DNA from: Caulobacter segnis ATCC 21756
GTDB taxonomy: Bacteria > Pseudomonadota > Alphaproteobacteria > Caulobacterales > Caulobacteraceae
Reading direction: 5' to 3'
Assembly (NCBI RefSeq): GCF_000092285.1
Contig: NC_014100.1
Location: 434,001 to 498,000 of the forward strand
DNA length: 64,000 nucleotides
In this document: positions 1 through 64,000 of the stretch, piece by piece
Layout of the letters: each line of letters starts with the position of its first letter
How positions within the stretch are numbered: position 1 is the stretch's first letter
Notes under the pieces: generated by a model
What the model saw: only the letters and a program-made list of their open reading frames with translations
Database searches by the model: none
Told to the model about the DNA's origin: nothing
Program-made: the position numbers and the translations under genes

Positions 1-67
1 GCGGCGGTTTCCTGGATCCGGACGACGCCGATCGCGCGAATTTCTGGTTTGGGGGAAAGACACACTC

Positions 68-433
68 ATGAGCGCTATTCTCACCGTCGATGACTCGGCG
101 AGCATTCGCGCGGCGATCAAGATCGCCCTGAGCAGCGAAGGCTACAATGTCACCGAGGCGGCCAACGGCGCCGAAGGCTTGGACAAGGCTTCCGCCGGCG
201 GCTTCGACCTGATCGTCACCGACCTAAACATGCCGGTGATGGATGGTCTGACGATGATCCGCCAGCTGCGGGCCAGGCCCGCCGGCGCCGGGGTGCCGAT
301 CATCTTCCTCACCACCGAGTCCGACGCGGACGTGAAGGCCGAAGCCAAGGCGGCCGGCGCCACTGGGTGGCTGACCAAGCCCTTCGAGCCCGACCAACTG
401 GTCCGGGTCGTCAAGAAGGTCCTCGCCAAATGA
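68..433 (+). CDS. cheY: CheY-type single-domain response regulator
   Basis: This 121-residue receiver domain is expected to take phosphate from the CheA encoded just downstream and act on the flagellar motor or as a phosphate sink. The acidic pair D8/D9, phospho-acceptor D52 (in TDLNMPVMDG), T82/T83 (FLTTES) and K104 (WLTKPF) are all in place, so it should be active. There is no output domain. The ATG follows a GGGGGAAAGA-like ribosome site. The stop overlaps the cheA start (ATGA), so the two are translationally coupled. It is the first gene of the che operon in this window; the promoter may lie to the left. Confidence 0.95.
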   Translation: MSAILTVDDSASIRAAIKIALSSEGYNVTEAANGAEGLDKASAGGFDLIVTDLNMPVMDGLTMIRQLRARPAGAGVPIIFLTTESDADVKAEAKAAGATGWLTKPFEPDQLVRVVKKVLAK

Positions 434-2397
434 GCGGCCTCGATCCCATCGAGACATTCCGTCAGGAGGCGCAGGAGCTTCTTGAGCAGGTCGAACAGGG
501 CCTGCTCGATTTGGCGCATCGTCCGGGGGATCGAGACCTGATCGACGCGGTCTTTCGAGGACTGCACACGCTAAAGGGCTCGGGCGCGATGTTCGGCTTC
601 GACGCCCTCGCCGCCTTCACCCATCACTGCGAGACGGCCTTCGATCGCGTGCGCAAGGGCGAGGTCCCGGCCACGCCCCGTCTGGTGGCCTGCGTCCTGT
701 CCGCCCAGGATCACATGCGCGCGCTGGCCGAAGGGCGTCCGGTCGAGCCCGGCGCCGGCGAGGCGCTGCTGGCCGATCTGCACGCCGCCGTCGAGGGCGG
801 CGACGCGCCCGTGGGAGCCGCCGAACCGGCGGCGCCTGACGCGCGTAAATGGAAGATCCGCTTCAGCCTGCCCGCCGACGCGCTCGTCAACGGCGCACGC
901 CCCCTCCCGTTGCTCGATGAACTGCGTGACCTGGGCGACTGCCACGTCCGGGTCGTCACCGACGACGTGCCGATGCTGGAGGACCTGGTCCCCACAGAGT
1001 GCCATCTGGCCTGGGAAGTCCTGCTGACCACGCCGCACGGCCGCGACGCCATCGACGACGTCTTCATCTTCGTCATCGACGAGATGACGCTCGAGGTCGA
1101 GGAGCTGACCGCTTCTCGTGACCTCGACAATCCCATGGCCGAGGCCGCCGGATCCCCTTCGGCGGTCAAGGCCGAAAAGTCCACCGAGACGGCGGCCGCC
1201 CAAGACACCCGCGCCGCCAAGAGCGGTGAGACCGTCCGCGTCCCCGCCGAGCGGCTGGACGAGATGATGGATCGGGTTGGCGAGCTGGTCATAGCCCAGT
1301 CGCGCCTGAAGCAATTGGCCTCCTCCAGCCTCGACACCGCCCTCCGCGCCGTCGCCGAAGAGATCGAGCGCCTGGCCGCTGAGATGCGCGACACCATGAT
1401 GGTGGTGCGGATGGTGCCGGTGATCCAGCTCTTCGGACGCTTCCGCCGCCTGATCCACGACCTGCAGAACGACACCGGCAAGAAGATCGATCTTCACATC
1501 GAGGGCGAGACGACCGAACTCGACAAGACCGTGATCGAGCGTCTGGCCGACCCGCTGGTCCACCTTGTCCGGAACGCCGCCGATCACGGCCTCGAGACGC
1601 CCGAACAGCGCCTGGCCGCCGGCAAGCCCGAAGCGGGCGTGATCCGTCTTTCCGCCGTCCAGTCCGGCGCGGAGGTGTTGATCACCATCACCGACGACGG
1701 TCGTGGCGTGGATCGCGACCGGGTGCGCGCCAAGGCCGAGGAGAACGGCCTGATCACGCCCGGCCAGGTCCTGACCGACAATGAGCTGTTGAACCTGATC
1801 TTCGCGCCCGGCTTCTCGACGGCCGCGACGATCACCAACCTGTCCGGCCGCGGCGTCGGCATGGACGTGGTCAAGAAGACCATCGAGGGTCTCCGCGGTT
1901 CGCTCGACATCACCAGCAACCCCGGCCAGGGTTCGGTGGTCTCGCTGCGCATCCCGCTGACCCTGGCGATTATCGACGGTCTCCTGATCCGCGTCGGCGC
2001 CAGCCGCTTCGTTATTCCGCTGGCGAATGTCGAGGAATGCGTCGAGCTATCGCCGGCCCAGGACTTGCGCTCGACGGGTCGCAGCCTGATCACGCTTCGT
2101 GATGAGCTCGTGCCGTTCATCCGCCTGCGCGAGCAGTTCAAGACCGGCAGCGCGCCGGACCCGCACCAGAAGATCGTCGTGGTTTCGACCGGGCAGGATC
2201 GGGTCGGCCTCGTCGTCGATCAGATCCTGGGCGACCACCAGACCGTCATCAAGCCGCTGTCCGGCTTCCACGCGGACATCGGCGCCTTCTCGGGCGCGAC
2301 GATCCTGGGCGACGGCGGCGTGGCCCTGATCCTCGACATCCCGACCCTGGTCCACCTGGGCCAGCGCCATGACGCGCAGATGCGCGTGGCGGGCTAG
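430..2397 (+). CDS. cheA: Chemotaxis histidine kinase CheA
   Basis: A 655-residue CheA that autophosphorylates and passes phosphate to CheY and CheB under control of MCP/CheW arrays. The order is an HPt domain with phospho-His46 in LHTLKGSG, a P2-like region, a dimerisation helix (MDRVGELVIAQSRL), a GHKL ATPase domain (N box HLVRNAADHGLE, then DDGRGVD and GRGVGMDVV) and a C-terminal CheW-like regulatory domain beginning near LLIRVGASRF. An in-frame start exists upstream inside cheY, but the ATG at 430 overlaps the cheY stop by four bases and begins at the normal HPt start. Family assignment is secure. Confidence 0.96.
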   Translation: MSGLDPIETFRQEAQELLEQVEQGLLDLAHRPGDRDLIDAVFRGLHTLKGSGAMFGFDALAAFTHHCETAFDRVRKGEVPATPRLVACVLSAQDHMRALAEGRPVEPGAGEALLADLHAAVEGGDAPVGAAEPAAPDARKWKIRFSLPADALVNGARPLPLLDELRDLGDCHVRVVTDDVPMLEDLVPTECHLAWEVLLTTPHGRDAIDDVFIFVIDEMTLEVEELTASRDLDNPMAEAAGSPSAVKAEKSTETAAAQDTRAAKSGETVRVPAERLDEMMDRVGELVIAQSRLKQLASSSLDTALRAVAEEIERLAAEMRDTMMVVRMVPVIQLFGRFRRLIHDLQNDTGKKIDLHIEGETTELDKTVIERLADPLVHLVRNAADHGLETPEQRLAAGKPEAGVIRLSAVQSGAEVLITITDDGRGVDRDRVRAKAEENGLITPGQVLTDNELLNLIFAPGFSTAATITNLSGRGVGMDVVKKTIEGLRGSLDITSNPGQGSVVSLRIPLTLAIIDGLLIRVGASRFVIPLANVEECVELSPAQDLRSTGRSLITLRDELVPFIRLREQFKTGSAPDPHQKIVVVSTGQDRVGLVVDQILGDHQTVIKPLSGFHADIGAFSGATILGDGGVALILDIPTLVHLGQRHDAQMRVAG

Positions 2398-2409
2398 GCG
2401 GAGCGCGAC

Positions 2410-2898
2410 ATGACCCAACACGCCATCGAGGCTTTGACCTTTGATCTCCAAGGCGAGACCTTCGCCCTGGAAGCCGGCCTGGTCCGCGAGGTCCTGGACC
2501 TGCTGCCCGAGACCGAGGTGCCCGGCGCGCCGCCGTTCGTCGGCGCTGTCATAAACTTCCGTGGACGGATTATTCCGCTCGTCGACCTGCGCGTCGCCTT
2601 CGAAATGGAGCGCGGGGACCCGACCATCGACACCCGGATCGTCGTGATCGAGCATCCGCTGGACGGAGAGCCCGCCCTGATCGGTCTGCGCGCCGACAAG
2701 GTGCACGAGGTCACCACGATCACCCACGAAACCACGGAGGACGTTCCGCGGATCGGCCTTCGGTGGCGCACCGATTTCATCCGCCGGCTGGCCCGGCGCG
2801 ACGGGGACCTGATCGTCATCCCCGACCTTGACCAGATTTTCGCCGCTCGGGGCCAAACGGCTTCGGTCACTTCCCTCCATCCGACCCAAGCCCGTTGA
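2410..2898 (+). CDS. cheW: CheW coupling protein (first copy)
   Basis: A 162-residue CheW-domain protein that couples MCPs to CheA. The [21 protein letters not shown] opening region, [19 protein letters not shown] and the C-terminal DLDQIF segment are typical of the fold. It starts 12 bases after the cheA stop and is followed 17 bases later by the first mcp, so it sits in the same transcript. A second, diverged CheW lies after the third MCP (8523). Two CheW proteins in one cluster could pair with different receptors; that is inference. Confidence 0.93.
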
Positions 2899-2915
2899 GC
2901 GACTGGAGTAATCCC

Positions 2916-4583
2916 ATGCGTCTGACCATCAAACTGCAACTCGCCCTGGCCTTCGGGTTCGTCATCGTCCTGCTTCTGGTCGGAAATCTCTTCGGCCTGA
3001 ACGGGCTGTCGAAAGCTAACCGCGAAATGGACGCCATGATCAACGGGCCGGCCACGCGCTTGGAGGCCGCGCAGCAGCTGGAAATCCATCTGCTGAACAT
3101 GGTGCGCGCCGAGAAGAACATGATCCTGGTCGGATCGCCCGAAGAGGTGCGCAAGCTGGAGGCGTCATTCGACAAGGAGCGGCAAGCTTTCGACGCCCTG
3201 CTGGCCAAGGCCGAAGGCTTGGCGACGGCGGAGGGCAAGCCGAAGTGGGAAGCGCTCGGCTCAGCCTTCGAGCAACTGACCGACGTGCATGCCAAGGTGT
3301 TCCAGTTGAGCCTTGCGGGTGACGATGCGGCCGCTTCGGCGTTGTCGATGGGCGAGGGCCGCAAGGCCGTGACCGAGGCCGGCGCGCGCGCGGATGAGTT
3401 GGTCGAACTCTCGCAGGCCCAGCTGGAAGCCGCTTCGGCCAAGTCCGACGAGGACTTCGCGGCGACGCGCAACCTTCTGATCGGCGTCTCGATCGTCTCG
3501 CTGCTCGCCGCCATCGGCGCTGCTGTCTACATCGGCGCCGTAGTGAGCAAGGGGCTGGCCCGCGCCGGCGAGGCCGTCCGCACCGTCGCCGACGGCGATC
3601 TGACCAAGACGGTCGAGATCACCACGCGGGACGAGATCGGCGATCTGCTCGGCAACGTCAACGTGATGATCGAGCGCCTGCGCGGCATCGTGGGGGACGC
3701 CCTCTCGGCTTCGGAGAATGTCTCGTCGGGCAGCCAGGAGCTGTCGGCGACCGCCGAGCAGATGAGCCAGGGCGTGACCGAACAGGCCGCCGCGGCCGAG
3801 CAGGTCTCGGCCTCGATGGAAGAGATGGCGGCCAACATCAAGCAGAACGCCGACAACGCCAACCAGACCGAAAAGATCGCCCGTCAATCGGCGTTGGACG
3901 CCGAGACCTCGGGTCAGGCGGTCAACAAGGCCGTCGACGCCATGCAGACCATCGCCGAGAAGATCACCATCGTGCAGGAGATCGCGCGTCAGACCGACCT
4001 GCTGGCCCTGAACGCCGCCGTCGAGGCTGCTCGAGCGGGCGAACACGGTCGCGGCTTCGCGGTGGTCGCTTCGGAAGTGCGCAAGCTGGCCGAACGCAGC
4101 CAGAGCGCCGCAGCCGAGATCAGCGCGGTGTCCAGCGATACCGTCAAGGCGGCTCAGACCGCCGGCGAGATGCTGACGACGCTGGTGCCGAATATCCGCA
4201 AGACCGCCGAGCTGGTCTCGGAGATCAGCGCCGCGTGCCGCGAGCAGGACATCGGCTCCAGCCAGATCAATGAAGCCATTCAACAGCTGGACAAGGTCAC
4301 CCAGCAGAACGCCGCCGCCTCGGAAGAGATGTCGGCGACGTCGGAGGAGCTGGCGGCTCAGGCCGAGGAGCTTCAGACCTCGATTTCCTACTTCCGGACC
4401 GAAAGCGCTGGCGCCGCCCGTCGCGCCACGCCTCGTCCGCCGGTCAAGCGCGCCGCTCCGGCCGCCAAAGGGGCGGTCCGCACCCCGGTCGCCGCCCAGC
4501 AGGCGCGCGCCGCAGGCTTCGCCCTCGATCTGACCCAAGGCGGCCCTGACTCCGACGACGCCGATTTCCGTCAGTACGCGTAA
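2916..4583 (+). CDS. Methyl-accepting chemotaxis protein, 4-helix-bundle sensor
   Basis: A transmembrane chemoreceptor of about 555 residues. It has an N-terminal membrane helix ([15 protein letters not shown]), a periplasmic four-helix-bundle sensor, a second membrane helix near residues 180-205, a HAMP domain and a long signalling hairpin with the conserved tip ([18 protein letters not shown]). The ATG at 2916 is chosen over a TTG at 2895 because it follows GGAG and starts MRLTIKL, as in the third receptor of the cluster. The signalling half is almost identical in DNA to the next gene. The tail ends DFRQYA, which fits the aromatic-x-x-aromatic form of CheR tether peptides. Confidence 0.93.
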
Positions 4584-4634
4584 GGCAGGCGCGCCAACCG
4601 ATAGCGCCGATCATTCGCCCAAAGGAATTCTGAG

Positions 4635-6668
4635 ATGCGTGCGACGATCAAACTGAAGCTGGCCTGCGCCTTCGCCGCTGTTCTTCTGCTGGCGGCCATT
4701 CTTGGCGTCGTGGGCGTCGCGAAGATGGCGACGGTGAATGACCAGTCCACCATCATCACCGAAAACTGGATGCCCAGCATCGACGCGGTGCATCGCATCA
4801 ACACGGCGACCTCCGATCTGCGGGCGCAGCATTACGCTCACGTCGCGTCGACCGACCCGGCCGACATGGCGGCGGTGGAGAAGCAGATCAAGCAAACGAC
4901 GGATCTCATCGCCCAGGAGCGAACGAAATACGAGAAGCTGATTTCGTCCGATGGGGAGCGAAACATCTACAACGCGTTCTCGCGAAAGTATGAGAGCTAT
5001 CTTCAAGACGCCGACAAGGCGCTTGCCTTCTCCCGTCAAAACCAGAACCAGGCCGCCGCCCAGATCCTGAAGGATAGCAAGCCGCTCTACGACGACATGT
5101 CGAGCGATACTCTGCGCCTGGTCGACCTCAACGTCGCGGGCGGCAAGGCGGCGAGCGAGACGGGCGACAAGGTGTTCGCCAACTCGCGGGCCTTGTTCAT
5201 CGGGGTCGTGGTCGTGGCGCTGGTCATTGGCGCGGGCGCGGCGGTGTGGATCTCCCGGACTGTCACGAGCGGATTGCGCAAGGTGGGGACCGCCATTCAG
5301 GCGGTCGCGATTGGCGATCTCAATCAAGAGGTGGCGGTTCACACCGACGACGAAGTCAAGGATCTCGTCACGACGGTGAACCAGATGACCGCCAATCTCC
5401 GCGCGACGGCCGCGGTGGCCGACAAGGTCGCCGATGGCGACTTGAGCGCGCAGCCCAAGCCGCTGTCCGACAAGGATACGCTGGGCATGGCGCTGGAGCG
5501 CATGACCGCCAATCTGCGCGAGACGGCTGGCGTGGCGGACAAGGTTGCGGACGGCGATCTGACCGTCCAGCCCCAGCCCCGGTCGGACCGGGATATGCTG
5601 GGCCTGGCGCTGGAGCGCATGGTCGCCAATCTGCGAGACACCGCTTCGATCGCGGACAAGATCGCCGACGGCGACTTGACCGTGCAGCCCCAGCCCCGGT
5701 CGGACCGGGACATGCTGGGCGTGGCGCTGGAGCGCATGGTCGATCGTTTGCGCGGCATCGTGGCCGACGCTGTCGCGGCCTCGGAAAACGTCTCGTCGGG
5801 CAGCCAGGAGCTGTCGGCCACATCCGAACAGATGAGCCAAGGCGCGACCGAACAGGCCGCCGCGGCCGAGCAGGCTTCGGCCTCGATGGAAGAGATGGCG
5901 GCCAACATCAAGCAGAACGCCGACAACGCCTCCCAGACCGAGAAGATCGCCCGTCAATCGGCGTTGGACGCCGAGACCTCGGGTCAGGCGGTCAACAAGG
6001 CCGTCGACGCCATGCAGACCATCGCCGAGAAGATCACCATCGTGCAGGAGATCGCGCGTCAGACCGACCTGCTGGCCCTGAACGCCGCCGTCGAGGCTGC
6101 TCGAGCGGGCGAACACGGTCGCGGCTTCGCGGTGGTCGCTTCGGAAGTGCGCAAGCTGGCCGAACGCAGCCAGAGCGCCGCGGCCGAGATCAGCGCGGTG
6201 TCCAGCGATACCGTCAAGGCGGCTCAGACCGCCGGCGAGATGCTGACGACGCTGGTGCCGAATATCCGCAAGACCGCCGAGTTGGTTTCGGAGATCAGCG
6301 CCGCCTGCCGCGAGCAGGATGTCGGCGCCGGCCAGATCAACGAGGCGATCCAGCAATTGGACAAGGTGACTCAGCAGAACGCCTCGGCCTCGGAAGAGAT
6401 GTCGGCGACGTCGGAGGAGCTGGCGGCCCAGGCCGAGGAGCTTCAGGCCTCGATTTCCTACTTCCGCACCGACAGCGCCGGCGCCGCCCGTCGCGCCCCG
6501 GCCCGCCCGGTGGCGAAACGCGCGGCTCCGTCCGCCGCCAAGGCGTCGGCCAAGGCTCCCGCCCGGGCCCAGGTCGCCGCTCAGCAGGCCCGCGCCGCGG
6601 GCTTCGCGCTGGACCTGACCAAGGGCGGCCCCGACTCCGATGACGCCGATTTTCGTGAGTACGCCTGA
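4635..6668 (+). CDS. Methyl-accepting chemotaxis protein with stacked HAMP domains
   Basis: A 677-residue chemoreceptor. The N-terminal membrane helix (residues about 8-30) precedes a helical periplasmic domain, and the second membrane helix is near residues 185-205. The first HAMP is then followed by three more HAMP-like units, each with an ADK(V/I)ADGDL core and an LERM(T/V) segment, before the signalling hairpin. This poly-HAMP stack sits at about 5300-5750. The tip sequence is intact, and the C terminus ends DFREYA, matching its neighbours. The ATG follows AAAGGAA. Poly-HAMP chains are known to convert signal polarity; the ligand is unknown. Confidence 0.93.
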
Positions 6669-6726
6669 GACCTAGCGAAAAGGCGGGGACCGTTGGCCCT
6701 CGCCGCCCCAACCAAGAGGCCCAACC

Positions 6727-8526
6727 ATGCGGTTGACCATCAAGCTCAAACTGGCCCTGGCCTTCGGATTCATGATCCTCTTGCTGATCGGGACTTCGCT
6801 GTTCAGCCTGAACGGACTATCGGGCGCCAACCGAGAAATGGACGCCATGGTCGCGGGCCCGGCGGCGCATCTCAAGGCCGCCCAGCAGTTGAATATCCGC
6901 GCGCTGGATGTGACGCGCGCGGAGAAGAACATGCTGACGAGTGACAGCGCTCAGGAGATCGCCGCCCTCTCGCGACGGATCGACGAGGATCGGCAGGTGT
7001 TCGATGAGCTGATCGCTAAGACCATTGAGCAGGTTCCGGTCGATTCCCGCGCGAGATGGGAAGACCTCGATCACGCCTGGAAGCGTTTTGAGACCGTGGA
7101 TGATCGCCTTCGGGAGTTTATCCAGCAGGGCCGCCGCGACGAGGCCATCGCCCTTTCGAACGGTGAGTCGCACCGCTTGGCCGGCGAGATCGGCGAGCAA
7201 GTTGAAGCGCTGGTGGCGCTCTCCGACAAGCAACTGGAAGCGGCCGTCGCCAAGGTGGACGTCGACTTCGCTCATCTGAGGAACATCCTTGTCAGCTTGG
7301 TCGTGGTCGCGACCGTTGCGGCCGCGGCCGCCGCCGCCTGGATCGCGTACAACATCAGCAAGGGCCTGAAGGCGATCTCGGTGCTTGCCGACGCCGTGGC
7401 TCAGGGCGACCTGACCCAGAAGGTGAAGGCGACCAGCAACGACGAGATCAAGGACCTGGTCGATACGATCAACCACATGGCCTCCAACCTGCAGGCCACC
7501 GCCGCTGTGGCCGACCGCATCGCCGACGGCGATCTGACGGTCCAGGTCAAGCCGATCTCCGAGAAGGACGTCCTGGGCCTGGCGCTGGAGCGCATGGTCG
7601 ACCGTCTTCGCGGCATCGTGGCCGACGCCATCTCGGCCTCCGAGAACGTCTCGGCGGGCAGCCAGGAACTGTCGGCGACCGCCGAGCAGATGAGCCAGGG
7701 TGTGACCGAACAGGCCTCGGCCTTCGAACAGGTCTCGGCCTCGATGGAAGAGATGGCGGCCAATATCAAGCAGAACGCCGACAACGCCTCGCAGACCGAG
7801 AAGATCGCTCGCCAGTCGGCGATCGGGGCGGAAACGTCCGGCCAGGCGGTCACCAAGGCGGTCAGCGCCATGCAGACCATCGCCGAGAAGATCACGATCG
7901 TTCAGGAGATCGCGCGTCAGACCGACCTGCTGGCCCTGAACGCCGCCGTCGAGGCCGCGCGGGCCGGCGAACACGGTCGCGGCTTCGCGGTGGTCGCTTC
8001 GGAAGTGCGCAAGCTGGCCGAACGCAGCCAGACGGCCGCCGCCGAGATCAGCGCCGTGTCCACCGACACGGTGAAGGCCGCGCAGACCGCCGGCGAGATG
8101 CTGACGACCCTGGTTCCCGACATCCGCAAGACCGCTGAGTTGGTCTCGGAGATCAGCGCCGCCTGCCGCGAGCAGGATATCGGCGCCAGCCAGATCAACG
8201 AGGCGATCCAGCAACTCGATCGCGTCACCCAGCAGAACGCCTCGGCCTCGGAAGAGATGTCGGCGACGTCGGAGGAACTGGCGGCCCAGGCCGAGGAAAT
8301 GCAGGCGTCGATCGCCTACTTCCGGACCGACAGCGTCGGACAGACGCGCCGTCCGGCGCGTCCGCCGGTCAAGGCGCCCGCCGTCCCCAGGGCGCTGGCG
8401 AAGGCCAAGTCGCCCGCTCGCGCACCGGTCGCCGCCCAGCAGGCGCGCGCCGCGGGCTTCGCCCTCGACCTCACCACTGGCGGCCCCGACGCCGACGACG
8501 GCGAATTCAAGGAGTATGTCGCATGA
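6727..8526 (+). CDS. Methyl-accepting chemotaxis protein with two HAMP units
   Basis: A 599-residue chemoreceptor closely related in its sensor to the first MCP: both start MRLTIKL and share a [18 protein letters not shown] segment and the RAEKNM motif. The second membrane helix is near residues 185-205. Two HAMP units follow ([11 protein letters not shown] and [13 protein letters not shown]), so it carries one HAMP repeat more than the first MCP and fewer than the second. The signalling tip is conserved and the tail ends EFKEYVA. Its stop overlaps the second cheW start (GCATGA), so these genes are co-translated. Confidence 0.93.
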
Positions 8527-8999
8527 GCGAAGCCTTCCTCGAGCGGCAGTGCGTGACACTCGGCCTGGGCGCCGAGGTCTTCGCCGTGCCGGTCGCCTTC
8601 GTCCGCGAGATCCTGGACTACAGCGCCCCGTCCGCCCTGCCGGAAGGTCCCAACTATCTGCTGGGGCTGACCGACGTCCGGGGCAGGGGCACGCCGACCT
8701 TGGACCTGCGCGCCAAGCTGGGCCTGCCGCGCGTATCGCCGGACCTGGCGACCCGGATCCTGGTGCTGGACGTGCCGGTCGATGATCGCATCCTGGCCTT
8801 GGGCCTCGTCGCCGATCGCGTCATCGAGGTGGCGACGTTCGAACCCAGCGAGATCGAGGCCGCGCCCGATATCGGCGTGCCGTGGCGGTCGGACTACATC
8901 AAGGGCGTGGTCCGTCGCGACCACGGCTTCGTCGTGATCTTCGACCTCCCCAGGCTGCTGACCAGCCAGGACGCCGCGCTCATCGCCCAGGCCGCCTGA
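8523..8999 (+). CDS. cheW: CheW-like coupling protein (second copy)
   Basis: A 158-residue CheW-domain protein overlapping the third MCP by four bases. The core segments are [20 protein letters not shown] and [19 protein letters not shown]. It is clearly diverged from the CheW at 2410, for example GRGTPT where the first copy has GRIIPL, so it is not a recent duplicate. Its position just after the last receptor and before cheR suggests that it serves this receptor set. No unusual length or missing region is seen. Confidence 0.92.
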
Positions 9000-9054
9000 C
9001 GCGCGAGCGTCGGACAAAAGCAGAGCGCGCTGGCGCCCGACGAAAGTAGAATCC

Positions 9055-11030
<1,976 letters not shown>

Positions 11031-11068
11031 AGCGGAAGGCGCGGCCGAGGGCGCGCGCCCGCTCGAGG

Positions 11069-12820
11069 CTAGAACAGCACGTCGTCGTCGCTTTGGGCGG
11101 CGGGCGGCTGGGCGTGCGGGTTCAGCTCCGGAACCTCGCCGACCGCATCGGCGAACGGCGCATGGACCTCGCGCTCCTGCGCCATGGTGTAGGTGCGAGA
11201 CAGCTTGGCCATCAGCGGCGCCAGCACCGCCGCGAGATCGTCTATGGGGCCATCCTGCCCGAGATCCCGGTTCAAAAGGCCCAGGGCTTCGTCGAGATAA
11301 CCACCGACCTGACGGTCGAAGTCGAAACGCGTGGCCGCCTGCCTCAGCATATCCACGACCGCGCCGCCCTGTTGAGCCGCGCTGGCGAGGTCGCCCTCCA
11401 CTTCGTCCCCGGTCTTGCGGATTCGTTCGACGGCGTCGCGAAGCGCCTCGGCCGCCGCCGAGGCCGCGCTGGCCTGGCGCTCCAGGAGCTCGCTGTCGTC
11501 GACCGCCTCGTCCGTCGTGGATCCGAACAGCGATTCCAGCGCGGCCAGGGTGTGCCCCGCGGAGGTCTCCAGGTGGGTGGCGTGCTGGCGAAGCTCGATG
11601 GCGATGACGCCCAGAGGTTTGCCTGTCTCGCCGATGCGCGAGCACTTCAGCGTCGTGTTCATCGCCATCATCTGCACGTCGGCGCGCATGTTCTGGATCG
11701 CGGCGATCTGGGCGGCGAGGTCCCGAGCTGAGCGCGCCGCCGAGCGGCTGACCGTTTCGGCGGACCGTTCGCCGGCCTCGATGTCGTCAACCAGGGCGAA
11801 GGCCTTGCCCACATTGGCTTCCAGGCCGCGCAGGAAGTTGCCTTCGCCGCCTTTGCCCTCGGCGTGATCGCGCAAGCGTAGGATCTCATTGGCGTCGGCC
11901 GCCATGGCCCCGACGTTGAGGCCGATGCGCGAGACGTCGCGGCGGAAATCCCGCGTGGTGGCGTCCAATTGCGCGATCAGCACGCGGCGCAGAAAGGTCG
12001 TCAGCCGCGCGCGCGCCTCGGGAGGCAGGGCGTGCACCTCCGGGGCCTCCATCAGGGCGAGGCCGAACTGCACGTGCTCGATCCGCTGGCGGGTGATGTC
12101 GCCGATCTGGAGGGCGGCGAGCGCGGAGGCGACTTTCTTGCGCACCTCGCGCGCCAGGCCGGCGACCTGCTGGCTGATCTCGCCGATCCGCGCCTGGTGG
12201 GCGGTGATCGCCGTGACCTGGGCGACCAGGGAGTCCGGCACGGCCGGCAGCAACTCGTCGCAGCGGCGCGCGAGATCGGCTTCCTGGCCCAGGGCTTGAC
12301 GCAGGTCGCCGTCCAGCCCGGCCAGATCGGCGCGGAAGGTGTCCAGCTGGTTGCGGCCTAGCTCGATGCAGTCGCAGATCTCCTGGGCGAAGATCGCGAA
12401 CTCCGGACCCGCGGCGGCGATGCCGCCCGAGGTGATCTTGATGTTGACGCCAAACACCCGGAGGTAGGCCAGGTGCTTGTGCATGTCCTCGATGCACTTG
12501 TTCAGCTCGGCCCCGACCTTCACCAGGCCGCTCAGCTTTTCGAGACGTCCCTCCAGGCTCTGCGGCAATTGGCGCAGGGTGTCGGAGGCTTGGCCTAGTT
12601 CACGCGCCGCGGTCGCGACGCTGTCGCCGTCGAGGCTTTCCTTCATGCGATCTAGCGCGGTGATCAGCGCGTTCATGCCGTCGACGGCGCGCGACAACAC
12701 CTCGCCGACGTCGAGGAAACGACCCTCGATCGCGCTGCGCGCGGCCTCAAGGCAGGCGCCCGTCCGGTCGTCGGCCGAGATCGCGGAAGAGGCGGAGACC
12801 GCCAAAGAAGAAGAGACCAT
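11069..12820 (-). CDS. Soluble MCP-like chemotaxis-associated protein with atypical hairpin tip
   Basis: A protein of about 583 residues, nearly all predicted helix and coiled coil, with no membrane segment. Near residues 425-465 a stretch (MMAMNTTLKCSRIGETGKPL, then a GVIAIELRQHA-like segment) lines up with the MCP signalling tip, but it has Thr-Thr-Leu-Lys-Cys where MCPs have Ala-Ala-Val-Glu-Ala. It may bind CheA/CheW arrays abnormally or regulate them; that is inference. The ATG at 12820 is preferred: the longer open frame upstream is low-complexity and Arg-rich. It is convergent with cheB. I do not recognise a named Caulobacter che gene with certainty. Confidence 0.7.
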   Translation of the reverse strand: MVSSSLAVSASSAISADDRTGACLEAARSAIEGRFLDVGEVLSRAVDGMNALITALDRMKESLDGDSVATAARELGQASDTLRQLPQSLEGRLEKLSGLVKVGAELNKCIEDMHKHLAYLRVFGVNIKITSGGIAAAGPEFAIFAQEICDCIELGRNQLDTFRADLAGLDGDLRQALGQEADLARRCDELLPAVPDSLVAQVTAITAHQARIGEISQQVAGLAREVRKKVASALAALQIGDITRQRIEHVQFGLALMEAPEVHALPPEARARLTTFLRRVLIAQLDATTRDFRRDVSRIGLNVGAMAADANEILRLRDHAEGKGGEGNFLRGLEANVGKAFALVDDIEAGERSAETVSRSAARSARDLAAQIAAIQNMRADVQMMAMNTTLKCSRIGETGKPLGVIAIELRQHATHLETSAGHTLAALESLFGSTTDEAVDDSELLERQASAASAAAEALRDAVERIRKTGDEVEGDLASAAQQGGAVVDMLRQAATRFDFDRQVGGYLDEALGLLNRDLGQDGPIDDLAAVLAPLMAKLSRTYTMAQEREVHAPFADAVGEVPELNPHAQPPAAQSDDDVLF

Positions 12821-13073
12821 GAAATCGCCACAGAGGGTTACGCGCCACCATGACCCGAATGTGCGAATTTGCCGTAAAGGCGGCGCGCTATTCTCGGAGA
12901 CCGGCGATTGACGACGCGCCGAACCATTGTCGCGGCGCGCGGCGCTCTGTAAGCAGGCGCCTTGCCGGCGCCGAGAGGCGTCGCGACGCGATGATCGGGC
13001 GCTTATATCCGCCCTGATTTCGTCGCGATGATGTTGAATTCCGGCCCGTCCACGGCCCCAAGGAAGGATCCGC

Positions 13074-13865
13074 ATGCCGAGCCCAGTGATGGCGGCCATC
13101 AAGGACGTTACGGACGGTGTTCGTCTGGCGCCCCTGTGGTGGCGGCTCGGCCTGGACCAGACGGCCTCCCGTTTCCAGCGCTCGGTGCTCGGCCCGTTCT
13201 GGATGGCCTGCAACCTGCTGGTCGTCGCGTTCGCTCTGGCCTTCCTGGTCAGCACCCTGATGGGCGTGGACATGTCCAAGAGCTACCCGCAGGTGGTGGC
13301 GGGACTTCTAGCCTGGTCGCTGGTGGGAACGACGATCGCCGAGGCCCAGGCGATCTTCCTCTACAACGCCGGGCTGATGCAGAGCCAACGTCTGCCGCTG
13401 AGCTTCTACGTCTTCCTGCACGCTCAGAAGGCCGCGACCAACTTCCTGACCCAGATGATCGCCTTCTGGGCCGTGATGCTGGTGCTGCATAAGTTCGTCA
13501 TTCCCCATTGGACGCTGATCCCGGCGTTCGCGCTCATGTTGCTGATCGTCTGCCTCCAGGGCTTCATCATCGCGATCCCCTCGACCCGGTTCCGCGACGT
13601 GGCCTACATGATGAGCTACATCGTGCAGCTGCTGTTCTACGTCACGCCGGTGTTCTGGATGGCCGACAACATCAGCGCCCAGCGTCGCTGGGTGGTCGAG
13701 CTGAACCCGTTCGCGCACCAGGTCGATCTGCTGCGCGCGCCGCTGCTGGGACATGCTCCCGCCGTCAACGACTGGATCTGGGTGCTCGGGACGACCGGCG
13801 TCCTGGCCCTGGTCGCCTTCGCGCTGCTGGCCATGTTCCGCAAGCGCGTGGTCTTCTGGCTGTAG
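13074..13865 (+). CDS. wzm: Polysaccharide ABC exporter, membrane subunit (Wzm type)
   Basis: A 263-residue ABC-2 family permease with about six membrane segments. It starts after a strong AAGGAAGG site. The N-terminal segment RFQRSVLGPFWMACNLL is typical of O-antigen and teichoic-acid exporters. With the ATPase 9 bases downstream it should flip a completed lipid-linked polysaccharide across the inner membrane. The downstream sugar-handling genes support an O-antigen or surface-polysaccharide role. Which glycan it exports cannot be read from the sequence. Confidence 0.88.
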   Translation: MPSPVMAAIKDVTDGVRLAPLWWRLGLDQTASRFQRSVLGPFWMACNLLVVAFALAFLVSTLMGVDMSKSYPQVVAGLLAWSLVGTTIAEAQAIFLYNAGLMQSQRLPLSFYVFLHAQKAATNFLTQMIAFWAVMLVLHKFVIPHWTLIPAFALMLLIVCLQGFIIAIPSTRFRDVAYMMSYIVQLLFYVTPVFWMADNISAQRRWVVELNPFAHQVDLLRAPLLGHAPAVNDWIWVLGTTGVLALVAFALLAMFRKRVVFWL

Positions 13866-13874
13866 GAGACGGCG

Positions 13875-14627
13875 ATGACCCACCAGATCAAGCTGACCGA
13901 CGTCGATCTCGACTACTTCGTCTACAGCCTGCGCTCGCAGTCGCTGCGCAGCGCCGTGTTCAATCTCGCGGTCGGCGGCAAGATGTACAAGGCCGCCGGT
14001 GACGTGGCCGCGGTCAAGGCGCTGTCGGAGATCAACCTCGAGATCAACGAAGGCGACCGCATCGCCCTCGTGGGTCACAACGGGTCGGGCAAGACGACCC
14101 TGCTGAAGGTCATCGCGGGCATCTACCACCCGACCCGGGGCGAGCTGCATATCGACGGCGACATCACCTCCATGATCGCCATCAACGCCGGCATCGACAT
14201 GGAGGCCACCGGCCTTCGCAACATCCACAAGCTGGGCCTGATGCGGCGCTTGCCGCGCAAGGTGATCGACAGTCGGGTGGACACGATCGCCGAGTTCTCG
14301 GGCCTCGGCGATTTCCTGCACCTGCCGGTGCGCACCTATTCGGCGGGCATGCTGGCGCGCCTGATGTTCTCGGTCGCGACCGAGTTCGAGGCCGACATCC
14401 TGGTGCTGGATGAATGGCTCAGCGCTGGCGACGCCGATTTCGTCAAGAAGGCCGGCCTGCGCATGCAGAAGATGGTCGAGGACGCCAAGATCGTCGTCCT
14501 GGCGACCCACGACCACGACCTGGTCCGCCGCGTCTGCAACCGCGTTTGCGAGCTGAAGGCCGGCCGCATCGCTTTCCTTGGGTCCACCGAGGACTGGCTG
14601 GCCTATCGGGAAACCCAAGCCGCATGA
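13875..14627 (+). CDS. wzt: Polysaccharide ABC exporter, ATPase subunit (Wzt type, short form)
   Basis: A 250-residue ABC ATPase with Walker A GHNGSGKTTL, signature segment RTYSAGMLARL, Walker B ADILVLDEWLSAGD and switch His in VLATHDHD. It ends soon after the nucleotide domain, so it lacks the C-terminal carbohydrate-binding domain that some Wzt proteins use to read the chain terminus. Its stop overlaps the start of the methyltransferase gene by four bases. The short form suggests that export is not gated by a terminal methyl or phosphate cap, although a methyltransferase is encoded next door. Confidence 0.9.
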   Translation: MTHQIKLTDVDLDYFVYSLRSQSLRSAVFNLAVGGKMYKAAGDVAAVKALSEINLEINEGDRIALVGHNGSGKTTLLKVIAGIYHPTRGELHIDGDITSMIAINAGIDMEATGLRNIHKLGLMRRLPRKVIDSRVDTIAEFSGLGDFLHLPVRTYSAGMLARLMFSVATEFEADILVLDEWLSAGDADFVKKAGLRMQKMVEDAKIVVLATHDHDLVRRVCNRVCELKAGRIAFLGSTEDWLAYRETQAA

Positions 14628-15544
14628 CCGACGCCGTCCGCCCCCTCGCCCATGAGGACATCAGGGGCGTCGAGCTCGACGCCTGGATCGCGCGTCTGAA
14701 GCGTTCGGTCGCCGAGCGCGTCCAGGATGGCCGGGTTTTCCCCGACTTCCCTTCCGCCGAGGTCCAGCGCCAGTTCGTGGGTTCGGCCTATGAGGACGCG
14801 CTGGACGAAGCCGGCAAGTTCTACGCCTTCGCCCAGGAGAGCATGGTCGACAAGGCCTACAAGCGTTCCCCCGGCAAGGGCTATCTCGACTTCGGCTGCG
14901 GTTGGGGGCGGATCGCCCGTTTCTTCCTGCGCGACTTCTCGTCCGAGAACATGGTCGGCGTCGACATCGACCCGGACATGGTCGCCTTCTGCGCCGGCGC
15001 CAATCTGCCAGGCCAGTTCGAGACGATCGCCAATGGCCAGCCTCTGGCGTTCGATGATGGATCGTTCCGCCTGATCACCGCCTATTCGGTGTTCACCCAC
15101 CTGCCGCCGCACCTGTTCCGGGCCTGGCTGGCGGAGTTGCTGCGCGTCCTGGCGCCCGGCGGCCTCCTGGTGTTCACCGTGGAGCCTCCGCGCTTCCTGG
15201 ATTTCCTCGAGGCGACGGACGTCAACTCGCCGAACGCCTGGCTGGCGGCGCTGTCGGTCTACAAGGACCTTCTGCCGGGACTGCGCGAGGATCTGTCGCG
15301 CGAGGGGATCGCCTATCTCCCTTCCGGCGGCGGCGCCTATCGCGAGCGGGACGTCTATGGCGAGACGGTCGTAACGGCCAAGTTCGTCGCCAAGGAAGCC
15401 GCGCCGCACGACGGCGAGGTCGTGCGCTATGTCGACGATCCCGCCCAGTTCTGGCAGGCCGCGGTAGTGATCCGCAAGCGCCCGCCCGCGGGTCGGGGCG
15501 GTCTCCTGTCGCGTCTGCTGGCCGGGCTCACGGGCAAGGCATGA
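14624..15544 (+). CDS. Class I SAM-dependent methyltransferase
   Basis: A 306-residue methyltransferase of the Methyltransf_11/25 type. SAM-binding motif I is YLDFGCGWGRIARFF, the acidic residue of motif II is in VGVDIDPDMV, and motif IV/V are visible in FRLITAYSVFTHLP and LLRVLAPGGLLVFT. It overlaps both neighbours by four bases, so it is made together with the exporter and the glycosyltransferases. It may methylate a sugar of the exported glycan; the substrate is inferred only from context. Confidence 0.82.
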   Translation: MTDAVRPLAHEDIRGVELDAWIARLKRSVAERVQDGRVFPDFPSAEVQRQFVGSAYEDALDEAGKFYAFAQESMVDKAYKRSPGKGYLDFGCGWGRIARFFLRDFSSENMVGVDIDPDMVAFCAGANLPGQFETIANGQPLAFDDGSFRLITAYSVFTHLPPHLFRAWLAELLRVLAPGGLLVFTVEPPRFLDFLEATDVNSPNAWLAALSVYKDLLPGLREDLSREGIAYLPSGGGAYRERDVYGETVVTAKFVAKEAAPHDGEVVRYVDDPAQFWQAAVVIRKRPPAGRGGLLSRLLAGLTGKA

Positions 15545-17997
15545 CGACGCTTCCCTCCAGTCTCAAGCCCGGCCGCGACGTCTCCATCGAGGGCGTCGAC
15601 GCCGAGGGACGCGTCGTGCTGGTCGGAACCGGCGACGATCCGCAGATGATCTGGACACCGACCAAGGCCGAACGTGCGGCCCTGCGCGCCGCCCGCACGG
15701 TGCGGGTCGACGTCAAGCTGGAAGCGCTCGAGGGCGAGCTGGTCGGTCCAGCGCTGTTCGCCGACTGGGGCGACGGCTTCTCCGAGGACTCCTATGCGCG
15801 GCTGAAGGCGGGGCCCGACGGCTGGTTCGCGTCGCTGCCCGCCCGCAGCCGGCAACTGCTGCGCCTTCGCCTCGATCCCTCCGAGGGCGTATGCCGCTTC
15901 ACGGTGCTTGATATCGCGGTCAAGCCCGCGGGCCATCTGGGCAAGGATCCCCGTGGCTGGAAGGGCGTGGCGATCCAGGCGATCAAGCCGGCCCTGGGCC
16001 CGCTGCGCCAGCCTGTCGGCGCCGCCTGGCGAACGGGGCGCGCGGTCGTAGAACAGGTTCGCGCCCGCCGCGCCAAGAGCGCCGACGCTGGGCCGGTCCG
16101 CGCGGCCTATGCCCACGCCATCCAGGTTTCCAAGAACCTGCGCAGCCCGCACTTCGCCGCGCCGATCGCCACCCCCTTCACGCTGCCGGCCGACGCGCCG
16201 AAGGTCGTGGCCTTCTACCTGCCGCAGTTTCATCCGTTCCCGGAAAATGACGCCTGGTGGGGCAAGGGCTTCACCGAGTGGACCAACGTCTCCAAGGCCC
16301 AGCCGCAGTTCCTGGGCCACTATCAGCCGCGTCTGCCGGGCGACCTCGGCTTCTATGACCTGCGCCAGCGCGAGGTGATCGGCCAGCAGGTCGAACTGGC
16401 CAAGGGGGCAGGCGTCCACGCCTTCTGCTTCCACTACTACTGGTTCGCCGGCAAGCGGCTGCTGGAGAAGCCGATCGAGCTCTATCTGGCCGATCCGACG
16501 CTGGACCTGCCGTTCGCGCTGTGCTGGGCCAACGAGAACTGGACGCGCCGCTGGGACGGCGACGAGACCGACGTCCTGATGGCGCAGAAGCACTCGCCCG
16601 AGGACGACGAGGCCGTCTTTGAGGACATGGCCCGCTACATCCGCGATCCGCGCTACCTGCGGGTGGGCGGCAAGCCGATCCTGGTGCTCTATCGCCCCGA
16701 GATCCTGCCGGAAGCCAAGGCCACCACCGAGCGCTGGCGGGCCAAGGCGCGGGCCATGGGGCTGGGTGAGCTTCACCTGCTCTGCACGACGGCCTTCGGT
16801 TTCCAGGACTACGCCGGGCATGGCTTCGACGGGATCATCGACTTCCCGCCGCACGCGATCGTCGAGGGCGAGATCACCAAGGCGGTGACTCCGCTGCACG
16901 AGAACTTCACGGGCAAGGTCTACGACTACCCGGCGGTGGTCCGGCACAAGCTGTCGGAGCTTTCGCGGGTCGACGCGGCCTACGTGCCCGGCGTCATGCC
17001 CGGCTGGGACAACCAGGCGCGCAAGCCCTGGGCCGGCCACGCCTTCCACAACGCCGATCCCGAAAGCTATCTGACCTGGTTGTCGGGCGCGCTGACGCAC
17101 GCGGTCGCTCGTCATCCGAAAGGCGAGGCGATGGTGTTCGTCAACGCCTGGAACGAGTGGGGGGAGGGCGCCTATCTGGAGCCGGATCGCTGGTTCGGTC
17201 ACGGCTATCTGCACGCCACCCGCGCCGCGCTCAGCGCCTATCAGCCGCGCCTCACCGACGCCCATCCGCTGGTGGCGCAGGCCCAAGCCGCGTTCGTCAA
17301 GCGCGCCGACGCGGTGACGTTGCTGCATCTCTTCTACCCGGAACTGATCGACTGGTTCGCGGAGCGGCTGGCCGCCACGGCTGACGTTCTGGACCTGATG
17401 ATCACCGTGCCGGAAACCTGGAGCGAGGCCGATCTCGCCCGCGCCCGCGCGACCTTCCCGATGGCGCACTTGGCGATCGCCGAGAACCGCGGTCGCGACA
17501 TCCGGCCGTTCGTAGAGACCCTGCGCCGAGCGCGGACCCTGGGCTACTCGGTGTTCTGCAAGCTACACTCCAAGCGCTCGCCGCACCGGGCCAAAGGCGA
17601 TGAATGGCGCGCCGAGCTGGTCGACGGCCTGCTGGGCGGTGAGGCGGCCGCCCTAGCGCTGCGCGCCTTCGCCCAGGACGCGAAGCTGGGTCTGCTCGCC
17701 GCGGCCGGTTCACGGTTGCGGATCGGCGATCCGGACGTGATGAACAACAATCGTCAGGACGCCGACCGCCTTGCGCGGCGGATGGGCCTGAAGCTGGCGC
17801 CCGAGACGCCCTTCTCCGCTGGCTCGATGTTCTGGGGACGGACGGAAGCTTTCGCGCCGCTCTCCGACCTGACCGACGCCGAGATCGATTTCGGGCCGGA
17901 GCTGGGCCGCGTCGACGGCACGACCGCCCATGCGATCGAGCGCCTGACCGCCGCCATCGTCGCCCGGGCCGGCTATCGCGCGAGCTTCGAACTATGA
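15541..17997 (+). CDS. WbsX-RgpF fusion, polysaccharide biosynthesis protein
   Basis: A protein of about 818 residues. The middle (residues about 220-570) matches the WbsX-type family (PF14307), with VVAFYLPQFHPFPEND, a GFTEWTNV segment, FCFHYYWFAGKRLL and FVNAWNEWGEGAYLEPD, related to GH99-like enzymes. The C-terminal part (residues about 590-810) matches RgpF (PF05045, rhamnan synthesis), with AENRGRDIRPFVETL and CKLHSKRSPHRAKG. The first 200 residues are of unknown type. This fusion occurs in O-antigen and capsule clusters and probably adds or trims sugars during assembly. It overlaps both neighbours by four bases. Confidence 0.83.
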   Translation: MTTLPSSLKPGRDVSIEGVDAEGRVVLVGTGDDPQMIWTPTKAERAALRAARTVRVDVKLEALEGELVGPALFADWGDGFSEDSYARLKAGPDGWFASLPARSRQLLRLRLDPSEGVCRFTVLDIAVKPAGHLGKDPRGWKGVAIQAIKPALGPLRQPVGAAWRTGRAVVEQVRARRAKSADAGPVRAAYAHAIQVSKNLRSPHFAAPIATPFTLPADAPKVVAFYLPQFHPFPENDAWWGKGFTEWTNVSKAQPQFLGHYQPRLPGDLGFYDLRQREVIGQQVELAKGAGVHAFCFHYYWFAGKRLLEKPIELYLADPTLDLPFALCWANENWTRRWDGDETDVLMAQKHSPEDDEAVFEDMARYIRDPRYLRVGGKPILVLYRPEILPEAKATTERWRAKARAMGLGELHLLCTTAFGFQDYAGHGFDGIIDFPPHAIVEGEITKAVTPLHENFTGKVYDYPAVVRHKLSELSRVDAAYVPGVMPGWDNQARKPWAGHAFHNADPESYLTWLSGALTHAVARHPKGEAMVFVNAWNEWGEGAYLEPDRWFGHGYLHATRAALSAYQPRLTDAHPLVAQAQAAFVKRADAVTLLHLFYPELIDWFAERLAATADVLDLMITVPETWSEADLARARATFPMAHLAIAENRGRDIRPFVETLRRARTLGYSVFCKLHSKRSPHRAKGDEWRAELVDGLLGGEAAALALRAFAQDAKLGLLAAAGSRLRIGDPDVMNNNRQDADRLARRMGLKLAPETPFSAGSMFWGRTEAFAPLSDLTDAEIDFGPELGRVDGTTAHAIERLTAAIVARAGYRASFEL

Positions 17998-19250
17998 GGC
18001 GGGCCGTGAACCTCGCCCGCCGGGCCGCGCGTCGCCTGAAGGCGATGCTGCCCGATCGCCCACCGCCCGCCGGAACGCCGCTCGCGCTCGTGTTCGAGGA
18101 GGATGTGCTGCCGCGCGTTGAGAACGTGCTGATCGGGCCGTCGCCAACGAGGCCGGGCGCGATCTCCCAGGCCGTCGCCCAGGTTATTTTGGACGAGCCC
18201 GAGACCCGGGCGCTTCTGGGCGGCCGCAGCGGCGGCGTCGACGTTCCGCCCTGGGCCCATGGCGCCAACGGCGTGCTGCGTTCGCGCGTGGACCTCGTGC
18301 GTGCGCCCGATGTCTGGCACGCCCCGGCCTATGGCGCGCTGTTCAACGACCAGGGCCAGGTCTTCCACAAGGCGATCCACGAAGCCCTCTATCTGACGCC
18401 GACCCTGGGTCTGCTGCCCGGCGTGACGGTCGAGGGGGAGGGGAGCGACGCCAAGGCGATCTTCCGGCCGCCCGAGGACGTCCCGACGCTGGACCGCGCG
18501 ACCGTCTTCATGGCGTGGGGCGGCCTGCATAACTACGGCCATTTCCTGATCGATTGCCTTCCGGCCTTGGCGACCGCCATCCAGGCGGGAGCGACCGAGC
18601 GGTTCCCGGCGATCGCCCCGCCGATGCTGCCCTGGCACCGGGAGCTGCTCTCGCTGATGCTGGGTCCCCAGTCCATCCCGCAGGTGATCGAAGCGCCGCT
18701 GGTGCGCATCAAGGACGCCATCTTCGCGACGGCGATGGATCACTTCCTGCACGCGCCCAACGCGCCGCTCGATTTTGTGCGCGACCGGGTCCTGTCCGCC
18801 GCGGCCGTCGACCCCGGCGCGGGCGCCAAGAAGATCTATGTCAGTCGCCTGGGATCGCTAAAGCGGATCCTGGTCAACGAGGCCGAGCTTGAGGCGGCGC
18901 TCGCTGCGCGAGGCTTCGCCATCGTCAAGCCCGAGGCCTTGTCGGTGCGCGAGCAGGTCGCGCTGTTCCATCAAGCGGACGTCATCGTCGCTCCCGCCGG
19001 CGCGGCCCTGGCCAATGTGCTGTTCTGCCGTCCCGGCGCGAAGATCATCGAGCTGCAGCCCAGCAACTTCACGGGCGTTTGGGTGCGCAACATCGCCCTG
19101 CTCGCCGGCGTCGACTGGCGCGCCTTCTTCGCGCCCTCGCCGCTCAGCGAGACCGAGGTCTATCTGGAAGGTCACCATCGGCCGAACGCCGAGTTCAGCT
19201 GGCGACTGGATCTGGAGGCGTTCCTGACCTTCCTGGACGACAGCCTCTAG
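17994..19250 (+). CDS. GT61-family glycosyltransferase (first copy)
   Basis: A 418-residue protein with the layout of family 61 glycosyltransferases (DUF563, PF04577). The segment WGGLHNYGHFLIDCLP marks the start of the conserved domain, and KKIYVSRLGSLKRILVNEAE and VIVAPAGAALANVLFCRPG mark its end. No signal peptide is seen. It starts within the last four bases of the WbsX-RgpF gene and is followed two bases after its stop by a second GT61 gene. It is likely cytosolic and involved in building the glycan exported by Wzm/Wzt. Confidence 0.82.
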   Translation: MRRAVNLARRAARRLKAMLPDRPPPAGTPLALVFEEDVLPRVENVLIGPSPTRPGAISQAVAQVILDEPETRALLGGRSGGVDVPPWAHGANGVLRSRVDLVRAPDVWHAPAYGALFNDQGQVFHKAIHEALYLTPTLGLLPGVTVEGEGSDAKAIFRPPEDVPTLDRATVFMAWGGLHNYGHFLIDCLPALATAIQAGATERFPAIAPPMLPWHRELLSLMLGPQSIPQVIEAPLVRIKDAIFATAMDHFLHAPNAPLDFVRDRVLSAAAVDPGAGAKKIYVSRLGSLKRILVNEAELEAALAARGFAIVKPEALSVREQVALFHQADVIVAPAGAALANVLFCRPGAKIIELQPSNFTGVWVRNIALLAGVDWRAFFAPSPLSETEVYLEGHHRPNAEFSWRLDLEAFLTFLDDSL

Positions 19251-19252
19251 CG

Positions 19253-20428
19253 ATGGTTGCTTCGGTCGACATTTCCGACTGCGACCGGGTTTCGATGTCG
19301 GAGGCGCTGGCCGGCGCGCATCGCGCCGCGCGCGTGCCGCTCATGGCCTCCAGCGGCCGCATTCCGCCGCGACCCATGCTCTGGCCCTGCGACGGCGACC
19401 TGCTGAACGCCTTGCACGACCAGGATTCCGTGGTGGCGCCCGACATCGACCTGATGGTCGCGCATCGCGTCGTCGTCGGCGGCGGCGGCGCGCACGTCAA
19501 GCTCGACGACGTGCTGGTCTACGCCGAGGGCCCTTATCCGGCCTACATCAAGTACTGGTACGACAACGACATCACGCCGCAGGCCTGGGACTTTCGCGCG
19601 CCGGCGCGCCTCAGTCTGCCCAAGGCCTTCGTGATCACCCATTTCAACTACGTCTGGGGTCACTGGCTGACCGAGATGTACCCGAAGCTCTTCCTGATCC
19701 GGGCCCTCGTCCAGGCCGGGGTGGTCGCGCCGCTGCTGCTGCCCGCCTCGGCGCCCGCCTACATGACCCGGATCGCCCGCAGTCTCATCCCCGACCTTGA
19801 GATCGTCACCTACAACTCCCTCCACCAGGCGGTTGAGGTTGGGACGGTTCTGCTGCCGCACATGCTGCATCGGGACTACCATTTCCACGACTTCCTGCGG
19901 TGGGAGCTGGAGCGCGAAGCCCTGGCCTGGCCGCGCGCCGGCGGCTTCGACAAGCTGTTCGTCAGTCGCGGCGGCGTGCGCACGCCCGAGTCCTTCCGGG
20001 AGATGGAGAACGAGGCCGAGATCGAGGGGATCGCCCAGGAGCTGGGCCTGACGTTGCTGCGTCCCGAGACCTTGTCCTGGAGCGAGCAGGCGCGGATCTT
20101 TTCGAGAGCCGCCGTCGTCGCCGGCGAGTTCGGGTCCGGCCTGCACAACGCCCTGCTGTCGCCGCCCGGCTGTCAGGTCGTCTCCCTGAACTGGCTGGTC
20201 GAGGTGCAGTCCCGTATCGGCAACTTCCGGGGGCACGACGTCGGCTACATCCTCCCGGACGACGGCCGCGCGCGTCTGCACACGATCGAGCCCCAGAAGC
20301 AGCCGTTCAGGATCGATCCCGAGGATTTCCGCCGCAAGCTGGGCTTTGCGGTCGAGCGGGCCGAGGCGAGGGCGCCGATGGCGGGTTGGGATGACGGGCC
20401 CATCGTGGGTCCGGGGCTTCGGCTATGA
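19253..20428 (+). CDS. GT61-family glycosyltransferase (second copy)
   Basis: A 391-residue relative of the preceding gene: HFNYVWGHWLTEMYPKLFLI replaces the NYGHFLIDCLP block, and KLFVSRGGVRTPESF and GEFGSGLHNALLSPPG replace the C-terminal blocks. Sequence identity between the two is low, so this is an old duplication or a separate recruitment. The ATG at 19253 follows the previous stop by two bases; a longer open frame upstream overlaps the first GT61 gene and is rejected. Its stop overlaps the next gene by four bases. Confidence 0.78.
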   Translation: MVASVDISDCDRVSMSEALAGAHRAARVPLMASSGRIPPRPMLWPCDGDLLNALHDQDSVVAPDIDLMVAHRVVVGGGGAHVKLDDVLVYAEGPYPAYIKYWYDNDITPQAWDFRAPARLSLPKAFVITHFNYVWGHWLTEMYPKLFLIRALVQAGVVAPLLLPASAPAYMTRIARSLIPDLEIVTYNSLHQAVEVGTVLLPHMLHRDYHFHDFLRWELEREALAWPRAGGFDKLFVSRGGVRTPESFREMENEAEIEGIAQELGLTLLRPETLSWSEQARIFSRAAVVAGEFGSGLHNALLSPPGCQVVSLNWLVEVQSRIGNFRGHDVGYILPDDGRARLHTIEPQKQPFRIDPEDFRRKLGFAVERAEARAPMAGWDDGPIVGPGLRL

Positions 20429-21516
20429 AGACGCGCCTGCTCCCGCTGCTCCTGGCCCTGCTGGCCGGCGCCCCGGCCGAGGCCGCGCCCCGCGTCTCGC
20501 TGCTCAAGGCCTGCGCGACGCCCAAGGGGATCGTCTTTCAGGGCGGCGGCTATGGCGGAATCTCGGGGATCGACCACGACCCCCGCTCTGGCCTTTGGGC
20601 GTTCATCAGCGACGACAAGTCCGAGCGCGGTCCATCCCACGCCTTCCTCGGGCGGCTCGATGTCCGGCCCGGCGCGCCCTGCGGACCGATGCTGCAGACG
20701 ATGATCCCCCTACGCCGTGAGGACGGGGTGACCTTCCCGGATCGCAAGGCGGGGACCGAGGCGGCCGACGGCGAGGCGATCCGCTTCGATCCCAAAAGCG
20801 AGGACCTGCTCTGGGCCACGGAAGGTGATTTCGAGCACGGCGATCCGCCGGCCATTCGGCGAATGGGCCGGGACGGGCGGCCCACCGCCCGCCTCGTTGC
20901 GCCCGACGGCCTCCGCTTTGAGCCCGGCGGCCGCACGGGCGCTCGCAAGAACGCCACCTTCGAGGGGATGTCATGGTCCGCTGACGGACAATCCCTGTGG
21001 GTCTCCATGGAAGGGCCCCTGGTCCAGGACGGTCCGATCCCTTCGGTCGCCGAGGGCGGCCTCGTCCGCCTCAGCCGTCTGGACGGTTCCGGGCGTCTCT
21101 TGGCCCAATACGCCTACCGCATCGACCCTGTGCAGGCCGGTTCGCCGGTGGGCGTGGGGGATAATGGCGTCAGCGAGATCCTCGTGCTGGACGCCCAGCG
21201 GCTGCTGGTTCTGGAACGCTCGGGGATCAAGGGCGGCGATGGCCGATACGCCTATCATGTCCGCCTCTATCTGGCGGACCTGTCGCGGGCCGAGGATGTT
21301 TCGCGGCGTCCCAGCCTGGCGGAGGGGCCCGTCCGCGCCGTCCATAAGCGGCTTCTGCTGAACTTCGACCGTCTGGGAATCCGGATCGACAACCTGGAGG
21401 CCATGGCGTGGGGGCCGCGTCAGAAGGACGGCGCGCGGACCCTGGTGCTGGCCTCGGACGACAACCATGACGCCAGCCAGATCAACCAGATCCTGGTTCT
21501 TAGCGTCAGGCCCTAG
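20425..21516 (+). CDS. Exported esterase-like phytase-domain protein
   Basis: A 363-residue protein with a cleavable signal peptide (LLPLLLALLAGAPAEAAP) and the fold features of the esterase-like phytase family (PF13449): GYGGISGIDHDPRSG, WAFISDDKSER, DGEAIRFDPKSEDLLWATEG and the late NLEAMAWGPRQKDGARTL block. A beta-propeller phosphoesterase is expected, acting in the periplasm. It overlaps the second GT61 gene by four bases, yet its role in polysaccharide export is unclear; it may just be the last gene of the transcript. It is the last gene before the tRNA that borders the island. Confidence 0.8.
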   Translation: MKTRLLPLLLALLAGAPAEAAPRVSLLKACATPKGIVFQGGGYGGISGIDHDPRSGLWAFISDDKSERGPSHAFLGRLDVRPGAPCGPMLQTMIPLRREDGVTFPDRKAGTEAADGEAIRFDPKSEDLLWATEGDFEHGDPPAIRRMGRDGRPTARLVAPDGLRFEPGGRTGARKNATFEGMSWSADGQSLWVSMEGPLVQDGPIPSVAEGGLVRLSRLDGSGRLLAQYAYRIDPVQAGSPVGVGDNGVSEILVLDAQRLLVLERSGIKGGDGRYAYHVRLYLADLSRAEDVSRRPSLAEGPVRAVHKRLLLNFDRLGIRIDNLEAMAWGPRQKDGARTLVLASDDNHDASQINQILVLSVRP

Positions 21517-21594
21517 GACGTGAGCGGCTTCACACCCGCCTGGGGTTCGCACGCCCGCCAACTTGCGCTATGCACCCTGACCCGCGCGCGCCGC

Positions 21595-21671
21595 GGCCCG
21601 GTAGCTCAGCAGGATAGAGCAGCGCTTTCCTAAAGCGAAGGTCGGGGGTTCGAGTCCCTCCCGGGCCGCCA
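21595..21671 (+). tRNA. tRNA-Arg (anticodon CCU)
   Basis: A 77-base tRNA. The acceptor stem is GGCCCGG (21595-21601) paired with CCGGGCC (21661-21667), followed by discriminator G and an encoded CCA. The D arm is GCTC...GAGC, the anticodon loop TTCCTAA gives anticodon CCT, and the T arm is GGGGG-TTCGAGT-CCCTC with one G-T pair. It reads AGG codons. tRNA genes are common integration sites, and the island with a recombinase gene begins just downstream, so its 3' end is a candidate attachment site. Confidence 0.96.
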
Positions 21672-21762
21672 GCGAATGGCCTTTAAAAACAGATACTTAT
21701 GCGCCATCTTCTCTGCGAAATGGCCCAGGTGATCTCGGAACAAAGCCGATCAAATCGGACGG

Positions 21763-21794
21763 TTCGGGACTCGAATCCCCGGAATAGTCCCGAA
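21763..21794. repeat. Hairpin with an inverted copy of a tRNA T-arm
   Basis: The 9-base arms TTCGGGACT (21763-21771) and AGTCCCGAA (21786-21794) form a perfect inverted repeat with a 14-base loop. Within it, GGGACTCGAATCCCCG (21766-21781) matches the minus strand of the tRNA-Arg T arm (GGGACTCGAACCCCCG) at 15 of 16 positions. It may be a remnant of an earlier tRNA-targeted insertion or part of the attachment region. The island's recombinase gene starts 64 bases downstream. Confidence 0.5.
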
Positions 21795-21857
21795 TATTGT
21801 TCCCCTTTCATTCGTGTCGCTGGGGTGCTTCCGCCCGAGCATGGTTGATCGGGTCGC

Positions 21858-23799
21858 ATGGCGTCTTCAACGAAAAGCGGGCCCACTGCTGGTTCAGAGT
21901 CTGAGCGGCGCGGTCGGAAGCCGGAGCCGATAGAAGACCGCCCCGCGCCGTTATGGTCGGAGTGGATCGACCCGGCAGGCTTTTCAGAAGCTCTCGACCT
22001 GCATATGCGCCGTCACGGCGACACCGGCTACAGATTGCAGAAGGCCCTTTCTGCGCTGGGGCCAACAGTGAACGTGACGACATTGAGATTGTGGGCGGCG
22101 GGGCTCGAAGACGCCCGGTGACGCTTCGAGCTTGCGAACCTTGGAGCGGATAGAGGCTCGATACGGTCTTCCTCCAGGTTACTTTCGGGTCAAGCTCCCG
22201 TCGACTGGTAAGGCAGTCGCTGGTCATCACTTACCGAACCTCAGCGCACCCGAGCGTCGTCGTCTCGCCTGGCACCTTCCTCGCGACTTTGATCGGCTGC
22301 CACGGGCTAAACAGCAAGAAATCGTCAGTTGGGTCCGTAGCGTCATAATCTCGGGATCTACAGATTATCGCCGCTATCAAGCCGGCGCAGCGCGACAACG
22401 ATTTTCGGTTCGGTTCTCTAGTGCGCCTGGGCGAGTCCGAGAGAAGCCGATATCACGAGAAGATCGCGCGGAAGACCCGTTGGGCATCGTCGCCGCGCCC
22501 TATCCGCTCAATGAAGAAATGGCCGGACTGTTGGCCTTTAAAACCGCGACCCTGAGCGCTCGTGGAGTGCAGCGTTCCGGAGTTTGGGGACCTGAGACTG
22601 CATCGCTGAAGGCTGAACATCTGGGCTTGCTATTTGGGGCTCTAGTAGCGGCGCCGGCCAGCGAAATCCGCGGTGCAGGTGTTGCCCCTCACCAACTCAC
22701 ATTCGCGCTGCTCGCCTTCCCCTCGATCTGGGATTGGTACCTTGAGTGGCGCCGCGCCAAGCGCGGCTTCTATACAGGGTGGGAAATCGAGATGCTTATG
22801 CTCTGCGCGGCTCTCACCCGAGAGGGCGTGGGCTGGCTGAGGCAGAACCCTCAATTGGCCGAGCGGCTGACACCGATCAGCGGCTTGATATCTGAGACAG
22901 AAATCGGCGAGGCGCGCGACAATTGGAGCGCCGCGTGTGATCGGGCCCGTCGCCATGCGTTGCATCGTGCAAAGGAGCTCTCTCGAATAGCCACGGTGCA
23001 TCGGGATCCTTTCGAACCCATCCTCGCAATTCTGGAATCCGACAGCCCGCTAAACGGATATCGCTTGATCACCGAAGAGATACTCCGTCGTGCGCCCAAC
23101 CCGCGCCGATACCCCGTCCCGGCGGCTGAGTCCTGTCGGGCCTTCCTGATGCTTCGGTTTGGACTACACTTGGGCGTTCGACAGAAGAACTTGCGTCAGT
23201 TGCTCGTCTGTCCACGCGGCTCGATGCACTCCTCGGAACGCCGTCTCGAGACGTCAAAATGCGGCGAGCTACGATGGAACGACCGGGGGAAAGTATGGGA
23301 AGTTTTCATACCAGCCTCCGCATTCAAAAACTCAGGCTCTTCCTACTTCGGTCGGCAACCATTCTGCTTAGCCCTAAGGGACTTGGGCGGGCTGTATGAA
23401 CAAATCGATATCTACTTGAATAAGCACCGGCCGCGCCTTCTCGGTGCGATGCCGGACCCCGGGACCTTCTTCGTAAAGACGGTGAAGGCGAACAGCAAAA
23501 GCGCGGCCTACGATCAGAACACGTTCTATGAAGCGTGGCGCCTCGCCATACAAAGATACGGCATTTTCAATCCATACACCGGTCGCGGAGCGGTGAAAGG
23601 TTTATTGCCTCATGGCCCTCACAACGTGCGCGATGTACTCGCCACGCACGTGCTCAAACAGACCGGCTCATACGAGCAGGCGAGTTACGCAATCCAAGAT
23701 ACGCCCGAGACTGTGGCCAAGCACTACGGCCGGTTTTTACCTAAGGACAAGGCCGCTCTGGCGGCTCAGATCCTCAATAAGGCTTGGGAGAACGTGTGA
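21858..23799 (+). pseudogene. Large tyrosine recombinase broken by a +1 frameshift
   Basis: The first frame (ATG 21858) reads into NVTTLRLWAAG and then stops at 22119-22121. The protein continues in the next frame as SKTPGDASSLRTLERIEARY. Removing one G from the GGGG run at 22100-22103 restores a single 646-residue protein. The catalytic set is visible in the C-terminal half: Arg in GLHLGVRQKNLR, H-x-x-R as PHNVRDV, and a Tyr in AKHYGRFLP. The region between (residues about 100-420) is unusually long for a phage integrase. The gene borders the tRNA, so it probably placed the island. A homopolymer sequencing error is an alternative to true inactivation, and a TTG start at 22132 could give a shorter product. 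Confidence 0.75.
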
Positions 23800-23922
23800 A
23801 AGCTACTGTCGCCCTATGGCAAGGCTAGGTGCGTGACGAGGGCCGAGATTCTGAGATTGGTTAGTCAGCCTAGGTCGGCTCTCGAATTGAGACGTGGCAC
23901 CTGAGCGCAGAGCGCTGAATTC

Positions 23923-25677
23923 TCACGAGCCCCGCGGCGGATTCAGAAGTAAGAACCTCAAAAGCGGTAAAGTGTCATTTCTAATAATTTTCAACTTACC
24001 GCTATCGATTAAATCCCCCTCATGAACGACGCCATTAAGTTCCTTTAGGTGTTTTCCGAACTTCGTTCGAGCGGTAACGCATTCCCTCCTTGCCTCAACA
24101 GGGAAGTAGTCATCATTTTTGTTGAGCCAGTCTAGCGTTTGGCGAAATGTGGGGCGGAAGGCCTTCTTCTGCACTTCATCGAATGGGCGGCCTGCGGCGG
24201 CCTGCTCGTCAAACACGGCTTGCCTAACGCTCGCGTATTTTCCTGCCTTCTTGATATTCTCGAAGAGCGCAGCTTCGATCAGGGCGCGAAAGAGCATCGC
24301 TCCGGAGTAGCAGCGTTCGATGTCCAGATAGCGAGCCTCATACATTAGTGCGCGCACTTTCGGGTGAGTGAGCTCAACTTCGCACTCCGGGAGAAGCGTC
24401 AGCCAATTTTCGTTGTGATCGCTCGCGTTCGGCACCTCAGAACCAGTCGAGGAAGAAGCTCCGGTGCCCGCAGTTGCTCCGTCCTCTCCGGACGCACGGT
24501 CCTTCCCGGACTTGGCCTTTCCTCGAGGCTGATTGCCACCACTCTTCGCTCCAGCCTTTGAACCTGATTTACCGGCTCGATCCTTTCGGGCCTTGCGACC
24601 CTCAGTTTTGTAGGTCTCTGCGAAAGCCTGAAGCTTGTCCCGAACCTCCCGGAAAGCGGAGGAGCTTACGTCGATGGTCGACTTCTTCGTGTCCCAGGGG
24701 AGCTTGCCCGCATCTTCGGCGACGAATCTAACCCAACCGACAAATCCATAGTATTCTTGGTGCCAGCTAGCCGTCCAACCAAGTTCCGGCTCGCGAACCG
24801 CGATGCGGATGATGCGATCATTACAGACGAAATACCAACCGTACTGATCCGTCAGATCTCCGATCACATCGCGATCATAACCGCTTTCGTCTGTGAGCCT
24901 GTAGGCCTCGTGCATTCCGGCGTCTACGAAAGCCTCACCTCCATCGGGCAACTGAAAATGCGATGCCTGAATGGCCACGGGTCCAGTCCGGCGGAGGCGC
25001 GGCCCGAACCCCTTGACGGGTTCCCCCTGAACGCTAATGCGCAGCCCCTTGGCGATGTACAGTCCGTAACGCCGGGAAAGAGAGTTTAGGACTGCTTCTT
25101 TCCAACCCCCATCCGCCAGCTCCTGCCGGACGCTGCTGCTAAGATCACTGATGCAAACCAACATCTTGCGGCGGCCCGAGGTGGGAACTCGATCCGCTTG
25201 GAGTTGTCGGCTATCGTTTCCGAAGTCCTCCTCCGAAAACCGAAACTTTGCAGCAAAAGAGCCTGTGTCAGTTGAAATTGCATACGATGCGCCAAGTCTA
25301 AGCAGGGCGCGCTTGAGTCCAATACCGAAATGGCCAATCCCATATCGATGGGAAGACAGAGACCCAGTCACGAATACGCGGCTTGTTAGGGCGGCTTCTT
25401 CGACGCCGGAGCAATTGTCTAGGAGGGAAATCGAATTGGAGCCAAACCTCAATGCAATTGAGTATCCTGCGTAGCTAGACACCAAGCCGTACTTATCGAG
25501 CGATGCGCCCGCCATTGAGAGAATTCGGTCTCTGGCCGCGTCAATCGCGTTGTCGATAAGGTCGTAGAGGCTCTCAAGCGTAGTGATGTCTTTTGTCAGT
25601 ACGCTTTGCAGATAGCTCGCGTCGACACCTCGATTGATGAGAATGGTCGATGCCGCAGCGCCGTTCGGATCGTCGAT
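23923..25677 (-). CDS. GHKL (MORC/MutL-like) ATPase A, non-canonical or lost start
   Basis: The first in-frame ATG (25515) would begin after the ATP-binding N box. The open frame continues upstream through LIDNAIDAARDRI, the N box, back to an ATC codon at 25675-25677 that sits six bases after GGAGAG. Starting there gives 584 residues. Further motifs are LLDNCSGVEE (G1-like) and GIGHFGIGLKRALL (G2). A Lys/Gly/Ser-rich linker (about 305-365) leads to a helical C-terminal domain ending with an LNGVVHEG motif, faintly like HEPN/DUF4145 proteins. It is the last gene of the minus-strand operon. Either the start is a rare non-AUG codon or an ATG was mutated. Confidence 0.68.
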   Translation of the reverse strand: MDDPNGAAASTILINRGVDASYLQSVLTKDITTLESLYDLIDNAIDAARDRILSMAGASLDKYGLVSSYAGYSIALRFGSNSISLLDNCSGVEEAALTSRVFVTGSLSSHRYGIGHFGIGLKRALLRLGASYAISTDTGSFAAKFRFSEEDFGNDSRQLQADRVPTSGRRKMLVCISDLSSSVRQELADGGWKEAVLNSLSRRYGLYIAKGLRISVQGEPVKGFGPRLRRTGPVAIQASHFQLPDGGEAFVDAGMHEAYRLTDESGYDRDVIGDLTDQYGWYFVCNDRIIRIAVREPELGWTASWHQEYYGFVGWVRFVAEDAGKLPWDTKKSTIDVSSSAFREVRDKLQAFAETYKTEGRKARKDRAGKSGSKAGAKSGGNQPRGKAKSGKDRASGEDGATAGTGASSSTGSEVPNASDHNENWLTLLPECEVELTHPKVRALMYEARYLDIERCYSGAMLFRALIEAALFENIKKAGKYASVRQAVFDEQAAAGRPFDEVQKKAFRPTFRQTLDWLNKNDDYFPVEARRECVTARTKFGKHLKELNGVVHEGDLIDSGKLKIIRNDTLPLLRFLLLNPPRGS

Positions 25678-25835
25678 GTTCTTCTCTCCAGTCGATCTCA
25701 GCCACTAGCGGCAATTGCCCAATGCACAGCCGCAACCTCAACGTTGGCTCGAATGCGATAGTCGGCAGCGGAAGAGATGCTGAAAAGAAAGCCACCAACT
25801 GACCTACGCAACATAGCCTGACGGTCCGGGTACTC

Positions 25836-26783
25836 TTAAGTCACGACCTGCAAAAAGGCCGGATACCTCTTGTAGTGTTCACAATAGGCAGCAAGTTGCT
25901 CCTCCTCCAAGTCGAAGCCTAAACGGCGCAACGCAGCCCGTGAAGGTGGCCGCGCGGCGGGAAGGAGTCTCTGTAGGGCCCCGACTTCCTTCAGCGTTAG
26001 AGGTGGTGCCTGAATGGGTATGGTCGGAGAGCCCGGCCATGTCGGCTCATTGACCGTCGCGCGAATAGCAGGGCGCGCTCCGAGGGCGGGAAGTACACCG
26101 CCGACGGTCAGCATTGGAGCGCCATCTCGGTACGACATGTTGAATGCCGGGACGTATCCGCCCGGACGGCCTAGCTGCACCGCCTTATCGATGATGTACG
26201 CCCTAAGGGAAGTTGAGAGGGTTTCTACGATGCTCTCGGCCTCGAAATTCGACGCGCCGTAATCTTGCGAAACGGAGTCCCCCAGTAGTCCTCGGATATA
26301 CGCTTCACGCACGCGTGGGCTTTTGCCCAAACTTCCAGGTGATGCATTTATCGTTATGAGCAATATCGAGTTCTCTGACGCGTGCGTCATGACTGTCACG
26401 ATGTCGTTGAGCACTTCCTGGGAAAGGGATCTATCGTAGTCTAGCCATACGATCCATTGCTTGGAGCAAAGTACTTCGTTGTTTGCCAGGTTCCCCAGGA
26501 CGGCGTTCGAATCGCCTTCCTCGACCTTCACACTCTTAAAGGGGGCATTGAATCGAGCTCGAGCAGCTCCTATCGCCTTATTTTCAATCGATATCATATC
26601 GGTAATGCCCAACCGCCGGTGGGCAAGAATAAAGTCAGTGAACCAGACAGAGCCGAAGCCTATGTACAGGCTTGTGCGAAGAGGTACGACGCGATCAATT
26701 TGATCCAGGCCATCAAATACGATCTGTCTTTGAATAGCTTTATTGGGCCTGAGGCTGTAATTCACAGTGTCGAAAGACGCCAT
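25836..26783 (-). CDS. Rossmann-fold, methyltransferase-like protein between two GHKL ATPases
   Basis: A 315-residue protein I cannot name with certainty. Its N-terminal half resembles a class I SAM-dependent enzyme: LYIGFGSVWFTDFILAHR could be motif I, MISIEN motif II (acidic end of strand 2), and QWIVWLDYDRSLSQ motif IV. The C-terminal third is Pro/Ala-rich, then helical (ALRRLGFDLEEEQLAAY). Its ATG directly abuts the TAG of ATPase B, so the two are translationally coupled. That coupling argues for a working complex with the GHKL proteins. The substrate could be nucleic acid or a small molecule; no DNA-methylase catalytic motif such as NPPY or PPCQ is seen. Confidence 0.6.
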   Translation of the reverse strand: MASFDTVNYSLRPNKAIQRQIVFDGLDQIDRVVPLRTSLYIGFGSVWFTDFILAHRRLGITDMISIENKAIGAARARFNAPFKSVKVEEGDSNAVLGNLANNEVLCSKQWIVWLDYDRSLSQEVLNDIVTVMTHASENSILLITINASPGSLGKSPRVREAYIRGLLGDSVSQDYGASNFEAESIVETLSTSLRAYIIDKAVQLGRPGGYVPAFNMSYRDGAPMLTVGGVLPALGARPAIRATVNEPTWPGSPTIPIQAPPLTLKEVGALQRLLPAARPPSRAALRRLGFDLEEEQLAAYCEHYKRYPAFLQVVT

Positions 26784-28130
26784 CTATTCGACCTCACCCA
26801 CAAGTTCACGATAGGCGTAGTCGAATGAGCGGTTTCCAACCTCTCGAGCGGATAGGCCGGGATCGCCAAAGCCTTGGGCTAGGTCACGAACGAGCCGCTG
26901 GAGCTTCGGATATTGGATCGTGATTTCTTTTACGCGGGGCGCGCTTGTTAGCGTAGGATAGCTGAGCGTCTTATTGATGGGCAGATCAAACGCGGGGACA
27001 TACTTTGCCCCACCCTCCAACGACTTTGCCTCTTCGAGGGCCGATTTGCGCTTGTTCGTGTAATCGATCCAAGCCCTTGTCAGCTCGATCATTCGCCCGA
27101 TCGCGCCCTTATAGACCTGCCTATCGGGGTCTATGCTTCTCTTCGTGGTAGTCAATGGCAGGTCTTCGGTCGACTTTGCAGAGAAGTGAACAATACCTAT
27201 GAAGCCGCGGTACTGAGGGTGCCAACGATTTTTGCCTTCGTAGCCCCAGCCAGTGATGATCGACTTGTCGGCAGCGAGCACCAGGCGATCGTTACAAAGG
27301 ACATACCATCCCGAGCGATCTTCCTTCTCCGCGTCTTCATCGGGATCGTCCGACTCAGATGGTTGCGCCGCCATGCCGGAGATCAACTCCACCCGCACGT
27401 CTCTAAAGGTAAAATCAGCTCGGAAGGGCTTAATCGTATCGCTCTGCAATATTCCAAACTCGAATGGCCTAATCGCTTTTCCGTTTACCTTAATGGTGAG
27501 GCCATGAGATATAAATCGAGAGTAATCTCGCCCAAGAAGTCTGCGCATATTATTTTCAAAACCGGGGGTGGCAAATACAGCCGCCACCTCGTCGTTTAGA
27601 TCCTTAACCACGATTTCTACGCCGGGTTTCGATAGCGGATCGGATGGACCTAGATCGAAATCCCAGGTTGGTGACTTCAGCCACTCCGGGACATCGATAG
27701 TCACTTCGAATGGCTCAGGCGCTGCCCCTTTCTTTGGAGGGCGGTTCGTGCTCCGAACGGATACCTGATTCCCGAGCTTGAAAACTGCTCGCTTCATACC
27801 GATACCGTAAACGCCGATGGTATAATCCTCGGGATCGTCATCCTCACGCCGGCCGAACGTAAATGCATAGTTGATCGCATCGTCTAGCGATATGCCGCCG
27901 CAGTTATCGACAATGCTGAAGCCATCTTCGGAGAAGTGGATCTCGACCAAAAATTTAGAGAAATCTATCTTTCCGTCGATGGTAGACGCAGGAGCGCCGA
28001 GCATCGAGCGTGCGCCATCTAGCGAATTGTCTACCAGGTCTAGAATGCAGTCTTCGAGCCGAATGTCTCGCGTAATGGTACGAACGAAAAATGCCTTAGT
28101 GGGATCGGCTTTTACGCGCGTGGCTTCCAT
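26784..28130 (-). CDS. GHKL (MORC/MutL-like) ATPase B
   Basis: A 448-residue protein with a complete GHKL ATPase: N box LDLVDNSLDGARSM, G1 SIVDNCGGIS, G2 YTIGVYGIGMKRAVFKLG. A transducer-like region follows with YVLCNDRLVLAADKS and HPQYRGFIGIVHFSAK, which parallels CNDRIIRIAVRE and YYGFVGWVRFVAEDAG in ATPase A. The two ATPases are therefore related, but B lacks A's Lys-rich linker and C-terminal domain. Such proteins dimerise on ATP binding and can clamp DNA; prokaryotic MORC/MutL-like ATPases are known next to restriction-modification genes. The ATG at 28130 is 108 bases after the HNH gene. Confidence 0.82.
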   Translation of the reverse strand: MEATRVKADPTKAFFVRTITRDIRLEDCILDLVDNSLDGARSMLGAPASTIDGKIDFSKFLVEIHFSEDGFSIVDNCGGISLDDAINYAFTFGRREDDDPEDYTIGVYGIGMKRAVFKLGNQVSVRSTNRPPKKGAAPEPFEVTIDVPEWLKSPTWDFDLGPSDPLSKPGVEIVVKDLNDEVAAVFATPGFENNMRRLLGRDYSRFISHGLTIKVNGKAIRPFEFGILQSDTIKPFRADFTFRDVRVELISGMAAQPSESDDPDEDAEKEDRSGWYVLCNDRLVLAADKSIITGWGYEGKNRWHPQYRGFIGIVHFSAKSTEDLPLTTTKRSIDPDRQVYKGAIGRMIELTRAWIDYTNKRKSALEEAKSLEGGAKYVPAFDLPINKTLSYPTLTSAPRVKEITIQYPKLQRLVRDLAQGFGDPGLSAREVGNRSFDYAYRELVGEVE

Positions 28131-28238
28131 ATCGATGCCCCCTACAACTTAAGCGGACAATGGCTCAGCTAGCCTCGTCGCCGCAAGCCTTCTCATTTTA
28201 ATGGTACCCAAATCGGCCGTGACGAACCTCCAGGCCGC

Positions 28239-29156
28239 TTAACCGATGCGATGAATTTCCCGGAATCTAGATCGGTGGCGGCTCAAGAACTGCTCCGCCG
28301 GCCAATGCTGTTGGTTAGCCGGGAGAGACAAGCGATCACCGCTTGAGCGAATTAGTGCGAGGAGACCAGTTGGTAGTCCCTGCGTGCCGATGAGTATGCC
28401 GTGATCTTCGCCGATCGAGATCAAGTGACGATCGAATAGCCAGTGAAGGGTGCCTGATAGCGCGATGCCGTTTGGCACGATGTCAGGTCCACCCTCCGCT
28501 ACGGAAACGATGTGGGCGCCTTGAACTTCATAGTTTCCTCCGCGGTCCTTCAGGCTAAGGCCGCTGATCGCGCACCTCCAATGATATGCCGCGCCCACAG
28601 CACGTCTGAAATTTCGATCTCTGAGCTTCTTGTTGACCAGCAGCGATATGATCGCTCTTTCCCGTTGTGCCGCTGATGAAGCGGCCAGGCGTGAAGCAAG
28701 CAGGTCGAGCTCCGCGCGGTCCAAGTCGCCCTCGCCCGGAGAATCCCATAGATTTGAGAATCCTGCCTCAACTATACTTAGGAAATCCCCATCTTCCAAA
28801 GGCCGGACGGATTTTCCGCGGAGGTATAGGCCGAGTTGTGAGACGTTTTCCAAATCTCTCAGCGCGCGCTCGGAATATCTACCTTCTCTTAACCATGGAA
28901 CGGGTTTCTCGAAGGGCGAATATCGCTCAATAATCGCGTAGTAATGCTTATCCAACATTGGGTCCGGCACAATAGCCGCAATTTTAGCTGTGGCGAAATA
29001 CGCGAGATTTCCACCCGCTGCGCGCGGCTGACGGAAAACAATCCAATCATCGACGCAGGCTTCCATCACAGGAAGGTATCTGGATGGAAAATGGTATCGG
29101 GAGGATATGTCGTCGTCATATGCAGACGATACTTTTGCATCTAGAACCGCCTTCAC
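28239..29156 (-). CDS. HNH endonuclease with N-terminal recognition-like domain
   Basis: A 305-residue protein. The C-terminal half is an HNH nuclease of the HNH_2 type (PF13391): CAISGLSL, then VQGAHIVSVAEGG, PNGIALSGTLHWLFDRH, giving His, Asn and His of the motif. The N-terminal 110 residues (DDWIVFRQPRAAGGN, FATAKIAAIVPDP) look like a small beta-barrel of the EVE/PUA kind that in other nucleases reads modified bases; this is a weak inference. The GTG start follows AGGGGGG. It lies nine bases after vsr and probably acts as the nuclease of this modification cluster. Confidence 0.75.
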   Translation of the reverse strand: MKAVLDAKVSSAYDDDISSRYHFPSRYLPVMEACVDDWIVFRQPRAAGGNLAYFATAKIAAIVPDPMLDKHYYAIIERYSPFEKPVPWLREGRYSERALRDLENVSQLGLYLRGKSVRPLEDGDFLSIVEAGFSNLWDSPGEGDLDRAELDLLASRLAASSAAQRERAIISLLVNKKLRDRNFRRAVGAAYHWRCAISGLSLKDRGGNYEVQGAHIVSVAEGGPDIVPNGIALSGTLHWLFDRHLISIGEDHGILIGTQGLPTGLLALIRSSGDRLSLPANQQHWPAEQFLSRHRSRFREIHRIG

Positions 29157-29165
29157 GGTACCCCC

Positions 29166-29594
29166 CTATTTATCTCTCCGCTTCAGAAGACCGAATACGC
29201 GACTTAACCGCTCCGATATCGTCTTGAGGTCGCGCGTCTCGCACTCCCAAATCGTCTCAACGTTCCAGCCAAGAGCTCGAAGTTGACTTGTTACGCGGCG
29301 GTCCCGCTCGATGTTAGCTTCGAATTTTGCGCCCCAGAATTCCTGCCGGGACTTGGGCATGGAGGCCTTACGACACCCCTCGTGCCTATGCCAAAAGCAC
29401 CCATGAACAAAGATAGCCACCTTGTGTCGGGGGAACACCAAGTCAGGCTTTCCAGGCAGGTCGGATCGATGCAAACGAAATCGCAAGCCCATCGAGTGGG
29501 CGATTGATCTGACGCGAAGCTCCGGGGTTGTATTCTCGCTTCTGACCCGCGACATCAACCAAGATCTTCGGTCTTCAGTCAGGCGATCAACCAC
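29166..29594 (-). CDS. vsr: Very short patch repair endonuclease Vsr
   Basis: A 142-residue Vsr protein, which nicks next to T:G mismatches that arise by deamination of 5-methylcytosine. It has the SRVRSENTTPELRVR opening, metal-binding Asp in LPGKPDLVFP, and FVHGCFWHRHEGC with the Cys/His zinc and catalytic residues. It starts five bases after the dcm stop, the usual partnership. Its presence supports a true C5-cytosine methylase next door. Length and motifs are normal. Confidence 0.94.
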   Translation of the reverse strand: MVDRLTEDRRSWLMSRVRSENTTPELRVRSIAHSMGLRFRLHRSDLPGKPDLVFPRHKVAIFVHGCFWHRHEGCRKASMPKSRQEFWGAKFEANIERDRRVTSQLRALGWNVETIWECETRDLKTISERLSRVFGLLKRRDK

Positions 29595-29599
29595 CGATT

Positions 29600-30922
29600 C
29601 TACTCCGCCGCGATATCGATGTCGGGACCAGAGGACGTGGGAGTATGATTTTCGGCGGTACTTGAACTATTATCAGTTACAATTTTCAGGCAGCTTTTTA
29701 TGGCATTGAATACCGCCTCCGCCATTATTGGCGAAACGCTGTTCCCTATCATCCGGAAGCTATGCCATATTGTCGGGTGAAAGACGTGATCGTCTGGGAA
29801 GCCTTGCAGTCGCGCAGCCTCCCGTACCGTTATGACGCGGTTGAATTTCGGGTGAATGGGACGCACCGCTTGATATGATCCGCGGTCGCTACCAGTTCCG
29901 GCGCGCAGTGTTGGACATTGCCCATCTGGCTTCAATCGCGGGTGCCGCCCAACCAGATCGAACGCTCCGGGTGCGACTTCAGAGAAGCGTCGCACCACGG
30001 CAGGTGTGTGGGCGGTGGCCATGTGGCCGGTGAAGACGCAATCTTTCGCTCGCAACTTTGATGCGTAGCTGGAAGGCTCAGCTTTGCCCTCGATCTTCCA
30101 GCGATCGAAGCCCTGCAGGCTTTCAGAGGGAGTCATTTCGACAGCACTCTCTAGATCTTCAATGGCCTGCTGAACTGTCGCAGCGGGGCGGCGTAGTTTC
30201 AGCAGCTCCGCCCTGTCGAAGGTCGCTCCAATATCCTTGCGTATTCCAACTACAAATATTCTATTCCGAACCGTAGCTGCACCAAAATCAGCGGCGTTGA
30301 ATACCTCCGGCTCGGAGACCTTATAGTCCTCTTGGACGCTCGCGATCGCGTCCGTGAGCAGGGGGAGGGAGTCTGAATACTTAAGGCCTCTAACATTCTC
30401 CATGATGAAGAATGCGGGTTTTACTTCCTTCACCAGGCGGAAAAAGTGACCGAGAAGGAGGCGTCGCGGATCTGACACATCGCGACGACCGATGTCGCTA
30501 AACCCCTGACAGGGGGGGCCTCCGAAAAGGCCGAACACCTCGTCACCGACTTCCGCGCGAATCTTATCGCCGGTCAGCTCTCCGACGTCCTCATGCCGCA
30601 GTTTCGTTTGGGGAAAGTTGATCTCGTACGAAGACGTCAATGTCTTATCGAGATCGTAGGCCACGGCAACTTCGAAACCAGCGGCGTGAGCACCCCGGGA
30701 AAACCCCCCTGTGCCACAAAACAGCTCAACCAGCTTCATCGCATCGTTATCCACCACCCTGGCGAGCAGTCGTCCGTCATGTTGCCGCGATTCGATAGCC
30801 TCCAGCCGCAATTTTGCGACTTCAGTCCGGGAACCGCCAAAAAGGTTCCTCTGCACCGGGAATTGGCGGAGGTCCAGAGGTATGTTTCTGAACGTCAGGC
30901 CGCTCAAAGCCAAAGTAGGCAC
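29600..30922 (-). CDS. DNA (cytosine-5) methyltransferase
   Basis: A C5-cytosine methylase. Motif I is LFCGTGGFSRGAHAAGF, motif IV GGPPCQGFSDIG (catalytic Cys), motif VI ENVRG, motif VIII RNRIFVVG, with AARLQGFPDDHVFH (motif IX region) and MIGNSVSP (motif X). The frame is open from a GTG at 30922 (440 residues), but ATG 30739, giving MKLVELFCGTGG, is the usual start for the family and has GGTGG upstream. The extra 61 residues may be non-coding leader or a real extension. It is the first gene of the minus-strand operon and diverges from the gene at 31019. The target sequence cannot be read from the protein. Confidence 0.92.
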   Translation of the reverse strand: MPTLALSGLTFRNIPLDLRQFPVQRNLFGGSRTEVAKLRLEAIESRQHDGRLLARVVDNDAMKLVELFCGTGGFSRGAHAAGFEVAVAYDLDKTLTSSYEINFPQTKLRHEDVGELTGDKIRAEVGDEVFGLFGGPPCQGFSDIGRRDVSDPRRLLLGHFFRLVKEVKPAFFIMENVRGLKYSDSLPLLTDAIASVQEDYKVSEPEVFNAADFGAATVRNRIFVVGIRKDIGATFDRAELLKLRRPAATVQQAIEDLESAVEMTPSESLQGFDRWKIEGKAEPSSYASKLRAKDCVFTGHMATAHTPAVVRRFSEVAPGAFDLVGRHPRLKPDGQCPTLRAGTGSDRGSYQAVRPIHPKFNRVITVREAARLQGFPDDHVFHPTIWHSFRMIGNSVSPIMAEAVFNAIKSCLKIVTDNSSSTAENHTPTSSGPDIDIAAE

Positions 30923-31018
30923 AGATAGCCGGCGAGAGCGAAATGGAGTTGGTTAGATTGTTTGGCTAGGGGAGCGCTCTGGAGGAATCTCTCGCGGAGC
31001 GTAGCCCTAAGGTGACCG

Positions 31019-32065
31019 GTGGTTGATCAGCCGGACGTCGCGGGCTCCGACGGAAGCTACGATAACTTAGGGTCTACCGTGATCGTTTCGAGTCATCCGA
31101 TTCAGCGCCATGGGCGCGAGCTCGGGAACATCTTTGAACTTTTGGGCAGCGACGAAAATGCCATGACGTCTGCCTTCGGCTGGTGCCTGGCACGTGCTCC
31201 CGCCTTTCTAGACGCCGTTGCACGTCGGCTGGGCGGGGGCGTTCCGGGACCGACCGCTACTATTCTGCTGCAAGAGCGGGAGCCGGGGCTTGGCATAACC
31301 GACGTCGAAATTCGCGCTCCGGGCCGTGTCGCGTGGATTTTCGAAGCCAAAGCCGGCTTTAATCTGCCGAGCGAGGCTCAGCTCATGCTCTACGCCGCGC
31401 GACTAGCTGCAAAAGATCCACAGGCGGAGCGAAAACTTGTGGTGCTCGCTCGCGCTGACCGGCGCGAACTGATCCTCAGGGCAAGAGCTCCACGGTCAGT
31501 GGCAGGCGTCCCAGTTCAGGTCTTCTCGTGGGGCGAGGTCATAGCTTGCGCACGTGAAGCCTTATCGAAAGAAGGCGCTGAAGGTCGGCGACTCCTGCGC
31601 GATCTAATCGAATATTTGGGGAAGATCCTTGGGATGCAGATTGCTAGTTCGAACGAGGTTTACGTTGTCGCTTTGAACCGAGAAACCTTCGGCGGCGGAC
31701 AGACGACCTTCCTGGACGTCGTAGAAAAGTACGGACGCTACTTCCACCCTGTTGGGGATGGATGGCCGCTAAATCCGCCGAACTACCTAGGTTTTCGCTA
31801 CGATGGTCGCCTGCAGTCTGTCCATCATGTTGACGGCTATGAGGTCATAACCACTTTCACGGATCACTTCCCTGGGATCACGGAGGGTGAGATCCGACCC
31901 CACTTCCTGTATACGCTCGGACCACCCATTCGCCCCTCAAGCGATGTTAGAGCCGGACCGAGCGTTCTCCGTGCCGCACGCGTACGTGCTCACATCGACC
32001 TGCTACTTACCTGCGCCACTATTACCGACGCAGTTAAGCTCAGCAAAGAGCGCGCTTCCAACTGA
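31019..32065 (+). CDS. Putative PD-(D/E)XK nuclease divergent from the methylase
   Basis: A 348-residue protein of unknown family. Residues about 105-140 contain ITDVEIRAPGRVAWIFEAK, which fits the D...(E/D)xK core of PD-(D/E)XK nucleases (Asp in ITDVE, Glu-Ala-Lys in FEAK). The N-terminal part (GRELGNIFELLGSDENAMTS) is a conserved-looking helical opening. The C-terminal half (YRNxF-free, with YLGFRYDGRLQSVHHVDGY) is of unknown fold. GTG 31019 is taken as start. It faces dcm across 96 bases, a common layout for a restriction enzyme and its methylase. It could be the restriction subunit or an accessory nuclease. Confidence 0.62.
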   Translation: MVDQPDVAGSDGSYDNLGSTVIVSSHPIQRHGRELGNIFELLGSDENAMTSAFGWCLARAPAFLDAVARRLGGGVPGPTATILLQEREPGLGITDVEIRAPGRVAWIFEAKAGFNLPSEAQLMLYAARLAAKDPQAERKLVVLARADRRELILRARAPRSVAGVPVQVFSWGEVIACAREALSKEGAEGRRLLRDLIEYLGKILGMQIASSNEVYVVALNRETFGGGQTTFLDVVEKYGRYFHPVGDGWPLNPPNYLGFRYDGRLQSVHHVDGYEVITTFTDHFPGITEGEIRPHFLYTLGPPIRPSSDVRAGPSVLRAARVRAHIDLLLTCATITDAVKLSKERASN

Positions 32066-32227
32066 CCATGCCGATAGCCACCGCGGCGATGTGATGGCCT
32101 AGCGAGGCTTGGTTTTGGCCTCCAACGCAAAGCAAGTTCGATCCGGATTTAGATCCAGAATCGTATGGCAAGATAAAAGCACAGGGACTTTCACTCCCTA
32201 AGTGCATCATGGTTCTGAGAAATTTTA

Positions 32228-32435
32228 GGGACCTACTGCTTAACGCCGGTCCCTAACTCCCCGACTTATCGAAGCCGCTGAGTGACTTAGTCGGGACCAA
32301 ATGCTGTCAGCACCTGGCCAGGTCCCGGATAAGTCTCTGTTTTCACATCAGAAGCTTTTGAAACCGGGACCTTCTGTCGAAACGAGGTCCCTGAAAAACC
32401 CCAACATGATCAGCGTCATAGACCAGAAAGGTCCC
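32228..32435. repeat. Array of seven GGGACC/GGTCCC hexamers with mirror-symmetric spacing
   Basis: The hexamer GGGACC occurs at 32228, 32293 and 32366, and its complement GGTCCC at 32248, 32321, 32386 and 32430. The start-to-start spacings are 20, 45, 28, 45, 20 and 44 bases, so the first six are symmetric about 32310. Orientation alternates for those six. The hexamer also contains the AvaII-type core GG(A/T)CC. Protein-binding sites for the repressor or the recombinase are possible roles. Confidence 0.6.
32283..32294. promoter_or_regulatory. Candidate XRE operator, copy 1
   Basis: TGACTTAGTCGG contains the dyad GACT-T-AGTC. The same 12 bases occur at 32993-33004, upstream of the XRE gene. 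Shared dyads flanking a small repressor gene suggest operator sites; this is inferred from repetition only. Confidence 0.4.
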
Positions 32436-32554
32436 GGCGCTTTTATCTCGCCGTCTGGTTTTTAGGGAGAATTCCCCTGCTCCTGCCCCCCTCCCTAGCC
32501 ACCTAAACAGGCCCGCTGAGGTCGGAAGACAAGCCAGTCGCCTCGGAGGGAAAG

Positions 32555-32701
32555 CGCCCTGAAGCGCTTGGTGGAACGAAAGGCCGGACGGGCTGCTGAG
32601 CGTCAAGGGTGGCGCCTTTGGCGCCATCGCGGAGCGACGGCGAAGCCGCCCTTGACCCTCAGCATCCCGCCCGGCAGAGGCTCGGCAAGCGCTTCAGGGC
32701 G
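32555..32701. repeat. 147-base nested inverted repeat (giant hairpin)
   Basis: The outer arms 32555-32570 and 32686-32701 are a perfect 16-bp inverted repeat centred on AAGCGCTT. Inside them, 32583-32613 and 32645-32675 form a 31-bp stem with four mismatches. The loop 32614-32644 has a further GGCGCC palindrome. Both stems share one axis, so the whole block can fold into one long hairpin or cruciform. A second hairpin (32701-32727) follows at once. It lies just downstream of the XRE gene's stop codon. Confidence 0.75.
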
Positions 32702-32727
32702 AGCACCGACCTTTCAGGTCCGGGCTC
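32701..32727. terminator. Hairpin directly after the XRE stop codon
   Basis: Outer arms GAGC/GCTC and an inner stem GACCT-TTC-AGGTC form a short hairpin ending at the base before the XRE stop (TTA at 32728-32730 on the plus strand). It has no U-run, so an intrinsic terminator is uncertain; RNA protection or part of the larger structured element are alternatives. Confidence 0.45.
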
Positions 32728-32964
32728 TTACGAGCGCAGCCGAACACCAGGGCCGCCGTTGGCGTCGGCGCTGATGAAAATGACTCCACCATCTTCCAGG
32801 ACACGCTGAACTCTATCCAGGGTGCGCGAATGCATGTCGCCCTTGCCGGACTCAAACCGCTGCACGGTCGAGGGAGCTACCTCGGCTGCGGCAGCAAGGT
32901 CTCGTACCCCTAACCCCAGTGCGGTTCGAGCTAACTTCACCTGTATGGGCGTGATAATCGACAC
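32728..32964 (-). CDS. Small XRE-family transcriptional regulator
   Basis: A 78-residue Cro/CI-like helix-turn-helix protein. The HTH is KLARTALGLGVRDLAAAAEV with recognition helix around APSTVQRFESGKG, followed by RTLDRVQRVLEDGGVIFI, a very common alphaproteobacterial form. I choose GTG 32964 (MSIITPIQ...) because relatives start at this point and GAGGA lies ten bases upstream; the longer frame to 33018 would include the candidate operator. It probably represses its own promoter and perhaps the element's excision genes. Confidence 0.8.
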   Translation of the reverse strand: MSIITPIQVKLARTALGLGVRDLAAAAEVAPSTVQRFESGKGDMHSRTLDRVQRVLEDGGVIFISADANGGPGVRLRS

Positions 32965-32992
32965 GGAAATCGCATCCTCGCGCACAGTGTGT

Positions 32993-33004
32993 TGACTTAG
33001 TCGG
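32993..33004. promoter_or_regulatory. Candidate XRE operator, copy 2
   Basis: A second exact copy of TGACTTAGTCGG, 29 bases upstream of the proposed XRE start. It overlaps TTGACT (32992-32997), a possible -35 box for plus-strand transcription toward 33094. A repressor bound here could control both directions. Confidence 0.45.
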
Positions 33005-33093
33005 TGCTCTGTGCGCATCCTTAAGCACTCAGAACTCGATTCCGCCCGATCTTAGCATGGATCGGACCGAGCGCTCGCGCCGGGAGCCCCAGC

Positions 33094-33615
33094 ATGTTCA
33101 AACGTGAGGACGATCCGACCTCAGTTTCCCGCCGCACCCTCCTTGGCGCCGCGGCGGCGACGCCGTTGGTCTGCACTGGCGCCGAGGCCGCTTTGCCGCC
33201 GGCTCCCGAGAGCTTGGTCGGCCTATGCGCGGGGTGGCTTAAAGCTGACTTCGAGTCCGACGCTCTGTCCCGCCGTTGGGGAGCCTTGGAGATCCTCGCG
33301 GCCTCTGGATACGACTACTTCCGTCTCGACGATAACCAGCGTCGCCGGCTCCCGATGGGGCCAGAGATGGACGCGATCGAGGTCCAGCTCGACGTGCTGT
33401 CGAAGGAACGCGACCGGCGCTTCAAGGCGATCACGGCGCTGGAGCCGCGCAACCTCCACGAGGTGGCGAGCCTCCTGGTGATCGCCGCGCGCATGGACCT
33501 CTACATGCCGGGCGACACCGCGCCGCTGATCCATCAGGCGATCATGTTCCTGTCTTCGGCTGTGTGCCCGCGCTGCGGAGAGCCCTATGTGCCGCCCAGC
33601 CTGCCGAAGACCTGA
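33094..33615 (+). CDS. Hypothetical protein with Tat-type N terminus and C-terminal CxxC
   Basis: A 173-residue protein I do not recognise. SRRTLLGAAAATPLVC near the N terminus looks like a twin-arginine signal, with an AEAALPP cleavage region. The body is helical (MDAIEVQLDVLSKERDRRF). The C terminus carries one CPRCGEPY motif, half of a zinc ribbon. The Tat-like start and the cytosolic-looking Cys pair fit poorly together. It lies between the XRE gene and the excisionase-like gene and probably belongs to the mobile element. Confidence 0.55.
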   Translation: MFKREDDPTSVSRRTLLGAAAATPLVCTGAEAALPPAPESLVGLCAGWLKADFESDALSRRWGALEILAASGYDYFRLDDNQRRRLPMGPEMDAIEVQLDVLSKERDRRFKAITALEPRNLHEVASLLVIAARMDLYMPGDTAPLIHQAIMFLSSAVCPRCGEPYVPPSLPKT

Positions 33616-33717
33616 CACGACGAGCGCAAACCCGCCGATCGCCTGTCTTTGTGCGCCAGCGTACGACGTGCCGCTAACGTCGGTTGATCGCTCCCGCGAC
33701 ACGGCCATCGTGGCGAA

Positions 33718-34182
33718 ATGGCACGTCGATCTCAGGCGACCCCGCCGCATCCGGACCTCTTCGACCACGGCCCCGTTCTGCCACCGCAAGCCGACGCGGC
33801 CGATCGTGGGTCGCCAACCTGCACCTGCGGCGGCTTCCAAGCCTGGCGAGCAGGTGAGGGGGCATCAACGGCCGCGAAGACCCTTGGTCCAATCACCGAG
33901 CATCGCTTCGCCGAGGCCTTCAAAGATCGCGCGCTTGCTTCGGCCAAGGTCGCAGCGAAGCTGGTCGGGCTCGACGTCGATACGCTCTCGGCCATGGCCG
34001 ACGCCGGCATCATCCGGGCCGTCCGCAAAGGCCGCTTGCGCAGCTACACCGAGCACGCTCTGCGCGCTTACCTGCTCGATGGCCCCGATGCGCCATCGCA
34101 CGCGCCAAGCGACCGGCGCCCCAGTGAGAAGCGCCGGGTTCGCGCGATCCCGTTTTCCAAGCGCCGCGCCGCTCCCCTGTAG
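33718..34182 (+). CDS. Excisionase-like DNA-binding protein
   Basis: A 154-residue protein whose middle (AAKLVGLDVDTLSAMADAGIIRAVRKGRLRSY) fits the MerR/Xis-like winged helix used by excisionases and helix-turn-helix_17 proteins. The N terminus is Pro-rich and disordered and holds a CTCGG motif; the C terminus is basic (RRPSEKRRVRAIPFSKRR). It ends nine bases before the recombinase gene, the usual place for a directionality factor. Its action as an excisionase is inferred from fold and position. Confidence 0.65.
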   Translation: MARRSQATPPHPDLFDHGPVLPPQADAADRGSPTCTCGGFQAWRAGEGASTAAKTLGPITEHRFAEAFKDRALASAKVAAKLVGLDVDTLSAMADAGIIRAVRKGRLRSYTEHALRAYLLDGPDAPSHAPSDRRPSEKRRVRAIPFSKRRAAPL

Positions 34183-34191
34183 GGCCGCGCC

Positions 34192-35352
34192 ATGAGCGTC
34201 TACAAGCCCGCCAAGAGCCGCTTCTACCAGTACGACTTCCAGTACAAGGGAAAGCGCTACACGGGGTCGACCAGTGTCGCGACCATGCGCAAGGCCGAGG
34301 AGGTCGAGCGCAAGGTTCGGGCCGACGTCGCACTCGGCCTCTACGACGACCAGGCCGGCATGACGCTCGACGAGGCCGCCGGACAATGGTGGGAGGAGGT
34401 CGGCAAGCACCTGCGCACGGCCCGCGACGTCGAGCGACGGCTCGAGATCCTGCTGCGCCTGATGGGACCCGAAACCCGCCTCGTCGACATCACTACCCGC
34501 AAGGTGTCGACGGCGATCGAGAAGCGCCGCAGCGAGACCTTCCAGAAGGCGCCCGACCGACCGGGCAAGCCCGCCAAGCGCTACCCCATCAAGAACGCGA
34601 CAGTGAACGGCGACATCATCGGCATGCTGCGGCGGATCCTGCGGCGGGCCGAGACCATCTGGGAGGTGAAGCCCATCCCCAAGATCAGCTGGCGCGCGCT
34701 CACCCTCAAGGAGCCGGAACCGGAGGTGCGGCTCTACACCGAGGCCCAGCAACAGGCCTGGCTCGACCAATGCGACCCTGTCACCCGCACCGCGCTCAGC
34801 CTGCTGCTGACCTACGGTCTGCGGCTTGGCGAACTCTTCTTCCCCCCCTCGGCCTTCGACCCCTCAGGGCCGCGCCTGGTGATCAATAAGCGGAAGCGCG
34901 GGGCCTTGCTGCTGCCGCTGCGCCAGGACCACGCCGACGATATCGCCGCCCGGGTCGCAGTGGCGATTAATGAGGGTCTGGAGACGGTCTGGTTCGAGGA
35001 GCTGGTAATCCCGGCCGCCGGCAAGCGGGAGCGGCGGGTGATGTATATCCCGCTGACCTATGGCGGCATCCAGGCGCGCATGCGCACCGCCGCCAAGCGG
35101 GCAGGGCTCAACATGCCGCGCCTGATCCACGGCACGCGTCATCACGCCGGGACGATGATGCTGGCCAAGAGCGGAAACCTGAAGCTGGCCCAGCAGTTGC
35201 TGGGCCATGCGGACATCAAGTCGACGATGCGCTATGCTCACGCCATGGACGGGGCGCTGCGCAATGTCCTCGAGAATTTGGACCCCGTCCGCAAGTCCCC
35301 TGATAGTCCCGAACCGGTCGTTCGGCGCAGGTCCCGGAGCATTAAGTCCTGA
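34192..35352 (+). CDS. Tyrosine recombinase / phage-type integrase
   Basis: A 386-residue integrase. The arm-binding N terminus is KSRFYQYDFQYKGKRYTGST, and the core-binding region is near residues 60-170. The catalytic residues are Arg in LLTYGLRLGEL, H-x-x-R as LIHGTRHHAGT, His in LLGHADIKST and nucleophile Tyr in MRYAHAM. All are intact, unlike the recombinase at 21858. GC content and codon use are like the host rather than the defence block, so it may belong to a separate element. The ATG follows the excisionase-like gene by nine bases. Confidence 0.92.
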   Translation: MSVYKPAKSRFYQYDFQYKGKRYTGSTSVATMRKAEEVERKVRADVALGLYDDQAGMTLDEAAGQWWEEVGKHLRTARDVERRLEILLRLMGPETRLVDITTRKVSTAIEKRRSETFQKAPDRPGKPAKRYPIKNATVNGDIIGMLRRILRRAETIWEVKPIPKISWRALTLKEPEPEVRLYTEAQQQAWLDQCDPVTRTALSLLLTYGLRLGELFFPPSAFDPSGPRLVINKRKRGALLLPLRQDHADDIAARVAVAINEGLETVWFEELVIPAAGKRERRVMYIPLTYGGIQARMRTAAKRAGLNMPRLIHGTRHHAGTMMLAKSGNLKLAQQLLGHADIKSTMRYAHAMDGALRNVLENLDPVRKSPDSPEPVVRRRSRSIKS

Positions 35353-35682
35353 GGGAAATATAGGGGTCTGTCTTCCCCTTCCTAAAGCTTCTGACGTTGG
35401 CGTCGGAGCTTCGCACCTCGGTGGAAAACTTCTTGGAAAACTGCCTCGACGCTGATCACCGGCCTTTCGCGCCGTGGGCACGTCAGTCGCGTCGAGTTGG
35501 ATTAGCGTCACCTGCGGCGGACGCCTCAGGTCCCCAGCCATCCTCGCTCAAGGGTCGCAGTGCAGCGATTTGAGACCAACGCCAGCCACCTCACGGTTGA
35601 CCCGTCTTTACTGCGCTTAACATTACCGACGCGCCCCTCCCACCTAGTCTGCCGGTCGACAACTCGATGACGGAGATGGCGC
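35353..35682. other. Intergenic region after the integrase, probable island edge
   Basis: No gene is seen in these 330 bases. TTCCTAAAGC at 35379-35388 also occurs in the tRNA-Arg anticodon region (21627-21636), a 10-base match too short to prove an attachment site. A good ribosome site (GGAG) for the AraC gene is at the right end. Confidence 0.5.
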
Positions 35683-36255
35683 ATGCACCAGTCAGATACG
35701 CGATCGCCCACGGCCCCTAACCGTTTCCTCCCGATCCCGTGCGATGTGTCTTTCGCGGCTCCCAGGGCGGCGCAACCCATCGTTGGCCCTAGCGCGATCG
35801 TCCACCCTGGTCGACAACCCAGCGAAAGATCCCCTGGACACCTTCACGATAGACGCCCGGAAGGACTGCTTCCGTGGCAGGTCAGTCGGGTGAGGGCGTA
35901 CATCGACGCGGGACTTCAGGGGCGCGTGTCATTGAGCGTTGCGGCCGGCCACGCGCGTCTCAGTTCCGGCTATTTCTCGCGCTGTTTTCGTAGGTTCTTT
36001 GGCGTCACCTTCTCGCGCTATGTCGCCAGACGACGCGTCGAGCGAGCGCAAGGCCTCATGCTGGAAGACGGCCGGAAGCTCTGTCAGATCGCTCTGGCGT
36101 GCGGCTTTGCCGATCAGGCGCATTTCACGCGCACCTTCGGCAGCCTGACAGGCTGCAGTCCGGCGCGATGGCGCCGCCGGACCCTGTCGGACCGGCCAGC
36201 CGCAAGGATCTCGATGGATGTATGCGCGGGTGAGGCGGCTTCCTGGAAACCTTGA
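35683..36255 (+). CDS. AraC-family transcriptional regulator
   Basis: A 190-residue protein. The C-terminal half carries the two helix-turn-helix motifs of AraC/XylS proteins: LSVAAGHARLSSGYFSRCFRRFFG and KLCQIALACGFADQAHFTRTFGSLTG, ending SPARWRRR. The N-terminal 70 residues are low-complexity with no recognisable sensor domain, so it is a short form. The ATG follows CGGAGATGGCGC. It lies just outside the island and upstream of the hydrolase at 36346, which it may control. Confidence 0.83.
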   Translation: MHQSDTRSPTAPNRFLPIPCDVSFAAPRAAQPIVGPSAIVHPGRQPSERSPGHLHDRRPEGLLPWQVSRVRAYIDAGLQGRVSLSVAAGHARLSSGYFSRCFRRFFGVTFSRYVARRRVERAQGLMLEDGRKLCQIALACGFADQAHFTRTFGSLTGCSPARWRRRTLSDRPAARISMDVCAGEAASWKP

Positions 36256-36345
36256 GTTTCGTTCCGCTGGCTCGTGACGCGCTCAAGCGCGGGCTAAACC
36301 ACTCTGGGCGCGGGCGGCCTCTCATCGTTGCTTGGAGTATCGACC

Positions 36346-37314
36346 ATGAATAATCGCCGCTGGACCCGCCGCCGCGCGTTGCAAGCCGCCACCGGTGCCG
36401 TGGGCGCGTTAGTCGCCACGGGGGCTGGCGGGGCGTTGGCCGCCGCGCCGCGAGCCGAGGGTTACGCCAGAGTTCCGGGTGGCAAGATCTATTGGCGAAA
36501 GTTCGGATCAGGCCGCAAGCCGCCGCTCCTGACGTTGCATGGCGGGCCAGGTTCGTCGCACCAGTACCTGCTGCCGCTGCGGAGTCTTGCTGACGATCGT
36601 CCCGTGATTTTCTACGATCAGCTCGGCTGCGGTCGGTCGGAGGCGCCCGAAGACGACGACGTCTATTCGATCCAGCGTTCGGTGGATGAGGTAGACGCCG
36701 TCCGCGCCGCCTTGGGTCTGGACCGGGTCGTGCTGCTTGGGCACTCCTGGGGGGCTCTACTGGCCGTCGAGTACCTGTGCCAAGGACGCGGCGCTGGCGT
36801 CGATCGCCTGATCCTGAGCGGCGCCATGGCCAGCATCCCCCAAGTCGTGGCTGGCTTCGAGCGCCTGTTCGCGACGATGCCGGACGGCTGGGGCGAGAAG
36901 ATCCACGCCCTTGAGAAGGCCGGCAAGACGGGCGCGCCGGAGTACGCCGCGCTTGTTCAGGAGTTTTACGACACCTTCGTGCTCCGAGTTCCGCCCAGCC
37001 CGGAGGTTCTGGCCACCTTGGAGTCCTTGAGTAAGTCGCCAGCCTATCGCGTCCTCAATGGCCCCAACGAGTTCACGATCATAGGGAAGATTCGGGACTG
37101 GGATCGCCGCGCGGAACTGAAGACGATCACCCAGAGGACCTTGATCACAACCGGCGAGTTCGACGAGATCACCCTCGACTGTCATGAGACCCTTCGTGAC
37201 GGCATCGCTGGCGAGACGCGTATGGCGGTCATGGCAGGGTGCTCGCACCTGACCATGAACGAGCAGCCGGCGCTATATAACGCGCTGTTGCGCGGTTTCC
37301 TGAACGAAGCCTAG
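36346..37314 (+). CDS. Exported alpha/beta hydrolase, proline iminopeptidase-like
   Basis: A 322-residue alpha/beta hydrolase with a Tat signal (RRWTRRRALQAATGAVGAL then a hydrophobic run to GALAAAPRA). The oxyanion segment is LTLHGGPGSSHQYL, the nucleophile elbow VVLLGHSWGALLAVEY (Ser), and the terminal His is in MAGCSHLTMNE. HGGPG and GHSWG are the marks of the proline iminopeptidase subgroup. The ATG at 36346 has GGAG 10 bases upstream and is preferred to a TTG at 36328. It is convergent with the hydrolase at 37519, with a strong hairpin between. Confidence 0.87.
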   Translation: MNNRRWTRRRALQAATGAVGALVATGAGGALAAAPRAEGYARVPGGKIYWRKFGSGRKPPLLTLHGGPGSSHQYLLPLRSLADDRPVIFYDQLGCGRSEAPEDDDVYSIQRSVDEVDAVRAALGLDRVVLLGHSWGALLAVEYLCQGRGAGVDRLILSGAMASIPQVVAGFERLFATMPDGWGEKIHALEKAGKTGAPEYAALVQEFYDTFVLRVPPSPEVLATLESLSKSPAYRVLNGPNEFTIIGKIRDWDRRAELKTITQRTLITTGEFDEITLDCHETLRDGIAGETRMAVMAGCSHLTMNEQPALYNALLRGFLNEA

Positions 37315-37465
37315 ACATAGCCTGGCCCGCCGTCCTCGACGCGGCGTCGGCTCGTCTCCCCGCCTCCGGCGGATCATGTTCGCGCGAGGGCTCGCCTATT
37401 GAGACCGACGCGCCACGCCCTGGTCGAGGACTGGATCGAGGCCTGTTCGCGCGGCGTTCGCGCAC

Positions 37466-37499
37466 GATATCCGCGGCCCTGTTGAGGGCCGCGGATATC
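37466..37499. terminator. Bidirectional terminator-like hairpin
   Basis: A perfect 15-bp stem (GATATCCGCGGCCCT, loop GTTG) between two convergent hydrolase genes. There is only a short T run on either side, but the stem is long and GC-rich and lies exactly between the stop codons at 37314 and 37519. Confidence 0.75.
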
Positions 37500-37518
37500 T
37501 TCGGGTCTCGTGATGAGC

Positions 37519-38493
37519 CTACTTGTTGAGCTTGCGATCGAGGAAGTCGTGGATCAAAGGCGCCATATCGCTCAGGCGATCTTCCAGCGCGAAGTGGCCT
37601 GAATCGAGGATGTGGATCTCGGCGTTGGGCAGGTCGCGAAGATACGGATGCGCCCCTTCCTCGGGGAAGATCTTGTCGTTTTTGCCCCAGACGATCAGCG
37701 TCGGCGGCTGGCGATCGCGGAAGAACTTCTGGAAGTCGGGATAGAACGGCACGTTGGAGCCATAGTCGCCCAGCATGTCCAATTGGATGTCGCGGTTGCC
37801 TGGCCGGTCCAGCAGAGCTTGGTCATGCACCCAGTTGTCGGGGCTGATCCGCGCGACGTCGCCCATGCCGTCGGTGTATTGGAACTTGGTGATGTCCAGC
37901 GTGACGAGGCTGTTCAGGGCGTCGCGGTTCTTCCGCGTACGATCCTTCCAGTAGACTTTGATCGGATCCCAGAATGGCGACTGCAGGCCTTCATTGTAGG
38001 CGTTGCCGTTCTGAACGATCAGACCGCTGACACGCTCGGGATGCTTCAGGGCGAGGCGGTAGCCTATCGGGGCGCCGTAATCCATGACGTACATGGCGTA
38101 GCGCTTGAGGCCTAGCTGGTTCACCAGCTTATCGATGACGTCGGCTTGATTGGCGAAAGTGTAGGAGAACTGGGTGTGGTCCGGCGCGTCGCTTTGGCCA
38201 TAGCCTGGATAGTCTGGGGCGATGACCCGGTACTTGTCGGCGAGAAGCGGGATCAGGTTGCGGAACATGTGCGAAGAGGTGGGAAAGCCGTGCAGCAGCA
38301 GCACGACAGGGCCATTGGCCGGGCCGGCCTCGCGATAGAACACCTTCACGCCATCGACCATGGCGGTGCGGTAGTGGATGACAGGCGGCGCCAGTCGGCT
38401 GGAGGCGGCGTTCGGGGCCGGCGCGGCGTAGGCGTTAGGCGCGACGGCCAGGGTGGCGGCGGCGAGCGCCAGGGATGTCAGCAGGCGGGTCAT
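37519..38493 (-). CDS. Exported alpha/beta hydrolase with Asp nucleophile (dehalogenase/epoxide hydrolase-like)
   Basis: A 324-residue protein with a Sec signal ([20 protein letters not shown]). The oxyanion loop is [16 protein letters not shown], the nucleophile elbow is [14 protein letters not shown] (Asp, not Ser), the acid is Asp in [10 protein letters not shown] and the base is His in DSGHFALED. Asp nucleophiles mark haloalkane or haloacid dehalogenases and epoxide hydrolases. It is clearly related to the hydrolase at 39818 (shared [18 protein letters not shown]). The substrate is unknown. A small exported-peptide gene lies 99 bases upstream on the same strand. Confidence 0.85.
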
Positions 38494-38592
38494 GGGAGTC
38501 TCCTGAAGAATTTCGGGGAAGGGGAAGGCCGCGCCACGGCCCCGATGCGTGGCGGGGTGGCTGGCGGCGCGATGACTTGGACGGGGCGGCCG

Positions 38593-38763
38593 TCATGGCG
38601 ATAAGTCGGCGACGTACGCGGGCATGGAGAGCATCGCCGCGCGGCTGCTCGTCGTTTCCACCGGCGTGGCCTTGAGGCGCGCGGCCTTCTCGGCGGCCAA
38701 GGCCGCGCTTGTAGGCGTGGCGGCGACCAAGGCCGCGATCATTCCAACGACGGCGTGCTTCAT
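38593..38763 (-). CDS. Small putative exported peptide
   Basis: A 56-residue frame starting ATG with GGAGAAGG just upstream. The first 20 residues (MKHAVVGMIAALVAATPTSA) look like a signal peptide, leaving a mature peptide of about 35 residues (ETTSSRAAMLSMPAYVADLS). It precedes the Asp-nucleophile hydrolase gene on the same strand by 99 bases. No family is recognised. It could also be a chance frame. Confidence 0.4.
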   Translation of the reverse strand: MKHAVVGMIAALVAATPTSAALAAEKAARLKATPVETTSSRAAMLSMPAYVADLSP

Positions 38764-39074
38764 TGCCTTCTCCGCGGACAACCGAGCCCAAGGGTGGGCG
38801 TTGGCTAATAGCAATAGTCCGTTGGAGCCGGTCTCGGGGTTAGCCGTGGTAAAGGGCGGTCAAGGTTGGATTGGCGTGAGAATGTGAGCGGAAAAATAGA
38901 TCAATATTCGCAACGTCGTAGATGAGGGTGCGGGTTTCATATTTTGGGGTCATTTGACCGGCGCGACGCTTTACCGGGATTTACTGGATCATTCGCATGC
39001 GTGGGGGAATGGTTCGGTTGCGCCGGTCGTCCTCAAGGATGCCCATCCTAGCGCGGGCCTTTCGAGGAAATTCC
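38764..39074. other. Divergent promoter region
   Basis: These 311 bases separate the minus-strand hydrolase unit from the isochorismatase-like gene. An AT-richer stretch is at about 38890-38950 (AATAGATCAATATTCGCA), a likely promoter area. No gene or strong repeat is seen. Confidence 0.45.
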
Positions 39075-39755
39075 ATGACCACGTCGCCGAAGCAAAAGTC
39101 GAGCGTCCTGCCCACCGGCGGTGGCGCGGCTCTTCTGGATCCTGAAGATGCGGTGATCCTGCTGCTGGATCACCAGTCGGGCTTGTTCCAGACCGTCAAG
39201 GACATCCCGGTGGCGGACCTCCGACGCAACGTCGAGGTGGTCGCTCGCCTCGCGACGCTGCTGAACATTCCGGTGATCACGTCCGCGTCCGAGCCGTCCG
39301 GCTCGAACGGCCCGCTGATGCCCGAGATTCACGAGATCGCGACCCATGCCGTCTACGTGCCGCGCAAGGGCGAGGTGAACGCCTGGGACAACGGCGACTT
39401 TGTCGACCAGGTCAGGGCAACGGGCCGTAGGACCTTGATCATGGCTGGCGTCTGGACCAGCGTCTGCGTGATGTTCCCGGCCCTGGACGCCGTCGCGGCC
39501 GGCTATGACGTTTACGCCGTCATCGACGCCTCCGGCGATCCCAGCGAGATGGCTTCGCGGACCAGCCTCGCCCGCTTCGTCCAGGGCGGGGTCAAGCCGA
39601 CCTCGGCCAACGCCCTGCTTAGCGAGTTGCACCGCACCTGGGCGCGTCCCGAAGCTGCTGAACTGGCCAAGCTCTACGGCCTAGCGGCTCCCAACTACGC
39701 CGCGGTGATGGAGAGTTTTCAGAAGGCTCAAGCGGTGGCTAGGGCCAGCGCCTAA
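39075..39755 (+). CDS. Isochorismatase-family cysteine hydrolase
   Basis: A 226-residue cysteine hydrolase of the isochorismatase/YcaC type. The triad is Asp32 (LLLDHQSGLF), Lys98 (VPRKGEVNAW) and Cys131 (AGVWTSVCVMF). The ATG at 39075 follows GAGGA; a longer frame from 38997 is rejected. It sits 62 bases before an Asp-nucleophile alpha/beta hydrolase on the same strand, so the two are probably co-transcribed. The substrate of YcaC-like proteins is unsettled. Confidence 0.87.
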   Translation: MTTSPKQKSSVLPTGGGAALLDPEDAVILLLDHQSGLFQTVKDIPVADLRRNVEVVARLATLLNIPVITSASEPSGSNGPLMPEIHEIATHAVYVPRKGEVNAWDNGDFVDQVRATGRRTLIMAGVWTSVCVMFPALDAVAAGYDVYAVIDASGDPSEMASRTSLARFVQGGVKPTSANALLSELHRTWARPEAAELAKLYGLAAPNYAAVMESFQKAQAVARASA

Positions 39756-39817
39756 GGTTCAACATCATCCCTGGCGGAGGGGGAAACCCAACACCGCCGG
39801 GGCCCGGGGAATCCTCG

Positions 39818-40690
39818 ATGTCGAAACACATTCCCTTCGAGACAGCCTTGAGGCGCGCCGAAGTCGGCGACGTCTCGATCTTCTACCGCGAGGCTGGAAG
39901 CCGTGAGCATCCGACGGTTCTTCTGCTGCATGGGTTTCCAGCTTCGTCTCACCAGTTTCGCCACCTGATCCCAGCTCTTGCGGATTGCTGTCACATGATT
40001 GCTCCGGACCTCCCGGGCTTTGGCTTCTCGACCGCTCCGGAGGATTTCAACTACAGCTTCGACAGCCTGGCCAAGACCATCGAAGCCTTCACCGATGCGA
40101 TCGGGCTTACCCGCTATGCCATCTATGTTTTCGATTACGGCGCGCCGGTGGGGCTTCGCCTGGCCTTGGCGCGACCGGGCGCCATTACGGCGATCGTTTC
40201 GCAGAACGGCAACGCCTACGAGGAGGGGCTCAGCGATGGATGGGCCCAGACCAAGGCCTATTGGGCCAACCCGTCGCCGACCAATCGCGAGGTCATGCGC
40301 GGGATGCTCACTCTGGAGGCGACGCGTTGGCAATACACCCACGGCGCGCGGGATGAGACCCAAGTGGCTCCGGAAGCCTACTGGCTGGACTACGCTCTTA
40401 TGTCGCGGCCGGGCAACGCGGACATCCAGCTAGACCTGATCGCGAGCTATGCGAGTAATATCGGGCTCTATCCGCGCATCCATCAGTATTTCCGCGAACG
40501 TCAGCCCCCGCTCCTGGCGGTTTGGGGCGCAAACGATCCCTTTTTCCTACCAGCTGGCGCGGAGGCCTTCAGGCGGGACCTGCCCAAGGCGGAGGTGCAT
40601 TTTTTGGATGCGGGGCATTTTGCTCTGGAAACCCATGGGCGCGAGATCGCGGACCTCATGCGCGCTTTCCTGGGGCGTCACCTGGCCTAG
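39818..40690 (+). CDS. Cytosolic alpha/beta hydrolase with Asp nucleophile
   Basis: A 290-residue paralogue of the exported hydrolase at 37519, without its signal peptide. The oxyanion loop is LLLHGFPASSHQFRHL, the nucleophile elbow YVFDYGAPVGLRLA (Asp), the acid Asp in VWGANDPFFLP, and the His in LDAGHFALETH. Dehalogenase or epoxide hydrolase activity is likely. A secreted and a cytosolic form of the same enzyme type in one neighbourhood suggests stepwise breakdown of one class of compound. Confidence 0.85.
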   Translation: MSKHIPFETALRRAEVGDVSIFYREAGSREHPTVLLLHGFPASSHQFRHLIPALADCCHMIAPDLPGFGFSTAPEDFNYSFDSLAKTIEAFTDAIGLTRYAIYVFDYGAPVGLRLALARPGAITAIVSQNGNAYEEGLSDGWAQTKAYWANPSPTNREVMRGMLTLEATRWQYTHGARDETQVAPEAYWLDYALMSRPGNADIQLDLIASYASNIGLYPRIHQYFRERQPPLLAVWGANDPFFLPAGAEAFRRDLPKAEVHFLDAGHFALETHGREIADLMRAFLGRHLA

Positions 40691-40708
40691 GCGGCGCCAA
40701 CCATCGGA

Positions 40709-43567
40709 CTACCGCGCGTCCAGCAGGGCCTTGGCCCGAACCAGGTCTCCGGATCCGAATCCTTCACTGAAGCGCCCGTAGGCGCTGTCGAGCGCGTCTT
40801 CCGCTTCAGTGTCGCCGCCCTGAGCGCGCGTCAGCTTGACCAGAGATATCGCCGCGCGAATCTCCCAGGCCAGCGTCCCGTCGCGGCGAGCGAGGTCAAT
40901 GGACCGCCGGTAGCAGTCGGCGGCCTGTCGCCAACGAGGCGGATCTTGCCAGCGTATGACATTGCCCTTGATGCGGATCACCTCGGGGATGACCACGATC
41001 TGTCCGGTGGCTTCGCAGAGCGCGATGGCTTCATCGATCGCCGCCAGACCCTCCCTCAAGTCGCTCTGGCGCGCGACAGCCTCGCCGTAGTTGGTCAGCA
41101 GATGTGGATAATACATGCGCGAGCCGCGCTCGCGCATGGTCAATAGCACCAGGCGCATTTCGGCCAGATCCACGAGCTGGCCCATGTAGAGCTTCCATCG
41201 CGCATGCTGGCCCGCGAGGACCGTCCCGCGCCAGAAAGTGATGCCATGCTTGGCCGCGTGATCCATGCCCTCGGTCATCTGGCGCCGCGCCGTTGCATAG
41301 TCGCGCAGGTGTAGAGAGAGCGTGGCCGATTGAAATCGGGCGAAACAGTAGGACCAGGCATAGTGGGAGGCTTCCGCCTCCTCCATCATGCGGTGCGCGG
41401 TCGTCTTGGCCTGGTCCGCTAGCCCCTGCAGCCACAGCACATGGATCATGCTGACCTGCGCCAGCAGGCGCTGGTTAAACGCGAAGCGTTCATCGTCGAA
41501 ACGGGTGTAGTCGCGCCGTTCTCGGTTCAGGGCCTTGTCCAGATGACGCCGCGCGCCGTCGAGATCGCCGAGCCATTCCAGCGCCGCCCCCGCGCCGACA
41601 TCGGCGCTGACGTCGGCGGCCTCGGCGTTCTCGCCCGCGATGGCGCGCATTCTGTCGGCGAGCGCCAGCACGGCGTTGGAGTCTCCTGTCCAAAGCTCGT
41701 ACTCGGAAAGACCTCGGAGACACTCCAGCTGCCGCGCCGTATCCCCCAGCGACACGGCGATCGCCAAGGCTGACTCCAGGGCGACCTTCGCCTCCGGCAG
41801 GGTTCCTTGGATATCGAGGAGGGTGGAGGCCAAGGTCTGCTGAAGAACCATCTCCTGCGATGGCGTGCGATGTATGGCGAAGCGATCGTCCAAGGCCCGG
41901 GCGACGGCGGCGCGACATTCTTCCGCCAGGGAAAGTCGCTTCCAGAGCGGGATCGCCGCGATCGTCAGCTTGACGCCCAACTCCGCGGAAAAGGGCGCGG
42001 TGAACGCCCATCTCGACGCCGTGCGGATCTCGTCCAGCGCATGCGCATGACGGGCTATCCATTCCATCTGCGCAAGCCGGCGTCCTTCCAGCATCGCGTG
42101 CTCGGCCATGGCCAATGCCCGCTCGGCGTGACGACGCCTGACGACATCGACCTCGCCGCTAGCGGCCAGCTTGTTTAGCGCGTGGCTCCTCGTGGCGTCC
42201 CAGAGGCGATATTCGACGCCATCATCGCGGATGTCGGCGCTGATCAGCGACTTGTCCACGAGACTGGCCAGCCCCTCGAGAACCTCGGTTCGCCCGATGG
42301 TCTCGTCCTCGGCGACGGCGCAGCCGGACTCCAAGTCGAACCCGCCCGCGAACGTCGACAATCGCCGCATGACGGCGCGCTCTTTCTCGGACAAGAGCCG
42401 GTAGCTCCACTCGATCGTCGCCAGCAAGGTCTGGTGGCGGGGTGGGCCTCCGCGCCGCGCCAGGTCCAGGCCGAGATGGTCGTCCAGTTGCCGCAGGACG
42501 CCTCGAATTCCGAATGTGGCGACCCGTGTCGCGACCAGTTCAATGGCCAACGCGTGGCCATCGAGCTTTCGGCAGATCTCCGCCACCGCTCGCGCGTCAT
42601 CGTCGCGCAGGCTGAAGGTTTCGAGCTGATCCGTCGCCCGCTGGGTAAAGAGCTGAACCGACGCGAAGGTTAGGGCGTGTCTCGCGTCCAAGTCGGGCCA
42701 AGCCGGCGGCGCCTCCAGCCCGCCGAGGCGCCGAACCCGCTCGCCCTCGAGCCGCAGTTGCTCGCGCGTGGTGACCAGGATGCGGACTCCGGACGCGGCC
42801 GCGAGGATCGTCCCTGCGCAATGGGCGACCTGGCCGATCAGATGCTCACAGCTGTCCAGCACGATCAGCATCCGGCGTTCGCGAAGGTGCTCGCAGAGTG
42901 TCGCCAGCACATTGGGAGAATCCGCCATCATGCCAACGACGGTGGCGATAGCGCTGGCGACCAATTCAGCGTCTTCAAGGGGCGAAAGATCAACGAGCCA
43001 GACGCCGTCCCGATAGGCGTCGATCATGCTCTCGGCGACAGCGATCGCAACGGTCGTCTTGCCAATGCCGCCTGGACCAACGATCGAGACGAGCCGGGAA
43101 GTATCCAGATCGCGGCCAATCATCTCGATCGCGCCCGCCCTTCCAAAAATGCGCGAGACGCCCAGCGGGAGGTTGTGGAGCCGGGGCGGCGAGGGCGCTG
43201 GCGGTGTCGTCGGCGCCGCCGAGGTTGAAGCGCTGACCGGGGCGATGAAACGGTACCCGCGGCCGATGACCGTGGCGATGTACCGCGCCGCGCCAACATC
43301 GTCGCCGAGCGCTTTTCTCAAGCCACCCATGTTGACCTTGAGATTGCACTCTTCAACGAAGACATTGGGCCACGCGCGCTGCATCAACTGACGCTTGCTG
43401 ACAACTTCGCCAGGACGTTCAACAAGCGCCGCCAGCAAGTCCAGCGCGCGCCCGCCGATGCGCACCGCCACCCCGTCCTTCAGCAGCAGCTGACGGTCCG
43501 GAAGGAATAGGAAGCCGTCGAACGCGAACGACTGCGAAACTCGCGCCGACAGGGTCGTCTCGGTCAT
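40709..43567 (-). CDS. Large winged-helix / STAND-type NTPase transcriptional regulator
   Basis: A protein of about 952 residues. An OmpR/ToxR-type winged helix (residues 15-108, VGLRK-like MGGLRKALGDD and IGRGYRFIAPV) is followed by an NTPase domain with P-loop VGPGGIGKTT (about 163-171) and Walker B LIVLDSCEHL (about 235), then a long helical TPR-like tail from about residue 430. This is the AfsR/MalT-like layout without the sensor kinase. ATG 43567 is chosen because the wing domain begins about 14 residues later; the upstream 87-residue extension looks non-coding. It is convergent with the hydrolase at 39818 and divergent from the TonB receptor at 44083. Confidence 0.85.
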   Translation of the reverse strand: MTETTLSARVSQSFAFDGFLFLPDRQLLLKDGVAVRIGGRALDLLAALVERPGEVVSKRQLMQRAWPNVFVEECNLKVNMGGLRKALGDDVGAARYIATVIGRGYRFIAPVSASTSAAPTTPPAPSPPRLHNLPLGVSRIFGRAGAIEMIGRDLDTSRLVSIVGPGGIGKTTVAIAVAESMIDAYRDGVWLVDLSPLEDAELVASAIATVVGMMADSPNVLATLCEHLRERRMLIVLDSCEHLIGQVAHCAGTILAAASGVRILVTTREQLRLEGERVRRLGGLEAPPAWPDLDARHALTFASVQLFTQRATDQLETFSLRDDDARAVAEICRKLDGHALAIELVATRVATFGIRGVLRQLDDHLGLDLARRGGPPRHQTLLATIEWSYRLLSEKERAVMRRLSTFAGGFDLESGCAVAEDETIGRTEVLEGLASLVDKSLISADIRDDGVEYRLWDATRSHALNKLAASGEVDVVRRRHAERALAMAEHAMLEGRRLAQMEWIARHAHALDEIRTASRWAFTAPFSAELGVKLTIAAIPLWKRLSLAEECRAAVARALDDRFAIHRTPSQEMVLQQTLASTLLDIQGTLPEAKVALESALAIAVSLGDTARQLECLRGLSEYELWTGDSNAVLALADRMRAIAGENAEAADVSADVGAGAALEWLGDLDGARRHLDKALNRERRDYTRFDDERFAFNQRLLAQVSMIHVLWLQGLADQAKTTAHRMMEEAEASHYAWSYCFARFQSATLSLHLRDYATARRQMTEGMDHAAKHGITFWRGTVLAGQHARWKLYMGQLVDLAEMRLVLLTMRERGSRMYYPHLLTNYGEAVARQSDLREGLAAIDEAIALCEATGQIVVIPEVIRIKGNVIRWQDPPRWRQAADCYRRSIDLARRDGTLAWEIRAAISLVKLTRAQGGDTEAEDALDSAYGRFSEGFGSGDLVRAKALLDAR

Positions 43568-44082
43568 TGGTGTTCGCCGTTGGAAGCTGGCGCCTTCGTT
43601 CGAGTGGGTCGACGAATGATGGTGCTTGAGGCGCCTGGCCGCTGTCCACCGCCCGGGTTTTTCCAGCGTGCTCAGGTCCGGACCGCTAAGAACCTTCATT
43701 CTTTGGCGTCGGGGGCGGCCAGTCGCGGTCGCTCGCGCCGGAACGCTGTTCTCAGCTTCGAGCGCCTGGAACCGTTCGTGAACCGGTTGAACGGCGCGGG
43801 AGGCTTCGGCCTCGGTGAGGCGAGGCATGATATGCCGTGGGCAGGTCCAATAGAACGCCGCCGCTCAAGGCGGCCGATCCGGTTCTGACGATCTTCATCG
43901 TGTTGTCCCATCGGTTAAAGGCCGCCCCTACGGCGCTACAATGAGCGTCCGCTGGCTTGAACGAAAGCGATGTTCTGCGACTATGGGCTGAGCGCCCGCC
44001 CGGATTGGGATATCCGCACAGCCGTCTCGCGGCTGGCTAGGCAGGGCCCCGTCTCGATGAATGGCTGTCGAAGAGGGGATTG
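43568..44082. other. Divergent intergenic region between the NTPase regulator and a TonB receptor
   Basis: These 515 bases hold no convincing gene. On the minus strand the regulator frame stays open to 43828, but codon bias and content do not look coding. Control elements for the receptor and the regulator are expected here; I see no clear palindrome matching the LacI-type operator. Confidence 0.4.
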
Positions 44083-46449
44083 ATGGCGGGGATCGTGATG
44101 CTGTGTCGTCTTGGGCCTATCGCGCTCCTGGCGGTTCAGGCGTTCGTATCGTCGGCGCTGGCCCAGCACGCCGTACCAATCGCGACGGAGCCATCTCCGT
44201 CGCGACCATCAGATTACGATGAAATCCTAGTGCTCGCTCAAGGACGTCTGCAGCGCCTGCGGGACGTTCCGATTTCAGCCTCGGTTGTGGGCGGCGTCGA
44301 TATCCAGAGCTGGAACCTCAACGACCTGACGGCGATCACCGCATCGGTTCCAGGCGTGCGCGTTTCGCCGGGGCCGGGCGCGGACCATGTCCATATTCGT
44401 GGGGTCGGTTCGGGCGAGAACGCGGGGTTCGAACAGTCCGTCTCCACCTTCGTCGACGGTGCTTATCGTGGCCGGGGCAGGGCCATTCGCGCCTCGCTCT
44501 TCGACGTCGAGCGGGTAGAGGTGCTCAAGGGGCCGCAAACCACATTCTTCGGCAACAACGCGATCGCCGGGGCCTTCAATATCGTGACCCGGAAGCCGGC
44601 TCGCGAAGCCCAATATGATGCAACCGCGCTCTATGCGCCCACCGATGGCGAATATGCGCTCGAAGCGGCGATCAGCACCCCCGTCAGTCCCACGCTCTCG
44701 GTCCGGCTTGCGGGAAAATTGTCCGGCATGGACGGTTACACCCGGAACGCGGTGAACGGCGAACTCGGCCCCCATCTGCGCGATTTCGTGGGCCGCGTAT
44801 CGGTTCGCCGGGAACCAAGCCCGATCTGGGAACTCGACGCCCGGGTCGACTATGGCCGCAACCGCGATACCGAGCAGAGCCAGTACCAGCTGGTCAACTG
44901 TCCGCCGCCAGCCGCGTTCGGAAATCCGATCGGCGTATGCGCCAATCAACAGGCCGCAAGCGGCGGCGCGCTCGACGACCGGCTGGACTACGACGCCAGC
45001 GTCTTGCCGAGCTTCTTCGACTACGACTTTGTCGAAGCGTCGATGACCAATCGATGGAGGATCGGGGGCGCGAACCTCAAGTGGATCTCAAGCTACTTTC
45101 GCCACGATTTCTCGCAGATGAACACGGTGTTTCCCGTCGACTATCCTGGGATCGCCAACACCCCATTCGTTCACAACGTGTTCAACGGAGAGGTGGCCCG
45201 CTCCGTTTCGAATGAAGTCCGCCTGGAATCCGAAGGTGGCGGTGTTTTGAAATGGATGATCGGCGCCTACTACGCGCACGGCGAGTTAAGCGCCGATTTG
45301 CTTTCCGGCAGCTATTTCGCGCCGCTCGGATTGCTTGGCGCGCCTTATTTCGACGCGGAAACGCCGTTCGCAAACCTAGGGGCGCTCGAGGAGTCCGCGG
45401 AGACGAAGTCGGCCTTCGCGTCCGCATCGGTCCGGCTGTCCGACGCTGTTCGGCTCAATCTCGGCGCTCGATACACCCGGGTCAGCAAGCAAACCGAGCG
45501 CAGTCTCGTGTTTGGCTCCGCGTTTCCCACGGCGACGTTCGATACGTTCGTTCCGGCGCCCGACGCCGTGCAGCTTCAGATCGCGGACGGTCTCGACGCG
45601 GAGATCGGGCCTTTCGACAAGCCCAGCCGCGTCGACGACAAATTCATGCCGTCCGCCAGCGTGCAATATGACGTGACCCCGCGGGTCATGGCCTACGTGT
45701 CCTACGCGAATGGCTTTAAGGCGGGCGGCTATGCGCTCAACAGCGTCGGGAACATGTTCGACGCCGAAACAGTCAATGCCTATGAGATCGGAATCAAGGG
45801 GACAGCCCGCGACCGGACCGTCTCGTTCAATCTCGCGGCCTATCGCAGCGACTACGACAATCTGCAGGAATCCACGGCCGACTTCCGCGTGGACGGCTCG
45901 ATCATCTTCCTGGTGAAGAACGTCGCGACCTCGCGCTCGCAAGGCGTCGATCTCAGTGCGAGCGCGCGCGCGAGCCGGTGGTTCACCCTGCGCGCCGACA
46001 TCGGCTATCTCGACGCGGTCTATCGCTCTTTCACCGACGGTCCATGCACGTCCTACCAGCAACTGACTCGGCCGGCCCCGTGCATCCAGGACCTGTCGGG
46101 CAAGCGAAAAGCGTTCGCTCCGACATGGAGTGGCGGCATCGGCGCGACGCTCACCGCACCCGTCGGCAATATCAAGCTCCGGGCCGATCCGTTGGTTTAC
46201 TTCACGTCGAGCTACTACGGCCAGGCAACCGCGGACCGTGAACTGCTGCAGAAGGCGTATGCGAAATTCGATCTGCGCATCGCCGCCGCCCCCGTCGATG
46301 GGAGATGGGAAATCGCGCTGATCGGCCGGAACCTGACCGACAAGGCGACCGCCAGCTATCGCAATTCGCTCCCCACCTCGCCCGGCTCCAGCTTCGCGCT
46401 CGTCGAGCGTCCTCGCTCGTTCGCGATCCAGGTCCTGGCAAGGCGTTGA
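44083..46449 (+). CDS. TonB-dependent receptor
   Basis: A receptor of about 788 residues with a signal peptide (LGPIALLAVQAFVSSALAQ). A TonB-box-like EILVLAQG is near residue 48, a plug domain has SVPGVRVSPGPGADHVHIRG and VERVEVLKGPQTTFFGNNA, and a 22-strand barrel ends in an aromatic-rich C terminus (PRSFAIQVLARR). ATG 44083 follows AGAGGGG and is chosen over the overlapping TTG at 44080. It is diverged from the receptors at 51218 and 60382 and lacks the LacI-type operator, so it belongs to another regulon. Likely ligands are sugars, lipids or aromatic compounds. Confidence 0.9.
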   Translation: MAGIVMLCRLGPIALLAVQAFVSSALAQHAVPIATEPSPSRPSDYDEILVLAQGRLQRLRDVPISASVVGGVDIQSWNLNDLTAITASVPGVRVSPGPGADHVHIRGVGSGENAGFEQSVSTFVDGAYRGRGRAIRASLFDVERVEVLKGPQTTFFGNNAIAGAFNIVTRKPAREAQYDATALYAPTDGEYALEAAISTPVSPTLSVRLAGKLSGMDGYTRNAVNGELGPHLRDFVGRVSVRREPSPIWELDARVDYGRNRDTEQSQYQLVNCPPPAAFGNPIGVCANQQAASGGALDDRLDYDASVLPSFFDYDFVEASMTNRWRIGGANLKWISSYFRHDFSQMNTVFPVDYPGIANTPFVHNVFNGEVARSVSNEVRLESEGGGVLKWMIGAYYAHGELSADLLSGSYFAPLGLLGAPYFDAETPFANLGALEESAETKSAFASASVRLSDAVRLNLGARYTRVSKQTERSLVFGSAFPTATFDTFVPAPDAVQLQIADGLDAEIGPFDKPSRVDDKFMPSASVQYDVTPRVMAYVSYANGFKAGGYALNSVGNMFDAETVNAYEIGIKGTARDRTVSFNLAAYRSDYDNLQESTADFRVDGSIIFLVKNVATSRSQGVDLSASARASRWFTLRADIGYLDAVYRSFTDGPCTSYQQLTRPAPCIQDLSGKRKAFAPTWSGGIGATLTAPVGNIKLRADPLVYFTSSYYGQATADRELLQKAYAKFDLRIAAAPVDGRWEIALIGRNLTDKATASYRNSLPTSPGSSFALVERPRSFAIQVLARR

Positions 46450-46536
46450 CGCCCAGCCCGCGATGTTCGCGACCGCCACAAAAAGGGGCTGTCACGTTAA
46501 TCGCGGCAGGTCAGAGAGGCTGAATACTTAACCGCC

Positions 46537-46734
46537 TCAGGCGGTAGCCGCCGCCCAAGCGGCGTTGGCATCGGCGCGTAAGCGCCGAAGCGTCGGGCGG
46601 CTGGCTTCGACGCCGCGTTCAGCCAGCAGATCCTCCACGTCTCGCAGGCTCAGGCTGAAGCGGAAATAGAGCCATATCGCGTGCCGAATGATCTCGGGCG
46701 GAAAGCGATGACGCTTGAACGAAAGGCGCTTCAT
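46537..46734 (-). pseudogene. Internally deleted IS6-family transposase
   Basis: The 65-residue frame begins like IS6-family transposases (RHRFPPEIIRHAIWLYFRF, then SLRDVEDLLAERGVE) and ends like their C terminus (SRPTLRRLRADANAAWAA). The catalytic DDE core, about 170 residues, is missing in between, so the two ends have been joined in frame. I could not identify matching terminal inverted repeats with confidence. It is a dead element, although a deleted copy with intact ends could still be moved by a helper transposase. Confidence 0.72.
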
Positions 46735-47120
46735 GACGGGGCTCCGGGTTCGAGGACAGCGTTAGCTTGTCGAGTGGGGCTTCCGGGCCAGCGTTAAGTG
46801 GTGGCCCCAAGTTGGCGAATTTGCCGCTTCGTTCCATTTCAATGGGTTAGCCGGACGGTGTTAAGCGGTCCCAACAGTTGCAACCTAACGCTGGGATTGG
46901 CCAAGTTGCAGCGACAGCCGATGAGGAAGTCGCCCGGGACGTAGGCGCTGGCGCACCTGGCTCGTCTTCTCCCGCTGATAGAAAACGGGCGCGCCCACGA
47001 TGGGATCTGGCCTGATCAATGACGGCTCGAAAGCTTACGGCAATCGTTTGCCAACGTGATCTCTTTCTTCTACACCGACCGTGCTGGAGCGCGCCGTCCT
47101 CCAGCCGGCCAGGAGAGCGC
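46735..47120. other. IS-flanking and promoter region of the GH68 gene
   Basis: No gene is seen. The left part is probably the remaining end of the IS6-like element. The right part carries the LacI-type operator at 47039-47052 and an AGGAGAG ribosome site before the GH68 ATG at 47121. Confidence 0.5.
47039..47052. promoter_or_regulatory. LacI-type operator 1 (GH68 gene)
   Basis: GGCAATCGTTTGCC, a 14-bp near-palindrome 68 bases upstream of the GH68 start. It is the exact reverse complement of operator 5 (53464-53477). Confidence 0.8.
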
Positions 47121-48275
47121 ATGTCCAGTGTCATTCCTTCAGCGGTCAGTTCGGAGTGGGCTGCGCCAGATCGCTGGGCGACGGCCGACGTGGCGCGAAT
47201 TGGCCTTCAAGACGTCAGCGCGGCGCCGCTGATCGTCGAGAAGGACATCGTCCGCGTCGCGGCCGACCTCGACATCTGGGACGCCTGGCCTGTTCAGATT
47301 CAATCCGGCGCGCCCATGGCGTTTGAAGGCGGAATGACGCTTTGGATGGCCCTGGCGTCGCCGCGCTTCGAGGATCCCGACGCTCGCCATGGCCACGCGA
47401 GGATCCATCTACTTCGGCGCGACGCCATGGGCTGGTCGGACCTCGGTCCGGCGATGCCGGACGGCTTCTCTCCGGGCAGTCGAGAATGGTCCGGTTCGGC
47501 CGTGCTGGACGCCGACGAGCGCTCTCTGACCCTGTATTTCACCGCCACGGGCCGGCGCGGCGAGGCGACCCTGACGTTCGAGCAGAGGCTGTTCAGCGCG
47601 CGCGCCACCCTCGAGATCGCCGCTGATCGTCCGAGGTTCTCCGGCTGGCGGGACTTGCGCGAGATCGTCGAGCGCGACCCCGCCCATTACATGGCCAGCG
47701 ACGGCGGCGTGGGCGTTGTCGGGACCATCAAGGCTTTCCGCGATCCGGCCTATTTCCATGATCCCCGCCACGGCGGCCACTACCTGTTCTTCGCCGGGTC
47801 GGCGGCCAATGGCGCCGAGTTCAATGGAGTGATCGGCGCGGCGGTGTCTTCTTCGGGCGTCGCGGACGATTGGCGTCTCGCGCCGCCGCTGATCGATGCG
47901 ACCGAGGTCAACAACGAGTTGGAGCGGCCCCATGTCGTCGTGGCGGACGGCCTCTACTACATGTTCTGGTCGACCCAGACCCACGTCTTCGCGCCCGGCC
48001 TTCGCCAAGCGCCGACGGGGCTCTACGGCATGGTCTCCGATCGTCTGAGCCACGGTTGGCGGCCCCTGAACGGCACGGGCCTGGTCTTCGCCAACCCTAA
48101 AGCCGCGCCGCGCCAGGCCTATAGCTGGCTGGTGCTGCCGGACCTGTCGGTGATCAGCTTCATCGACGACTGGGGGCGCGCCGCCGAGGCGACCGGCTCG
48201 CGGCGCTTTGGCGCCACCTTCGCGCCGACGCTGCGTCTAAGCCTGCGGGGCGACCAGGCCAAGCTGCAGGGCTAG
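47121..48275 (+). CDS. GH68 family enzyme (levansucrase / beta-fructosidase type)
   Basis: A 384-residue GH68 enzyme that cleaves sucrose, forming a fructosyl-enzyme intermediate and transferring fructose to water or to a fructan. The nucleophile is Asp54 (DIWDAWPVQ), the transition-state stabiliser Asp208 (AFRDPAYF), the acid/base Glu268 (NELERPHVV). No signal peptide is seen, so it may act in the cytosol or leave by another route, as do some proteobacterial GH68 enzymes. ATG 47121 follows AGGAGAG and is chosen over a longer frame. Operator 1 upstream and the LacI gene nearby indicate sugar-responsive control. Confidence 0.88.
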   Translation: MSSVIPSAVSSEWAAPDRWATADVARIGLQDVSAAPLIVEKDIVRVAADLDIWDAWPVQIQSGAPMAFEGGMTLWMALASPRFEDPDARHGHARIHLLRRDAMGWSDLGPAMPDGFSPGSREWSGSAVLDADERSLTLYFTATGRRGEATLTFEQRLFSARATLEIAADRPRFSGWRDLREIVERDPAHYMASDGGVGVVGTIKAFRDPAYFHDPRHGGHYLFFAGSAANGAEFNGVIGAAVSSSGVADDWRLAPPLIDATEVNNELERPHVVVADGLYYMFWSTQTHVFAPGLRQAPTGLYGMVSDRLSHGWRPLNGTGLVFANPKAAPRQAYSWLVLPDLSVISFIDDWGRAAEATGSRRFGATFAPTLRLSLRGDQAKLQG

Positions 48276-48314
48276 GGCGCGACCGGCTCCGGTTTGGCGA
48301 GGCCAGGTCGTCGC

Positions 48315-48328
48315 CGCAATCGATTGTC
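48315..48328. promoter_or_regulatory. LacI-type operator 2 (ceramidase-like gene)
   Basis: CGCAATCGATTGTC, 38 bases upstream of the GTG at 48367. Its position right after the GH68 gene implies that the ceramidase-like gene has its own regulated promoter. Confidence 0.8.
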
Positions 48329-48366
48329 CAAAGACGCGCTCAAGCGCGCTGCACCGGGAGGAAAAC

Positions 48367-49716
48367 GTGAAGTACGCCATTCTGGCCCTGGCCGTGGGGA
48401 TGACCACGCTGCAGGCGACCGCCGCGCTCTGCGCCCCAGCGTCCGCGTCCTTGCGAGCGGGCGCGGCCCGTATCGACATAACGCCGGCCAAGACCCAGCT
48501 TCCGAAGGGGTATGACGGGATCAATGATCCGATCTACGCGCGCGCCGCGGTGCTCGAGCATGACGGCCGGAAGGCGGCCCTGGTCACGGTGGATATCGGC
48601 GCCATGTCCGACGCCACCTGGATGGCGGTGGCGCGGGGCGCGCAGAGCCTGGGCATCCCATCGGCCAACCTGATGTTGACCGCCACCCATTCCCACAGCG
48701 TTCCGCGCGCCATCCCGCAACTCGATGAGAAGATCATCGAGGCCCTGCGTCAGGCCGAGGCCAAGCTGCGGCCGGCGACGATCGCCTACGGCCAGGGTGT
48801 CTCTCACATCAATATTAACCGGAACATCATCGATCCGAAGACCCGTCGGTGGTGGGAGGGGCCCAACTACGAGGGGCCATCGGACAAGACGGTGGCGGTG
48901 ATCAGTATCGCCTCGGCTTCTGGCGAGCCGATCGCCGTGTACTACAACTACGCGGTCCACGCGGTGGTGAACGGCCAGTTGGACCAGGTCAGCGGGGATA
49001 TCCCCGGCGCGGCCTCCCGCTACATCGAAGACTCGCTCGGTGACGGCGCGGTGGCGATCTGGAGCGAAGGCGCTGCGGGCGACCAGAATCCGATTTTCTT
49101 CCAGCAGACCTACGACCTGCGGAACATCCGCATCGCCGAATACGCCAAGCGGGGCGAGGACATCAGCAACGCCATGCCGCCGGGTGGCGTGGGGCTCGAC
49201 AGGAACGATCCGCGGGTCGCTCGGCTGATGGCGCAGCAGCGGCAGATGGTCCAGTCGATGGGGCAACTCCTGGGGGAGGAGGTCTTGCGCGTCGGACGCG
49301 ACGAGCTCGACCGCCCGGAGGTCGTTCCGCGGATCTTTGGCGCGACCAAGACGGTGGTCTGTCCGGGGCGCGTGCGGACCGACACAGGCCGGGCCGGCTA
49401 TCCGGGGACCTATGTCGATGGGCCAGAGGCTCCGATCCGTCTGAGCTTGCTCAGGATCGGCGGGATCGAGATCGCCGGGGTGAACGCCGAGGTGTTCAAC
49501 CCGATCGCCCTGCGTTTCAAGGCTCGGAGCGGCTCAAGCCGGACGATGATGGCGACCCTGACCAACGGCTTAGCGCCGACGGGCTATATTCCTCATGACG
49601 AGGCCTTTGGGCAGCACACCTTCGAAGTCGTGTCGTCCCGGCTCAAGCCGGGGTGCGCGGAGACCGCGATCATTGAGGGGCTGCTGGACCTCGAACAGGC
49701 GTCGGAATCGAACTAA
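48367..49716 (+). CDS. Exported neutral/alkaline non-lysosomal ceramidase-like hydrolase
   Basis: A 449-residue protein with a signal peptide (ILALAVGMTTLQATAALCAP). It matches the N-terminal domain of neutral ceramidases: AGAARIDITPAKTQLPKGY, NLMLTATHSHSVPRAI (zinc-binding His pair in THSHS), VYYNYAVHAVVNG and DIPGAASRYIE with IWSEGAAGDQNP. The C-terminal ceramidase domain is absent, as in many bacterial relatives of unknown substrate. Neutral ceramidases cut amide bonds of acyl chains; here, among esterases, it may act on an acyl-sugar or acylated glycoside. The GTG start follows GGGAGGAAAAC. Confidence 0.82.
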   Translation: MKYAILALAVGMTTLQATAALCAPASASLRAGAARIDITPAKTQLPKGYDGINDPIYARAAVLEHDGRKAALVTVDIGAMSDATWMAVARGAQSLGIPSANLMLTATHSHSVPRAIPQLDEKIIEALRQAEAKLRPATIAYGQGVSHININRNIIDPKTRRWWEGPNYEGPSDKTVAVISIASASGEPIAVYYNYAVHAVVNGQLDQVSGDIPGAASRYIEDSLGDGAVAIWSEGAAGDQNPIFFQQTYDLRNIRIAEYAKRGEDISNAMPPGGVGLDRNDPRVARLMAQQRQMVQSMGQLLGEEVLRVGRDELDRPEVVPRIFGATKTVVCPGRVRTDTGRAGYPGTYVDGPEAPIRLSLLRIGGIEIAGVNAEVFNPIALRFKARSGSSRTMMATLTNGLAPTGYIPHDEAFGQHTFEVVSSRLKPGCAETAIIEGLLDLEQASESN

Positions 49717-49807
49717 CTCAACCGGTAAGGGCTTTGGCGCGGCGGCCTTGACGAACAAGCGGCCTTGCCGTCCGCTGAGCCGCTTACCGTCTTTCATCGA
49801 GGTTGCC

Positions 49808-50857
49808 TTGCCCCCGAAGACTAGGCCCGGCTCCAAGACAGCCGGCGCCAGACCTCAGAATATCCAGGAACTGGCCAAGATCGCCGGCGTGTCGACGGCG
49901 ACTGTGTCGCGCGCCCTGACGGGCGCCGGCCATCTGTCGTCGGCGACGCGCGAGCGCATTCAAAAGCTGGCCGCCGAACTGCAGTTCAAGCCCAGCATGA
50001 CCGCCCGTAATCTGAGGATCGGGCGGACGGGCGCCATCGGCGTGGTGGTGCCGCTCGGCCACGAGCGCACTCAGCACCTATCCGACCCCTTCTTCATGAC
50101 CCTGATCAGTCACGTCGCCGACCGGCTCGCCGACCATGGTTATGACGTGCTCCTCAGCCGCGTCGTCCCCACGGACGGTAACTGGCTGGACCGCATCGCC
50201 CAATCAGGCCGCGTCGACGGCATCATCGTCATCGGTCAGTCCGATCAGGCGCTGGTTCTCGACGAGGCGGCCAAGTCCTACAGGCCGATGGTCGTCTGGG
50301 GCTCGCGGATCGAGGGGCACGCCTATCACACCGTCGGCAGCGACAACCGTCTCGGCGGGCGGCTGGCGACGGAACACCTGCTGGCCCAGGGCTGTCGAAA
50401 ACTGGCCTTCTTTGGCGATTCCAACGTGCCCGAGGTTGAAGAGCGCCTGACCGGCTTCCGGGAAGCGATCAAGGCCGCGGGCGAGGGGGTGGCGGGCGCC
50501 CTGCTGCCGGTGCATTTCGTGCCGGACATGGCCCTGGCGACCATCTCCGAATATCTCGGCGTCGCCGACGGCGTCGACGGCATTTTCGCCGCGTCCGACA
50601 CCATCGCCATGATGACGATTCAAGCCTTGGCGGAGCGCGGTCGCGCGGTGCCCTCGGACGTCAAGGTTGTCGGCTTCGACGATCTGGAGATCGCGCGTCA
50701 CACCCTGCCGCCCCTGACGTCGATCCGCCAGGATCTGGGCAAGGGCGCCGAGGCGCTGGTCGACACGCTTCTGGCGCTTATGCGTGATGAAGACGCGCCG
50801 TCGGTGCTTCTGACGCCGACCCTGACCCCACGGGCCTCCTCGGCTCCAGGCGCGTAG
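49808..50857 (+). CDS. LacI-family transcriptional repressor
   Basis: A 349-residue LacI/GalR protein, the likely master regulator of this region. The helix-turn-helix is NIQELAKIAGVSTATVSRAL with the hinge helix near residues 60-75, followed by a periplasmic-binding-protein-like sensor with IGVVVPLGHERTQHLSDPFF, GIIVIGQSDQ and the late VVGFDDLEIARHTLPPL. The TTG at 49808, with GAGG just upstream, is preferred; the open frame upstream overlaps the ceramidase gene. No operator is seen directly before it. The operators at eight nearby sites have the central-CG palindromic form typical of LacI-family sites. Confidence 0.88.
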   Translation: MPPKTRPGSKTAGARPQNIQELAKIAGVSTATVSRALTGAGHLSSATRERIQKLAAELQFKPSMTARNLRIGRTGAIGVVVPLGHERTQHLSDPFFMTLISHVADRLADHGYDVLLSRVVPTDGNWLDRIAQSGRVDGIIVIGQSDQALVLDEAAKSYRPMVVWGSRIEGHAYHTVGSDNRLGGRLATEHLLAQGCRKLAFFGDSNVPEVEERLTGFREAIKAAGEGVAGALLPVHFVPDMALATISEYLGVADGVDGIFAASDTIAMMTIQALAERGRAVPSDVKVVGFDDLEIARHTLPPLTSIRQDLGKGAEALVDTLLALMRDEDAPSVLLTPTLTPRASSAPGA

Positions 50858-50945
50858 GCTCTTCGAACGGAGAAGCGAGGTCCCGGTCTCGCCCGCAAGC
50901 TTTCGCGTCGCGGACTTGTCGGAGGCGTTCGTCGACAGACAGATC

Positions 50946-50959
50946 GGCAATCGATTGTC
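50946..50959. promoter_or_regulatory. LacI-type operator 3
   Basis: GGCAATCGATTGTC, the distal of two sites upstream of the TonB receptor at 51218. Confidence 0.8.
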
Positions 50960-51086
50960 GATCCGTCGTGGCTTTGTGCCGCCCTGCTAGGCCCGCGCGG
51001 CGTAGGTCGAGCCTAATTCGAGATTTATGGGGATGTAGCCGAGGTTTTGCCTCGCCTTCGGTAGTGGGGCACGAGTCTGGTTGACC

Positions 51087-51100
51087 GGCAATCGTTTGCG
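51087..51100. promoter_or_regulatory. LacI-type operator 4
   Basis: GGCAATCGTTTGCG, 117 bases upstream of the TonB receptor start at 51218. Confidence 0.78.
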
Positions 51101-51217
51101 GGCCACTGTGCTTTCAGTCGCCAAGCAGCGCCTTCAACGGGGCTCGGGCGTAACTCCCGCCAACGACGAGCGGGGGAAGAGCGAAGCAACGCGCTAGGCG
51201 TTGGGGAGGTTGAGGGA

Positions 51218-53347
51218 ATGCAAAATCTGAAGTGGCTCGCGGTCAGCGCGGCGGCCTTAATGACGTGCGCGCCTTTGGGCGTCGCGCAGGCGCAACAATC
51301 CTCGAGCGCGGAGGAGGGCGGTCAAAAGACCTCCCCGGAGGCGACTGACGCCGTCCAGGAGGTGGTCGTCACCGCGTCCAAGACCGGCGGGCAGGCGCTC
51401 CAGACGGTGCCCATGGCGATCCAGGCCTTTTCGGGCGAGGAGCTGAAAGCGCGCAACATCGCCACCGTCGGCGACCTGGTTTCGACGATCCCTGGGGCCT
51501 TCGAAGGCTTTCGGCAGTCGGTCGGCTCTCGCTTCTACAATCTTCGGGGCAGCGTCACGCAGAACGGCGACTCGCCGCTGGGCTACTATCTCGACGACGT
51601 TCCCTTCATCGTCACGAACTTCGGCATCGCGCCGCCCGTGCGGTTCATCGACATGGATCGCGTGGAGGTGCTGCGCGGACCACAAGGCACGCTTTACGGC
51701 CAAGGGTCCTCGGGCGGGGTATTCATCTTCCACACCCGCGACCCCAACCTCAGCGACATCGAATACGCCGCCGAAAGCGAGGGGTCGCGCACGGTCGGGG
51801 CCGAAGGGTTCAACTACGGCGTTTCCGGCGCGGTCTCGGTTCCCATCGTTAAGGACCGCCTGGCGATCCGCATTAGCGGCGGCACGTCGCGCGATGCGGG
51901 GTGGGCTGACGCGTACTACGGTCCCTATGACGGCACGCCCGACCAGAAGGGCGTCAACAAGGCGAAGAACGACGACCTGCGTCTGGTCGCCTTGCTGCGT
52001 CCCAGCGACAACGTCGAGATCCGCGCTCAGTACTGGCATTTCCAGCCCCGCCAGGACTTCACGGGCTTCACGGCTTCGGTCAAGCCGCCCTATTTCGAGA
52101 ACACCGCGGGTCAGCAAGGCTTCTCGAATGGGGATTTCAAGCTCTGGAGCCTTGCGGCCAAGGTCGACTTCGACGGGTTCTCGCTGACCAGCGCGACCAG
52201 CAATCTGGAGGGTGATTTCGGGATCAAAATCCCGCTGTCCCCGTCCGGATCGTTCTCAAGCCGCTTCCTGCCCAAGATGTTCGCCCAGGAGCTCCGCGTG
52301 AACTCCACGACCTCCGGGCCCTTGCACTGGGTCGCCGGGGCTTCCTACCAAGACGGCGAAGGTCCGCAGATCAACGCGCTGGTTCTACCCACCGCCAACA
52401 TCAACGCCAGCAACAATACGCTGACCAAGAACTACGCGTTCTTTGGAGAGGTGAGCTACGATCTGATGGGCGGCAAGCTGGTGCCCCTGGTCGGGCTCCG
52501 GACCTATCATGACGATCGCTCGTTCGCGGACGGGACCGCCAAGGTCCCCACCAAGGCCAGCGTCAACACCTGGCGCCTGAACCTGGCCTATCTGCCCAAC
52601 GACAATCTGACGATGTTCGTCTCGGCCGCCACGGGGTTCCGCCCGGGCATCGTGCAGTCCCGCGTCCAGGTCGAATCCCTAACCCTGGCCGGGGTGCCGG
52701 TCTCGGTGGCCCTCGATCCCGAAGAGTCCAAGAACTACGAGTTTGGCCTCAAGTGGCGTAGCGACGATCGGGCCTGGACCGTCGGGGTCAATCTCTATCA
52801 GCTACAGTACACCAACCTTCAGACCTCGGTGACCGGCGGCATCAACGGCGTGAACGGCTTCGCCAACTTCGGCGACGCGACCACGAAGGGCGTCGATCTG
52901 GAGCTGCACTGGCGCACGCCGATCAGGGGGCTGGCTCTGGGTTTCGTGGGCAACTTCAACGACAGCAAGTACGACAGCGTCAATCCCGTCGTCGCCGCCG
53001 CCCAGCCCTTGCTTCGCCCCGGCGCGCGCTTGATCAATACGCTGGATCAAAACTATCGCATCGACATCAACTACAGCCGCGACCTGGCGAACGATCTGGA
53101 AGGGTTCGGCAATCTGGCGCTGAGCCACAGCGGCGACCGCCTGCAGACCAACGGGTTTCCGACCCGCCCCTACGACCAGCTCAGCGCGACGATCGGGGTG
53201 CGGCGCGGAGCGTGGGAGTTCGCGTTCGTCGGCAACAATCTGGCTGATGAGCGGGGCCCGACCTTCGTTGGCACCAATGGGCCGTTGTCGGGCTCCGGCC
53301 CAACGCCGCGAACCCTCGGCTTCCGCCTCCGTGTGGCGTCACGCTAG
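51218..53347 (+). CDS. TonB-dependent receptor, LacI-regulated (first copy)
   Basis: A 709-residue outer-membrane receptor with a signal peptide (LKWLAVSAAALMTCAPLGVA). The TonB box is EVVVTASK, and the plug has VPMAIQAFSGEEL, IPGAFEGF and MDRVEVLRGPQGTLYGQG. The barrel ends in TLGFRLRVASR. It is the paralogue of the receptor at 60382: both have SYDLM(G/D)GKLVPL and nearly the same TGFR(P/S)GI(V/L)QS block. Two operators lie upstream and an esterase gene follows, so it is likely induced with, and dedicated to, the substrate of the esterases. Confidence 0.93.
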   Translation: MQNLKWLAVSAAALMTCAPLGVAQAQQSSSAEEGGQKTSPEATDAVQEVVVTASKTGGQALQTVPMAIQAFSGEELKARNIATVGDLVSTIPGAFEGFRQSVGSRFYNLRGSVTQNGDSPLGYYLDDVPFIVTNFGIAPPVRFIDMDRVEVLRGPQGTLYGQGSSGGVFIFHTRDPNLSDIEYAAESEGSRTVGAEGFNYGVSGAVSVPIVKDRLAIRISGGTSRDAGWADAYYGPYDGTPDQKGVNKAKNDDLRLVALLRPSDNVEIRAQYWHFQPRQDFTGFTASVKPPYFENTAGQQGFSNGDFKLWSLAAKVDFDGFSLTSATSNLEGDFGIKIPLSPSGSFSSRFLPKMFAQELRVNSTTSGPLHWVAGASYQDGEGPQINALVLPTANINASNNTLTKNYAFFGEVSYDLMGGKLVPLVGLRTYHDDRSFADGTAKVPTKASVNTWRLNLAYLPNDNLTMFVSAATGFRPGIVQSRVQVESLTLAGVPVSVALDPEESKNYEFGLKWRSDDRAWTVGVNLYQLQYTNLQTSVTGGINGVNGFANFGDATTKGVDLELHWRTPIRGLALGFVGNFNDSKYDSVNPVVAAAQPLLRPGARLINTLDQNYRIDINYSRDLANDLEGFGNLALSHSGDRLQTNGFPTRPYDQLSATIGVRRGAWEFAFVGNNLADERGPTFVGTNGPLSGSGPTPRTLGFRLRVASR

Positions 53348-53463
53348 CGCGACAGGCGGTGAAGGGGATGGGCGCGAAGTCAAGGCGCTCATCCCCTTCA
53401 GCCGGGTTCAGCCTACGTCAGGCCGCGTTGCGTGGCCTGGGACAATCCCTTATCAAAAAGACG

Positions 53464-53477
53464 GGCAAACGATTGCC
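53464..53477. promoter_or_regulatory. LacI-type operator 5 (esterase at 53531)
   Basis: GGCAAACGATTGCC, 53 bases upstream of the esterase ATG. It is the reverse complement of operator 1. Confidence 0.8.
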
Positions 53478-53530
53478 GCGAGCCGACCGCCCGAAGACGG
53501 TGGCGGCGCGCCCTGGGAGGAGTTCTGGAT

Positions 53531-54526
53531 ATGCCGCGATCCATCCTGGGGGCGGAGTTGATCGCCGAGCCAAGCGGGCCCGCCGACCTTTCGCACGTCG
53601 ATCCCGAATTGCGCGCCGCGGCGCTTCAGGTGCTGAGCGAGCCCTCCGCGCCCATGACCCGCGCCAACCTGGCTGCGATCCGCGCGCTGTGGGTTCCGCC
53701 CCCGCTGCTCCAGGCGCCCGAGGTTCGGCTCCTGACGGTCCCAGGACGGCGTGGCGATCCGGGCGTGCCCGTCGAGCTGATCGGCGCCGCGCCGAAGGGC
53801 CAGCTCCGCCCGGCGATCCTGCATATCCACGGTGGCGGCTTCGTCTCGGGGAGGGCGCGGAACCTGACCGCCTTCTGCCAGCAGTTGGCTTCCGAGTTCG
53901 ACTGCGTCGTGGTCAATGTCGACTATCGTCTGGCGCCCGAGACGCCCTATCCGGGGCCGGTCGAGGACAACTACGCCGCGCTGGCCTGGCTTCACCGCGA
54001 GGCTCCGCGCCTGGGCGTAGATCCCGCTCGGATCGTCGTGATGGGCGAGAGCGCCGGCGGAGGGCACGCGGCCATCCTGACCCTTCTGGCGCGCGATCGC
54101 GGCGAGATTCCGGTGCGCGGCCAGATCCTGCTCTATCCGATGCTGGATGATCGCACCGGCGCGACACGCATGCCGCCGCCGCACGTGGGAACCATCGGCT
54201 GGAACGCCGCCGCCAATCGCTTCGGCTGGGAGAGCTTCCTGGGTGGCGAGGCGGGCGGCGCTCGCGCGCCGGCCGGCGCCTCGCCCGCGCGCGTGGCCGA
54301 TCTCTCGAGACTGCCGCCGACCTTCATCGGCGTGGGCGACATCGATCTGTTCGTCGAGGAGAACTTCGATTTCGCCCGGCGATTGGTGCTGGCCGGCGTG
54401 CCGACAGAGCTGGTGGTCGTTCCCGGCGCCTTCCACGCCTTCGATTTCGTCGCGCCCGAAGCCCGCGTCTCGCGCGACTTCACGCGGGCCTGGAAGGCCG
54501 CCCTCAAGACCGCCTTCACGGCCTGA
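53531..54526 (+). CDS. Alpha/beta hydrolase, hormone-sensitive-lipase family (first copy)
   Basis: A 331-residue esterase of the HSL family (Abhydrolase_3). The oxyanion motif is HIHGGGFVSG, the nucleophile Ser174 in VMGESAGGGH, the acid near Asp272 (GVGDIDLFVEE) and His302 (GAFHAFDF). No signal peptide is seen. ATG 53531 follows GGAGGAG, and operator 5 lies before it. It is clearly the paralogue of the esterase at 59232, which by contrast carries an export signal. It probably removes short acyl or aryl groups. Confidence 0.9.
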   Translation: MPRSILGAELIAEPSGPADLSHVDPELRAAALQVLSEPSAPMTRANLAAIRALWVPPPLLQAPEVRLLTVPGRRGDPGVPVELIGAAPKGQLRPAILHIHGGGFVSGRARNLTAFCQQLASEFDCVVVNVDYRLAPETPYPGPVEDNYAALAWLHREAPRLGVDPARIVVMGESAGGGHAAILTLLARDRGEIPVRGQILLYPMLDDRTGATRMPPPHVGTIGWNAAANRFGWESFLGGEAGGARAPAGASPARVADLSRLPPTFIGVGDIDLFVEENFDFARRLVLAGVPTELVVVPGAFHAFDFVAPEARVSRDFTRAWKAALKTAFTA

Positions 54527-54560
54527 CGGGGACTTGGACTTGAACACCTCGAGAGCCTTC

Positions 54561-55562
54561 ATGAGCATGATGACGCAAGGCCGTCTGGCGATGTCGCGGC
54601 GCTTCGTTCTGGGCGCGGGTTTGGCCGTTGTCGGCGCGGGCCCGGCGCTCGCTGATCGCAAGCCCCTCGTCCCGCCGCCCGCGCTGGGCCCTTTGCCCGC
54701 CAGCTGGCTGAGCGCCGAGGTCATCCCGCTCTGGCCGGGGGCGCCGCCGAACGGCCCGTTCAAGGCCCAGCCGGTTCCCGCCGGCTTTCCCCCCGGCTTC
54801 TTCCGCAATGTCGCCAAGCCGTCGCTGCATGTGTTCCGGCCGGCCCAGAGCAACGGCAAGGCGATCCTGGTCGCTCCCGGCGGCGCCTATAGCTTCGTCG
54901 TCGGCACCCATGAGGGCGCGGCGGTCGCCGAGGCGCTCGCCGCGCGGGGTTACACCGTCTTTGTCCTGATCTACCGACTTCCGGCCGAGGGCTGGAGCGG
55001 CTTCTCGGACGTTCCTCTTCAGGACGCTCAGCGCGCCATGCGGCTCATCCGCGCCCAGGCGGCCCGGTTCGGCTTCGAGCCTGAGCAGGTCGCGGCTCTA
55101 GGTTTCTCGGCGGGGGGGCACCTGATCGCCTCGCTGGCGACCGATCACGCCGAGACCCTCTATCCCGCGAGCGATGCGGCGGACGCGCTCAGCGCCCGGC
55201 CTGCGGCGGTCGGGCTGATCTACCCGGTGATCACGTTGGAGCTCCCCGACACCAACCCTCAGACGCGCCTGTCGCTGCTGGGGGCTTCGCCCAGCGCCGA
55301 TCAGGTCGCGCGCCGCTCACCCCAGCGACATGTCTCGGCCCGGACGCCGCCGTGTTTCCTGACCCATGCCTTGGACGACACCGCCGTTCCTCCAGAAAAC
55401 AGCCTGATGATGCTGGACGCCCTCCGTAAGGCCGGGGTCCGCGCCGAGGCGCATTTGCTGGAGGAGGGCGGACACGGCTTTGGCCTGGGATCGCCCAACG
55501 CGCCCGACGGCCTGTGGCTGGACCTGTTCGACCGCTGGCTCCAGCGCACCCTCGCCGGGTGA
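54561..55562 (+). CDS. Exported alpha/beta hydrolase, acetyl-xylan-esterase-like
   Basis: A 333-residue protein with a Tat-like start (MSRRFVLGAGLAVVGAGPALA after an in-frame ATG at 54591; 54561 is used here). The core has ILVAPGGAYSFVVGTHEG, the nucleophile in ALGFSAGGHLIAS, Asp in THALDDTAVPPENS and His in LEEGGHGFGLG. It resembles BD-FAE/acetyl-esterase enzymes that deacetylate sugars. It follows the HSL esterase by 34 bases and precedes the sugar transporter by 79, so the three are probably one transcript from operator 5. Confidence 0.85.
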   Translation: MSMMTQGRLAMSRRFVLGAGLAVVGAGPALADRKPLVPPPALGPLPASWLSAEVIPLWPGAPPNGPFKAQPVPAGFPPGFFRNVAKPSLHVFRPAQSNGKAILVAPGGAYSFVVGTHEGAAVAEALAARGYTVFVLIYRLPAEGWSGFSDVPLQDAQRAMRLIRAQAARFGFEPEQVAALGFSAGGHLIASLATDHAETLYPASDAADALSARPAAVGLIYPVITLELPDTNPQTRLSLLGASPSADQVARRSPQRHVSARTPPCFLTHALDDTAVPPENSLMMLDALRKAGVRAEAHLLEEGGHGFGLGSPNAPDGLWLDLFDRWLQRTLAG

Positions 55563-55641
55563 GGTCCGCCTCCTGCCGCGAGCCCTCGCCCGCAAAACAA
55601 GATGATCGAGACGCGGTGGTCGCGTCCACGGAGAGACCAGG

Positions 55642-56982
55642 ATGCAAGACGCGCTGAAGCCCAGGCTGCCTTGGCTTCGTATCGTGGAGATGAACCTCGG
55701 CTTCCTGGGGCTGCAGTTCAGCTTTGGCCTGCAGCAGTCCAACATGGCGCCGATCTACTCCTACCTGGGAGCCCGCGAGGCCGATATTCCGCTTCTGCAG
55801 CTGGCCGGTCCGGTGACGGGTCTGCTGGTCCAGCCGATCATCGGCGCGATGAGCGACCGCACCGCCTCGCGCTGGGGACGGCGGACGCCCTACTTCGTGT
55901 TCGGGGCGGTGCTGTGCGCCATCGGCCTGTTTTTCATGCCGCTTTCGCCGACCATCCTGGCGGCGGTCAGCCTGCTGTGGATCCTCGACGCCGGCAACAA
56001 CATCACCATGGAGCCCTATCGGGCCTATGTCAGCGACCGACTGTCGACCGAGCAGCGGCGCTTCGGCTTTCTGTCGCAGAGCGCCTTCACCGGGCTTGGC
56101 CAGATGCTGGCCTATCTGGCGCCGACCTTCATGGTCAACATCATCGGCTTCGACATCAACGCCGTCGACGCCCACAATATTCCGGTGATCACGCGACTGG
56201 CGTTCACCGTCGGAGCGGTGCTCTCGCTGACGACGATCCTCTGGTCGATCTTCCGTGTGCCGGAGCTGCCCTTGAGCGAGGACCAGAGGGAGAGGCTTAA
56301 GGCTCTGCCGCTGACGGTCACCGCGACCCTGCGCGAAATCTGGGACGCCATCGTCACCATGCCGACGACGATGCGCAGGCTGGCCTGGATGAGCCTTTTC
56401 CAGTGGTACGCGATGTTCGGCTACTGGAATTACGTGATCTATTCGATCAGCCGGTCGGTGTACGACGAGGCCAATCCGCTGTCGGAGAACTTCCGTCGGG
56501 CCGTTCTGGACAACGGCCAGGTGGGCGGCTTCTACAACGGCGTGGCCTTCGTCGCCGCCTTCGCCATGGTGCCGTTCACGCGGCGGTACGGCGCGCCCGT
56601 GATGCACGCCTTCTGCCTGCTGGCGGCCGGCCTTGGCATGTTCGCCATTCCACATGTCGCCGACAAGGCCTGGCTGTTCCTCCCGGCGATCGGGGTCGGA
56701 TTGGGCTGGGCCAGCATCATGGGCAACCCCTACATCATCCTGTCCGAGAGCATCCCGCCCGAGCGAACCGGGGTCTATATGGGCATCTTCAACATGATGA
56801 TCGTCACGCCGATGCTGCTCAACGCCGTGACCATGCCCCTGTACTTCGACAGCCTGCTGGGCGGCGATCCGCGCCGTGTTCTGATGCTGTGCGGCGTGCT
56901 GATGGGAGCCGCGGCGCTCTGCGTGCTGTGGGCGGGGCGCTCGACGGGGCCGACCGCGAGCGCGAAGCAGGCCGCCGTCTAG
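55642..56982 (+). CDS. MFS sugar transporter, SLC45/SuxC-like
   Basis: A 446-residue transporter with about 12 membrane segments. The loop after segment 2 reads [21 protein letters not shown], which is the hallmark of sucrose/maltose symporters of the SLC45 and bacterial SuxC type. Further conserved pieces are [14 protein letters not shown] and [18 protein letters not shown] [20 protein letters not shown]. It likely brings the deacylated disaccharide into the cell with protons. Its TAG stop lies in a CTAG that also serves as the stop of the convergent esterase gene. Confidence 0.87.
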
Positions 56983-57902
56983 CCCCGCGGGCGGAGCAGG
57001 AACGCGAGCGCCTCGTCCAGGCGCTCGCGCCAGGCGCCCTCGTCATGGCTGGCGCCGCCGTAGGCGCGGACGCTCAGGTCCACGCCTTCCACATAGCCCA
57101 GCGCGAGGAGCGCGCTGACCAGGGCCGCGTGCGCCTGCGGATAGAACCGATCGATACTCAGCGTGCCGCGATCCAGCCAGAGGCGGTGCGAGCCCGCGCG
57201 CGGCATATGGCGCTGGGCGAAGAGGCCGACAGCCTTCGCGACGTCCTTGGAGAAACCTTCCGGCAGGCGCTCGGTCTCGGTCACGGGCAACAGGCTGAAG
57301 TGGGCCGACAGCAGGGCCGCGCCGGCGAAGATGTCCGGATGGCGCGCGAGCAGTTCGCTGGCCACGACAGCGCCCATCGACGAGCCGGCGATGAAGGTGG
57401 TTTCGCGCTGAGGTCGGGTCGGGAAGGTCGCGTCGATGAGCGGCTTGATTTCCTCGACCAGCATCCGGGCGTAGGCCGCCGATTTCGGCGCCCCGGGCCA
57501 CGCGTCGAGGACGGCTTGACGAGCCGGAGAGGAAAGTTGGTCGAGGAGCAGCGCCGGGGCGTATTCGGCGAACCGGTCCTTGGTGCAGGCCACGCCCACG
57601 ACGAGGGTCGGCGCGACCTGACCGGCGTCGATCAGCCGTGACAGGCTGGCGTCGGCCTCCCAGGCCACGCCGAACGGCACCAGCCGGGCTTCGAACAGGT
57701 TCTGGCCGTCCTGCATGTAGAGCACGGGCAGGGGGCCGTCCTCGTCCGCCCCATCAGGCCTCCACACATAGAGATCGCGCGCCGCAAGGTGGCGGGAGGC
57801 GAAGTCGCGAAGGACGTAAAGCTGACCGCGCCCCGACGGCGCGGTCAGTTGGATCCAACCCTTCGGCGCGCCTTTCAGCGCGCCTGGCTTGGCCTTAGAC
57901 AT
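56979..57902 (-). CDS. Alpha/beta hydrolase, enterochelin-esterase/Esterase D type
   Basis: A 307-residue esterase of PF00756. The conserved opening is PVLYMQDGQNLFEARL, the nucleophile in FIAGSSMGAVVASEL, and the His in YGGASHDEGAWRERL. No signal peptide is present. Relatives hydrolyse trilactones, acetylated sugars or feruloyl esters. It is convergent with the MFS gene (the stops share CTAG) and 27 bases downstream of the next minus-strand esterase, with which it forms a two-gene unit from the operator at 59129. Confidence 0.85.
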   Translation of the reverse strand: MSKAKPGALKGAPKGWIQLTAPSGRGQLYVLRDFASRHLAARDLYVWRPDGADEDGPLPVLYMQDGQNLFEARLVPFGVAWEADASLSRLIDAGQVAPTLVVGVACTKDRFAEYAPALLLDQLSSPARQAVLDAWPGAPKSAAYARMLVEEIKPLIDATFPTRPQRETTFIAGSSMGAVVASELLARHPDIFAGAALLSAHFSLLPVTETERLPEGFSKDVAKAVGLFAQRHMPRAGSHRLWLDRGTLSIDRFYPQAHAALVSALLALGYVEGVDLSVRAYGGASHDEGAWRERLDEALAFLLRPRG

Positions 57903-57929
57903 CGGTGGGCTCCTGTCCTGGAAACCCGC

Positions 57930-59039
57930 TCAGCGGCCCAGGTGCTTGTCGAAGAACTTCAGCATCACGTCGTAGGCCTGCCGCGATTCTGGAACGTCCG
58001 CGTTGTAGAAGAAGCCATGGAAGAGGCCCTCCCAGACATGCAGGTCGGCCTCGACGCCCAGGCGGACGAGCTGGGTGTGAGTGTAGACCGTCGAGCTCAG
58101 CTCGAAGCCACGCGTGGCGGTGATCAGGAGCGTCGGCGGGAACTGGCTCAGCACGGCGTCCGACGCGGTCGGCGACACCAGCGGGTCCTTGATGCTCGCG
58201 CCGGCCAGATAGGGCATGCCCGAACTATCGGAGGCCGGGCGCACGGGCGGCCAGGGCGCGGGCGGACGCGCGTCGCCCAACGGGCCGGTGAAGAAGTCCG
58301 CGTCGCCGCCAAAGCCCGAGGACGACAAGGTCGCGCCCGCGCAGAAGATGCCGATCGCGCCGGGCTTTGGCAGGCCGTGCGCCTGGAACCATGCGACCGA
58401 CATGCCTGTCAGCATGCCGCCGGCGGAACAGCCATAGATGCCGATGTTCTGGGCCGGATAGGTCTTCAGAAGCTCGCGATAGACCGCGGCCACGTCTTCG
58501 CTGGCGGCGGGGAAGCGGTGCTCCGGGCCTTGGCGGTAGTCGACCGCGACAACGCGAACGCGTCCCAGACTGGTCAGGGGCAGCGACTCAAGCTCGCCGC
58601 AGCCCTGGAAGCATCCCATGAACCCGCCACCGTGCAGATTGATCAGGACGCGGTTGCGGTTCTCGGGCGCTACGCCTGCCTTGGGGGTGTAGTCGTAGAC
58701 GTGCACGCCCCCGATCTTGGTGTCGACCCTCTCGTGGGGAAACAGCACACGCTGCCGGGCCAGGTACGGCTCCATGAAGACTGGAACCCCGTCCTTCTGC
58801 ACCAGCAGTTCCGGCTGCTGCATCTGGCGCAGGTGCTCGGCCATGTAGGCCTTTCCCTCGGGCGAAAGCAGACTTGAGACCGGAACGCTCATGGCCGGGG
58901 CGTGGACCGTGCCGTCGGGATCGACCTTCACCGGCGACGGCTTGCGATCCTGGGCCGAGGCGGCGCCGGCCGCCAGAGCGCAGAGAGCGATCATCATCGC
59001 CTTGGCCACACCGCGTCCGCGCGCGTTTCGCGTTTCCAT
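57930..59039 (-). CDS. Exported alpha/beta hydrolase, HSL/BD-FAE-like
   Basis: A 369-residue exported esterase. A signal peptide ends at GAASAQ. The conserved features are LINLHGGGFMGCFQGC, IGIYGCSAGGMLTG (nucleophile Ser), ITATRGFE and GLFHGFFY (His). The N-terminal 110 residues add a region seen in other large esterases (HLRQMQQPELLVQ). It is a distant relative of the HSL esterases at 53531 and 59232. Operator 6 lies about 90 bases upstream. Its cut is expected in the periplasm. Confidence 0.85.
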   Translation of the reverse strand: METRNARGRGVAKAMMIALCALAAGAASAQDRKPSPVKVDPDGTVHAPAMSVPVSSLLSPEGKAYMAEHLRQMQQPELLVQKDGVPVFMEPYLARQRVLFPHERVDTKIGGVHVYDYTPKAGVAPENRNRVLINLHGGGFMGCFQGCGELESLPLTSLGRVRVVAVDYRQGPEHRFPAASEDVAAVYRELLKTYPAQNIGIYGCSAGGMLTGMSVAWFQAHGLPKPGAIGIFCAGATLSSSGFGGDADFFTGPLGDARPPAPWPPVRPASDSSGMPYLAGASIKDPLVSPTASDAVLSQFPPTLLITATRGFELSSTVYTHTQLVRLGVEADLHVWEGLFHGFFYNADVPESRQAYDVMLKFFDKHLGR

Positions 59040-59128
59040 CTCGTTTTCTCCCTATGGCTGGCTGTTAGCCGCCTAGCCCTGTTTTGCTGCGCGCCGCAGC
59101 CTTGGCTGGGGCGAACTAGAGCGTCTTG

Positions 59129-59142
59129 GGTAATCGATTGCA
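59129..59142. promoter_or_regulatory. LacI-type operator 6 (divergent esterases)
   Basis: GGTAATCGATTGCA, between two divergent esterase genes and 34 bases start to start from operator 7. Confidence 0.78.
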
Positions 59143-59162
59143 AGTTCCTTCTCTAGAGGGGT

Positions 59163-59176
59163 TGCAATCGATTGCT
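59163..59176. promoter_or_regulatory. LacI-type operator 7 (esterase at 59232)
   Basis: TGCAATCGATTGCT, 55 bases upstream of the proposed TTG start at 59232, almost the same distance as operator 5 from its paralogue. Confidence 0.8.
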
Positions 59177-59231
59177 TTTTCAGGGATCACTTGGTGCAAG
59201 AACCGAAGTGTTCGGAGTCGGGGAGGCCGGT

Positions 59232-60278
59232 TTGACTGTATCGAGACGCGATCTGCACGCGATGATGCTGGGCGCGGCGTTCGCCGCGGGCGCCGGCCAG
59301 TCCTTGGCGGCCGCCGTGGGCGAGGGCGGCGAGGATATCCTGGCCCGCGTCGACCCGGAATTGCGCGAGGGCGCTCGCGCCCTGCTGGCTAGGCCCTCTC
59401 CGGAGTGGACCCTGCCCGAGCTCAAGGCCTTGAGGGCGCGGATTCCGCCGCCCCCCGCGCCCTTGGCGAGTCCTCCAGTGGAGCGCCGCGTCATTCCGGG
59501 CGCTCCCGGCGGGCCGGACGTATCGGTCCAGGTGATCGGCGCCGGCCCTCGCGGCAAGGCGCGGCCGGCGCTGCTGCACATCCATGGCGGTGGCTTCATC
59601 CTGGGACGCGCCGAGGACTCCACGCCTCTGTGCCAGACGATCGCCGCGGAGATGGATTGTCTCGTGGTCAATGTGGAATACCGGCTTTGCCCGGAGACGC
59701 CTTTCCCGGGACCGGTCGAGGACTGCTACGCGGCCCTGGCGTGGGTGCATCGCAACGCAGATGCCCTGGGCGTCGATCGCGATCGCATCGCGGTGATGGG
59801 CGAGAGCGCCGGCGGCGGCCTGGCGGCGATGGTCGCCATCGCCGCGCGCGACCGCCGCGAAGTCCAGCTGCGCTATCAAGTCCTGATCTATCCCATGCTC
59901 GACGATCGGACCGGTAGCACGCGCCGCGTCCCGCCGTTCATCGGCAGTATCGGCTGGGACGAGGCTGGCAACCGGTTTGGATGGACGAGCTTCCTGGGGG
60001 CGCCCGCCGGCCAGGGGCAGCCGCCCCACGGCGCCGTGCCGGCCCGGCTCTCCGACCTTCGCGGCCTGGCGCCGGCCTTCATCGGCGTCGGCGCCATCGA
60101 CCTCTTCGTCGAAGAGGATCTGGAGTACGCCCGGCGCCTGGTCCTCGCGGGCGTGCCGACCCAGTTTCACCTCACGCCGGGCGCGTATCACGGCTTTGAT
60201 TTCATCGCGCCACAGTCGCGCCCGTCCAAGGCGTTCACCGCCGCCTGGATGAGCGGGTTGCGCGCCGCCTTCGCCTGA
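59232..60278 (+). CDS. Alpha/beta hydrolase, HSL family, exported (second copy)
   Basis: A 348-residue paralogue of the esterase at 53531, with a Tat-type start (TVSRRDLHAMMLGAAFAAGAG) so it is exported. The core has HIHGGGFILGR, nucleophile in VMGESAGGGLA, GVGAIDLFVEED and GAYHGFDF. The TTG at 59232 follows GGGGAGG; a TTG at 59172 would overlap the operator and is rejected. The two paralogues differ in export, so one probably acts outside and the other inside the cell. It is followed by a TonB receptor with its own operator. Confidence 0.88.
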   Translation: MTVSRRDLHAMMLGAAFAAGAGQSLAAAVGEGGEDILARVDPELREGARALLARPSPEWTLPELKALRARIPPPPAPLASPPVERRVIPGAPGGPDVSVQVIGAGPRGKARPALLHIHGGGFILGRAEDSTPLCQTIAAEMDCLVVNVEYRLCPETPFPGPVEDCYAALAWVHRNADALGVDRDRIAVMGESAGGGLAAMVAIAARDRREVQLRYQVLIYPMLDDRTGSTRRVPPFIGSIGWDEAGNRFGWTSFLGAPAGQGQPPHGAVPARLSDLRGLAPAFIGVGAIDLFVEEDLEYARRLVLAGVPTQFHLTPGAYHGFDFIAPQSRPSKAFTAAWMSGLRAAFA

Positions 60279-60330
60279 CGCGGACGCGGCGGGCGAAGCA
60301 GTTCACGCGGAAATCTACGCCACTGAAAGT

Positions 60331-60344
60331 GGCAATCGATTGCG
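60331..60344. promoter_or_regulatory. LacI-type operator 8 (TonB receptor at 60382)
   Basis: GGCAATCGATTGCG, 37 bases upstream of the GTG at 60382. A TTGACG sequence follows three bases later, close enough for the repressor to block RNA polymerase. Confidence 0.8.
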
Positions 60345-60381
60345 GTTTTGACGCTAAACAATAAGAAGGGGAGGTATCGTC

Positions 60382-62550
60382 GTGAGAAAAACTTCATTCC
60401 ACGCGGGTTCGCGTTCGGCGCTTTGGCGCGGCGTGAGCCTGGCGGCGTTGGCGGGTCTGTCTTTCGCCGCCAGCGGGCCGGCCCTGGCCCAACAGGCGCA
60501 GGGCGAGACGACCGAGTCAGAAAAGCTCGACGAGGTGGTCGTCACCGCGCTCAAGGGCGGGTCCCAGGTCATCGCGCGCGCGCCCGTCGCCATTCAGGCC
60601 TTCTCGGACAAGGTCCTGACCGAGCGCGGCGTTCGAGACGGCGCGGACCTGATCCAGATGATCCCCGGCGCGTCGCAGGCGCAGGAGATCGGCGCGGGCT
60701 ATCGAATCTTTTCGTTCCGGGGCTCCGGCGCCGGCGGTCCGGTCGGCGACGGCATGATCGGCTACTATCTGGACGACACCCCCTTTGGTGTCCCCAACAA
60801 CCAGGCCGCCCCGCCCCTCCAGTATTTCGACATCGAGCGGGTGGAAGTTCTGCGCGGGCCGCAGGGCACGCTGTACGGCTCGGGCTCGATGGGCGGCGCC
60901 ATCATCTATCGCACCAAGAGCCCCAGTCTCAGCCGCATGGGCTTCACCGCCGAAAGCGAACTGTCGGGCACGCGCGACGCGGGCGATCCCAACTATCGCG
61001 TGGCGGGAGCGGTCTCGATCCCGATCATCGAAGACAAGTTGGGCCTGCGCGTCAGCGGCGGCTACGACAAGCGGGCGGGCTATAACGACATCTACCAGGG
61101 CGCCCCCACGGGCACGCCCTACAAGACCGACGCCAACGGCGTGGTCGCCAAGAACCTTCAGGCGGTGCTGCTGTGGAAGCCCACCGACCGCTCGACCGTG
61201 CGGCTGCGGGCCTGGCGGTTCAGCACCGATCAGGACTATCTGAACGTCATGAACTCGGTGGATCCGCCCTATGCGGCCTACCAGGGCACGGTCAGCGGCT
61301 ATGATCGCCGGCGCGCGAACTACTATTCCGGGACGATCACCCACGAGTTCGACGGTCTGACCCTGACGAACGCCACCTCCTATCAGAAGTCGCTGCCGGG
61401 CGGCTTTGGCGTGGCCCTGAATCTCGGCGCGCCGCTGGGTATTGGCACGCTGATCAACGGCGGTGACGCCCACAGTTTCGTCAACGAGTTCCGGCTCGCG
61501 ACCTCGGGCGACGGCCCGCTGCACTGGGTGGGCGGCGCCTTCTACCAGAAGGCCCGGGGCCTCTATACCTTCTCCCTGGACTTCCCCAGCCTGAAGCTCG
61601 GCGGCAGCACCATCACCCGCACCGAGAACGCCTCGGTGTTCTCGGAAATCAGCTACGACCTGATGGACGGCAAGCTGGTGCCGCTGTTTGGCCTTCGCTA
61701 CTTCAAGGACGATCGTTCGTCGGAATCGGTGACGAACGGCGAGCTGATCACCAGCCAAGCCAAACCGGACGCCCTGACCTGGCGGGCGAACCTGGCCTAT
61801 TACCCGACCGACAAGTGGATGCTGTTCTTCAACGCGGGCACCGGGTTCCGGAGCGGGATCCTGCAGTCGCAGGCCCAAGCCAACGCGGTGATCGCCGACG
61901 GCGTGCCGACCAGTATCTCGTTGACGCCCGACAAGCTGCGGAACATCGAAATCGGAGCCAAGGGCAAGCTGTTCGACGACAGGCTGCATCTGTCGATCAG
62001 CGCCTACGACATCAAGTACACGAACCTTCAGAGCGCCTTCAACACGTCGATCGGGCTCTCGGCCTTCGCCAATCTTGGCGACGCCAAGACCAAAGGCATC
62101 GATATCGAGGCGTCGTGGGACACCCCCGTCAAGGGGCTCAACTTGACCCTGATCGGCAACGTCAACACCTCGGAGTTCACCAACGTCATCCCCGCCTTCG
62201 CCGCCGCCAATCCGCGTAACGGCGACGGTGAGGACCTGTTCAACACGCCGCCCTACAACTGGCGTCTGGACGTGAACTATCAGAAGAGCGTCGGGCTCTA
62301 CGACGTGTTCGCCAACGCCTCCGCCACCGCTGTCGGCCGGGCGCGCAACAGCGACGCCACCGTCAATACGCTCGATCCCTATCAGCTCTATCGCGCCAGC
62401 GTCGGGGTTCGAAAGGGCGCCTACGAGGTCAAGCTGTTCGGCGAGAACCTCTCGGACGAGCGTGGCCCCACCGCCGCGAACGGCCCAACCTTGCTGGCGG
62501 GGCCGCGCCCGCGAACCATCGGCGTGAACCTCAGCCTCGACTTCAACTAG
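60382..62550 (+). CDS. TonB-dependent receptor, LacI-regulated (second copy)
   Basis: A 722-residue outer-membrane receptor, GTG start after GGGGAGG. The signal peptide ends near GPALAQQ. The TonB box is DEVVVTALK, and the plug has APVAIQAFSDKVL, IPGASQAQ and IERVEVLRGPQGTLYGSG. The barrel ends in PRTIGVNLSLDFN. It is the paralogue of the receptor at 51218. Both lie beside an HSL esterase paralogue, so a receptor-esterase pair has been duplicated in opposite gene order. Two receptors in one regulon may take different acylation states of the substrate. Confidence 0.93.
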   Translation: MRKTSFHAGSRSALWRGVSLAALAGLSFAASGPALAQQAQGETTESEKLDEVVVTALKGGSQVIARAPVAIQAFSDKVLTERGVRDGADLIQMIPGASQAQEIGAGYRIFSFRGSGAGGPVGDGMIGYYLDDTPFGVPNNQAAPPLQYFDIERVEVLRGPQGTLYGSGSMGGAIIYRTKSPSLSRMGFTAESELSGTRDAGDPNYRVAGAVSIPIIEDKLGLRVSGGYDKRAGYNDIYQGAPTGTPYKTDANGVVAKNLQAVLLWKPTDRSTVRLRAWRFSTDQDYLNVMNSVDPPYAAYQGTVSGYDRRRANYYSGTITHEFDGLTLTNATSYQKSLPGGFGVALNLGAPLGIGTLINGGDAHSFVNEFRLATSGDGPLHWVGGAFYQKARGLYTFSLDFPSLKLGGSTITRTENASVFSEISYDLMDGKLVPLFGLRYFKDDRSSESVTNGELITSQAKPDALTWRANLAYYPTDKWMLFFNAGTGFRSGILQSQAQANAVIADGVPTSISLTPDKLRNIEIGAKGKLFDDRLHLSISAYDIKYTNLQSAFNTSIGLSAFANLGDAKTKGIDIEASWDTPVKGLNLTLIGNVNTSEFTNVIPAFAAANPRNGDGEDLFNTPPYNWRLDVNYQKSVGLYDVFANASATAVGRARNSDATVNTLDPYQLYRASVGVRKGAYEVKLFGENLSDERGPTAANGPTLLAGPRPRTIGVNLSLDFN

Positions 62551-62563
62551 GCCCGACCGAGCG

Positions 62564-62589
62564 GGCGGCGGGGCGAAGGTCCCGCCGCC
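62564..62589 (+). terminator. GC-rich hairpin after the second TonB receptor
   Basis: GGCGGCGGG and CCCGCCGCC form a perfect 9-bp stem with an 8-base loop, 14 bases after the receptor stop. No clear U-run follows, so Rho-independent action is uncertain. Confidence 0.5.
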
Positions 62590-62755
62590 TGACGATTCCC
62601 CGAACTGAGGGGGCCGCGCGCCGCTCGTGGGATCGAGAGGCCGACGCGGTTCATTCCCCGCGCGGGGGGAGCCCCTGCTGCTTCCCCCGCGACTTCTTTT
62701 CTCCAAACCGAACGCGCCGCCCTGTGGCGTCGCGATGGCCTGGGAGGGTTTGACC

Positions 62756-64000
62756 GTGAGCGGCTTGTTCGATGATCGTCGCGCCTTCGGCGTGGGCCGC
62801 CGGTCCGTTCTCGCGTGCGCGGGCCTGATCGCGGGCGTCCAAGGCGCGGCGGCGGGCTCGGCCGCGGCCGCCACCAAGTCCGCGCCATTCAGCCTGGCCG
62901 CCGGCGGCGCCCTGGCCCAGGCTTCGACCGCCGCCGGCCGCGTGGCGGGCTATGTTCGCGGCGGGATTTTCACCTTCAAGGGCGTGCCCTACGCCGGTCC
63001 GACCGGCGGGGAAAACCGTTTTCTGCCGCCGCGCGCGCCGGAGCCCTGGAAGGGCGTCCGCAGCGCTCGCCACTATGGCCCAATCTGCCCCCAGGATCAG
63101 GGAACAGGCCGCCTCAACGATGAGGAAGCCTTCGTCTTTCAATGGAACGACGCCGTCCAGAGCGAAGACTGCCTGAGGCTCAATGTCTGGACGCCGGGCC
63201 TTGAGGGCTCCGGACGACGGCCGGTCATGGTGTGGCTCCACGGGGGCGGCTTCGCGGCCGGCTCCGGCCATGATCTGCCGGCGTTCGATGGCGAGAACCT
63301 CGCGCGCCGGGGGGACGTGGTGGTCGTGACGCTCAATCACCGCCTGAACGTTCTGGGCTATCTGGACCTGTCCCACTGCGATGAGCGGTTCGCCCAGTCT
63401 GGCAACGTCGGCATGCTCGACATCGTCGCCGCCTTGGCGTGGGTTCGCGACAACATCGCCCAGTTCGGTGGGGATCCCGACCGGGTTCTGATCTTCGGTC
63501 AGTCCGGGGGAGGGGCTAAGGTCTCGACTCTGATGGGCATGCCCGCCGCCCGCGGTCTCTTTCACCGCGCCATCGTCATGAGCGGCTCCTTCAGCCGCGC
63601 CGTCTCCCAGGAGAAGGCGCGCCGCCTGACCGATCTGACCCTGGCTGAACTGGGCCTCTCGACTTCGGACGTCGCTCGTCTCCAGACCCTGCCGCACGCG
63701 CGCCTTCTGGAGGCGGGGCAACGGGTCCGGGCGCGGGTCAACAAGCCGTTCGACGGCTTCGTCGACGCCCGCCTTATCCCCGATCACCTCGACTTCGCGC
63801 CCGTGGTCGACGGGGCCATCCTGCCGACCTGTCCCTTCCATCCGGACGCGCCGGCGATTTCCGCCGACGTGCCGCTGATGGTCGGCACGACGCTCAACGA
63901 GTTTGTCCACGGGATCAACCACCCCGAGGTCGAGGCGATGAGCTTGGCGGAGCTGACGGCGCGGGCTGAGCGCTTCCTGCCCGGAAAGGGCGCGAGCCTC
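62756..64000 (+). CDS. Carboxylesterase type B, exported (cut by the window end)
   Basis: The first 415 residues of a type B carboxylesterase; the gene runs past the end. After a Tat-like start (GRRSVLACAGLIAG) come the hallmarks FKGVPYAGPTGGENRF, SEDCLRLNVWTPG, VWLHGGGFAAGSGHD and nucleophile Ser in VLIFGQSGGGAKVS. The GTG at 62756 is preferred: GGGAGGG lies just upstream, although an in-frame ATG at 62735 is possible. It adds a fourth esterase family to the regulon. No operator is seen directly upstream, so it may share the receptor's promoter. Confidence 0.9.
   Translation, partial: MSGLFDDRRAFGVGRRSVLACAGLIAGVQGAAAGSAAAATKSAPFSLAAGGALAQASTAAGRVAGYVRGGIFTFKGVPYAGPTGGENRFLPPRAPEPWKGVRSARHYGPICPQDQGTGRLNDEEAFVFQWNDAVQSEDCLRLNVWTPGLEGSGRRPVMVWLHGGGFAAGSGHDLPAFDGENLARRGDVVVVTLNHRLNVLGYLDLSHCDERFAQSGNVGMLDIVAALAWVRDNIAQFGGDPDRVLIFGQSGGGAKVSTLMGMPAARGLFHRAIVMSGSFSRAVSQEKARRLTDLTLAELGLSTSDVARLQTLPHARLLEAGQRVRARVNKPFDGFVDARLIPDHLDFAPVVDGAILPTCPFHPDAPAISADVPLMVGTTLNEFVHGINHPEVEAMSLAELTARAERFLPGKGASL

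What the first reader, a model, noticed from the sequence alone, without database searches (positions are those of the whole stretch)
23923..32065. Methylase-Vsr-HNH operon with two GHKL ATPases and a methyltransferase-like protein
Six minus-strand genes (dcm, vsr, HNH nuclease, GHKL-B, a Rossmann-like protein, GHKL-A) are tightly spaced, with a PD-(D/E)XK-like gene diverging from dcm. Prokaryotic MORC/MutL-type ATPases are known beside restriction-modification genes (Iyer, Abhiman and Aravind described such links). Two different GHKL ATPases flanking a coupled methyltransferase-like protein is a composition I cannot match to a named defence system. It could be a restriction system with ATP-driven clamps.
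Basis: partly seen in the sequence, partly recalled or inferred. Interest (0 to 1): 0.75.

Follow-up and report, generated by a model that had tools for sequence, protein, structure and literature searches.

The report
Two-MORC cytosine-methylase defence island
A mobile stretch of a Caulobacter-type chromosome carries a DNA-cytosine methylase with two different MORC-like ATPases and a methyltransferase-like partner, probably a variant restriction system against phages built from two modules that also travel separately, one of them in filamentous phages.

Summary
All six genes are there, and they form two separable modules on one methylase. Module 1 is GHKL-A plus the 315-aa protein, which is Pfam Methyltransf_35 (MT35). 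Of 57 loci collected by MT35, 55 have GHKL-A upstream on the same strand and 52 a Dcm within 6 kb. MT35 and GHKL-A diverge in step (r=0.96), MT35 and Dcm much less (r=0.35). A nuclease of the two families looked for is near in 11 of 57. A GHKL-A–MT35–Dcm cassette sits in filamentous Pseudomonas phage PfAC20, whose paper calls its methylase an incomplete system. Module 2 is Dcm–GHKL-B, without MT35 in 6 of 9 fetched GHKL-B loci; its C-terminal domain resembles that of PD-Lambda-5_A, a phage-tested family. Both ATPases carry the MORC signature. GHKL-B is mis-started: its N-box lies upstream of the ATG, and an ATC is the likely start. Best reading: Dcm-guided, MORC-driven restriction, possibly nuclease-optional. 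The MORC–R-M link is known (Iyer 2008); I found no description of the MT35 module or the two-module composition in the searches named.

The parts
29600..30922 (-). dcm, C5-cytosine DNA methylase; likely true start ATG at 30739 (about 379 aa)
   Evidence: PF00145 195.6 bits from residue 62; PADLOC MTase_II 4.7e-93 from residue 62
29166..29594 (-). vsr, very-short-patch-repair endonuclease
   Evidence: TIGR00632 147.4 bits, over cut-off 97.85; Vsr within 6 kb in 31 of 57 MT35 loci
28239..29156 (-). HNH_2 endonuclease, candidate restriction nuclease
   Evidence: PF13391 35.7 bits; HNH part also like PT-DNA_restrict (77.5 bits, cut-off 180) and TagI (E 0.0012); relatives in 5 of 57 MT35 loci, window included
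26784..28130 (-). GHKL-A, MORC-type ATPase (GHKL + S5 domain), 448 aa
   Evidence: HATPase_c_3 39.5 bits; MORC motif GWYVLCNDRLV, present in 117 of the 120 best-listed homologues (of 3623 found); N-box, G1, G2 residues and Lys330 in 47 of 47
25836..26783 (-). MT35, Methyltransf_35 protein, 315 aa, starts on the base after the GHKL-A stop
   Evidence: PF20553 290.8 bits; GHKL-A upstream on the same strand in 55 of 57 loci
23923..25677 (-). GHKL-B, second MORC-type ATPase with PD-Lambda-5_A-like C-terminal domain, about 584 aa, likely ATC start
   Evidence: N-box upstream of listed ATG; ATC with SD-like GGAG at the same distance in window and L089, and 6 of 7 changed codons synonymous in the 11 codons before the first canonical start of L089; MORC motif GWYFVCNDRII, 95 of 99 homologues; PADLOC PD-Lambda-5_A
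22132..23799 (+). integrase-like gene of the island (tyrosine-recombinase-like C-terminus by eye)
   Evidence: 59% identical to an ORF in the Caulobacter Dcm-GHKL-B locus L089; no Pfam hit
21595..21671 (+). tRNA-Arg(CCT), left edge of the low-GC island and presumed integration site
   Evidence: ARAGORN; GC 0.52-0.60 inside against mostly 0.65-0.70 outside; a tRNA-Arg(CCT) lies 4 kb from GHKL-B in L090; no direct-repeat copy found

Best explanation
It is a horizontally acquired restriction-type defence island in which two independent MORC-ATPase modules share one cytosine methylase. Dcm marks the host's own sites and probably supplies the sequence specificity. MORC-type ATPase dimers (GHKL-A with MT35; GHKL-B alone) act against DNA that lacks the mark: ATP-driven closure on unmethylated DNA either blocks it directly or brings in a nuclease (here HNH; a type II REase in some loci; none recognised in many). 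MT35 is a near-obligate partner of GHKL-A, most likely a SAM-binding methyltransferase-like subunit that lets the ATPase read or set methylation status. GHKL-B adds a PD-Lambda-5_A-type C-terminal effector or targeting domain. Vsr repairs T:G mismatches left by 5-methylcytosine deamination (known Vsr role). Shown: gene identities, conserved pairing, exchangeable Dcm, modularity, MORC motif, conserved ATPase and MTase-like residues, the mis-called start, carriage on phages. Inferred: anti-phage function, clamping, discrimination by methylation, MT35's activity, the exact ATC start.
For: 55 of 57 MT35 loci have GHKL-A upstream on the same strand (46 with a gap of -4 to 0 nt) and 52 of 57 have Dcm within 6 kb. 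In the 44 loci, apart from GHKL-A (43), Dcm (37) and Vsr (25), no neighbour family is in more than 5. Distances: MT35-GHKL-A r=0.96, MT35-Dcm r=0.35, 47 loci. GHKL-A-MT35-Dcm cassette in phage PfAC20; pair and Dcm in 8 of 8 IMG/VR contigs found, three of them (L072-L074) with Vsr. Dcm within 4 kb of GHKL-B in 9 of 9 fetched loci, adjacent in 8, six without MT35. A divergent GHKL-A/MT35 pair lies in a DISARM operon between an MmeI-type R-M gene and drmA. MORC motif in 117 of 120 GHKL-A and 95 of 99 GHKL-B against 8 of 1095 shuffles. PD-Lambda-5 affected plating or plaque size of all but one phage tested (PMC9519451) and shares a C-terminal domain with GHKL-B relatives (E 1.4e-54 for L081).
Against: No phage, methylome or ATPase data. 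The loci were collected with MT35 or GHKL-B as query, so the constancy of the query itself is by construction; only that of its partners is a finding. I looked for two nuclease families only, and type II nucleases are very diverse: L011, counted as without, has an HSDR_N-like protein 131 nt upstream of its Dcm, L070 has a PDDEXK_7 protein, and small unassigned ORFs remain in L078, L079 and PfAC20. L030 has MT35 with neither GHKL-A nor Dcm; L026 and L039 have the pair but no Dcm. GHKL-B of the window matches PD-Lambda-5_A models only weakly (E 2.5e-4) and that of L062 not at 1e-5. MT35 has Tyr instead of the usual acidic residue of MTase motif I. Profile matches to solved MORC structures are weak (E about 0.001-0.003) and level with HtpG.
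Confidence: 0.5

Rival explanations
1. Ordinary type II restriction-modification (Dcm with HNH as restriction enzyme, Vsr as repair) in a defence island; the two ATPases and MT35 are accessory factors that tune or assist cleavage.
For: Dcm-Vsr-HNH runs as one tight block with 5 and 9 nt spacing; five of 57 MT35 loci carry this HNH and six carry a relative of L013's type II REase near Dcm (PADLOC match for L013 only); [quoted passage not shown]
Against: MT35 with Dcm occurs with neither of these two nucleases in 42 of 57 loci, including filamentous phages; the six GHKL-B loci without MT35 gave no match to either nuclease. Unrecognised nucleases weaken this, and the collection by MT35 favours MT35.
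Confidence: 0.25
2. Abortive infection coupled to R-M, as proposed for PD-Lambda-5: loss of methylation or a phage signal lets GHKL-B (and perhaps GHKL-A/MT35) kill or arrest the cell, with Dcm acting as antidote.
For: GHKL-B relatives share a C-terminal domain with PD-Lambda-5_A; the authors describe PD-Lambda-5 as a compacted prophage version of an RM+Abi system (PMC9519451); Dcm within 4 kb of GHKL-B in 9 of 9 fetched loci; a rare ATC start would keep GHKL-B low (the effect of ATC is recalled).
Against: The matches cover only the C-terminal part of the PD-Lambda-5_A models (starts 246-327 of 428-503), so the N-terminal half differs; no toxin family was recognised in the C-terminal domain.
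Confidence: 0.15
3. A DNA-repair cassette: MORC ATPases replace MutL as partner of Vsr to mend 5-methylcytosine deamination caused by Dcm.
For: Vsr in 31 of 57 loci; Iyer et al. compare MORCs with MutL in very-short-patch repair.
Against: 26 of 57 MT35 loci have no Vsr match within 6 kb; presence on phages and in a DISARM operon fits defence better.
Confidence: 0.05

Closest known systems
Prokaryotic MORC / paraMORC restriction-modification operons (Iyer, Abhiman and Aravind 2008, PMC2292703)
   Same: GHKL+S5 ATPase with the MORC motif beside dcm, vsr and HNH; operons with two GHKL families and operons without helicase are both mentioned there
   Different: No Methyltransf_35-like partner in the three of four text parts read (figures not held); about 70% of their MORC operons have an SFII helicase, none was seen here; a PD-Lambda-5_A-like C-terminal domain is not mentioned in those parts
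PD-Lambda-5 (Vassallo et al. 2022, PMC9519451)
   Same: Methylase plus a protein whose C-terminal domain is like that of GHKL-B relatives; anti-phage activity shown for PD-Lambda-5
   Different: PD-Lambda-5_A has another N-terminal half (ParB-like by eye, not confirmed by Pfam) instead of the MORC ATPase; two-gene form as recalled and from PADLOC names, without MT35, Vsr or HNH
HEF_HK / Response_reg_2 two-component-like pairs (Bellieny-Rabelo et al. 2021, PMC8011034)
   Same: HATPase_c_3 protein paired with a second protein next to dcm, vsr and HNH_2
   Different: None of the window proteins scanned hit those Pfam families (PF19192 named in the abstract; PF19191 recalled) at E 0.1; the partner here is PF20553
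DISARM
   Same: A divergent GHKL-A/MT35 pair lies inside a drmD-MmeI-type-drmA-drmB-drmC operon of Microvirga terrae
   Different: No DISARM core gene among the window proteins scanned (Dcm matches DrmMII only as a general methylase); 1 of 57 loci
GHKL-Shedu VcSduA / paraMORC3 (PMC12137116)
   Same: GHKL ATPase whose mutation abolished anti-phage activity (passages)
   Different: Nuclease domain DUF4263 fused to the ATPase; no Pfam hit to DUF4263 in GHKL-A or GHKL-B

Membership tests
Prokaryotic MORC family | GhXhhpXXRhl motif in the S5 domain | tested here: met
   GHKL-A GWYVLCNDRLV, GHKL-B GWYFVCNDRII; 117 of 120 (best-listed of 3623) and 95 of 99 homologues, 8 of 1095 shuffles
Prokaryotic MORC family | Intact GHKL ATP-binding motifs | tested here: met
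   GHKL-A D34, N35, D38, D75, G78, G79, G109, G111 and K330 in 47 of 47; GHKL-B D51, N52, D55, D96, G127, G129 and K341 invariant in the 23 rows of A3
MORC R-M operon | Neighbouring DNA methylase and endonuclease | tested here: met
   dcm, vsr, HNH; Dcm in 52 of 57 MT35 loci
MORC R-M operon | SFII helicase (about 70% of their operons) | tested here: not met
   none among the ten window proteins scanned; the paper lists a helicase-less minority
PD-Lambda-5 | C-terminal domain of PD-Lambda-5_A | tested here: met
   window E 2.5e-4; 19 of 23 rows of A3 match one model at E 0.1; L081 1.4e-54, L011 9.6e-37, but L062 none at 1e-5
PD-Lambda-5 | PD-Lambda-5_A over its full length | tested here: not met
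   best stretches start at model positions 246-327 of 428-503
Methyltransf_35 (PF20553) | score over Pfam gathering cut-off | tested here: met
   290.8 against 27 bits, whole length
Active class I SAM methyltransferase (MT35) | GxG motif I, acidic motif II, acidic motif IV | tested here: inconclusive
   G42 45, G44 47, E67 45, D115 47 of 47, but Tyr40 in 47 of 47 where motif I usually has an acid (recalled motif); Methyltransf_24 touched by 3 of 31, best E 0.026; no structure could be predicted
Type II R-M | cognate restriction endonuclease for the Dcm site | not testable with these tools
   HNH present; target unknown
Anti-phage defence system | reduces phage plating | not testable with these tools
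   no experiment

The most novel reading that the evidence does not exclude
GHKL-A+MT35 (and separately GHKL-B) are themselves the restriction arm of a nuclease-independent R-M system: Dcm recognises its unmethylated sites on incoming DNA and loads a MORC ATPase that closes on and compacts or silences that DNA, with MT35 as a methyl-status reader. This would be a living bacterial counterpart of eukaryotic MORC silencing, carried even by filamentous phages.
Probability: 0.2. Interest if true: 0.88.

Novelty: new variant of a known kind. Interest (0 to 1): 0.62.

Why it matters
Prokaryotic MORCs were tied to restriction-modification from gene order in 2008. In the searches made I saw no experiment on a bacterial MORC itself; the nearest is VcSduA, a paraMORC3-type GHKL-Shedu fusion. 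This work reduces the link to two minimal cassettes, GHKL-A-MT35-Dcm (about 3.4 kb in PfAC20) and Dcm-GHKL-B (about 2.8-3.0 kb), small enough to clone and dissect, and it makes a sharp prediction: the ATPase (with MT35), not the nuclease, is the indispensable arm. If right, it would show how a MORC ATPase acts on unmethylated DNA and bear on where eukaryotic MORC silencing came from. It also suggests a role for a Pfam family for which no paper was found and re-reads a phage cassette.

Tried and rejected
PD-(D/E)XK-like gene 31019-32065 as a seventh component: no match in the 44 loci or the 24, no Pfam hit; rejected. HEF_HK/Response_reg_2 system: no hit; rejected. mza and Druantia as names for the whole: only the Dcm matches DruM/DrmMII models, as a general methylase, and one of 23 rows of A3 hits MzaB at 5e-5; rejected. 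Solved relatives of MT35: none at E 1. att repeats of the tRNA: none found. The right island edge was not settled (one search showed mainly about 130 bp of shared tRNA flank in same-genus genomes; no empty site was worked out). PfAC20's cassette DNA in E. coli genomes: no match in 'near' mode; more distant copies there were not sought. Literature: PF20553 in 0 papers. One search listed 11 papers and I opened one (PMC9519451); one search listed ten and I opened three (PMC8011034, PMC2292703, PMC12458937, the last without the words GHKL or MORC); one search gave one, none.

Rows dropped before counts: one search used 63 loci, 57 with MT35 (40 of genome contigs, 5 of relatives, 8 viral, 1 phage, 2 plasmid, the window). 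Left out as short, duplicate or without MT35: L001, L042-L061, L064, L066, L067, L069, L086-L088, L091-L103, among them two partial MT35 matches (L051, L052) and G489 (L099, L101), whose flanks were not fetched. L072 is probably the same locus as L009 and was still counted. One search dropped ten of the 57: L070, L072, L084 by hand, and L004, L024, L026, L030, L039, L040, L085, which lack a long enough ORF of one of the three genes. For L070 the script reported a nearer Dcm-like ORF that I did not check; the Pfam-confirmed Dcm is 5.6 kb away. L004 has only a 98-aa GHKL-A piece at the contig edge and counts as a miss. P0340 was left out of the GHKL-B motif count. G592, a weaker GHKL match without MT35, was not followed.


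Full report
WHAT IS THERE. The window is a 64-kb piece of a 4.66-Mb single-contig genome. Same-genus genome G013 has a 59,055-base contig with an MT35 locus, the length of the contig that genome contigs names Caulobacter sp. RYN_457, and same-genus G004 has a 5,659,202-base contig, the length given for a Caulobacter flavus protein; so the genus is probably Caulobacter in the GTDB sense (inference). From tRNA-Arg(CCT) at 21595-21671 to about 33 kb, GC falls from mostly 0.65-0.70 to 0.52-0.60. This island holds an integrase-like gene, the six finding genes on the minus strand and a diverging PD-(D/E)XK-like gene. No direct repeat of the tRNA end was found, so the right edge is open.

GENES. dcm, vsr, HNH_2, GHKL-A and MT35 (PF20553, 290.8 bits over its full length) are over their curated cut-offs; GHKL-B is a sub-threshold HATPase_c_3 (18 of 25 bits), probably because the listed ORF starts too late: the frame is open to 25704 and carries the N-box DLIDNAIDAA before the ATG. 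Relatives align upstream of that ATG. In the window and in the Caulobacter locus L089 there is no ATG, GTG or TTG early enough; the best shared candidate is an ATC (25677 in the window) with GGAG at the same distance upstream. A CTG inside the conserved segment is another shared candidate, but it would leave NRGVDxSY untranslated, and in the 11 codons before the first canonical start of L089, 7 differ and 6 of these are synonymous. So that stretch is translated; the exact start is inferred. In seven other GHKL-B-type loci the ORF script's first start is ATG (5) or GTG (2). That ATC starts are disfavoured by initiation factor IF3 is recalled knowledge.

A CONSERVED MODULE. MT35 has 436 homologues at E 0.001. 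Scanning genome contigs with an alignment of 31 gave 40 loci, from Alpha- and Gammaproteobacteria and other Pseudomonadota, Acidobacteriota, Gemmatimonadota, Chloroflexota, an actinomycete and a Bacteroidota MAG (record titles; the last, L030, is MT35 alone). With five loci from relatives, eight viral contigs, one phage, two plasmids and the window, 57 MT35 loci were tabulated: GHKL-A upstream on the same strand in 55 (46 at -4 to 0 nt; in L084 3 kb away with other ORFs between), Dcm within 6 kb in 52, Vsr in 31, the window-type HNH in 5, relatives of the L013 type II REase (PDLC03404) in 6, GHKL-B in 3. The five without Dcm are L024 (contig end, transposase next door), L026 (Fic and weak SIR2-like neighbours), L030, L039 (HNH present) and L085 (inside DISARM). 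In the 44 loci, neighbours clustered at E 1e-6 gave GHKL-A in 43, MT35 in 44, Dcm in 37, Vsr in 25, and no other family in more than 5. Since MT35 was the query, its own constancy is by construction.

CORE AND CARGO. In 47 loci, pairwise distances of MT35 and GHKL-A correlate at r=0.96, of MT35 and Dcm at 0.35, and of GHKL-A and Dcm at 0.32; none of 2000 permutations reached any of these. The pair has co-evolved; the methylase has largely been exchanged. In a draw of 190 genomes of the class, MT35 occurs in 2, the window's genome included, and strong GHKL-A matches in the same 2, with one weaker GHKL match in a genome without MT35. In the order, MT35 occurs in 10 of 398 genomes, 9 over the cut-off.

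MINIMAL FORMS. In 42 of 57 loci Dcm is present with neither HNH nor the REase looked for, and in 20 there is no Vsr match either. One of these 20, L011, turned out to have an HSDR_N-like protein beside Dcm, so 19 is an upper limit, and other nucleases may be unrecognised: only two nuclease families were searched for throughout, and only some neighbours were scanned by Pfam or PADLOC. The cleanest case is filamentous Pseudomonas phage PfAC20: genes 1-3 are annotated ATP-binding protein, hypothetical protein (MT35) and cytosine-specific methyltransferase; gene 4 (105 aa) has no Pfam hit, and a second short cytosine methyltransferase is annotated further on (ORF9). The paper that describes it counts one cytosine methyltransferase, without saying which in the passages seen, and calls the system incomplete (PMC11878078). 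L076-L078 share gene order with each other, and L078 has Zot-type inovirus genes, though two of its ORFs (179 and 206 aa) hit no PHROG. In L079 a tail-hub gene lies beside Dcm, pointing to a tailed prophage. Such cargo is rare in reference records: 1 of 50,697 phages and 2 of 72,556 plasmids.

THE SECOND MODULE. GHKL-B gave 100 homologues, 99 of them strong (only 7996 candidates were scored). Of the nine GHKL-B loci fetched with flanks all have a Dcm within 4 kb, adjacent in eight; six have no MT35 (L062, L080, L081, L082, L089, L090) and three have both modules (window, L011, L034). Full-length GHKL-B is in 2 of 398 genomes of the order; the other six genomes matched there are those with GHKL-A at MT35 loci. 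In the genus it is in 3 of 75. L089 also has an integrase 59% identical to the window's, and L090 has tRNA-Arg(CCT) nearby. The C-terminal domain resembles that of PADLOC PD-Lambda-5_A: window E 2.5e-4, 19 of 23 aligned members match one model at E 0.1, L081 at 1.4e-54, L011 at 9.6e-37, L062 not at 1e-5, and only over the C-terminal part of the models. A full-length PD-Lambda-5_A relative looks ParB-like at its N-terminus by eye; Pfam did not confirm this. [quoted passage not shown] coli, and its authors call it a compacted RM+Abi system (PMC9519451, passages and section 8).

MORC IDENTITY. Iyer et al. (PMC2292703; parts 1-3 of 4 read) define MORCs by GhXhhpXXRhl in the S5 domain. It is in 117 of the 120 best-listed GHKL-A and 95 of 99 GHKL-B homologues, 8 of 1095 shuffled proteins and 0 of 120 MT35. 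The best solved relatives are MORC2 (GHKL-A, E 0.001) and HtpG then MORC3 (GHKL-B, E 0.0016 and 0.0028), so the structures alone do not decide. ATP-binding residues are invariant in 47 GHKL-A. Iyer et al. already note MORC plus paraMORC1 with DNA methylases, and paraMORC1 with HNH, without helicase, so two GHKLs in one R-M operon is not new as such.

MT35. GxG (45 and 47 of 47), an acidic residue after strand 2 (45) and Asp115 (47) are kept, as expected of a class I methyltransferase (motifs recalled), but the usual acidic residue of motif I is Tyr40 in 47 of 47. Only 3 of 31 members touch another MTase family, weakly. Its substrate is unknown; I favour a SAM-dependent subunit of the ATPase complex.

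MECHANISM AND RIVALS. The pattern (paired ATPase and MT35, exchangeable methylase, nuclease not constant, phage carriage, insertion in a DISARM operon) argues that the MORC module is the acting arm and Dcm the address label. Whether action is cleavage through a recruited nuclease or direct blocking is open. The rivals are plain type II R-M with accessories, Abi-type killing like PD-Lambda-5, and repair.

Noticed in passing
window 25675-25677 (minus strand) and L089:9369: Likely ATC start codon of GHKL-B with an SD-like GGAG at the same distance; gene callers truncate the protein and lose its N-box. In L089 the frame also continues directly from the Dcm stop (TGA), so readthrough is a second possibility there.
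   Followed up: partly
L085 (Microvirga terrae plasmid pR24_2), 6582-8996: Divergent GHKL-A/MT35-like pair inside a DISARM operon between an MmeI-type R-M gene and drmA.
   Followed up: partly
L083 (PfAC20), 280-3711: Filamentous phage cassette that looks like a whole GHKL-A-MT35-Dcm module; the phage's paper counts only a methyltransferase and calls it incomplete.
   Followed up: yes
window 31019-32065 (+): PD-(D/E)XK-like gene (D..E-A-K pattern by eye) diverging from dcm; no Pfam hit, not linked to the module elsewhere; possibly an independent defence gene.
   Followed up: partly
window 34192-35352 (+): Second integrase (Phage_integrase, 52 bits) just beyond the low-GC stretch, suggesting a second or composite element.
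   Followed up: no
L025, L005, L022: The window-type HNH recurs immediately next to Vsr in these MT35 loci, so Dcm-Vsr-HNH may itself be a travelling unit.
   Followed up: no
L070:12310-17970: An MT35 locus of the same genus with Vsr, a PDDEXK_7/DUF2357 protein, an 834-aa protein with only sub-threshold AAA-type hits, and Dcm: a McrBC-like neighbour set.
   Followed up: no
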